From: Salinivirgaceae bacterium
GTDB taxonomy: Bacteria > Bacteroidota > Bacteroidia > Bacteroidales > SZUA-534
Direction of reading: 5' to 3'
Assembly (NCBI GenBank): GCA_027858735.1
Contig: JAQICC010000386.1
Location: 1-33,127, forward strand
DNA: 33,127 nt
Shown: positions 1 to 33,127 of the stretch, piece by piece
How the letters are laid out: the number at the start of each line of letters is the position of its first letter
Position numbering within the stretch: the first letter of the stretch is position 1
Program-made: the position numbers and the translations under genes
Notes under the pieces: model-generated
Databases searched by the model: none
Seen by the model: the letters and a program-made list of their open reading frames with translations, nothing else
Told to the model about the DNA's origin: nothing

Positions 1-5
1 TCCTC

Positions 6-503
6 TCAAACTGGTTTCGCTGGAAGATAAGAATGATAAATTTTGGGTTGTAGTAGAGGCATCCACACTGTGATTAACTTCCCATACTTTTCCCAATTCC
101 ATGAAGGTTTTCCACCACGTCTGTTCAACCATTTATGCAATATCCGCCTTACCTGTCGAAAATAACCATTAATACCCTTACTATTAAAGGTAATTCAATA
201 ATACCCATAAAGACCACGTAATTTGCGATTCAAATCAAATATAAGTTCTTTTAACTTTCTATTTCTGTTACACTTGACCCAATCCTGAATTTTTATTAAT
301 GCTAAAGTAAGTTTCTTACTACATGTTTTTCTTTTCAATACTAATTTTCCCTTATTACTTTTACCAAGAAAATGTGTAAATCCAAGAAAGTCAAAACTCC
401 TGTCACCATCACCTCGTTGACTATTAAGGTTCACAATTTTGGTCTTTTCTGGATGCAATTCAAGATTATATTTCTCAAACCGCTTTGGCAAGACCTCCAT
501 TAC
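6..503 (-). pseudogene. Group II intron reverse transcriptase/maturase, C-terminal remnant with internal stop
   Basis: This is the end of a group II intron-encoded reverse transcriptase/maturase. Visible landmarks are LELHPEKTKIV, then FDFLGFTHF, and the maturase-region motif ending in WLNRRGGKPSWNW, with a normal-looking tail PKIYHSYLPAKPV and stop at 6-8. The reading frame is open from about 500 down to 6 except for one TGA at 195-197, where relatives usually have Gly (YYGITFNSKG versus YY-stop-ITFNSKG here). Everything upstream of the last palm segment, including the catalytic YADD box, is missing: the frame runs directly into transposase sequence near 500-505. It is therefore doubly broken. 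Any intron RNA domains V/VI would lie beyond the left edge of the window. Recognition is from family motifs, not a database search. Confidence 0.85.
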
Positions 504-799
504 CCTTCCTTTTCTTGATATTCCTTCTTCGGAAATAACTGGATGGAGGTTTTTAGTATCTTTTCTGCTCCAGCATCACCGATTCTCTTTCTAAACTTTA
601 TTAACTCAGTCCTATCAAATGGTAACTTGTGTTGAAAATAAACTTCACCACAAAAGTATTGCCAGTATGGATTCTCAACCCATCGGTCAAGCACACTCTC
701 ATCACTTTCATTAAACATCCTTTTTAAAATAAGCATACCAGCAATTGTTCTGATTGGTACACTTGGCCTACCATTATCAGAACAGTAGTAAATTGTATG
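500..799 (-). pseudogene. IS5-family transposase, N-terminal remnant
   Basis: The translation matches the N-terminal domain of IS5-type DDE transposases, with the run GRPSVPIRTIAG, then MFNESDESVLDRWVENPYWQ and the segment reading FRKRIGDAGAEKIL. The frame is open from a stop at 800-802 to a stop at 500-502. The Met at 734-736 is internal to the conserved region, so the true start is lost or lies upstream of the stop. The three catalytic acidic residues are absent because the gene is cut after the QEKEG segment, exactly where the reverse transcriptase remnant begins. This suggests that an intron sat inside the transposase and that a deletion later fused the two pieces. No terminal inverted repeats could be identified. 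Confidence 0.8.
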
Positions 800-916
800 T
801 TAATAATCAACAACTTAGATGTGCGAAAAACACTTTAAAACGTTCGACTAATTAAATAAACAATAACACATATGAAAAAAATCAAAAATGAACACGTATA
901 ATAGTTAAATAATAAA

Positions 917-924
917 TATTTTTG
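917..924 (+). promoter_or_regulatory. Candidate Bacteroidota -7 element (TATTTTTG) for the first ROK regulator
   Basis: TATTTTTG fits the TAnnTTTG -7 consensus of the Bacteroidota and lies 37 bases before the start codon at 962. No clear TTTG -33 element is seen at 19-21 bases upstream, so this is a weak call in AT-rich DNA. Confidence 0.3.
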
Positions 925-961
925 AAAGAAACTTTATACCAGCAATAAGAAAAGATATAAA

Positions 962-2185
962 ATGAATTATTGGGATACTGAAATAATTAAATCGCTAAGC
1001 GGTCTCGAGCTAAAGACTTACTTAAATAAAAAGCAGATTATTCGCTGTTTATATCACCAAAGTATTTTATCGAGTGCCGACATTGCAAGTACCTTAAATA
1101 TTAGTGCCCCAAAATCGAATGCCTATATTCAAGAACTTGTTAATGAGGGTTATGTTGAATATAAAGGAAAAGGAGAGTCAATTGGTGGTAGAAAACCAAA
1201 TATTTATAGATTAAAAAAGAACTCGGTGTATGCAATTGGTATTGACATGGGACTTAAGTTTTTACGCATAGCAATTTTTAACGAGAAAATGGAGAAAATG
1301 GACGATTTGCAATTGCCTTCAATATCATTTACTAATATAGATATCCTTATTGACTTGGTTTATAAAAAAGCACAAGAGCTTATTCACAAAACTAAAATCC
1401 ATGAAGATAAAATTATGGGAATTGGTATAAATATGCCTGGGCTTATTGATTCCGATAAGGGTATTAATTATACCTATTTATTCGATGAGAATAAACCATT
1501 ATCAAAGGCATTCGAAGAAACATTTAAACTTCCCGTTTTTATTGAGAACGATACAAAAGCTCGCACCCTTGCTGAGATGAGATTTGGAGCAGCTAAAAAT
1601 CATGAAAATGCCTTGGTTTTACAAGTTGATTGGGGCTTAGGACTGGGTATGATTTTGAACGGAAAACTTTACAAGGGCAATTCAGGATTTGCAGGAGAGT
1701 TTGGTCATATGCCTATTAACCCTGAAGGTGAACTTTGCAATTGTGGCAAAATTGGATGTATAGAAACTATGGCATCGGGACGTGCCTTGGTAAGGTTGGC
1801 TCAAGAAACCTTGAGCAGAAATCCAAACTCAAAACTTTATTCAAAGTATATGGCCAATAATAATCAGCTTATGCCTTCTGAAATTATTGATACCGCACTT
1901 GAAGGTGACCACCTGTCAATTACACTAATAAATAATGTGAGCGAGGCATTGGGTCAAGGAATAGCATACCTGATTCAAATTTTAAACCCTGAAATTGTCG
2001 TACTTGGAGGTGTAATGGCACAAGCCGGTGACCATTTAGTTTTACCTATTGAACACACCTTATATAAATTTTGCCTGCCAAAATTGCGAGAAGACTCAAA
2101 AATAGTTATTTCACCACTTGGTAACGATATAGGTATAATTGGTTCAGCTATTGTGGTGCTAGAAAGAATTTTAGAACACGATTAA
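962..2185 (+). CDS. ROK-family transcriptional regulator (NagC/Mlc-like), copy 1
   Basis: A 407-residue cytoplasmic protein with an N-terminal winged helix-turn-helix (about residues 20-75, with SSADIASTLNISAPKSNAYI as the recognition region) followed by a ROK sugar-sensing domain. The zinc-site motif is intact: His249 in GEFGHMP and Cys259, Cys261, Cys266 in CNCGKIGCIE. The sugar-contacting END motif ends at Asp197. The phosphate-binding loop is not the kinase type (IDMGLKF instead of DIGGT), so it is likely a regulator and not a kinase. Family members repress sugar genes and release DNA on binding a sugar or sugar phosphate. Its position at the head of a GlcNAc locus suggests GlcNAc or a derivative as ligand (inference). 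It is about four-fifths identical to the gene at 3065. The start is supported by the paralog beginning with the same MNYWDT. Confidence 0.93.
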   Translation: MNYWDTEIIKSLSGLELKTYLNKKQIIRCLYHQSILSSADIASTLNISAPKSNAYIQELVNEGYVEYKGKGESIGGRKPNIYRLKKNSVYAIGIDMGLKFLRIAIFNEKMEKMDDLQLPSISFTNIDILIDLVYKKAQELIHKTKIHEDKIMGIGINMPGLIDSDKGINYTYLFDENKPLSKAFEETFKLPVFIENDTKARTLAEMRFGAAKNHENALVLQVDWGLGLGMILNGKLYKGNSGFAGEFGHMPINPEGELCNCGKIGCIETMASGRALVRLAQETLSRNPNSKLYSKYMANNNQLMPSEIIDTALEGDHLSITLINNVSEALGQGIAYLIQILNPEIVVLGGVMAQAGDHLVLPIEHTLYKFCLPKLREDSKIVISPLGNDIGIIGSAIVVLERILEHD

Positions 2186-2240
2186 TTTATAAATTATATT
2201 AAATTTTATCGTTAATACATCTTATAAAAATTAAGCTTTG

Positions 2241-2258
2241 AATTGATTTTCAATTTTT
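2241..2258 (+). terminator. Weak possible terminator after the first ROK regulator
   Basis: AATTGA (2241-2246) pairs with TCAATT (2250-2255) around a three-base loop and runs into a short T tract. The stem is only six AT-rich pairs, so it may be chance. Confidence 0.3.
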
Positions 2259-2649
2259 CCTTTTTTAAAAAAAAAGTTGGTTGCGGTTTTTTTAGGATCC
2301 ACCATATATGTTTTAACAATATATTTGTTGACAGTTACAAGCAATTAGCCCGCAGTTTCCTAATTTTTCAAACATCATTTAGTAATAAGTCCCCTAATAC
2401 CCCCAATTTGTGAACTTACAAGCAGCTTTAAAATTTTGATTGATTGAGAAAAATATAGATAGTGCCATTTATAAAACTACCTTATTTCATAATTCATCAC
2501 GTTTTTTAAAAATCTACATTTGAAGCAGTCCTCTTTTCTTTTTAATGTATTATAAGAACATCTTTTTAAACATAATATTTCAATTTTTCATACCCCTTTC
2601 CTATTTTTGGTTGCAACTTGTAATTCATTCCTAAGCTGCTACACTGTCA

Positions 2650-2754
2650 ATGTTCGAGGTTGTAGCTCTTTTCCACTTTCGTAATGTATATCCAATGTTT
2701 TAGATTATAGGCACATATTGTCAGGGCAATATCCTTTTTGAAATGGTAAACACC
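2650..2754 (-). pseudogene. Possible transposase C-terminal remnant
   Basis: Read on the minus strand, this stretch gives GVYHFKKDIALTICAYNLKH followed by WIYITKVEK and a stop at 2647-2649. The pattern of a helix ending in AYNLK(K/R) shortly before the stop is typical of the C-terminus of IS1182/IS5-type transposases in this phylum. Two stop codons lie immediately upstream at 2755-2760, so it is a dead fragment. The match is short and could be coincidence. Confidence 0.3.
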
Positions 2755-3022
2755 TTATCAGGACATCGGACATTTTTTCTTATTCCAAGTTAAAACATTC
2801 CTTTTATTGATCAATAATGGTTTTTTTAACAGCCTTTTTGTTGAATACCTATTCATTTGTAACACATTAGGCTAATAAAATAACGTTTTTGTACCAACAC
2901 TAATAAACCTTTCCCTAATTAAAGCAACATGTAATATGGTTTTATTAATTAATTATATGCGTTTCTCAACTATACTTTTTAATTTTTTTTATTATGATAG
3001 TGTGATATGTTTAATAATATTA

Positions 3023-3030
3023 TATATTTG
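3023..3030 (+). promoter_or_regulatory. Candidate -7 element (TATATTTG) for the second ROK regulator
   Basis: TATATTTG fits TAnnTTTG and ends 34 bases before the start codon at 3065. TGTG at 3001-3004, 18 bases upstream, is a partial match to the -33 TTTG element. Confidence 0.38.
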
Positions 3031-3064
3031 ACAAAAAATTATAGCATTTAACTATTTATATTAA

Positions 3065-4288
3065 ATGAATTATTGGGACACAGACATAATTAGTTCACTC
3101 AATGGACTTGAGTTAAAAACTTTCCTAAACAAAAAACAAATTATACGCTGTTTGTATAGGCTGGGCATTATGTCAAGTTCCGACATTTCAACTATTTTAA
3201 ATATTAGTGCGCCTAAATCAAATGCCTACATACAAGAATTGATTGATGAAGGTTATATTGAATTTAAAGGTAAGGGCGATTCAATTGGTGGACGGAAACC
3301 AAGTACATATGGTTTAAAAAAGAACTCGGTTTATGTAATTGGCATTGACCTAGGGCGTAAATTTTTACGCATCGCAATTTTTAATGAAGAAATGGAAAAG
3401 GTTAATGACTTGCAATTGCCGGCTGTATCCTTTACCGACAGAAAAAATTTGGTTAACACTGTTTATGAAAACACTAAACAACAAATACAAAACACTAAAA
3501 TTAGTTTAGATAATATTATAGGTATTGGAATAAATATGCCCGGTTTAATTGATTCCGACAATGGAATCAATTATACATATCTATACGAGGAAACCAGTCC
3601 TTTGTCGTTAGCATTCGAAAAAATATTTAAACGCCCGGTATTTATTGAGAACGACACCAAAGCCCGTACACTAGCTGAAATGCGTTTTGGAGCAGCCAAA
3701 GGTCATGAAAATGCTTTGGTTTTGCAAGTTGATTGGGGTTTAGGTTTAGGAATGATTTTAAACGGAAAACTCTACAAAGGTAATTCTGGTTTTGCCGGCG
3801 AATTTGGTCACATGCCCATAAACCCCGCTGGTGAACTATGCAATTGTGGTAAAATCGGTTGTATTGAAACCATGGCATCGGGTCAAGCACTGGTGAGTTT
3901 GGCTCAGGTGTCATTAGAACGTAATCCGAATTCAAAACTTTATGCAAAATATTTAGCGAACCAAAATCAGTTAATGCCCTCTGAAATTATTGAAACTGCG
4001 CTTGAAGGTGACCAACTATCGATAACGCTTATTAATACTGTTGGCGAAGCTTTAGGCCAAGGGATAGCTTACCTTATTCAAATATTAAATCCCGAAATTG
4101 TAGTATTAGGAGGTGTAATGGCGCAGGCTGGCGATTATTTAATACTACCTATTGAACAGACTTTATATAAATATTGCTTGCCCAAATTACGCGAAGACTC
4201 GAAAATAGTTATTTCACCACTAGGTAACGATATAGGAATGATAGGTTCAGCTGTTGTAGTTCTCGAACGAATTTTAGAAAATAATTAA
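3065..4288 (+). CDS. ROK-family transcriptional regulator (NagC/Mlc-like), copy 2
   Basis: A 407-residue paralog of the gene at 962 and the same length, with an N-terminal winged helix-turn-helix and a ROK domain. His249 and the CNCGKIGCIE zinc motif (Cys259, 261, 266) and the END motif (Asp197) are all kept. The loop IDLGRKF is again not the kinase-type DIGGT. Differences from copy 1 cluster in residues 30-50 around the first helices of the DNA-binding domain, in residues about 120-150 and at a few C-terminal sites, while the sugar- and zinc-binding core is nearly identical. It lies 66 bases before the susC-like gene and is the better-placed candidate for the local repressor. Sharing the sugar pocket but varying elsewhere, the two copies may read the same ligand with different operators or partners (inference). 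Confidence 0.93.
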   Translation: MNYWDTDIISSLNGLELKTFLNKKQIIRCLYRLGIMSSSDISTILNISAPKSNAYIQELIDEGYIEFKGKGDSIGGRKPSTYGLKKNSVYVIGIDLGRKFLRIAIFNEEMEKVNDLQLPAVSFTDRKNLVNTVYENTKQQIQNTKISLDNIIGIGINMPGLIDSDNGINYTYLYEETSPLSLAFEKIFKRPVFIENDTKARTLAEMRFGAAKGHENALVLQVDWGLGLGMILNGKLYKGNSGFAGEFGHMPINPAGELCNCGKIGCIETMASGQALVSLAQVSLERNPNSKLYAKYLANQNQLMPSEIIETALEGDQLSITLINTVGEALGQGIAYLIQILNPEIVVLGGVMAQAGDYLILPIEQTLYKYCLPKLREDSKIVISPLGNDIGMIGSAVVVLERILENN

Positions 4289-4354
4289 TACAATAATGCA
4301 TACAACATATTATCATATTAATAAAACAATAATCTAAATTCAAAATCACTAATT

Positions 4355-7300
4355 ATGAGAGTTTATTTATTACTAATTTTTGCATTTTTGAGCACCTGTT
4401 TAGCTGCTCAACAAAGTGCTATTACCGGTACGGTAGTATCTTGCGAAGACAAGGCTACATTACCGGGTGTGTCTGTATCTATAAAAGGTACAAGTACAGG
4501 TACCATTACCGACATTGATGGTAAGTATTCGTTAACTGCAAATGTTGGCGATGTGGTCGTTTTTTCATTTGTAGGTATGTTAACCGAAGAGATTCCGGTT
4601 GAAACCATTTCTGCTATTGATGTTTCGCTTTGTCAGGATTTAATTAGTTTAGGCGAAGTTGTAATAACTGCACTGGGTATTTCAAGAGAAAAAAAATCGC
4701 TCGGTTATTCCGTTACCGATGTTAAAGGCGAGGAATTTTCTCAAAACAGAGACAAAAACATTGTGAGTTCTTTATCGGGTAAAGTTGCTGGTGTTCAAGT
4801 AACGCAAGTTGGTGGTGGCCTTGGGTCTTCATCGAGGTTAGTTATTAGAGGTAATACTTCTATCACCGGAAATAATCAACCTTTATATGTTATTGATGGT
4901 ATACCGGTTAATAATTCGAGTTATGCCGACAATGGTAGTGGTATATGGGATAGAAAAGACAATGGTTCAGGTATTTCTGACATTAACCCCGACGATATTG
5001 AAAGTATGACCGTTTTGAAAGGACCAAATGCTGCTGCTTTGTATGGATCAAGAGCTGCAAATGGTGCCATTATTATTGTTACAAAATCGGGTAAGGCGAG
5101 TAAAGGTATAGGAATTGAATTTTCTTCTTCTACCACAATCGATAAAATTACAAACAGTGTTTTACCAAAATATCAGAATGAGTACGGTAGAGGAATAAAT
5201 AATGTTTATGATTTGAATACAGGAATGTCTTGGGGACCAAAGTTCGATGGTTCTAATCAAGCTTCGTGGAACTCATACAAGCCGACTTTAACTTATAGCT
5301 CCCAAAAAGATAATGTGAAAGATTATTTTGACATGGGTTACAGTACCACAAATACCGTTGCATTATCAAAAGGAACTGAAACCTCATCTATACGATTTTC
5401 ATATACCAATTTAAAGGCCAGCGGCATAATTCCTAATAACGACCAAAAACGCCATAGTTTTAATTTGCGTGCAACAACAAAGTTAAACGACAAAATTAGT
5501 TTCGATGCTAAAGTAAATTACATTACCCAAGAAATTAGTGGTAGAACCTGGTTAGGAAACAGTGCTAATAACGTAATACAATCATTATTTTTAATGCCTC
5601 GCGAAACCGTAACTGAGGAAATGAAACAGTATCAGAATGTCGATGGCACTCAGAATCGTCCTACGCTAACGCATTTTATGAACCCTTATTGGGTAAATAA
5701 TTACGATATTAACAAAGACAGTCGTGACAGACTAATTGGGATGGCTAAACTAGATTATAAGCTAACTACCTCGTTATCAGCTTTCATTCGCATAGGTACC
5801 GATTATTCTGTTACCAAAACTGAAGAATACAACCAACCAGAACATGTTCAATTTCCTGATGGTAGATTACAAGACCGTTCAATAACCAATACAGAAAGTA
5901 ATTTCGACTTTTTATTAAAATATAACAAGGACCTGACTGAAAGTTTAAATTTAATGGTTAATGCTGGTGGAAACATTAGGTATGAACAAGGATTATCTCA
6001 GGGATATCTGGGCTTAGGATATAAAACACCAGAGATTTATAGCATTACCAATGCTGAAAATATTCAATCAAATGATGATGTCTCCAGTGAAAAAATGGTT
6101 CAATCTTTATATGGCTCTGCTACTGCAAGTTACAGAAGTGTGGTTTATGTAGATGTTACTGCCCGCAACGATTGGTCATCGACCTTACCTAAAGACAACT
6201 TATCATACTTCTATCCTTCAGCAACCTTATCGTTAATTTTAACTGAGGCTTTATCGTTACCCGAAGCTATTTCGTTTGCAAAATTACGCGGTGGTTGGGC
6301 TAAAGTTGGTAATGATACTGATCCATATAGCATTTGGAAAAATGTACAAAACCAATCGTACCAATACAACGGATTGGCTTTATCTGATGTTGACTTTATT
6401 GATGAAATTACAGGATTAAAACCAGAGATTACTAAATCGCTGGAATTTGGATTAAACGCAAGCATACTTGATAATACCATTTATTTCGATTTTACCTATT
6501 ATAATTCAGCTACTGAAAACCAAATTATCAGAGCTCAATTGCCGGCAACCACAGCATATGCAAACAGATTGGTAAATGGTGGTTTAGTAAGAAATAAAGG
6601 TATTGAATTCTTAATTGGGGGATATCCGGTAAAAACGAAGGATTTTACCTGGGATATTTCATTAAATCTTGCTAAAAACGAAACTAAAGTTGAAGAGCTT
6701 TATGCCGACCTAACAACTCAAACTCTTGGAGCCGTTCAAAATGTTGCAGGTGGTGCTAAAATTGTAACAACAGCTAAGGGTGGTTATGGTGATATTGTTG
6801 GATATGATTATAATACCGATGACAATGGTAACCTTATTCTTAATGATAATGGAACATTTATAAAATCGTCAGAAGAAGTTTTACTTGGTAACGTAAACCC
6901 AAAATTAACCGGTGGTTTAACCAATAAATTCGATTACAAAAACTTTTCTTTGAAATTTTTAATTGACTTTAGAATTGGTGGAGACATTCTTGCTGGAACA
7001 AATTCAGAGCTTATGGCTTATGGTTTATCGGAAGAATCATTAGAGGGTCGCGAAAGTGGATTCCAAATGACCGGTGTAAATGTTGATGGTAACCCAGTAA
7101 ATGCAAATATTACTGCTCAAGACTATTACGGTTCATTAGCAGCTAATGTAACTACTCCTTTTATTGTTGATGCTACTAATTTTCGTTTAAGGGAATTGGC
7201 ATTGACATTTAAGTTACCTGCAAAATTTATTGAGAAAACTATTTTCCAAAAGGCTACCTTTAGTTTAACCGGACGTAACTTATTTTTCCTGTATCGTGAT

Positions 7301-7420
7301 GCAGATGCTAAACATTTCGACCCAGAAGTAACTTATAGTTCAAGTAATTCTCAAGGTGTTACCTACTTTGATATTCCAACACCAACAACATTTGGTTTTA
7401 ACCTTAACCTAACATTTTAA
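4355..7420 (+). CDS. SusC/RagA-like TonB-dependent outer membrane transporter
   Basis: A 1021-residue outer membrane transporter that would carry oligosaccharides across the outer membrane using TonB energy together with its SusD partner. In order, it has a signal peptide (about residues 1-18, ending CLAA), a carboxypeptidase-regulatory-like domain starting at ITGTVV with the GVSVSIKGTSTGT and DGKYSL motifs (to about residue 100), a plug domain with LGEVVITALGISREKKSLGY and GPNAAALYGSRAANGAI, and a long beta-barrel ending in a terminal Phe (NLNLTF). This is the usual arrangement and length for the SusC family. The next gene begins 18 bases downstream, so the two are cotranscribed. The substrate is inferred from neighbours to be a GlcNAc-containing oligosaccharide; the protein itself does not show it. 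Confidence 0.96.
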   Translation: MRVYLLLIFAFLSTCLAAQQSAITGTVVSCEDKATLPGVSVSIKGTSTGTITDIDGKYSLTANVGDVVVFSFVGMLTEEIPVETISAIDVSLCQDLISLGEVVITALGISREKKSLGYSVTDVKGEEFSQNRDKNIVSSLSGKVAGVQVTQVGGGLGSSSRLVIRGNTSITGNNQPLYVIDGIPVNNSSYADNGSGIWDRKDNGSGISDINPDDIESMTVLKGPNAAALYGSRAANGAIIIVTKSGKASKGIGIEFSSSTTIDKITNSVLPKYQNEYGRGINNVYDLNTGMSWGPKFDGSNQASWNSYKPTLTYSSQKDNVKDYFDMGYSTTNTVALSKGTETSSIRFSYTNLKASGIIPNNDQKRHSFNLRATTKLNDKISFDAKVNYITQEISGRTWLGNSANNVIQSLFLMPRETVTEEMKQYQNVDGTQNRPTLTHFMNPYWVNNYDINKDSRDRLIGMAKLDYKLTTSLSAFIRIGTDYSVTKTEEYNQPEHVQFPDGRLQDRSITNTESNFDFLLKYNKDLTESLNLMVNAGGNIRYEQGLSQGYLGLGYKTPEIYSITNAENIQSNDDVSSEKMVQSLYGSATASYRSVVYVDVTARNDWSSTLPKDNLSYFYPSATLSLILTEALSLPEAISFAKLRGGWAKVGNDTDPYSIWKNVQNQSYQYNGLALSDVDFIDEITGLKPEITKSLEFGLNASILDNTIYFDFTYYNSATENQIIRAQLPATTAYANRLVNGGLVRNKGIEFLIGGYPVKTKDFTWDISLNLAKNETKVEELYADLTTQTLGAVQNVAGGAKIVTTAKGGYGDIVGYDYNTDDNGNLILNDNGTFIKSSEEVLLGNVNPKLTGGLTNKFDYKNFSLKFLIDFRIGGDILAGTNSELMAYGLSEESLEGRESGFQMTGVNVDGNPVNANITAQDYYGSLAANVTTPFIVDATNFRLRELALTFKLPAKFIEKTIFQKATFSLTGRNLFFLYRDADAKHFDPEVTYSSSNSQGVTYFDIPTPTTFGFNLNLTF

Positions 7421-7438
7421 TTCGTTAAATATTGTATT

Positions 7439-9154
7439 ATGAAAAATTATAGAAAATTTATATTTGCAATTCTGCTAACCGGAATATTTGTTGGATGTAC
7501 CGACGATCTGGTTGATATGAATGTGAACCCGAATAATCCGACAGGAGAAACAGCGAATTTAGGTACTCTTATTACAAGTTCAATTCGAAAAGCTTTCCAG
7601 GAAGACCGCTATGAATTTTGGCGAGGTCCACTTATTCAAGGCGACCGTTTTGGACACCATTTTACCTTTGGGTTTAAAGAAGCTGCCTGGTGGAATGAAA
7701 GTGCCATGTACGAATATAGCGATGGATGGAATGAAGCTGTTTTTGTTGGTTATTTTACCGATTCAGAAATGAATGGCAAAGGCGGACACATTTTTCCAAA
7801 TCTTGGTTTAGTAATGGATAAATGTGCAGACAATGGCTACGAGGGTTATTATATGTATTATAATGCCGTATCAGAAATAATTCGCGCATTTCAATTCCTA
7901 AAAATTACCGATGCTTATGGCAATGTACCTTATACTGATGTAAATGATCCGAATGTTTATCAGCCTAGTTATGATAATCAGGCCGATATTTATGCCGATT
8001 TAGATGGCAGACTGAAAAAAGCTATTACTGATATTGGCGATGCTGTAAGTTCAGGAGTAGGAAAAGAGAACCTTTCCGACTATGACCCAATGTTTGAAGG
8101 AGACCTTCAAAAATGGAGTAAATTTGCAAATGCCCTTCGTTTTAGAATGGCAATGCGTTCAAGAAATGCAAACACAAACTCAACGGCAATTATAACTGAA
8201 GTTTTACAAAAAAATCTTCCTCAAGCAAACGATGAATCAGCAGTAACATCAATAACAACCAGTGCTGATTATTTAGATCATCAATATTTTGGTGTTTGGA
8301 ATGCATTTACATCAAATTCAAGAGTTGCTATAGCACCTGGCGATACCGTTGATATTGAAAATGGACCGGGAGCAGGTTCATTTGCTCCAAGTCGTTGTTT
8401 AGTAAATATCATGACCGGACAATCGTTAACTTCTAACATGGTTCAGGATAATGGTACTACTGATGAAATGAATCCATTTTTTGGAGTTGTTGACCCAAGG
8501 TTACCCGTGTATTTTTCTGCTTCATTAATTGGAGGCGTTTATGCAGGTTTCCCAACTCGTGCAGCTTTTGACGATGCTGGTTATTCAACAAGTCAATTTA
8601 GAAGTATCTTTGAATTTGCTCAACCAAATCCGCACATTTATAACGGCACACTCGATATGGTATCATTAGCTTATTCTGAAGTCTGCTTTTTACGTGCTGA
8701 AGCGGCTCTATTTGGTTTAAGTACTGAAGATGCATCAGAATGGTATGTAAAAGGTGTTGAAGCTAGTATGGAACAGTGGGGTGCTATTGTTGGCGATTAT
8801 TGGTCACAAGCTGGAACAGGCCTTACAGGAGATGTTGAATCAGATTTTGAAAAAATTGCCACACAGCGTTGGATTGCTTCATATTGTGTTCCATGGCAAG
8901 CATGGAGCGTTTTAAGAAGAACCGGTTATCCTGCATTTGCAAATCTTGCAAAAACAAAAACGGTTAATGCTTGGATAGAGTTTGATGCACTTGGCAATCC
9001 AATTACACAAGAAATAAGACCTCAATATGTTCAGGGAGAAACAAATTATGCATTACCTTCAAGTTGTGCTATTCCTACTATTGAAAGCTTATTAAATTCT
9101 AATGCTCCCCAAACTCAAACTATGTCACAAAAGGTTTGGTGGGATATTGACTAA
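7439..9154 (+). CDS. SusD/RagB-like outer membrane lipoprotein
   Basis: A 571-residue surface lipoprotein that forms the glycan-capturing lid over the SusC-like transporter. The signal peptide ends in a lipobox at GIFVGC, making Cys20 the lipidated residue. It is followed directly by TDDLVD, an acidic stretch like the lipoprotein export signal used for surface display in Bacteroidota. The body has SusD-family features: helical repeats such as IIRAFQFLKITDAYGNVPYT, LQKWSKFANALRFRMAMRSR, and the late SEVCFLRAEAALFG segment. Within the family it looks like the SusD-like_2 subtype (my recollection). It starts 18 bases after susC and is followed by a terminator-like hairpin. Confidence 0.95.
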   Translation: MKNYRKFIFAILLTGIFVGCTDDLVDMNVNPNNPTGETANLGTLITSSIRKAFQEDRYEFWRGPLIQGDRFGHHFTFGFKEAAWWNESAMYEYSDGWNEAVFVGYFTDSEMNGKGGHIFPNLGLVMDKCADNGYEGYYMYYNAVSEIIRAFQFLKITDAYGNVPYTDVNDPNVYQPSYDNQADIYADLDGRLKKAITDIGDAVSSGVGKENLSDYDPMFEGDLQKWSKFANALRFRMAMRSRNANTNSTAIITEVLQKNLPQANDESAVTSITTSADYLDHQYFGVWNAFTSNSRVAIAPGDTVDIENGPGAGSFAPSRCLVNIMTGQSLTSNMVQDNGTTDEMNPFFGVVDPRLPVYFSASLIGGVYAGFPTRAAFDDAGYSTSQFRSIFEFAQPNPHIYNGTLDMVSLAYSEVCFLRAEAALFGLSTEDASEWYVKGVEASMEQWGAIVGDYWSQAGTGLTGDVESDFEKIATQRWIASYCVPWQAWSVLRRTGYPAFANLAKTKTVNAWIEFDALGNPITQEIRPQYVQGETNYALPSSCAIPTIESLLNSNAPQTQTMSQKVWWDID

Positions 9155-9185
9155 TAATTAAATAACTTTAAACTACTACTTTAAT

Positions 9186-9218
9186 AATTCCCTTCGAACA
9201 AAATATTCGGAGGGAATT
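9186..9218 (+). terminator. Hairpin terminator or mRNA processing site after the susD-like gene
   Basis: A 13-base arm (9186-9198) pairs with 9206-9218 around a seven-base loop with a single G-T pair, followed by a short T run. It probably gives partial termination, so that susCD are expressed more than the enzymes downstream. Confidence 0.55.
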
Positions 9219-9261
9219 TTAAACTGCAAACCCATTAACAAAATTTAATCTAATTTTATGT

Positions 9262-9300
9262 AAGGTTTAACCTTATTAACAATTCTTCTAGGTTAAACCT
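9262..9300. repeat. Paired palindromes AAGGTTTAACCTT / AGGTTAAACCT, candidate operator
   Basis: Two short palindromes of the form AGGTT-x-AACCT lie at 9262-9274 and 9290-9300, with centres 27 bases apart, just upstream of the nagB-like gene (start 9335). The arm AGGTTTAACC (9263-9272) is also the exact reverse complement of GGTTAAACCT (9291-9300), so the pair could form a ten-base stem in RNA. As DNA, two spaced palindromes resemble binding sites for a dimeric regulator such as the ROK proteins encoded upstream. No second copy was noticed upstream of susC. Confidence 0.4.
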
Positions 9301-9334
9301 GTAAATTTTTATATTAAAAAATACAATCATAATT

Positions 9335-11665
9335 ATGCAATTATCGCAGTTAACGCAAGTAGAGCAATGCTTTTTCGACCGTTCTAGCCTAAACGGGTAT
9401 ACAACAAATATACCTTATGTTATTGTTCCAAATTTTCCAAACCTTGGACTATTAACCGCCTTACGGTTTTTAGAATGGGTTGCCGAAAATCAGAACGGAG
9501 TGATTAGTCTGCCCACAGGAAAAACGCCTGAGCATTTTATTAAATGGACCCAATATTTTTTGAACAATTGGAATAAGCAAAAGGCTCAGGAATTAATGAA
9601 TGAAAATGGGTTATATTTAAATAAAAAGCCAGATTTAAGCAGCTTACATTTTGTTCAAATCGATGAGTTTTATCCCATTAATCCCGAACAACACAACAGT
9701 TTTTATTCCTACGTTAGCGAATATTACATAAACGGTTTTGGCTTAAATCCAAAAAATGCCTTATTAATTAACTGCAATAGCATTGAACTAGCTAACGGAT
9801 TACATTTTTCAAATGTTTTTCCCAATAATATAATTGACTTAACGCTGCGCAACCGTGAACCAATCAATGAATTTGAGGCCATTCAAAAACAAAGCATCTT
9901 TTATATAGATAATTGGTGTACCCGTTACGAAGAAAAAATTCGTGAAAAAGGCGGCATTGGTTTCTTTTTAGGAGGTATTGGTCCTGACGGACATATTGCC
10001 TTTAACACCCGGGGTAGCGACCACAATTCAACTACTCGACTAACAGCAACAAATTTTGAAACTCAGGCCGCATCGGCTGGCGATTTAGGCGGTATTGAAG
10101 TTTCGAGAACCCGATTGGTTATAACCATAGGTTTAGATACTATTACTTATAACCCAGAAGGCGTATCCATTATATTTGCTGCAGGTGAGGCAAAAGCTTC
10201 CATTGTTAAACAGGCACTTGAACAAAAACCAAATAACCTGTTTCCGGCCACAGTATTACACCGACAAAAAAATGCACGCTTTTACATTACCGAAGGTGCA
10301 GCCATTGATTTAAATGATAGTATTGACCTTTATTACAAAAGCGGCGATTGGACTTTTGAAAAAACCACAAAAGCCATTTACGATTTATGCCAGCGCATTG
10401 ACAAATATGCACATAAACTGAAACTTAGTGATTTAAAAAATGATGTCTATTGCGCATTGATTCCAAACCTAAGTTTGGCAAGAGTGAACGAAGTTATTGA
10501 AGACACCAAACAAAAAATAAATTTGGGTTTACGCAAAGAAATAAATCAAACTTATTTGCATACCGGACCCCACCACGACGACATTCAACTGGGTATTTTC
10601 CCAAATATAGTAAATCATTTGCGCGAGGCTTCAAACGAATTCCATTTTGCGATATTAACTTCAGGTTTTACGGCAGTTACCAACCATATGATGAAATTTT
10701 TGTTGGATTCGCTACTTGAATTCATCAACGACGAAAAAATTCAAATGCTGAACCACCCCGACTTCTTTGAAAATGGATATAAATATAAATGGGATAAAGA
10801 TGTTGCCCATTATTTAAACAAAGTTGCAGCCAAAGATGAGCCCGGAAAATTACGCGGTGTTTGCCATAGAATTACCCGTGCACTGGTAAAAATTCATCAA
10901 ATAAAATCAATTGCCGATTTAAATATCCAAATACGTAATAACGTTGACTTAATTAATGCTAGTTACGATGGCGAAAAAAATCCACTACATATTCAAACCC
11001 TAAAAGGAATGCTTCGAGAGTTTGAAGAGGAACTGGTATGGGCTCATTATGGTGTACAGGTAAAAAACATTGAGCACCTGCGTTTAGGCTTTTATACCGG
11101 CGATATTTTTACGCAGCAGCCTGAACGCAAACGCGATGTTGAACCCATTTTAGAAATGCTTAGGCGCCTAAAACCAACAGTAGTTAGTTTAGCTCTCGAT
11201 CCAGAAGGTTCGGGACCCGACACGCACTACAAAGTTTTGCAAGCAACCGCTGAAGCTTTGCGTCAATTCAGCAAAGAAACCGACTTATCGGAAATGCGCA
11301 TTATTGGCTACAGAAACGTTTGGTTTAAATTTCAGCCTTACGATTCCAATGTATTTAGCCCCATTTCATTAAATTCAATGGCAGTGCTTAACCGCTCGTT
11401 TAAAGATTGTTATATTAGCCAAGTAAATGCATCGTTCCCAAGCTATGATTACGACGGCCCCTTTAGCGACTTGTCGCAAAAAGTTTGGGTCGAGCAATTT
11501 AAACGCGTACAATTAATTTTGGGTAAAGATTTCTTTTATGAACACGAAAGCCCAAAAATGCGTGCAACCCACGGTATGATTTTCCATAAAGAAATGAAAC
11601 TGGACGAGTTTTTAAGCCATGCCCGAGCATTAGAAGAAAGCATGGAAGGTTCAATTGAAATATAA
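9335..11665 (+). CDS. nagB: NagB-like glucosamine-6-phosphate deaminase fused to a PIG-L/LmbE-type deacetylase domain
   Basis: A 776-residue cytoplasmic two-domain protein. Residues about 20-340 are NagB-like. Asp110 in QIDEFYP and Asp218-His220 in GGIGPDGHIAFN correspond to E. coli Asp72 and Asp141-His143. The position of E. coli Glu148 is Thr225 here. Residues about 400-760 resemble the PIG-L/LmbE zinc deacetylases. His413-His414-Asp415-Asp416 matches the HPDD metal motif, and His631 in GPDTHYKVL is a likely third ligand. Similar long NagB-like proteins are common in Bacteroidota. A plain NagB of about 260 residues would turn glucosamine-6-P into fructose-6-P and ammonia. With no nagA in the window, the second domain may remove the acetyl group of GlcNAc-6-P first (inference). 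The start is the first Met of the open frame, and an MFS gene follows 125 bases on. Confidence 0.85.
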   Translation: MQLSQLTQVEQCFFDRSSLNGYTTNIPYVIVPNFPNLGLLTALRFLEWVAENQNGVISLPTGKTPEHFIKWTQYFLNNWNKQKAQELMNENGLYLNKKPDLSSLHFVQIDEFYPINPEQHNSFYSYVSEYYINGFGLNPKNALLINCNSIELANGLHFSNVFPNNIIDLTLRNREPINEFEAIQKQSIFYIDNWCTRYEEKIREKGGIGFFLGGIGPDGHIAFNTRGSDHNSTTRLTATNFETQAASAGDLGGIEVSRTRLVITIGLDTITYNPEGVSIIFAAGEAKASIVKQALEQKPNNLFPATVLHRQKNARFYITEGAAIDLNDSIDLYYKSGDWTFEKTTKAIYDLCQRIDKYAHKLKLSDLKNDVYCALIPNLSLARVNEVIEDTKQKINLGLRKEINQTYLHTGPHHDDIQLGIFPNIVNHLREASNEFHFAILTSGFTAVTNHMMKFLLDSLLEFINDEKIQMLNHPDFFENGYKYKWDKDVAHYLNKVAAKDEPGKLRGVCHRITRALVKIHQIKSIADLNIQIRNNVDLINASYDGEKNPLHIQTLKGMLREFEEELVWAHYGVQVKNIEHLRLGFYTGDIFTQQPERKRDVEPILEMLRRLKPTVVSLALDPEGSGPDTHYKVLQATAEALRQFSKETDLSEMRIIGYRNVWFKFQPYDSNVFSPISLNSMAVLNRSFKDCYISQVNASFPSYDYDGPFSDLSQKVWVEQFKRVQLILGKDFFYEHESPKMRATHGMIFHKEMKLDEFLSHARALEESMEGSIEI

Positions 11666-11790
11666 GAAATATAGAAATTAAATTGTCTGCAATAAAACGG
11701 AGTTTGCAATATCGCTGATGGCAATGGCAATTTTTAAAGCACTCGTTTGAAAAATAAATAATTATAAAACAAAAATTAAACCCAGGTAAA

Positions 11791-13026
11791 ATGAATACAT
11801 CTAAACAAAAAACACTGCTAGTTCCACTAATATTAGTCGGTATTATGTTCTTCGTTATTGGTTTCGGAGTTGGAATTAGTGGATTTTTAATACCCGCATT
11901 ACGCGATGCTTTTGATTTAACTACCATGCAGTCGTACTTGGTAACCGTAGCAATATTCTCAGCTTTTGTAGTGTTTGGAGGCCCCGCTGGGTGGCTCATT
12001 AAAAAACTGGGTTACCGCATTACCATGATGCTTTCATTCATCGTTATGGCTATGGGTATGTTACTCTTTGTTCCATCGGCAAGTGTCGAAAGTTTCCCCC
12101 TATTTTTAGTAGCCCTGTTTGTTGGCGGTATTGGTAATACCTTGTTACAAGCATCGGTTAATCCGTATGTTACCATTATTGGGCCAACCGATAGTGCGGC
12201 CATGCGAATGAGCCTTATGGGAATTATGAATAAACTGGCTTGGTGGATAGCGCCTTTGTTTTTAGGTTTGTTTATTGATATTTCGAATGTTGAGTTAACC
12301 GATATTGCTTTACCTTTTTACATCGTTACCGGTATTTTAGTTAGCTTAGGTATAATTACCTATTTTATGCCTTTACCCGAAGTTTTGGCCGAAGGCGAAG
12401 ACGAATCGGAAGCATCGGCTTCGAGCTATGCGGCAACAAAAACCAGCATTTTACAATTTCCACATTTACTATTAGGCGTTGTGGCTCTTTTTATTTATGT
12501 AGGTATTGAAACCCTGCCTATGGTTTCTGTTATTGATTTTGCAAAAGCTACTTTCCCCGATGCTACAAATTTAGATGGTTTTGCAAAATATGTAACCATT
12601 GGTTTGGTTGTTGGATATGTGTTTGGCGTTTTTGCAATTCCTAAATACATTTCACAAACCAAAGCCTTAATCATGTTTTCAGTTATAGGCATAGCCTCAT
12701 CGTTGCTATTAATTCTGGCTCCGGCACATTTAGCATTTTATGCCATTGTACTTATTAGTTTTGCAAATTCGCTTATGTGGCCAGCTATTTGGCCTTTAGC
12801 AATTTCCGACTTAGGTAAATTCACAAAAACCGGTTCGTCGCTATTGGTTATGGCTATAGTAGGTGGTGCCGTAATTCCACTTATTTATGGCTATTTGGTG
12901 GATAGCATTCAGGGAACAGCCGAACGCGCATCAGTAGCGCATTTTCAGTCGGCTTATTGGATACTGGTGCCCTGTTACTTATTTATATTATATTTTGCCA
13001 TGCATGGTCACAAAATAAGAAAATAA
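11791..13026 (+). CDS. Sugar MFS transporter, probably for GlcNAc
   Basis: A 411-residue inner membrane protein with about twelve hydrophobic segments and a central cytoplasmic loop rich in Glu and Ser (about residues 197-215). GPAGWLIKKLGYR after the second helix is the usual MFS motif-A position. The sequence has the look of the FucP/NagP sugar:proton symporter group. With a kinase and a deaminase next to it, its likely role is to bring free GlcNAc released in the periplasm into the cytoplasm. AGG six bases before the start codon is a modest ribosome-binding site. Substrate is inferred from context only; glucose or another hexose cannot be excluded. Confidence 0.87.
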   Translation: MNTSKQKTLLVPLILVGIMFFVIGFGVGISGFLIPALRDAFDLTTMQSYLVTVAIFSAFVVFGGPAGWLIKKLGYRITMMLSFIVMAMGMLLFVPSASVESFPLFLVALFVGGIGNTLLQASVNPYVTIIGPTDSAAMRMSLMGIMNKLAWWIAPLFLGLFIDISNVELTDIALPFYIVTGILVSLGIITYFMPLPEVLAEGEDESEASASSYAATKTSILQFPHLLLGVVALFIYVGIETLPMVSVIDFAKATFPDATNLDGFAKYVTIGLVVGYVFGVFAIPKYISQTKALIMFSVIGIASSLLLILAPAHLAFYAIVLISFANSLMWPAIWPLAISDLGKFTKTGSSLLVMAIVGGAVIPLIYGYLVDSIQGTAERASVAHFQSAYWILVPCYLFILYFAMHGHKIRK

Positions 13027-13039
13027 AACATTATAAATA

Positions 13040-13087
13040 CCTAAACTACAACCAATTATGAATATGTATATTTATTTTTAGTTTAGG
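13040..13087. repeat. Inverted repeat CCTAAACTA / TAGTTTAGG between MFS and kinase genes
   Basis: CCTAAACTA (13040-13048) is the perfect reverse complement of TAGTTTAGG (13079-13087), with a 30-base AT-rich spacer. It sits just before the kinase start at 13105. It could be an operator, an mRNA stem that tunes expression, or chance; there is no T tract to suggest termination. Confidence 0.35.
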
Positions 13088-13104
13088 CATAACACAAACA
13101 AATT

Positions 13105-13956
13105 ATGACAAAGAAAACGTATGTAGGCGTTGATATAGGCGGAACATCTATTGTGGCAGGACTAATGGTAGACAGAAAAATTGAAAAAACCTGTAACATA
13201 CCAACAATGGGCATCCAGCCACTCGATATTATTTTAAAACAATTGTTCAATGCAATTGATGAGGTAATTAACAAAGACGTTGCCGGTATTGGAGTTGGCT
13301 GTCCGGGATTTATTGATGCCGATGCTGGAAAAATAGTAAACATAAATAACATTCCGGCTTTTAAGGGAATTAACCTTAAAAAATTGATAAGCGATAAATA
13401 TAATTTACCCGTATTTATAAATAACGATGCCAACTGTTTTGTTTTAGGTGAAACTTATTTTGGAGCTGCCAAAGCATATAAACATGTACTTGGAATAACA
13501 CTGGGCACGGGTTTAGGCGGTGGTGTGGTAATCAATAAAAAAGTATATGCCGGCTTACATGGCGCTGCCGGCGAAATTGGTTGTATTCCTTTTCGCAACG
13601 GTATTATTGAAGACTTTTGCAGTAGCAAATTCTTTTCCGATAATTATTCGGCAACGGGTTACGAATTATATAATCGTGCCGAAACGGGCGACCCCGACGC
13701 CTTAACAGCTTTTGCTGAAATGGGTAGAAACCTGGGTTGGCTTTTAAATAATGTAATGTACGTTTTGGCTCCTGAAATTATTGTAATTGGTGGCTCAATT
13801 GCTGGCGCTTTTAAATACATAGAACCCGGCATAAAAGCCGAATTATCAAAATTTTTATTTGAAGATATTCGAAACAACATCGTAATTAAACCAGCTGAAA
13901 TTGAAAACGCCGGATTAATGGGTGCTGCGGCTTTATGTATGTCGGAATTGGAATAA
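13105..13956 (+). CDS. ROK-family sugar kinase (probable GlcNAc kinase), non-zinc subtype
   Basis: A 283-residue cytoplasmic kinase. The phosphate-binding motif DIGGT (Asp10-Thr14) and the catalytic base in INNDANC (Asp108) are both present, as are the glycine-rich LGTGLGGG and the late GGSIAG. Unlike the two upstream ROK regulators it has no DNA-binding domain. The usual ROK zinc site is absent: the His of GEIGH is Cys160 (GEIGCIP) and the CxCGxxGC block is replaced by EDFCSSKFF (Cys172). I recall this as a known subgroup in Bacteroidota. It would phosphorylate GlcNAc at C6 to feed the NagB-like enzyme, although glucose or glucosamine are possible. The GH20 gene starts 18 bases downstream, so the two are cotranscribed. 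Confidence 0.9.
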   Translation: MTKKTYVGVDIGGTSIVAGLMVDRKIEKTCNIPTMGIQPLDIILKQLFNAIDEVINKDVAGIGVGCPGFIDADAGKIVNINNIPAFKGINLKKLISDKYNLPVFINNDANCFVLGETYFGAAKAYKHVLGITLGTGLGGGVVINKKVYAGLHGAAGEIGCIPFRNGIIEDFCSSKFFSDNYSATGYELYNRAETGDPDALTAFAEMGRNLGWLLNNVMYVLAPEIIVIGGSIAGAFKYIEPGIKAELSKFLFEDIRNNIVIKPAEIENAGLMGAAALCMSELE

Positions 13957-13974
13957 ACCTTAATTAGAATAGAA

Positions 13975-16512
13975 ATGACTCGTATACTATTAATTATTAC
14001 CGTTGTCCTTTTTTTATGGTCGTGTAACAGCAATAAGTCAGACATCAACGCACTGGACGTGCATTGGGAATTGGTAAAAAACCAAGCAACTGCACTAGGC
14101 GAATCCGAATGGAAATTAACTTTAAATAATAATAGCGGAAGTGATTTTCCAGCAACAGGTTGGGCCCTCTATTTTAATCATATTCATAATTTCAGAACTG
14201 ATTCTGCAAGCAATTTTAGTATACATCATGCCAATGGCGATTTACGAGTTATAAAACCCCAGCCATCCTTTAAAGGTATTGCTAAAGGTGAAAATGTTAG
14301 CTTTTCAGTATTCTCAACCGGTTCGGTTATTAATATTACCGACAGACCCATTGGCTTTTACTTGGTGTATAACAACAATACCAACAAGGGCATTCCTTGC
14401 GAATTAACTTGCGAACCTTTGCCATTAAACGGATTAAAACGAGCAGGGTATGACAACTTACCTGTTGAAACCCCCGAACGAATTTATCAATCGAATGCTT
14501 TATTAAGCGATTTACCAGAGGCCACTTTATGCCCAATTTTACCAACTCCGGTCGCTTATAAAACCAGCCAAGGAAAATTGCTTTTGCAAAAACAAATAGC
14601 CATAAAATTCAGCCATGAACTAACCGCCGAAGCGTCGTTTTTAAAGCAAAAACTGGAAAATATGTTTGCCGGTGAAATTGTTTTTAATTCGGCCAACAAG
14701 CCAAACATTACGTTGGTTTTAGATGCAAACATTTCAAACACCGAAGGTTATAAATTAAGTGTTACCTCTAAAGGGGCCGAAATAAAGGCTCCGGGTACAG
14801 CAGGTATGTTTTATGGTATTCAAAGTTTTATAACAATTATTCCGTTACAAGCTTGGGAAACCGAACAAGAAACCATTGAAATACCTTGTGTTACAATTAC
14901 CGACGCACCCCGTTTCGAATACCGCGGTTTGTTTTTAGACGTGGCCCGAAACTTTCATTCAAAACAACAAGTATGCAAATTGCTCGATGTTATGGCTTTT
15001 TATAAGCTAAATAAATTCCATTTCCATATTTGCGACGATGAAGGTTGGCGAGTTGAAATTAACGGACTGCCCGAACTTACCAATTATGGAAGTAAACGGG
15101 GTCATTCCCAAAATGAAGCTTCATGTTTACAACCCTCATTTGGTAGCGGCCCAATTGCAGAAGCAGAAGTTTCAAGTGGTTGTGGTTATTATACACGCGC
15201 CGATTTTATTGAAATTATAAAATACGCAAAGGCGCGTCACATTGAAATTATTCCTGAAATTGATATGCCCGGACATGCACGCGCCGCCATTCGTTCCATG
15301 CAATACCGTTATAAAAATTACATGGCAAAAGGCGATAGTACAAAAGCCGTTGAATATTTACTTAGCGAATGTAACGACAAGTCAAATTACCGCTCAGTTC
15401 AGGGCTGGAACGACAATGTTATTAACGTTGGAATGGAATCGACTTATACATTTTTAACCAAAGTTAGCGATGAAATTTTAGCCATGTTCACCGAAGCCCA
15501 GGCTCCTTTAAAATGCATACATACTGGTGGCGACGAAGTACCGCAAGGTGTTTGGGAAAAATCGCCTATTTGCAACACTTTGGTAAGCGAAAATAAAAAG
15601 CTTAACTCAACCGCCGATTTATCGCACTATTTTATAGACAGGTTTTCAACCATTTTGGCCAAGCGAAATATTATTGCTGCCGGGTGGGAAGAAATTGCGC
15701 TGCAGGGACATGCAAACAAAAACCCAAATCCCAATTTTATCGACAAAAATTTGCGCCCTTATGTTTGGAACAATATGTGGAATTCGGGCAACGAAGATAT
15801 TGGCTATAAGTTGGCAAATGCTGGTTACAAAACCGTACTGGCACATGTTACTAATTTATATTTCGATTTAGCTTGTTATAAACATCCGCAAGAGCGTGGT
15901 TATTATTGGGGAAGTTTTGTTGACACCCGCCAGCCCTGGGAGTATACCCCAATGGACATTTCAAAATGTGCAAACATTGACCATTTTGGAAACACCATTG
16001 ATAGTGATGCACTGCGCCAAAAAATGGTAAAATTAAATGCAATTGGAGCTAAAAATATTTTAGGCCTTCAAGGTTTATTGTGGAGCGAAAATAGTATTTC
16101 GCCCGAAATAAACGATGCACAAATTATTATGAAACTTATTGCTTTAGCCGAGCGTGCCTGGGCCAATCAACCGCAGTGGGCCAAGCTTACAAAAAGCACA
16201 GAACAGAATAAATTAAAAGCCGACGATTGGAATAATTTTGTAAACCGCGTAGGTAAATTTCAATTACCCATTTTAGAACAGTGGAATACCAAATTACATT
16301 ATCGGGTTCCAACACCGGGTGCACAAATTACCGATGGTAAACTTTTTGCAAATATTTTGTATCCTAAATTAAGCATTCGTTATACTACTGACAATAGTGA
16401 ACCTACCATAAAATCTAATTTATATACCAAACCGGTTTCGGTTAGTGGTAAAGTGAATTTAAAGGCCTTTTCAAACAACAGAAATTCAAGCTATATGGTA
16501 AGTGTGCAATAA
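13975..16512 (+). CDS. GH20 beta-N-acetylhexosaminidase lipoprotein
   Basis: An 845-residue exo-acting glycosidase that removes terminal GlcNAc (or GalNAc) from oligosaccharides. The signal peptide ends in a lipobox with Cys17 (LFLWSC). The residues after it (NSNKSD) are not acidic, which favours a periplasmic-facing anchor. It has an N-terminal CHB_HEX-type domain (about 30-160), a GH20b domain (about 175-310), and the catalytic barrel beginning at RFEYRGLFLDVARNFH. The catalytic pair is Asp520-Glu521 in HTGGDEVP. A C-terminal chitobiase-type domain (about 765-840) ends with STRYTTDNSEPT-like spacing, actually read as SIRYTTDNSEPTIKS. This is the only glycosidase in the window, with no GH18 chitinase nearby, so short chito-oligosaccharides or trimmed glycans are likelier substrates than polymeric chitin. 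Confidence 0.96.
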   Translation: MTRILLIITVVLFLWSCNSNKSDINALDVHWELVKNQATALGESEWKLTLNNNSGSDFPATGWALYFNHIHNFRTDSASNFSIHHANGDLRVIKPQPSFKGIAKGENVSFSVFSTGSVINITDRPIGFYLVYNNNTNKGIPCELTCEPLPLNGLKRAGYDNLPVETPERIYQSNALLSDLPEATLCPILPTPVAYKTSQGKLLLQKQIAIKFSHELTAEASFLKQKLENMFAGEIVFNSANKPNITLVLDANISNTEGYKLSVTSKGAEIKAPGTAGMFYGIQSFITIIPLQAWETEQETIEIPCVTITDAPRFEYRGLFLDVARNFHSKQQVCKLLDVMAFYKLNKFHFHICDDEGWRVEINGLPELTNYGSKRGHSQNEASCLQPSFGSGPIAEAEVSSGCGYYTRADFIEIIKYAKARHIEIIPEIDMPGHARAAIRSMQYRYKNYMAKGDSTKAVEYLLSECNDKSNYRSVQGWNDNVINVGMESTYTFLTKVSDEILAMFTEAQAPLKCIHTGGDEVPQGVWEKSPICNTLVSENKKLNSTADLSHYFIDRFSTILAKRNIIAAGWEEIALQGHANKNPNPNFIDKNLRPYVWNNMWNSGNEDIGYKLANAGYKTVLAHVTNLYFDLACYKHPQERGYYWGSFVDTRQPWEYTPMDISKCANIDHFGNTIDSDALRQKMVKLNAIGAKNILGLQGLLWSENSISPEINDAQIIMKLIALAERAWANQPQWAKLTKSTEQNKLKADDWNNFVNRVGKFQLPILEQWNTKLHYRVPTPGAQITDGKLFANILYPKLSIRYTTDNSEPTIKSNLYTKPVSVSGKVNLKAFSNNRNSSYMVSVQ

Positions 16513-16564
16513 ATGTATTTTTCATATATAGTTGTTTAATACTTGTTTGCGTATTAAATGTTTT

Positions 16565-16597
16565 TAGCCTACACCGCCCAGTGTAGGCTATTTTTTT
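16565..16597 (+). terminator. Strong rho-independent terminator of the sugar-utilisation locus
   Basis: TAGCCTACAC (16565-16574) pairs perfectly with GTGTAGGCTA (16581-16590) around a six-base loop and is followed by seven Ts (16591-16597). It also has Ts on the left, so it could work on both strands. Confidence 0.9.
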
Positions 16598-16655
16598 GTA
16601 GTTGTAATAAAGTGTTTCTAATACAAATTATCATTTTATGAAGAAGCTCTTAAGA

Positions 16656-16749
16656 AAGCTAAGTTTTAAGTTAAACCGGAATTAGGGATTAGAAACGTAG
16701 TTTTCTTATGGCAAGCTCCGGTTAATCCCGATTTTGAGCAACTTAGCTT
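16656..16749. repeat. Structured inverted-repeat region of unknown role
   Basis: Outer arms AAGCTAAGTT (16656-16665) and AACTTAGCTT (16740-16749) are perfect reverse complements. Inside, ACCGGA (16675-16680) matches TCCGGT (16717-16722) and GGGATTA (16685-16691) matches TAATCCC (16723-16729). The inner pairs cannot both nest with each other, so they are alternatives or a pseudoknot. No open reading frame runs through it. It may be a small RNA, a remnant of a mobile element, or a recombination site. Confidence 0.4.
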
Positions 16750-16987
16750 TTTAACCGAGATGGATTACATCAACCAATCGTAAATGATTGAATAAAAGCT
16801 TAGTTGATCTAAATCGATTCTTCTAACGAAGAATTCGGGTTAAAGGACATTGAGGAATAAAATTAGATTTGCCATATTTTAAAAAGCAACACTTATATGT
16901 TGCTGCAAATAACCGCTTGTCAGTTTTTGCTTCTTTTGGAAGGCTAAACACTAAAGTATAACATTCTATCTTTGATTAAGAATTTTA

Positions 16988-16995
16988 TAACTTTG
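16988..16995 (+). promoter_or_regulatory. -7-like element TAACTTTG just before the HMA-AraC start codon
   Basis: TAACTTTG matches TAnnTTTG and ends four bases before the ATG at 17000. If used, transcription would begin at or next to the start codon and give a leaderless mRNA. No TTTG lies 19-21 bases upstream; the nearest (16971-16974) is only 13 bases away. Confidence 0.35.
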
Positions 16996-16999
16996 TGCC

Positions 17000-17572
17000 A
17001 TGAATTCTACTACACTCCACATTAAAAACATGGTTTGCAACCGCTGCATTAAGGTTGTTAATGATGAATTTGCAAAATTGAATTTAACGATTGAAGAAAT
17101 TGAGTTAGGCAAAGTAAGTATTTCAGCAATTCTAAATGATGGACAGATTGCAGAGATAAGAAATGTTTTAAACGAAAATGGCTTTGAGCTTATCGATAAT
17201 AAGAAAAGTAAATTGATTGATAGCATCAAAACCTTAATTATTGAAAAAATACATCATTCAAATGATTTGCTGGAATCAATCAATAGTTCCGATTATATTG
17301 CTCAAGAAGTAGGTTATGATTATTCTTACTTGAGCAATCTTTTCTCATCTGTAGAAGGTATAACAATTGAAAAGTATATCATTAACCAAAAGATTGAAAA
17401 GGCTAAAGAGCTACTCGTATATAATGAACTAACTTTAAATGAAATATCTTATAAATTAGGGTATAGCAGCGTACAGCATATTTCAAATCAGTTTAAAAAA
17501 ATTACCGGATTAACCCCTTCGCACTTCAAGAAATTAAAAACCAGCAAGCGCAAACCGCTTGATAAGGTATAA
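17000..17572 (+). CDS. AraC-family regulator with N-terminal HMA metal-binding domain
   Basis: A 190-residue protein that joins a heavy-metal-associated domain (residues 1-70) to an AraC-type DNA-binding domain (about 85-180). The metal site is NMVCNRC, with Cys13 and Cys16. The DNA-binding half shows both helix-turn-helices: YIAQEVGYDYSYLSNLF and LTLNEISYKLGYSSVQHISN, followed by FKKITGLTPSHFKKLK. It is the first gene of the metal cluster, so the simplest reading is a cytoplasmic metal sensor that activates the downstream transport genes when a thiophilic metal binds (inference). Most AraC proteins sense small organic ligands through a cupin domain; a CxxC metal domain in that place is unusual, although I recall similar short proteins in other Bacteroidota. 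Metal identity cannot be read from the sequence; Cu(I), Zn(II) or Hg(II) are possible. Confidence 0.9.
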   Translation: MNSTTLHIKNMVCNRCIKVVNDEFAKLNLTIEEIELGKVSISAILNDGQIAEIRNVLNENGFELIDNKKSKLIDSIKTLIIEKIHHSNDLLESINSSDYIAQEVGYDYSYLSNLFSSVEGITIEKYIINQKIEKAKELLVYNELTLNEISYKLGYSSVQHISNQFKKITGLTPSHFKKLKTSKRKPLDKV

Positions 17573-17658
17573 TCCAAAAATATTATAATTCTTTTCCAAA
17601 ATCGTGTAATAAGTCAAGACTGAATACTTCCGTACTTTGGAATCTAAAATTTAAAGAG

Positions 17659-18918
17659 ATGGAAGTAAAAGAATTTATCATATCATTTTTTAGAGATTTT
17701 ATAGCTATTCTAAGTGAAATGGCTCCATATTTATTACTTGGTTTTTTCTTTGCAGGATTATTATATGCCTTTATTCCCAAGCAAAAAATTGAAAAATATT
17801 TTAGTGGCAAACCCTTAAAATCATCTGTTTTGGCTTCCATTTTTGGAATTCCTTTGCCATTATGCTCTTGTGGCGTTATTCCAACCGGAACAGCCTTTTA
17901 TAAAAATGGAGCATCAAAAGGAGGAACTATCTCCTTTCTAATTTCAACTCCTCAAACTGGTATTGATTCTATTTTAGCAACATTCTCATTAATGGGGCTT
18001 CCTTTTGCCATAATCCGACCATTAGCTGCATTAATCACCGGTGTTACAGGAGGATTAATTACCAGTTCAATAACTAGAAAAGAAGCTGATAATAGAGTAT
18101 ATCAACAAGAGGCTGAAAAACATAAAACATTCCGTCAAAAAGTTAGTGATGTATTCCGATATGGTTTTGTGGATTTTATACAGGATATTTCAAAATGGTT
18201 AGTGATAGGTTTAGTGTTAGCTGCAATAATTTCCGCATTAATTCCGGATGAATTTTTTGAATTATTGAATATGTCTCCTATTGTACAAATGTTGATGATT
18301 CTTGTGGTATCAATCCCACTATACATTTGTGCTACTGGGTCAATTCCATTGGCTGCTGTACTTATCTTAAAAGGTATTAGTCCAGGGGCTGCTTTTGTAT
18401 TATTAATGGCAGGGCCTGCTACCAACGCTGCAACTATAACCATGATTGGTAAAGTTTTAGGTAAAAAAAGCTTGTTTGCTTATTTGGGTACAATAATCGC
18501 AGGTGCATTATCCTTTGGTTTGTTAATTGATTATGTTTTGCCCATTGAATGGTTTACTCAAATAGCCAATCAGCACCTGGCTCATAGCCATGGCGAACAT
18601 TTAGCATGGTGGCAAATATTGTCAGGTATAATACTCATGGCTCTAATTATAAACGGATACATTCAAAAGAGGCTAAATAATAAACATAAGGTAATTCAAA
18701 CTAACAATACAAATATTATGAAAATTCAAACAATTAAAGTAGATGGAATGACCTGCAACCATTGCAAGGCAAATGTAGAATCGAACCTTGAGAAACTAGC
18801 TTTTGTAGAAACTGCAAAAGTCAATTTAGCTGAAAAAACAGTTACAATTGAAGGTGATAATGTTGAAATGGAGATGGCTAGAGAAACCATAACATCATTA
18901 GGTTACAATTGCAAGTAA
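17659..18918 (+). CDS. SO_0444-type Cu/Zn efflux permease with C-terminal HMA domain
   Basis: A 419-residue inner membrane protein with about eight hydrophobic helices in two halves, of the DUF318/ArsP-like permease family and closest in appearance to the SO_0444 Cu/Zn efflux group. The signature PLCSCGVIPTG carries Cys69 and Cys71, and GPATNAATITM is in the second half. After a short polar linker (about residues 330-353), a complete HMA domain begins at Met354, with GMTCNHC giving Cys366 and Cys369. The HMA domain probably delivers the metal ion to the pore. The Met354 codon follows an AT-rich stretch that resembles an intergenic leader, so this looks like a fusion of two genes. It lies 86 bases after the HMA-AraC regulator and would be its most direct target. 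Confidence 0.9.
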   Translation: MEVKEFIISFFRDFIAILSEMAPYLLLGFFFAGLLYAFIPKQKIEKYFSGKPLKSSVLASIFGIPLPLCSCGVIPTGTAFYKNGASKGGTISFLISTPQTGIDSILATFSLMGLPFAIIRPLAALITGVTGGLITSSITRKEADNRVYQQEAEKHKTFRQKVSDVFRYGFVDFIQDISKWLVIGLVLAAIISALIPDEFFELLNMSPIVQMLMILVVSIPLYICATGSIPLAAVLILKGISPGAAFVLLMAGPATNAATITMIGKVLGKKSLFAYLGTIIAGALSFGLLIDYVLPIEWFTQIANQHLAHSHGEHLAWWQILSGIILMALIINGYIQKRLNNKHKVIQTNNTNIMKIQTIKVDGMTCNHCKANVESNLEKLAFVETAKVNLAEKTVTIEGDNVEMEMARETITSLGYNCK

Positions 18919-18923
18919 GTTTT

Positions 18924-18931
18924 TACTTTTG
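18924..18931 (+). promoter_or_regulatory. Possible -7 element TACTTTTG before the GDCCVxC gene
   Basis: TACTTTTG fits TAnnTTTG and lies 31 bases before the start at 18963, but no proper -33 element is seen. It may be a secondary promoter inside the operon. Confidence 0.25.
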
Positions 18932-18962
18932 AGGCTAGGCAAATTAAATAAATTATAGACAA

Positions 18963-19172
18963 ATGAAGCCTGTTATTTTAAAATCAATAATAACTTGTCC
19001 GGATTGCGGTTTCTCAAAAGAGGAAACCATGCCCGAACATGCTTGCCAGTTTTTCTATGAATGTGAAAAATGCAAGGCCGTTTTGAAACCTCATAAGGGA
19101 GATTGCTGTGTTTATTGTTCGTTTGGTTCAATAAAATGTCCTCCAATTCAACTAAGCAAAAAATGTTGTTAA
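18963..19172 (+). CDS. GDCCVxC-type Cys-rich small protein (cysteine form)
   Basis: A 69-residue cytoplasmic protein with eleven cysteines. Cys12-x2-Cys15 and Cys34-x2-Cys37 resemble a zinc ribbon. The hallmark is GDCCVYC (Cys48, Cys49, Cys52), which matches the GDCCVxC family. Some members of that family use selenocysteine in this motif, but here the codons are TGC, TGT, GTT, TAT, TGT, so no recoding is needed. A further CC pair ends the protein. Its function is not established to my knowledge. The position between a metal permease and a cation transporter suggests binding or handing over of a thiophilic metal (inference). The start gives the usual family length and lies 44 bases after the permease. 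Confidence 0.82.
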   Translation: MKPVILKSIITCPDCGFSKEETMPEHACQFFYECEKCKAVLKPHKGDCCVYCSFGSIKCPPIQLSKKCC

Positions 19173-19215
19173 TTTGTATTTTATGTTGTTATAAGCTGTA
19201 AAATATTTTAAAATA

Positions 19216-20013
19216 ATGCTAAAAACAGAGTATCACATATCTAAAATGGATTGTCCATCCGAAGAGAATATTATTAGAATGAAATTGGATGGATTGGAGG
19301 TTATCAAAAAACTTAAATTTGATATAGAAAACAGGAATTTGACAGTTTTTCACTCAGAAAATGATGATGAAATACTATCAAGATTAGAAGCATTAAACTT
19401 TGGCGCAAAACTGTCAAATTCCTCAACTATTGAGGAAGGCGAATTAGTAGTAGAAGATTCCAATTTGCAGTCAAAACTACTTTGGTCTGTGCTAATAATC
19501 AATTTTGTTTTCTTTTTAATCGAAATGACAACCGGTGTCATTTCAAAATCAATGGGCCTTGTTGCTGATTCTCTTGATATGTTAGCCGATTCGTTTGTTT
19601 ATGGATTAAGTCTTTGGGCAGTTGGCTCCACAGTATTACGAAAAAAAAAGGTGGCTCGTTGGAGTGGATATTTTCAAATAACCTTAGCTCTATTAGGTAT
19701 TATTGAAGTTACTCGGCGTTTCATTAGTTCAGACGCAATGCCTGACTACAGAATAATGATAGGTGTTTCTATTTTTGCCCTTATTGCAAATACAGCTTGT
19801 TTGGTCTTGCTTCAAAGGTCAAAAAGTAATGAAGCACATATGAAAGCAAGCATGATATTTACATCAAATGATGTTATCATTAATTCGGGTGTAATATTAG
19901 CAGGTGTATTGGTATTAATTACCAATTCAAAGTATCCTGATTTAATCATTGGAGCAATCGTTTTTTTAATTGTGGTAAGGGGGGCTATTCGGATATTGAA
20001 ATTGGGGAAATAA
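19216..20013 (+). CDS. CDF-like cation transporter with degenerate HMA-like N-terminus
   Basis: A 265-residue inner membrane protein. Residues 1-75 resemble an HMA fold but keep only one Cys (Cys13 in KMDCPSEEN) where normal HMA domains have CxxC. Residues about 88-262 form five or six membrane helices like the cation diffusion facilitator family. The first half of the metal site is visible as DSLDMLADS, matching the D-x3-D of helix 2. In the helix 5 position the usual H-x3-D is SNDVIINSG, so a His ligand is missing. The long cytoplasmic C-terminal domain of classical CDF proteins is absent. It probably exports a divalent or soft metal from the cytoplasm, but altered specificity is likely. 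It starts 43 bases after the GDCCVxC gene. Confidence 0.82.
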   Translation: MLKTEYHISKMDCPSEENIIRMKLDGLEVIKKLKFDIENRNLTVFHSENDDEILSRLEALNFGAKLSNSSTIEEGELVVEDSNLQSKLLWSVLIINFVFFLIEMTTGVISKSMGLVADSLDMLADSFVYGLSLWAVGSTVLRKKKVARWSGYFQITLALLGIIEVTRRFISSDAMPDYRIMIGVSIFALIANTACLVLLQRSKSNEAHMKASMIFTSNDVIINSGVILAGVLVLITNSKYPDLIIGAIVFLIVVRGAIRILKLGK

Positions 20014-20127
20014 AACGATGTACTAGAACTATTAATTGATTTACACAAAAAAGATATAAATCTTATCCATAATTTTGCAAAACATTTCAGTATAAAAGAC
20101 GTTTCTTTGTGTAGATAAACTAATGTA

Positions 20128-20505
20128 ATGCTTAGAAAAATATCACATATCGTTCTAGCTCTGTTCCTTCTGGTTTCGACCACAGGAATAACTTTCTCTA
20201 TGCATTATTGTGGGGGTAAATATGTTTCCACATCCATCAATAAAGAAGCTAAATCGTGTTGTGATGGTACTGGAGGATGTTGTGAAAACAAAACTTTACA
20301 CTTTGAGGTAGAAGATGATTATGTAAGTCCAATAGTAGTTGAAAACAACACCATTGTTGAGCTTGATGTTCTTTTTCCAATTTTATTTGTTCTAAACTTT
20401 GAATTGTTTTCAACAGCAAATAAAGCTACTGTAGCTTTTAATGATTCTTCGTCACCACCAAAAATACAAACACGCCTTTCTTTATTGCAAACATATCTTT
20501 GTTAG
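20128..20505 (+). CDS. HYC_CC_PP family secreted small protein
   Basis: A 125-residue exported protein that I recognise as the HYC_CC_PP family of Bacteroidota, whose function is unknown. A hydrophobic N-terminal segment (about 5-24) acts as signal peptide or anchor. The naming motifs are all present: MHYCGG (His26, Tyr27, Cys28), CCDGTGGCC (Cys44, 45, 51, 52) and SSPPKIQTR (Pro110, Pro111) near the C-terminus, which ends in Cys. A hydrophobic stretch at about 80-95 (VLFPILFVLNFELF) may be a second membrane segment. It precedes the RND efflux genes by 108 bases. The Cys and His residues would suit periplasmic binding of copper or a similar metal (inference from context). Confidence 0.78.
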   Translation: MLRKISHIVLALFLLVSTTGITFSMHYCGGKYVSTSINKEAKSCCDGTGGCCENKTLHFEVEDDYVSPIVVENNTIVELDVLFPILFVLNFELFSTANKATVAFNDSSSPPKIQTRLSLLQTYLC

Positions 20506-20613
20506 CATTCTAATTAATTGATTTATAGTTTAATTTATTAATTGAACTGTAGTGTTACACATAAATATTTGCCGTAACTTTTAATAAAATAATACTTATC
20601 AAATTGTTTAGAT

Positions 20614-23600
20614 ATGTTAAATAAAACAATCAAATTCTTTCTCGAAAACAGATTAGTAACCTTATTGGTATTGATTGTTTTCATATCGTGGGGAATAGTG
20701 AATTCACCATTTGGATGGGAAACAGGTATTCTCCCATCGGATCCGGTTCCGGTTGATGCTATACCGGATATTGGAGAAAACCAACAAATAGTGTATACCG
20801 AATGGTCAGGTCGCTCACCACAGGATATGGAAGACCAGGTTTCTTATCCATTAACTACATCCTTGTTGGGAATACCAGGAGTAAAGACCATCCGAAGTAA
20901 TTCCATTTTTGGGGTATCAAGTATCTATATCATTTTTGACGATGATATAGAATTCTATTGGAGCCGTACCCGAATTTTAGAAAAACTGAATTCACTTCCG
21001 GCAGGCACCTTGCCCGATGGCGTTACTCCGACTTTAGGGCCAGATGCCACAGCATTGGGTCAAATATATTGGTACACGCTTGAAGGAAGAGATAAACACG
21101 GAAATCCGTCAGGAGGATGGGATCCGCATGAGCTGCGTACGATACAGGATTTCTATGTTAAATATTCTTTAACTTCTGCCAAAGGTGTGTCAGAAGTAGC
21201 TTCCATTGGTGGTTTTGTTAAAGAATATCAAGTTGACATTGACCCTAATGCCATGAAAGCACATGGCGTTGATGTGGCTCAAATTATGTCGGCAGTTAAG
21301 AATAGCAATCTCGACATTGGAGCGAGAACCCTTGAATACAATCGTGTTGAATATCTTATTAGAGCCATTGGGTATATTAATACCATTGAAGACCTTGAAA
21401 AAAGTGTGGTAGCAGTTCGTGAAAATGTTCCTATTCGCTTAAAAGATGTTGCAAAGGTTCATTTTGGCCCTGCCACTCGCCGAGGCGGTTTAGATAAAGG
21501 TGGTGCTGAGGCTGTTGGAGGTGTTGTGGTGGCACGATACGGCGCAAACCCTTTACATACCATTGATAATGTTAAAGCAAAAATTGCAGAGATTGAAGCC
21601 GGATTACCCTCAAAAATATTGGATGATGGCAGTGTTTCTAAAGTAACCATTGTTCCCTTTTATGACCGTACAGGTTTGATAAAAGAAACCTTAGGAACAC
21701 TTGAGGAAGCCATCAGCTTGGAATTACTAATTAGTATTTTAGTGGTTATTGTACTAGTTCTAAATCTAAGAGCTTCATTTTTAATTTCAAGTTTATTACC
21801 CATTGGTGTATTAATCACTTTTATCACCATGCGCCAGTTTGGTGTCGATGCCAACATTGTAGCCCTATCGGGAATTGCAATTGCCATTGGTGTAATGGTT
21901 GATGTTGGGATAGTTTTTACCGAAAATATTATACGACATGCAGAATTGCCCAATAATATTGGAGCAAGAGGGAAAAAGCTTGTTACCGTTATTTATACAG
22001 CAACCACCGAAGTTGCAGGTGCAGTTATTACCGCTTTAGCAACCACAATCATTAGTTTTTTGCCTGTTTTTGCAATGGAAGCAGCCGAGGGTAAGCTTTT
22101 TAAACCTTTGGCATATACAAAAACCTTCACCATGCTTGCGGCTTTGATTATTGGTTTAATAATTATACCAACACTAGCTCACATAGTTTTTTCCATAAAA
22201 TTCGATAAGGAAAAATATAAAAAGGTGATTAGCGGTATTCTTGCAGTTGCAGGTATTATTATTTCAATTGCGAGCGGATATTATATTGCATTGGCATTGA
22301 CAGCCTATGGTGTAAATGGATTTTTTCATGATAAGTGGGCAGCAGAAAAAAAGAAATGGATAAACTACATTAATATAGCCATTACCATTGTTGTTGTTGT
22401 TTTCTTCTTAACAAAAGCATGGATGCCTTTAGGTGCACAAAACTCATTATTTGCTAATTTCTTTTTTGTAATTGTAATTGTCGGAACTGTTCTTGGGGCA
22501 TTATCGCTTGTAATTGTTTTTTATAAGAGGATACTTACATGGGCATTAGCCAATAAATGGAAATTTTTAATCACTCCCATATTAATCGTACTTTTTGGTA
22601 TTACAACTTGGCAGGGTTTTGACAAGCTGTTTGGGTTTATGCCCAACATTGTAAAAAACAGCAAAACTTATCAGAGTATTAGCGAAAGGATGCCCGGTCT
22701 CGGTAAGGAATTTATGCCTTCACTTGATGAAGGTTCCTTTTTGTTAATGCCAACAACCATGCCTCACTCCGGTGTTGCCGAGAATGTTGAAGTAATACAA
22801 TTGTTAGACAAGCAAGTAAATTCAATTCCCGAAGTTGAAAGCGTAGTCGGAAAATGGGGTCGAGTAAGCTCAGCCTTAGACCCAGCACCAACCTCAATGT
22901 TTGAGAATATCATCAATTATAAATCGGAATACATCCTCAATGATAAGGGGCATAGAATGCGATTTAAAGTTAACGATGATGGTACGTTCGAATTAAAGGA
23001 TGGCAGCACTTACAATCCGAAAAAAGAAGCTTTCAGGTTAGTTCAAAAAGATAACCTGATAGCTGATAAAAAAGGAGAATATTTCCGTCAATGGCGTAAG
23101 GAGATTAATTCGCCTGATGATATTTGGAGCGAAATAATAAAAAAAGCTAAAATACCAGGATTGACATCTGCTCCTAAACTTCAACCCATTGCAACCCGAT
23201 TGGTTATGTTGCAAACTGGCATGCGTGCACCCATGGGTATTAAAGTTTTTGGGCCGGATTTAGAAACCATTGAAAAAGTAGGTTATCAACTCGAAACGCA
23301 TTTACAACATGTAGAAGGGGTTTCTCCTTCATCGGTTTTTGCCGATAGAGTTGTCGGAAAGCCCTACATCGAATTGGATATCAATAGGGATGCCATTTCT
23401 CGCTATGGCTTAAGTATTAAAAAACTACAAAACGTATTAAGCGGAGCTATCGGAGGAATGAAACTTACTTCTACCGTAGAAGGCAGGGAACGTTTCCCGG
23501 TTCGTATGCGCTATGCAAGAGAATTCAGAGATAATCCGGACGATTTAAAAAATATTTTGATTCCAACTTCATCGGGTGTTCAAGTGCCTTTAGGCGAATT

Positions 23601-24423
23601 GGTAACCATCTCTTATGTTCGAGGCCCTCAATTGATAAAAAGTGAAAATACTTTTTTAGTGGGCTATGTTATTTTCGACAAATTACCTGAATATGGAGAG
23701 GTTGACGTAGTAGAAAACGCCATAGCTTACCTTGATGATCAGATAGAAAAGGGTGAGTTTGAATTGCCATCGGGAGTCAGCTATGTTTTTACCGGAAATT
23801 ACGAGAATCAAATTCGTGCTACAAAACGTTTATTAGTGGTTGTACCCATTTCCTTAATGATTATTTTCCTTATTCTCTATTTTCAGTTTAAGTCGGTTAC
23901 TTCTACTGCACTAATTTTCTCTGGCATTATTGTAGCGCTATCAGGTGGGTTCATTATGCTTTGGCTTTACGGGCAACCTTGGTTTATGGACGGTATTTTA
24001 GGCGGAATTGAATTGAGAAATTTGTTTCAGGTGAAAACCATTAATTTGAGTGTAGCAGTTTGGGTTGGTTTTATTGCCTTGTTTGGAGTGGCAACCGATG
24101 ATGGTGTACTGATAAGCACCTACATTAACCAATTAATGGATAAGAAAAAACCCACAACTGTTATGGAAGTGAGAGCTTTAATTCTTGAAGCTGGCTTAAA
24201 AAGGGTTCGTCCTGCTATTATGACAACCGCTACTACAATTATAGCGCTGTTGCCTGTTCTAACCTCAACAGGAAAGGGTTCTGATATTATGGTTCCGATG
24301 GCAATACCATTATTCGGAGGTATGACCATTGCGGTGCTAACCATGTTTATGGTTCCTGTTCTATATTCCATGTGGCAGGAAAGTATAATAAAAAAGAAAT
24401 TGAAACTAGAGATTAGAAGCTAA
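20614..24423 (+). CDS. cusA: CusA/CzcA-type heavy-metal RND efflux pump
   Basis: A 1269-residue inner membrane pump that drives metal export through a tripartite channel using the proton gradient. The N-terminus has the family signature PVDAIPDIGENQQIVYTEW and WSRTRILEKLNSLP. The proton-relay helix reads AIGVMVDVGIVFTENI with Asp430. The matching helix in the second half is GVATDDGVLIS with Asp1162 and Asp1163 in place of the Glu seen in E. coli CusA. It is about 220 residues longer than CusA (near 1050). Much of the extra length lies between the two halves (about 525-690), where additional hydrophobic helices appear, and in a polar insertion around residues 775-840. This enlarged form is common in Bacteroidota. 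The metal (Cu/Ag versus Zn/Co) is not certain. Confidence 0.94.
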   Translation: MLNKTIKFFLENRLVTLLVLIVFISWGIVNSPFGWETGILPSDPVPVDAIPDIGENQQIVYTEWSGRSPQDMEDQVSYPLTTSLLGIPGVKTIRSNSIFGVSSIYIIFDDDIEFYWSRTRILEKLNSLPAGTLPDGVTPTLGPDATALGQIYWYTLEGRDKHGNPSGGWDPHELRTIQDFYVKYSLTSAKGVSEVASIGGFVKEYQVDIDPNAMKAHGVDVAQIMSAVKNSNLDIGARTLEYNRVEYLIRAIGYINTIEDLEKSVVAVRENVPIRLKDVAKVHFGPATRRGGLDKGGAEAVGGVVVARYGANPLHTIDNVKAKIAEIEAGLPSKILDDGSVSKVTIVPFYDRTGLIKETLGTLEEAISLELLISILVVIVLVLNLRASFLISSLLPIGVLITFITMRQFGVDANIVALSGIAIAIGVMVDVGIVFTENIIRHAELPNNIGARGKKLVTVIYTATTEVAGAVITALATTIISFLPVFAMEAAEGKLFKPLAYTKTFTMLAALIIGLIIIPTLAHIVFSIKFDKEKYKKVISGILAVAGIIISIASGYYIALALTAYGVNGFFHDKWAAEKKKWINYINIAITIVVVVFFLTKAWMPLGAQNSLFANFFFVIVIVGTVLGALSLVIVFYKRILTWALANKWKFLITPILIVLFGITTWQGFDKLFGFMPNIVKNSKTYQSISERMPGLGKEFMPSLDEGSFLLMPTTMPHSGVAENVEVIQLLDKQVNSIPEVESVVGKWGRVSSALDPAPTSMFENIINYKSEYILNDKGHRMRFKVNDDGTFELKDGSTYNPKKEAFRLVQKDNLIADKKGEYFRQWRKEINSPDDIWSEIIKKAKIPGLTSAPKLQPIATRLVMLQTGMRAPMGIKVFGPDLETIEKVGYQLETHLQHVEGVSPSSVFADRVVGKPYIELDINRDAISRYGLSIKKLQNVLSGAIGGMKLTSTVEGRERFPVRMRYAREFRDNPDDLKNILIPTSSGVQVPLGELVTISYVRGPQLIKSENTFLVGYVIFDKLPEYGEVDVVENAIAYLDDQIEKGEFELPSGVSYVFTGNYENQIRATKRLLVVVPISLMIIFLILYFQFKSVTSTALIFSGIIVALSGGFIMLWLYGQPWFMDGILGGIELRNLFQVKTINLSVAVWVGFIALFGVATDDGVLISTYINQLMDKKKPTTVMEVRALILEAGLKRVRPAIMTTATTIIALLPVLTSTGKGSDIMVPMAIPLFGGMTIAVLTMFMVPVLYSMWQESIIKKKLKLEIRS

Positions 24424-24425
24424 AA

Positions 24426-24440
24426 GTTAGAAAATCTAAC
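24426..24440. repeat. Small hairpin in cusA-outer membrane gene gap
   Basis: GTTAGA and TCTAAC flank an AAA loop just after the cusA stop. The surrounding text (AGATTAGAAGC, CATCTAGCC, GTCTAATATC) repeats a TCTAA-like word, as seen in dispersed short intergenic repeats of this phylum. It may stabilise or separate mRNA segments. Confidence 0.35.
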
Positions 24441-24486
24441 ATCTAGCCTCTATTGTCTAATATCAACCTCTAAAAAAAAATAAACA

Positions 24487-25725
24487 ATGAAAACAATAAT
24501 ATATATAATTCTAACCTTAATAGCTGTTCAAACATTTGCCCAACAGCAACTTGATAGCTATTTGGTAACCGGAGCTAAAAATAATCCGGGTTTAAAAGCC
24601 AAATTTAATGAGTATTTAGCCGCTTTAGAAAAAGTTCCACAAGTTGGAGCTTTGCCCGACCCTACCATTGCGTTTGGCTATTTTATTCAACCAGTTGAAA
24701 CCCGTGTTGGGGCGCAACAAGCTAAAATAAGTGTAGCTCAAATGTTTCCATGGTTTGGAACGCTTAATGCCAAAGAAGATGTGGTAACTGAAATGGCAAA
24801 AGCTAAATATGAACTATTTGAAGAGGCAAAATCAAAGCTGTTTTATGATATTAAATCAACTTGGTACAACCTTTATTTTACAAGTAGAGCGCTTGCCATT
24901 ACAAGAGATAATGTCCAAATTCTGAATACCTTTCGAAAATTGGCACTTGTGAAAATTGAGTCAGGTAAAGCTTCTGCGGTCGATGAATTAAGGGTAGAGA
25001 TGGAAATTCTTGAACTTGAAAATCAGTTACTACAATTGCTTGATAAGCTCCAAACTCAGAAAATTGCCTTTAACAATTTTATAAATGTAGAAGCAAGTGA
25101 TGAGATTTTTATCCCGGAAATACTTGAAACATCTGATTTAAGCATTGACCGGGAAGCACTACTTGATAGTATCCGGTTAAATAATCACCAAGTATTAAAT
25201 CTTGAATTTCAGGAAGCTTCTTACGAATATCAGCAAGTAGCAGCTAAAAAAATGGGGAATCCTAATTTCACTATTGGAATGGACTACACTTTTATTGCAG
25301 AATCATCAAATACAATGCTTGCCCCCGGTGAATCAGGTAGAGATGCCATTATGTTTCCAAAGGTTGGTCTAAGCATTCCTCTTTATAGAAAGAAATATAC
25401 ATCAATGGTAAAGGAGGCTGTGTTTATGCAAGAGGCAACGCTGAACAAAAAAGTTGATAAAATAAATGTTCTCGAAAGCATTTATGAGAAAGCCAATGCT
25501 GATTATAAAGATGCTAAAAGACGAATTGATTTACATAATAAGCAATTGGAGCTTGCCAAAAAATCGTTGCGAATATTAGAATCAGAATATGCTACCGACA
25601 GTAAAAATTTTGTAGAAATATTACGCATGGAGCGTAAGGCTTTAATGCACAATCTTGAACTGGAAAAATCAAGAACTGATATGAGTGCTTCGGTGGCATT
25701 TATACATTATTTAATGGGTAAATAA
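24487..25725 (+). CDS. TolC-family outer membrane channel (CusC-like)
   Basis: A 412-residue outer membrane efflux protein. A signal peptide covers about residues 1-18 (ending QTFAQQQ). The rest is mostly alpha-helical with long coiled-coil stretches such as KAKYELFEEAKSKLFYDIKS and LELENQLLQLLDKLQTQ, repeated in two halves as in TolC. GALPDPTIAFGYF near residue 55 is typical of the metal-efflux branch in Bacteroidota. It would dock on the CusA/CusB pair to form the exit duct. It lies 63 bases after cusA and 72 bases before the adaptor gene, the usual order A-C-B for this phylum. Confidence 0.93.
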   Translation: MKTIIYIILTLIAVQTFAQQQLDSYLVTGAKNNPGLKAKFNEYLAALEKVPQVGALPDPTIAFGYFIQPVETRVGAQQAKISVAQMFPWFGTLNAKEDVVTEMAKAKYELFEEAKSKLFYDIKSTWYNLYFTSRALAITRDNVQILNTFRKLALVKIESGKASAVDELRVEMEILELENQLLQLLDKLQTQKIAFNNFINVEASDEIFIPEILETSDLSIDREALLDSIRLNNHQVLNLEFQEASYEYQQVAAKKMGNPNFTIGMDYTFIAESSNTMLAPGESGRDAIMFPKVGLSIPLYRKKYTSMVKEAVFMQEATLNKKVDKINVLESIYEKANADYKDAKRRIDLHNKQLELAKKSLRILESEYATDSKNFVEILRMERKALMHNLELEKSRTDMSASVAFIHYLMGK

Positions 25726-25728
25726 CAA

Positions 25729-25770
25729 TTCAACTACGCTCACTGTAACTTTGGTCAGAGAGAAGTCGAA
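25729..25770. repeat. Dispersed intergenic repeat fragment
   Basis: The gap before the adaptor gene contains ACTACGCTCACTGTAAC, then TTTGGTCAG and GAAGTCGAA. This closely resembles an abundant intergenic repeat family in Bacteroidota (CTACGCTCAG...TTTGGTCAG...GAAGTCGAA). The outer parts (TTCAACTACGCTCACTG and CAGAGAGAAGTCGAA) form an imperfect hairpin. Confidence 0.45.
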
Positions 25771-25797
25771 ATCAAATAATAACATAATAAAATAATT

Positions 25798-27465
25798 ATG
25801 AAACAGATAGTTCAAAACATAAAACAAAATCTAAAACTGATTATAATCGTTTTAGGAATAGGCGTATTTATAGGTTGGTTGTTCTTTCATCAAGGAAGCT
25901 CAAGTTCAGTTAATGTAAATGAACAGGAATTGACTGGACATGACCATGAATCAGAAGATGCAACGACCTGGACGTGCTCCATGCATCCACAGATAAAAAT
26001 GGATAAACCCGGTCAATGCCCTATTTGTGCTATGGATTTAATTCCTTTAGAAACAAATTCGAGCGATGAAGAAGGAGTTGACCCCAATGAAATTCAGATG
26101 AGCGAATCGGCAATGAAAATAGCCGAAATACAGACCATGATAGTTAAAAAAGACTATTCAAATAAGGAAGTTTATTTATTGGGGAAAATTAAACCCGATG
26201 AACGAAATATTGCGGAACTAACCGCCAGGTTTGGAGGAAGAATAGAAAAGTTATTCACCAACTTTACCGGACAGAATGTGGTTTTAGGGGAAAAACTTGC
26301 CACCATATATTCTCCTGAGCTGGTAACAGCTCAAAAAGAATTGTTGGAAGCTGTGGCCTATAAAGAATCTAATCCGTCATTTTATTTAGCCATAAGAAAT
26401 AAACTTAAACTCTGGGATTTATCGGATGCTCAGATTAACGGAATTGAGACAAAAGGTGAAACTCAAAACTATTTTGATGTGCTATCCCCCATTTCCGGAA
26501 CAATAACTAAGCGTCATGTAGCATTAGGCGACTATGTGAAAGAAGGGAACGCCCTGTTTGAGGTAATCGACCTTAAAAAAGTATGGGTAATGTTCGAAGC
26601 CTACGAGAGTGATTTGCCTTGGTTAAGTAAGGGTGATGTGGTTGAGTTTACCATACAATCTTTCCCAGGAAAAACATACACCGGAAAAGTCACCTTTATT
26701 GACCCATTTCTGGATGCTAAAACAAGAACAGCCAATGTTCGGGTCGAAGTTAACAATCCAAATCTTGAACTGAAACCAGAAATGTTTACAAATGGTATTG
26801 TTAAACCCAAATTAAATGCAAATCAAAAAGACTTATTAATACCAAAAACAGCTGTATTATGGACAGGAAAACGTGCCGTAGTGTATGTTAAGATGCCAGA
26901 GCGTAAACACAATTCTTTTTTATATCGTGAGATTACGCTTGGGCCAGAAGCTGGTGAATTCTATATAGTAAAAGAAGGTCTTTCTGAAGGCGAAGAAATA
27001 GCTGTAAATGGCGTATTTAAAATTGATGCAGCTTCACAATTAGAGGGTAAACCAAGCATGATGAATCCACAAGGTGGAGCAGGCTCAACCCCACACGACA
27101 TGAGTAAAATGGATATAGGTTCCGAAAATCAAACGGATCATTCAAAAATGGATATGTCACAAAAAACAGAACAACCTAGTAATGAAATGAAAGCAAATCT
27201 TGAACACGCTATGTTCAAAGTTTCAGGTAACTGTGAAATGTGCAAATCAACCATTGAAAAAGCAACTGGTACTTTGGATGGTGTAAATGTTGCTAATTGG
27301 AATGTTGAAACAAAACAAATGCATGTTTCATTCAATAAAGACAAGGTTAGTCTTGACAAAATACATAAGACAATCGCAGCAGCCGGATATGATACCGAAA
27401 AAGTAAAAGGAGATAATAATGCTTACAGTAAGCTTCCTGAGTGCTGCCAATATACAAGAGAATAA
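25798..27465 (+). CDS. cusB: CusB-type RND periplasmic adaptor with N-terminal metal-binding and C-terminal HMA domains
   Basis: A 555-residue periplasmic protein anchored by an N-terminal helix (about 14-30). It has four parts: a His-containing linker; a heavy-metal-binding domain with WTCSMHPQ (Cys60, Met62, His63) and QCPICAMDL (Cys74, Cys77); the adaptor core with lipoyl-like and barrel domains (about 100-420); and a Met/His-rich linker (MSKMDIG, HSKMDMS) leading to an HMA domain with GNCEMC (Cys479, Cys482) and a CCQY tail (Cys549, Cys550). It links pump and outer membrane channel and may feed captured metal to the pump. The C-terminal HMA is not part of E. coli CusB and is about 55 percent identical by eye to the separate HMA protein at 28007. 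Confidence 0.93.
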   Translation: MKQIVQNIKQNLKLIIIVLGIGVFIGWLFFHQGSSSSVNVNEQELTGHDHESEDATTWTCSMHPQIKMDKPGQCPICAMDLIPLETNSSDEEGVDPNEIQMSESAMKIAEIQTMIVKKDYSNKEVYLLGKIKPDERNIAELTARFGGRIEKLFTNFTGQNVVLGEKLATIYSPELVTAQKELLEAVAYKESNPSFYLAIRNKLKLWDLSDAQINGIETKGETQNYFDVLSPISGTITKRHVALGDYVKEGNALFEVIDLKKVWVMFEAYESDLPWLSKGDVVEFTIQSFPGKTYTGKVTFIDPFLDAKTRTANVRVEVNNPNLELKPEMFTNGIVKPKLNANQKDLLIPKTAVLWTGKRAVVYVKMPERKHNSFLYREITLGPEAGEFYIVKEGLSEGEEIAVNGVFKIDAASQLEGKPSMMNPQGGAGSTPHDMSKMDIGSENQTDHSKMDMSQKTEQPSNEMKANLEHAMFKVSGNCEMCKSTIEKATGTLDGVNVANWNVETKQMHVSFNKDKVSLDKIHKTIAAAGYDTEKVKGDNNAYSKLPECCQYTRE

Positions 27466-27490
27466 TTTCAAAATCAAATTATAAATAATT

Positions 27491-28000
27491 ATGAAAAAAA
27501 CAAAAATATTTTTAAGCATCGCAATAGTTGCAGTTGCTTTTAGTGCTTGTGAAAAAGATAGTTCTAATTCTGATGAAGATTATATGTCAGAAATAGTTGG
27601 GACTTATAGTGGTGAATTTATAAACCAGTCAGGTTTGAAATCTGGCATTCAAGGCACAGCGGATGTAATGAATGTAAATAATCAATTACAGATCCACTGC
27701 TATGGTGATATAATGGATACCACTTTTATAATGGATGCATTTGAAAATGGAGATTCAATAATGGTTTGTGATACTGGAGAAGCCTTTGAACATCTCTATG
27801 GACATATGGGTAAAGGAAACCACATGATGGATAGGAATGATAATGAATCGGAATGGGAACATCATATGGATGAAGACCATCAGGATGGAGATGATCATTT
27901 TGGTGGATTCAACAGAAATATGCACTCTTTTGAATACATGTTTCGCATGACAGAAAGCGATTCAATTTATTATATAATGTTTAACGGTGTTAAAAATTAA
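27491..28000 (+). CDS. His/Met/Asp-rich lipoprotein, putative metal buffer
   Basis: A 169-residue lipoprotein that I do not recognise as a named family. The lipobox AFSAC places the lipid on Cys20, followed by EKDSSNSDEDY, an acidic stretch that could direct it to the cell surface. The first half resembles small beta-rich lipoprotein domains (EIVGTYSGEF, GIQGTADVMNV). Residues about 110-150 are densely packed with His, Met, Asp and Glu (for example MGKGNHMMDRNDNE and WEHHMDEDHQDGDDHF), a composition expected for loose binding of copper or zinc. It lies 25 bases after the adaptor and 6 bases before the next HMA gene, so it is cotranscribed with both. Metal buffering is inference from composition and context. 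Confidence 0.75.
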   Translation: MKKTKIFLSIAIVAVAFSACEKDSSNSDEDYMSEIVGTYSGEFINQSGLKSGIQGTADVMNVNNQLQIHCYGDIMDTTFIMDAFENGDSIMVCDTGEAFEHLYGHMGKGNHMMDRNDNESEWEHHMDEDHQDGDDHFGGFNRNMHSFEYMFRMTESDSIYYIMFNGVKN

Positions 28001-28006
28001 AAAGTT

Positions 28007-28378
28007 ATGAAAAAAATGATGAATGTATTTGTAGCATTGATGGTAATTGGTGTTACAACAGCTTTTGCTGCAAATGAAAAAACAGAGACCTTTAAAGTAA
28101 GCGGTAATTGCGGCATGTGTGAAAAAACTATTGAAAAAGCGGCAAGTAAAGTTGATGGGGTTACAACAGCGGATTGGGACAAAGAGAAGAAAACAATCAC
28201 CATAACTTTCGATGAATCAAAAGTTGAAATTATGGCCATACACAAGGCTATTGCCAAAGCAGGTTATGATACCGAAAAAGTTAAGGCAAAAGATGAAACG
28301 TATGGCGAATTACCAAGTTGTTGCCAATACGACAGAGAAGCAAAGCCTGCCGAAGACCATAGCGGCCATAAGCATTAA
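28007..28378 (+). CDS. Periplasmic HMA-domain metal-binding protein
   Basis: A 123-residue exported protein. The signal peptide is about residues 1-21 (ending TTAFA), followed by one HMA domain with GNCGMC (Cys35, Cys38). The C-terminus has a CCQYDRE motif and a His-rich tail (DHSGHKH). It resembles the C-terminal domain of the CusB-type adaptor next to it, including the AGYDTEKVK and LPxCCQY segments. It would act as a periplasmic metal chaperone, either delivering metal to the tripartite pump or keeping it from other targets. It is the last gene of the metal cluster and is followed by a good terminator. Confidence 0.9.
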   Translation: MKKMMNVFVALMVIGVTTAFAANEKTETFKVSGNCGMCEKTIEKAASKVDGVTTADWDKEKKTITITFDESKVEIMAIHKAIAKAGYDTEKVKAKDETYGELPSCCQYDREAKPAEDHSGHKH

Positions 28379-28823
28379 AAGATTTTGATTGTGCTTTTGC
28401 AAATATTTAGTGGAATATAATGTTCCGCTAAAGCATGACATATAACTACTACAAAGCCTTACAGAAAACTGTGAGGCTTTTTTATTAATGCCCTTGAATG
28501 CATTTGTAGACTAACTAAATGCCATGAACTGTTCTCAACCTTTAAGAGATAAACTTAGCAAAGACTTTAGCCCATAAGAGTTGATTTTATTGAAAGATAG
28601 AAAACTTTATAATGCAGTACCTCTGCCTTTATTAAATTAATGTGCTTGCAGATAATGAAAATTAAAAGCGCTTTGGGCTTCAATTACTTTTTACAAATGC
28701 AAACATTAAATATGCTCTTTGGGTGTTAATTCGAGAATAGAATAAAAATGTTTCGAATTTACCCTAACTTTCAAGCCTGAGTTATTAGAATAGAATTCAA
28801 AAACAACGATAAAAGGAAAATAA
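28379..28823. other. Intergenic stretch between metal cluster and YcaQ-like gene
   Basis: About 445 bases holding the terminator at 28453-28483. I see no open reading frame, RNA gene or clear promoter in the remainder. Confidence 0.55.
28453..28483 (+). terminator. Rho-independent terminator of the metal cluster
   Basis: AAAGCCTTACAG (28453-28464) pairs with CTGTGAGGCTTT (28469-28480) around a four-base A loop with one G-T pair, and runs into Ts up to 28483. Confidence 0.88.
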
Positions 28824-30032
28824 ATGGCCAAAATAATAGAAACACTCTCAGTAGAACAAGCCAGAAAACTAGTATTGCTGTCACAACGATTACCACCTAC
28901 CAATCACAAGAGTAATCCGCTTGCATGCACTTTGTCAGCCATTGAACACCTTGGCTATATTCAAATTGATACCATTTCGGCCATTCAACGTGCCCATCAT
29001 CATACTCTGTGGAATCGCAACCCGCGATACAAATTGTTACATTTAGAACAGTTGGTTGCCGATAAAAAGGTTTTTGAATATTGGTCGCATGCTGCAGCTT
29101 ACTTACCTATGCGCGATTATCGGTTCAGTTTACCCAGAAAACAAGCCATTGTAAGCGGTCTTGAAAATCATTGGTACAAAATTGATGAGCACCTAATGAA
29201 TTCAGTTCTAAAACGCATTGCCAGTGAAGGACCTTTAATGGCTAAAGACTTTGAGCATACCGGAAAAAAACGTGGCGATTGGACAAGCAAACCTACCAAA
29301 CAAGCCTTAGAAAATTTGTTTATGCAAGGAGAACTTATGGTTTCCTCTCGGGTTAATTTTCATAAAGTATATGATCTCACTGAACGTGTACTTCCTAAAG
29401 GTCTAAACACATCCATACCAAGTCCTGAGGAATATATACGTTTTCTAATTACCCGTTACTTAGAAGCTAATGGATTAGGACAGGCCAGTGAAATAGTTTA
29501 CTTGCTCAAAAATACCAAGACTATTGTTGCCACAACTCTGAATGAAATGTTTACAAGCGGAGAATTGCTGCAAGTAGAAGTGGCTGACCAAAACTACTAT
29601 GCACAGCCCTACATTATGGAACTATTAAAAAAACCATTGCCGCGACACAAATTAAAAATTCTATCTCCATTCGATAATTTGCTCATTCAACGTAAACGAA
29701 TGAAAACTCTGTTTGATTTTGACTATACGATTGAATGTTATGTTCCCGAAGCAAAACGCCAATATGGCTATTTTTCTCTACCCATTTTATGGGACGGAAA
29801 ACTTGTTGCCCGGATGGATTGCAAAGACGAAAGAAAGAAATCGCTTTTACATATTAATCATCTTGCGCTAGAATCAGGACTTGCAAATACCGAAGTATTT
29901 GCCTCTGCCCTAAGCAAGGAACTAGCAGCTTTCATACTCTTTAATAATTGTAGCAGTATTCAGTTACACAAAACCTCACCAGCCCATTTCAAACCTCTTG
30001 TAAAGTCGCTAATTAATGAATTGAAAATGTAA
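28824..30032 (+). CDS. YcaQ-type DNA glycosylase (HTH_42 family)
   Basis: A 402-residue cytoplasmic protein of tandem winged helices, of the HTH_42 superfamily. The active-site motif near the N-terminus is GYIQIDTIS, with Gln47-Ile48-Asp49. This is the Q-x-D form of the YcaQ branch, not the Q-x-Q form of AlkZ. It is followed by the conserved HHHTLWNRNPRY and a YWSHAAAYLP segment. Enzymes of this branch repair bulky alkylated bases and interstrand crosslinks by removing the damaged base. Late motifs include LSPFDNLLIQRKRMKTLFDF and GYFSLPILWDGKLVARMD. The length is normal. It has no obvious functional link to the metal cluster and is transcribed towards the Crp/Fnr gene. Confidence 0.92.
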   Translation: MAKIIETLSVEQARKLVLLSQRLPPTNHKSNPLACTLSAIEHLGYIQIDTISAIQRAHHHTLWNRNPRYKLLHLEQLVADKKVFEYWSHAAAYLPMRDYRFSLPRKQAIVSGLENHWYKIDEHLMNSVLKRIASEGPLMAKDFEHTGKKRGDWTSKPTKQALENLFMQGELMVSSRVNFHKVYDLTERVLPKGLNTSIPSPEEYIRFLITRYLEANGLGQASEIVYLLKNTKTIVATTLNEMFTSGELLQVEVADQNYYAQPYIMELLKKPLPRHKLKILSPFDNLLIQRKRMKTLFDFDYTIECYVPEAKRQYGYFSLPILWDGKLVARMDCKDERKKSLLHINHLALESGLANTEVFASALSKELAAFILFNNCSSIQLHKTSPAHFKPLVKSLINELKM

Positions 30033-30107
30033 TATCGATTACTAATCAAGACGCGCCTTACAATTAAGATTGGTGGAATATATACCCCATTAAACACCCA
30101 AGAATAA

Positions 30108-30803
30108 TTACCCCTTTTTGCTCAAATCCTGCAAATATTTAATATCCAATAGTTCAATATCTTTACCATTTAATTTAACAATCGCTTCCTTATCTAATGT
30201 TTTTAACATTTTTACGACACTCTCTGAAGTTATTCCTGCAAAATCAGCTAGGTGTTTGCGACTCATTAAGGTAAAAACTTCCGGAGTTTCCAGTTTAAAA
30301 CCATCAATGTAAAGAAGCGCTTCAGCTATTCTACCCATCATTTGTTTGTACAATACAGTGCGTAAAGTTTCAAATAGGTTAATGTTTTGTTCGGTATATC
30401 TTCGTATCAAACTAAGTCCAAATATTCCATTGTGCCCTATGACTTGCAAAATTGCAGACTTTTCAACCAGAACTAAATGGCAATCGTTTATAGCTACCGA
30501 TGAGTAAGAAAAGGTATTTGTAGAAAATATGGATGATAAACCAACAAACTCTCCCGGTTTGATAATTCGCAAATTAAAACTCTTATTATTATCGCCCTCA
30601 ACATATTGAATAGCCAAACCTTTAATCATAAAAAGCACATACGATGCAAAAGTTCCTTGCTTGGTTAAATGATCGCCCTTTCGGAATTGCACCTGAGTTT
30701 TACTGCTTTGAATCAACTCCATTTCTTCAGATGAAAGTGCCTGAAAACATGGAGCGTTTATATCGCATAAATAGTCTGTATCGTTCTGTGAAATAGTTTT
30801 CAT
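30108..30803 (-). CDS. Crp/Fnr-family transcriptional regulator
   Basis: A 231-residue regulator with a cyclic-nucleotide-binding-like beta-barrel (about 20-130, including FRKGDHLTKQG and LRIIKPGEFVGLSSIF) and a C-terminal helix-turn-helix (about 175-220, MSRKHLADFAGITSESVVKM). The N-terminus has two cysteines (Cys13, Cys19), fewer than the iron-sulfur cluster set of classical FNR, so a cluster is unlikely from these alone. The cyclic-AMP-contacting motif of CRP is not evident. The TSESVVKMLKTLDKE segment resembles the FNR/FixK recognition helix region. It is divergent from the CoA-disulfide-reductase-like gene with 180 bases between them, so it may control that gene in response to redox state or reactive nitrogen (inference). 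Confidence 0.9.
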   Translation of the reverse strand: MKTISQNDTDYLCDINAPCFQALSSEEMELIQSSKTQVQFRKGDHLTKQGTFASYVLFMIKGLAIQYVEGDNNKSFNLRIIKPGEFVGLSSIFSTNTFSYSSVAINDCHLVLVEKSAILQVIGHNGIFGLSLIRRYTEQNINLFETLRTVLYKQMMGRIAEALLYIDGFKLETPEVFTLMSRKHLADFAGITSESVVKMLKTLDKEAIVKLNGKDIELLDIKYLQDLSKKG

Positions 30804-30827
30804 AGTTTATTTTTTAATCGCTATGAG

Positions 30828-30835
30828 CAAAGATA
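30828..30835 (-). promoter_or_regulatory. Candidate -7 element (TATCTTTG) of the Crp/Fnr gene
   Basis: Read on the minus strand, TATCTTTG fits TAnnTTTG and lies 24 bases upstream of the start codon. No TTTG is found at the usual -33 spacing. Confidence 0.4.
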
Positions 30836-30893
30836 AAACTTTGATTAAGAAAAAAGTTGTCCCAGTTCAATTTTGAAACGGATGAAGCTTAAC

Positions 30894-30933
30894 TTGATTT
30901 GCATTTAACTAGAACCTATTGGTAGTAGTTTTG
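30894..30933 (+). promoter_or_regulatory. Candidate promoter of the CoA-disulfide-reductase gene with FNR-like half-site
   Basis: TAGTTTTG at 30926-30933 fits the -7 consensus. TTTG at 30898-30901 is 24 bases upstream, longer than the usual spacing. TTGAT at 30894-30898 with ATTTA four bases later is a partial match to the FNR-type site TTGATnnnnATCAA. Its centre is about 40 bases before the expected start of transcription, a place suited to an activator. Confidence 0.33.
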
Positions 30934-30983
30934 TAGCGTAAACAAAAAGTAATCTTTTAATCGCACAAAACTTAAATAAAACG

Positions 30984-33014
30984 ATGGATAAAATTTTAAT
31001 AATTGGAGGAGTTGCCGCAGGAGCAACAGCAGCAGCCAAAGTACGCAGATTATCGCCTGAAGCTCAAATTACAATGCTTGAAGCTGGCCCCGACATTTCA
31101 TTTGCCAATTGTGGTTTACCTTACTACATAGCTGGTGATATAGACAGCCGTTCAAAATTAATTTTGCAAAGTCCGGAAAGTTTTAAGGAACAATATAATG
31201 TTGATGTATTTACTCATACTCTGGTAACCAGCATCAATAAAAAAGCGCACAGTTTAGAAACGGTAGATAGCCGCGATGGATCAAAAAAAACATTTGAATA
31301 CACCAAACTTATTTTAGCGCAAGGCGGCCGCCCTATACAACCAGACTTGCCTGGAGCCGATGCCGACCATGTTTTTAGCTTATGGACTTTGGAAGATATG
31401 GATAATATTGAAAGCCACTTAAAGAATAACGAACCCAAAACGGCAGTGGTTGTTGGTGGAGGCTTTATTGGCTTAGAAATGGTTGAAGCCTTAGTGAAAA
31501 GAGGTTTAAACGTGCACGTAATTGAAAAAATGCCGCACGTGATGTCTATTATGGAGGCTGAAACTGCCGGATTTATAACACGTGAACTGCAAGAATATGG
31601 TGTTGGCGTTCATACTGAGACCGCTGTAACAAAAATTAATCACAATACAGTGGAGCTTGATAATGGTAAAACATTAGATGCCGATATGGTTTTGCTTTCG
31701 GTAGGTGTTCGCCCAACCTTACAATTGGCTATAGATACTGGTTTGGAAATTGGCGAAGCTGGTGGTTTGTTGGTAAATGATAAACTTCAAACATCGGATG
31801 CTGATATTTATGCTGCCGGTGATATGATTGAAATTGAACATCGCGCATTTGGTAAAAAAGTTCGAATTCCGTTAGCCGGACCAGCGAACCGTCAAGGACG
31901 AATTGCTGCTGAAAATGCCTTGGGTGGTCAGCATAGTTACAAAGGGTCAATTGGTACATCGGTAGTTCGTGTTTTTGAAGCTGTAGCCGGAACCACCGGT
32001 TTATCATTAAAACAAGCGCGTGCTGCAGGTATTGATGCTGATGCTGTTGTGGTTCATAAAGAACATCATACCGCTTACTATCCGGGAGCCGAGACCGTAA
32101 GTGTTTTGGTAGTATACGATAAAAAAACAGGTGTGGTAATAGGTGGACAAACTGCCGGATATAAAGGTGCCGACAAACGCTTGGATGTTATTGCCACCGC
32201 AACCGCAGCAAAACTTCCGGTGAGTGAAATTGCCGATATCGATTTTGCTTACTCTCCACCAATTGGAACGGCAAACGATGCAATGAATATGGCTGCCTAT
32301 GCAGCGGAAAACAAAATGTCAGGTTTTAGTCCATCCGTCATGGTTTCTGAACTTGATAATTATATTAGATCCAAAAAACAGATTTTAGTTTTAGATGTAA
32401 GAGATGTATTCGCCTTTCAAAAAAGTAACGTAAAAGGAGCGCATCATATTCCATTAGAAATGCTTCCTAAATATTTGGGTCAGATACCTAAAGATGCTCC
32501 CATTTTAGTTTACGACGAAACAGGTAAAAAAGGCCATCAGGCTTTACGCACATTAGTTGGTGCAGGATGTATCGATGTAACTAACATTTCAGGTGGCCAT
32601 ACATCACTGCAGCGCCATGCAATTTCGGTTGGTTTTGAAACAATAAATGTAGACTTACTCCCCTTTGCTGCAAAAAATACAGCAGAAAAAGTAGTTGAAG
32701 AAACAGAAACCAATGCAGTAGTTGAAGAAACAGAAACCAATGCAAATGTAAGTGCCGATGAAATGGAACGTTTAGTTATTGATGTTCGTACTCAGGGTGA
32801 GTTCATGGGAGGTGCTTTCCCCAATGCAGTTAATATTCCATTGGATGATATTATGGCCGGCAATAGTGATTTTGGTGAAACCAATCGCGAAATAATAGTG
32901 TATTGTGCTTCAGGAGCTCGTTCCGCTTATGCACAACAAGTTCTTGAGAAACGCGGTTATAGCAATGTAACTAATGGTGGAGGTATTGCCGCAATGATGA
33001 ATAACTATAACTAG
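30984..33014 (+). CDS. CoA-disulfide-reductase-like flavoprotein with two rhodanese domains
   Basis: A 676-residue cytoplasmic FAD- and NAD(P)H-dependent oxidoreductase. The FAD site is IIGGVAAGATAAAKVRRLSP, and the redox-active Cys43 lies in SFANCGLPYY as in CoA-disulfide reductases. A second nucleotide-binding loop is VVVGGGFIGLEM (about 152). The C-terminal dimerisation domain reaches about residue 445. Rhodanese domain 1 (about 455-550) has Asp511 where the catalytic Cys is expected (LVYDETGKKG) and is probably inactive. Domain 2 (about 590-676) keeps Cys641 in VYCASGARS. The linker holds a perfect nine-residue tandem repeat (VVEETETNA). Such proteins reduce persulfides, polysulfides or CoA disulfides. 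The divergent Crp/Fnr gene is a likely regulator. The exact substrate is not shown by the sequence. Confidence 0.92.
   Translation: MDKILIIGGVAAGATAAAKVRRLSPEAQITMLEAGPDISFANCGLPYYIAGDIDSRSKLILQSPESFKEQYNVDVFTHTLVTSINKKAHSLETVDSRDGSKKTFEYTKLILAQGGRPIQPDLPGADADHVFSLWTLEDMDNIESHLKNNEPKTAVVVGGGFIGLEMVEALVKRGLNVHVIEKMPHVMSIMEAETAGFITRELQEYGVGVHTETAVTKINHNTVELDNGKTLDADMVLLSVGVRPTLQLAIDTGLEIGEAGGLLVNDKLQTSDADIYAAGDMIEIEHRAFGKKVRIPLAGPANRQGRIAAENALGGQHSYKGSIGTSVVRVFEAVAGTTGLSLKQARAAGIDADAVVVHKEHHTAYYPGAETVSVLVVYDKKTGVVIGGQTAGYKGADKRLDVIATATAAKLPVSEIADIDFAYSPPIGTANDAMNMAAYAAENKMSGFSPSVMVSELDNYIRSKKQILVLDVRDVFAFQKSNVKGAHHIPLEMLPKYLGQIPKDAPILVYDETGKKGHQALRTLVGAGCIDVTNISGGHTSLQRHAISVGFETINVDLLPFAAKNTAEKVVEETETNAVVEETETNANVSADEMERLVIDVRTQGEFMGGAFPNAVNIPLDDIMAGNSDFGETNREIIVYCASGARSAYAQQVLEKRGYSNVTNGGGIAAMMNNYN
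32691..32744 (+). repeat. Perfect 27-base tandem repeat inside the flavoprotein linker
   Basis: Two identical 27-base units (32691-32717 and 32718-32744) each encode VVEETETNA. The reading frame is kept. The lack of any base difference suggests a recent duplication. Confidence 0.95.
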
Positions 33015-33039
33015 TGTCAAGTCAAGCATGATAATACGG

Positions 33040-33127
33040 GTAAATTAACCTTTATTCCCCCTTCGCCTAAAGGCACTTCCCCCAGGGGAAGACTCGCCCG
33101 CTTCCGCTTTGTAATTCTCTCCTGGGA
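33040..33127. repeat. Probable dispersed GC-richer intergenic repeat, truncated by window end
   Basis: Much richer in G and C than the rest of the window, starting with CCCCCTTCGCCTAAAGGCAC and containing a perfect seven-base hairpin, CTTCCCC-CA-GGGGAAG (33076-33091). It resembles palindromic CCCCTT/AAGGGG-type repeats scattered between genes in Bacteroidota. It runs off the window. Confidence 0.5.

Follow-up and report, generated by a model that had tools for sequence, protein, structure and literature searches.

A fused NagB–LmbE protein as a predicted GlcNAc-6-P deacetylase in place of NagA in Bacteroidota

Introduction

For Bacteroidota, a major source of carbon and nitrogen is the GlcNAc of chitin, mucin and peptidoglycan. 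The locus of a Salinivirgaceae bacterium analyzed here carries a sugar kinase and a NagB-like enzyme but no nagA. A preliminary description proposed that the NagB-like protein, which is fused to a PIG-L-type domain, could replace NagA and perform both deacetylation and deamination. This proposal is examined below using the window (the whole stretch of 33,127 nucleotides), the genome it comes from, and related proteins of the same form, referred to as type II. The features considered are the following:

962..2185, + strand: second NagC-like ROK regulator, 81% identity to the first (profile matches)
3065..4288, + strand: first NagC-like ROK-family regulator, adjoining SusC (PF00480 and HTH_24; NF047937 215.8 bits, under the cut-off of 650)
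4355..7420, + strand: SusC-like outer-membrane transporter (TIGR04056, 652.1 bits)
7439..9154, + strand: SusD-like protein (PF12771, 196.9 bits)
9335..11665, + strand: type II fused protein of 776 aa, NagB-like half and LmbE/PIG-L-like half (open reading frame with ATG and stop; model; relatives)
9410..10336, + strand: NagB-fold half, residues 26-334 (VIA-align to NagB structures)
10541..11617, + strand: LmbE/PIG-L-fold half, residues 403-761 (VIA-align to BshB and diacetylchitobiose deacetylase)
10568..10582, + strand: putative metal/base motif P412-H413-H414-D415-D416 (conservation in relatives)
10682..10984, + strand: mostly helical segment within the LmbE half, residues ~450-550 (model)
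11225..11227, + strand: H631, putative third metal ligand, in D622-P-E-G-S-G-P-D-T-H631 (conservation in relatives)
11791..13026, + strand: NagP-like MFS transporter (NF046060 272.7 bits, under the cut-off of 625)
13105..13956, + strand: ROK sugar kinase, presumed GlcNAc kinase (PF00480 178.3 bits; NF009835 115.2, under the cut-off of 380)
13975..16512, + strand: GH20 beta-hexosaminidase (PF00728, 306.2 bits)

The locus and the search for nagA

The open reading frame at 9335-11665 and residues H413, D415, D416 and H631 lie where the preliminary description had placed them. Its account of the gene content was likewise borne out: the ROK kinase and the NagB-like protein are present, while Amidohydro_1, the fold of NagA, has no match among 20 window open reading frames scanned against Pfam, and nagA has none among the 10 scanned against NCBIfam. 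The N terminus of the GH20 protein appears lipoprotein-like by eye. A scan of positions 9000-14100 for promoters and terminators gave no excess over shuffled sequences (17 vs 19.2 and 3 vs 5.3).

A functional nagA elsewhere in the genome, induced together with this locus, had been named as evidence that would speak against the proposal. The genome is 98.9% complete, and the best TIGR00221 scores in it were 24.4 and 21.7 bits, far below the cut-off of 225.65, so such a gene was not found at this threshold. The six Amidohydro_1 proteins of the genome were considered as a hidden nagA and rejected, none exceeding the nagA cut-off in an NCBIfam scan; their best assignments are MTA/SAH-type deaminase, adenine deaminase, aminofutalosine-deaminase-like protein, dihydroorotase, SsnA and imidazolonepropionase.

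The genome contains two GlcNAc-type loci, each combining a copy of the fused protein with a ROK kinase and a NagP-like transporter. The second copy (C226) has 79% identity to the window copy. A short NagB is found in a separate locus, where two ROK kinases and a predicted GH2 exo-glucosaminidase are also encoded. No MurQ match in this genome exceeds the cut-off (38 bits), and GlcNAc-6-P should consequently come from the kinase here.

Predicted structure and relation to known families

The AlphaFold model of the 776-aa protein (pLDDT 90.6, pTM 0.86), together with structural alignment, shows a NagB fold followed by an LmbE fold in one chain. In VIA-align, residues 26-334 matched two NagB structures, 2bkv from B. 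subtilis (Z 31.3, with 242 residues aligned at 1.5 A) and 1dea from E. coli (Z 30.8). Residues 403-761 matched BshB 6ull (Z 19.7, with 204 residues aligned at 2.5 A), the diacetylchitobiose deacetylase 8bgo (Z 18.8), MshB 1q74 (Z 14.7) and also the hydratase GalB (Z 17.3), so an LmbE-like fold by itself is no proof of a deacetylase.

The same order of halves is found in the long NagB-like proteins of NF002557 (PRK02122, 653 positions), here called type I; the preliminary description had referred to this architecture as known in Bacteroidota. However, NF002557 scores only 180.9 bits on the fused protein, against a cut-off of 384, and 194.4 bits on its paralogue. Judged by sequence, type II is a separate, divergent and longer branch, lying under the NCBIfam and Pfam cut-offs, and its link to type I is judged from shared residues. 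Both types have the invariant core H-x-DD and D-P...T-H. Type I proteins are shorter (~650 aa, compared with ~775 aa in type II) and have 22-26% identity to the window protein; unlike type II, they retain Glu148 and the LmbE His (DPHGTH) and are without Asp141. From T442 to K557, 26/26 type II proteins have 115 residues, compared with 55-63 for 16 of type I. The model of a type I protein reached a pLDDT of 85.1.

Compared with free-standing enzymes, the LmbE half resembles BshB, MshB and archaeal diacetylchitobiose deacetylase in fold and in the His-Asp-His metal-site residues with an Asp base. It differs from them in its added helical segment and in having HHDD where they have HPDD, and those enzymes act on other substrates. 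They deacetylate GlcNAc-containing molecules (PMC4101496). NagA (TIGR00221) has the reaction and pathway position proposed for the fused protein but belongs to the amidohydrolase superfamily, whose fold is unrelated to the LmbE half. No published role for the LmbE half was found in the open-licence literature, which does not prove absence.

The putative metal site of the LmbE half

The motifs of the window protein are LHTGPHHDDIQ (H413, H414, D415, D416) and SGPDTHYKV (H631). Residues H413, H414, D415, D416, R561 and H631 are invariant in 106/106 type II proteins, a set chosen by 'GIGPDGH or PHHDD' and a length >550 aa, with no loci lost; two loci (L048 and L118), apparently the same place in one genome, are both counted in this set and among the 104 loci discussed below. 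P412, H413, D415, D416, R561 and H631 are also invariant in 42/42 aligned proteins, comprising 26 type II rows chosen by a PHHDD and GIGPDGHI-like filter, which dropped one protein (L052) with DGHV despite its PHHDD, and 16 type I rows, which are all the type I loci fetched. The His2-Asp metal ligands (H413, D416, H631) and the Asp base (D415) of a putative site thus appear to be kept. The preliminary description's assignment of the second half to the PIG-L/LmbE fold, with an intact putative metal site, agrees with both the predicted fold and the conservation.

Sequence profiles detect this domain less readily. PF02585 gave 19.4 bits on the fused protein, against a gathering threshold of 28.2, over residues 410-641 and profile positions 3-128 of 129; at E<=0.01 it matched 10/26 type II members vs 16/16 of type I. 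Over the whole genome nothing reached E<=0.001 with it, not even the fused proteins, so that search is blind to type II, and the domain was detected by structure and profile instead. A profile built from the C-terminal halves of both types matched diacetylchitobiose deacetylase (E 1.3e-7), MshB (1.8e-4) and BshB (0.0013), the matches being confined to the first 40-70 positions. The ten matches of this profile include an unrelated designed helical bundle.

The low Pfam score can be read in another way, namely that the LmbE half is catalytically dead or structural and that some unrelated enzyme, not recognised as such, does the work of the missing NagA. Type II also departs from the family at the second LmbE His (MshB His144, BshB His110), a column that holds His in 16/16 type I proteins and Glu (E624) in 26/26 of type II. 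However, a dead domain would be expected to drift, and the invariance of the putative ligands and general base in all 106 proteins counts against this reading, as does the fact that 80/104 loci were collected through patterns of the N-terminal half (the best 80 of 546 by whole-protein similarity). A dead LmbE half is therefore considered very improbable, and deacetylation of GlcNAc-6-P or GlcNAc by the fused protein is considered likely.

Catalytic residues of the NagB-like half

The NagB-like half has the NagB fold, although TIGR00502 (NagB) gives 94.5 bits, under the cut-off of 236.9. In E. coli NagB numbering, Asp72, Asp141, His143, Glu148, Arg172 and Lys208 are taken here to be the catalytic-site positions. 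The equivalents of Asp72, His143 and Lys208 are all present in the window protein. Across type II, they are kept as D110 in 103/106 proteins (2 gaps, 1 Gly), H220 in 106/106 and K287 in 104/106 (2 Ile), and the Asp141 equivalent is kept in nearly all 106. Apart from its insertions and the fusion itself, the half differs from NagB at the two remaining positions. Glu148 is replaced by T, V or I in all 106 proteins, and Arg172 by G (64), T (25), S (11), V (4) or A (2); in the window protein, Gly249 aligns with Arg172 and the adjoining Asp250 is invariant. The solved NagBs for which alignments were displayed have Glu and Arg at these positions.

Consequently, the case for one protein carrying out both steps is less firm than that for deacetylation: the deaminase activity of this half is uncertain, and the combination of both activities is favored only modestly. 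The replacements in every type II protein would suit a different division of labor, in which the LmbE half deacetylates, the NagB-like half binds sugar phosphate or regulates, and a short NagB or SIS-type enzyme deaminates. A short NagB does lie near type II in 5/104 loci and elsewhere in the genome studied here. On the other hand, the equivalents of Asp72, Asp141, His143 and Lys208 are nearly always kept, and the NagB of B. subtilis, which its PDB title presents as a characterised deaminase, carries Asn in place of Asp141, so a NagB site tolerates some change. Moreover, in 13/28 type II genomes of the survey below no NF002557 match is better than 1e-42, which suggests, by E alone and lengths aside, that they have no short NagB. 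This alternative is regarded as unlikely, and deamination by the fused protein itself is retained as the preferred reading.

Gene neighborhoods

The genes near 104 type II loci were inspected for partners in GlcNAc metabolism. A ROK kinase was found in 23 loci, MurQ in 11, NagP in 10, GH20 in 3 and GH94 in 2; at least one of these occurs in 43/104 loci and none in 61/104, while in 42/104 no gene was labelled by any query. A single arrangement accounts for 15 of the 23 kinase loci, which are thus not independent. The MurQ neighbors of type II fall into three arrangements (6, 3 and 2 loci), and all four MurQ neighbors tested exceeded the NCBIfam cut-off. Among the 16 type I loci fetched, three lie beside SusC/SusD and GH20 (L069, L074) or NagP (L075).

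MurQ yields GlcNAc-6-P directly, and its presence as a neighbor points to a phosphorylated substrate. The LmbE half might instead deacetylate free GlcNAc or chitin disaccharide before phosphorylation, like archaeal diacetylchitobiose deacetylase, with the kinase then using glucosamine. The closest PDB matches of the C-terminal half by sequence are indeed diacetylchitobiose deacetylases, at the E of 1.3e-7 given above, and the two loci with a GH94 phosphorylase are consistent with such a route. However, the 11 MurQ loci provide GlcNAc-6-P rather than free GlcNAc, and the fusion partner has the fold of a sugar-phosphate enzyme. Action before phosphorylation is judged improbable, and GlcNAc-6-P remains the preferred substrate.

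Distribution of nagA and of the fused proteins

Among 296 sampled Bacteroidota genomes, type I was found in 120, type II (best E < 1e-130, hand-read from tables) in 28 and both in none. Contigs with the labels Ignavibacteria, Neomarinimicrobiota and Calditrichota, among others, also carry type II. A nagA over the cut-off was present in 8/28 type II genomes, 23/120 type I genomes, 1/136 genomes with none of these proteins and 10/12 genomes with a short NagB only; the last class was hand-read as a best NF002557 E between 1e-60 and 1e-95 without either long type, and it is not clean, at least one member (G097) also having a long open frame interrupted by a stop. Within the four families holding both short-only and type II genomes, nagA was found in 9/10 of the former vs 4/18 of the latter (stratified permutation p 0.012, CMH p 0.020; genomes with neither excluded). 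A further 50 type II genomes, representing 50 of the 80 loci, had nagA over the cut-off in 9/50 and at E<1e-40 in 17/50, with MAGs of unstated completeness among the absences. Cultured type II hosts without nagA in these data include Algoriphagus chordae, A. marincola and Echinicola shivajiensis. The proposed replacement of NagA therefore agrees with the general pattern, in which genomes with the fusion mostly lack nagA and those with only a short NagB mostly have it, but nagA coexists with the fusion in a minority.

If NagA were replaced, the metal motif might decay where nagA is kept. The aligned type II proteins of nagA-keeping genomes showed no such loss, so this comparison lends no support to replacement; it is itself weakened by the motif filter through which the aligned rows were picked. 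Growth phenotypes were sought for Labilibaculum, a nagA-free type II isolate, and yielded nothing usable on GlcNAc. A report on F. johnsoniae describes unchanged chitin use after one nagB was deleted, for which the authors cite possible redundancy, and it names another gene as NagA (PMC5127042). In another study, glucosamine use was reported to involve NagA in four of five bacteria (Fig 3A-3D), Echinicola vietnamensis being shown separately (Fig 3E; PMC9007349).

The coexistence of nagA in some genomes, together with the 42 loci without a labelled gene, would also fit an LmbE half acting on another N-acyl sugar, such as a cell-wall or lipid precursor, instead of GlcNAc-6-P in this organism. 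LmbE-fold enzymes vary in substrate (PMC4101496). However, GlcNAc-related partners adjoin type II in 43/104 loci, and the genome studied here has two GlcNAc-type loci in which to use such an enzyme and no nagA found. Another substrate is accordingly considered improbable as well.

Proposed mechanism and significance

Taken together, the fused protein is probably a cytoplasmic GlcNAc-6-P deacetylase acting in place of NagA, with its NagB-like half probably deaminating the product. We infer the metal, the substrate, both activities and the order of the steps as follows. GH20 would free GlcNAc outside the cytoplasm, NagP would bring it in, and the ROK kinase would convert it to GlcNAc-6-P. In the LmbE half, one divalent metal, probably Zn, would be held by H413, D416 and H631, and D415 would activate water for removal of the acetyl group. 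The NagB-like half, joined to the LmbE half in one chain, would then probably convert the resulting GlcN-6-P to fructose-6-P. The likelihoods assigned to the different readings do not sum to one: the alternatives partly overlap the main reading, and the one in which the NagB-like half is not a deaminase shares its main claim.

A broader and more tentative reading, with a little less than an even chance, is that the NagB–LmbE fusion in its two forms (148/296 Bacteroidota genomes, with type II extending beyond) is the main GlcNAc-6-P deacetylase of these groups and classical NagA the exception among them. The fusion would pass GlcN-6-P to its own remodelled deaminase half, in which Glu148 or Asp141 and usually Arg172 are lost and a new invariant Asp adjoins.

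The textbook deacetylase gene is missing from most sampled genomes with a fused NagB. If the proposed function is correct, a protein whose present name is just 'deaminase-like' would fill this recurring gap in the pathway, NagA would have been replaced non-homologously by an enzyme of the LmbE fold, and the coupling of two steps within one fusion would become open to study.

Gene and genomic context

The fused protein, in which a NagB-like N-terminal half is joined to an LmbE/PIG-L-like C-terminal half, is encoded by one open reading frame:

9335-11665, + strand, fused protein of 776 aa

The residues singled out in the preliminary description lie where it placed them, with H413, D415 and D416 in LHTGPHHDDIQ, which also holds H414, and H631 in SGPDTHYKV. 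According to window ORFs and profile scans, a NagC-like ROK regulator and SusC/SusD genes are located upstream. Downstream, on the same strand, come a NagP-like transporter, then a ROK kinase and lastly a GH20 hexosaminidase, and the successive gaps from the fused gene onwards are 125, 78 and 18 bases. Judged by eye, the GH20 protein has a lipoprotein-like N-terminal segment and the fused protein has none; a route in which GlcNAc would be freed outside, imported, phosphorylated and then handled in the cytoplasm fits this arrangement.

Two NagC-like ROK regulators, at 962-2185 and 3065-4288, are 81% identical to each other; the 879 bases that separate them contain no ORF reaching 80 aa. The window also includes a metal-resistance cluster (17000-28378), consisting of an AraC-type regulator, an SO_0444-type Cu/Zn exporter that carries an HMA domain, a cation efflux protein, an RND pump, an outer-membrane efflux protein, a CusB/HlyD-type protein with HMA and a separate HMA protein. 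At 30984-33014, rhodanese domains are fused to a pyridine nucleotide-disulphide oxidoreductase.

Sequence families and predicted fold

The sequence match of the fused protein to known families is weak. It scores below the cut-offs of NF002557 (180.9 bits against 384), the nagB model TIGR00502 (94.5 against 236.9 bits), Pfam Glucosamine_iso (20.0 against 27) and Pfam PIG-L (19.4 against 28.2, residues 410-641, profile positions 3-128 of 129), and zero matches to the PIG-L model were reported over the whole source genome. The known NagB-LmbE proteins of about 650 aa (type I) are 22-26% identical to the form of about 775 aa that includes the window protein (type II). Type II is a divergent branch of the known architecture, lying below existing model cut-offs.

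The structure predicted from 42 sequences (pLDDT 90.6, pTM 0.86) points to a clear two-fold architecture, NagB and then LmbE. In this model, residues 26-334 superpose on NagB (2bkv, Z 31.3, 1.5 Å over 242; 1dea, Z 30.8), while residues 403-761 superpose on the LmbE deacetylase BshB (6ull, Z 19.7, 2.5 Å over 204) and also match diacetylchitobiose deacetylase (8bgo, Z 18.8) and MshB (1q74, Z 14.7). A C-half profile built from both types finds diacetylchitobiose deacetylase (E 1.3e-7), MshB (1.8e-4) and BshB (0.0013), with matches covering only the first 40-70 profile positions and one of the ten being an unrelated designed protein. GalB, a hydratase with the LmbE fold, reaches Z 17.3 against the C-half model; consequently, the fold alone leaves the reaction unfixed.

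Putative deacetylase site

Thirteen C-half residues, namely H413, D415, D416, K557, R561, E564, D622, P623, T630, H631, Y659, R660 and W663, are invariant in 42/42 aligned proteins of both types, as are D110, G219, H220, F223, N224 and K287 in the N-half. All 106 type II proteins (the window protein and those of 104 loci, one with two copies) share H413, H414, D415, D416, R561, D622, P628, D629, T630 and H631; 80 of these loci were recruited by N-half patterns, being the best 80 of 546 confirmed. From its R-x-x-E motif, R561 is presumably equivalent to Arg68 of MshB. The stretch from T442 to K557 spans 115 residues in 26/26 type II proteins and 55-63 in type I; the helical segment encoded at 10682-10984 accounts for this difference, type II being about 55 residues longer than type I at that place in the LmbE half. 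In MshB, as described in the sections available of PMC4101496, the zinc ligands are His13, Asp16 and His147, Asp15 is the base, and Arg68 and His144 are also conserved across the family. The His144 position differs between the two types, with His in 16/16 type I and Glu624 in 26/26 type II proteins.

Altered NagB half

Site positions in the NagB half are given in E. coli numbering. Type II keeps the equivalents of Asp72, Asp141, His143 and Lys208. Across all 106 proteins, Glu148 is replaced by T, V or I, and Arg172 by G, T, S, V or A, the residue after the latter being Asp in 105/106; the window protein has G249 and then D250 (10079-10084). Type I retains Glu148 in 16/16; its residue at the Asp141 position, which is Asn in B. 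subtilis NagB, is T, S or N, and it shows Ser (13), Arg (2) or Gly (1) at the Arg172 position (L069-L084), followed by Asp in 16/16. This Asp is present in 42/42 aligned fused proteins. Glu148 and Arg172 are both present in the solved NagBs whose alignments were examined. The two Arg-bearing type I proteins (L082, L083) belong to nagA genomes (G002, G080) and a third from another nagA genome (L084, G068) has Ser, numbers too few to be read further. The deaminase half has a remodelled site, which makes deaminase activity less likely, though still plausible.

Source genome

In the source genome (98.89% complete, 452 contigs), the search for nagA that the preliminary description had called for yielded nothing over the TIGR00221 cut-off, with best scores of only 24.4 and 21.7 bits. 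Amidohydro_1 occurs at six places. As NagA candidates these were rejected, their closest NCBIfam models being an MTA/SAH-type deaminase, adenine deaminase, an aminofutalosine-deaminase-like protein, dihydroorotase, SsnA and imidazolonepropionase. MurQ was not found over cut-off.

Contig C226 carries another copy of the fused protein, 79% identical to the first (locus L006, C226:30134-50000), flanked by a NagC-like regulator on one side and by genes for a NagP-like transporter and a ROK kinase on the other; GH20 is absent from this locus, and the two GH20 places of the genome lie elsewhere. A third locus, on C109 (L007:586-8275), contains LacI, a GH2 protein carrying an exo-glucosaminidase Ig domain, an MFS transporter and, between two ROK kinases, a canonical 271-aa NagB (413.2 bits, cut-off 236.9), and is predicted to be a separate glucosamine/chitosan locus. 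Comparison of these gene contents thus indicates that, within this genome, the extra LmbE half accompanies an acetylated substrate and plain NagB a predicted deacetylated one.

Distribution and neighbouring genes

Searches with the window protein, nagA and NF002557 all used one draw of 296 Bacteroidota genomes. Type I was found in 120 and type II in 28, with no genome having both.

nagA by class of NagB-like protein (over cut-off; E<1e-40)
Type I: 23/120; 29/120
Type II: 8/28; 10/28
Short NagB only: 10/12; 10/12
None of these: 1/136; 1/136

Fisher tests, which ignore relatedness, gave p 2e-5 at cut-off and 1.4e-4 at the looser threshold for short-only genomes versus both long types, and p 0.002 and 0.014 versus type II alone. 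Within the four families having both short-only and type II genomes, leaving out genomes with neither, nagA occurred in 9/10 short-only versus 4/18 type II genomes (stratified permutation p 0.012, CMH p 0.020). Fifty further type II genomes, drawn from the 80 type II loci and including many MAGs with completeness not given, had nagA over cut-off in 9 and at E<1e-40 in 17; the 33 without it include isolates, among them Algoriphagus chordae, A. marincola, Echinicola shivajiensis and Chryseobacterium elymi.

Neighbourhoods of four ORFs on each side, with single-query labels, were compared across the 104 type II loci (L048 and L118 are one place counted twice). The labels included ROK kinase (23), MurQ (11), Ala-Glu-type epimerase (11), NagP (10), short NagB (5), GH20 (3) and GH94 (2); 43/104 had one or more of the kinase, MurQ, NagP, GH20 and GH94 labels, and 42/104 had no label. 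Amidase labels occurred at 18 loci, a count that a shared Ig-like domain may inflate. Fifteen of the 23 kinase loci, mostly Algoriphagus among named members, share one layout, a 286-288-aa kinase coming immediately after the 775-aa protein, and are therefore not independent. The MurQ label passed the TIGR00274 cut-off in 4/4 tested, and its loci fall into three layouts of 6, 3 and 2 (e.g. L050, L056, L085). Because MurQ and GlcNAc kinase both produce GlcNAc-6-P, this compound is best read as the common substrate of the fused protein. At L065 and L067, a GH94 phosphorylase lies upstream of type II, and a short NagB and then a 660-661-aa protein (DUF4954/DUF6819 in L065) lie downstream.

Implications for GlcNAc-6-P metabolism

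No published role for the LmbE half was found in the open-licence PMC literature, and the available portions of PMC5583593, PMC11129491 and PMC9765461 contain nothing on it. The available text of Larsbrink et al. (PMC5127042) reports that deletion of the chitin-locus nagB of F. johnsoniae had no effect, cites three further nagB-like genes, describes an inability to express that NagB and predicts a separate NagA. In the available part of Price et al. (PMC9007349), NagA is implicated in glucosamine use in 4/5 bacteria (Fig 3A-3D), and Echinicola vietnamensis is the subject of Fig 3E. The present searches place a type II protein in its relative E. shivajiensis and find no nagA there over E 1e-5.

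The proposal that one protein both deacetylates and deaminates GlcNAc-6-P is plausible, but a bifunctional enzyme must reckon with a NagB half altered at Glu148 and Arg172 throughout type II. The putative replacement of NagA by the fused protein is well supported by indirect evidence: the source genome, in which no nagA scored over cut-off, the distribution and the neighbouring genes all point to the fused protein as a candidate stand-in for NagA.
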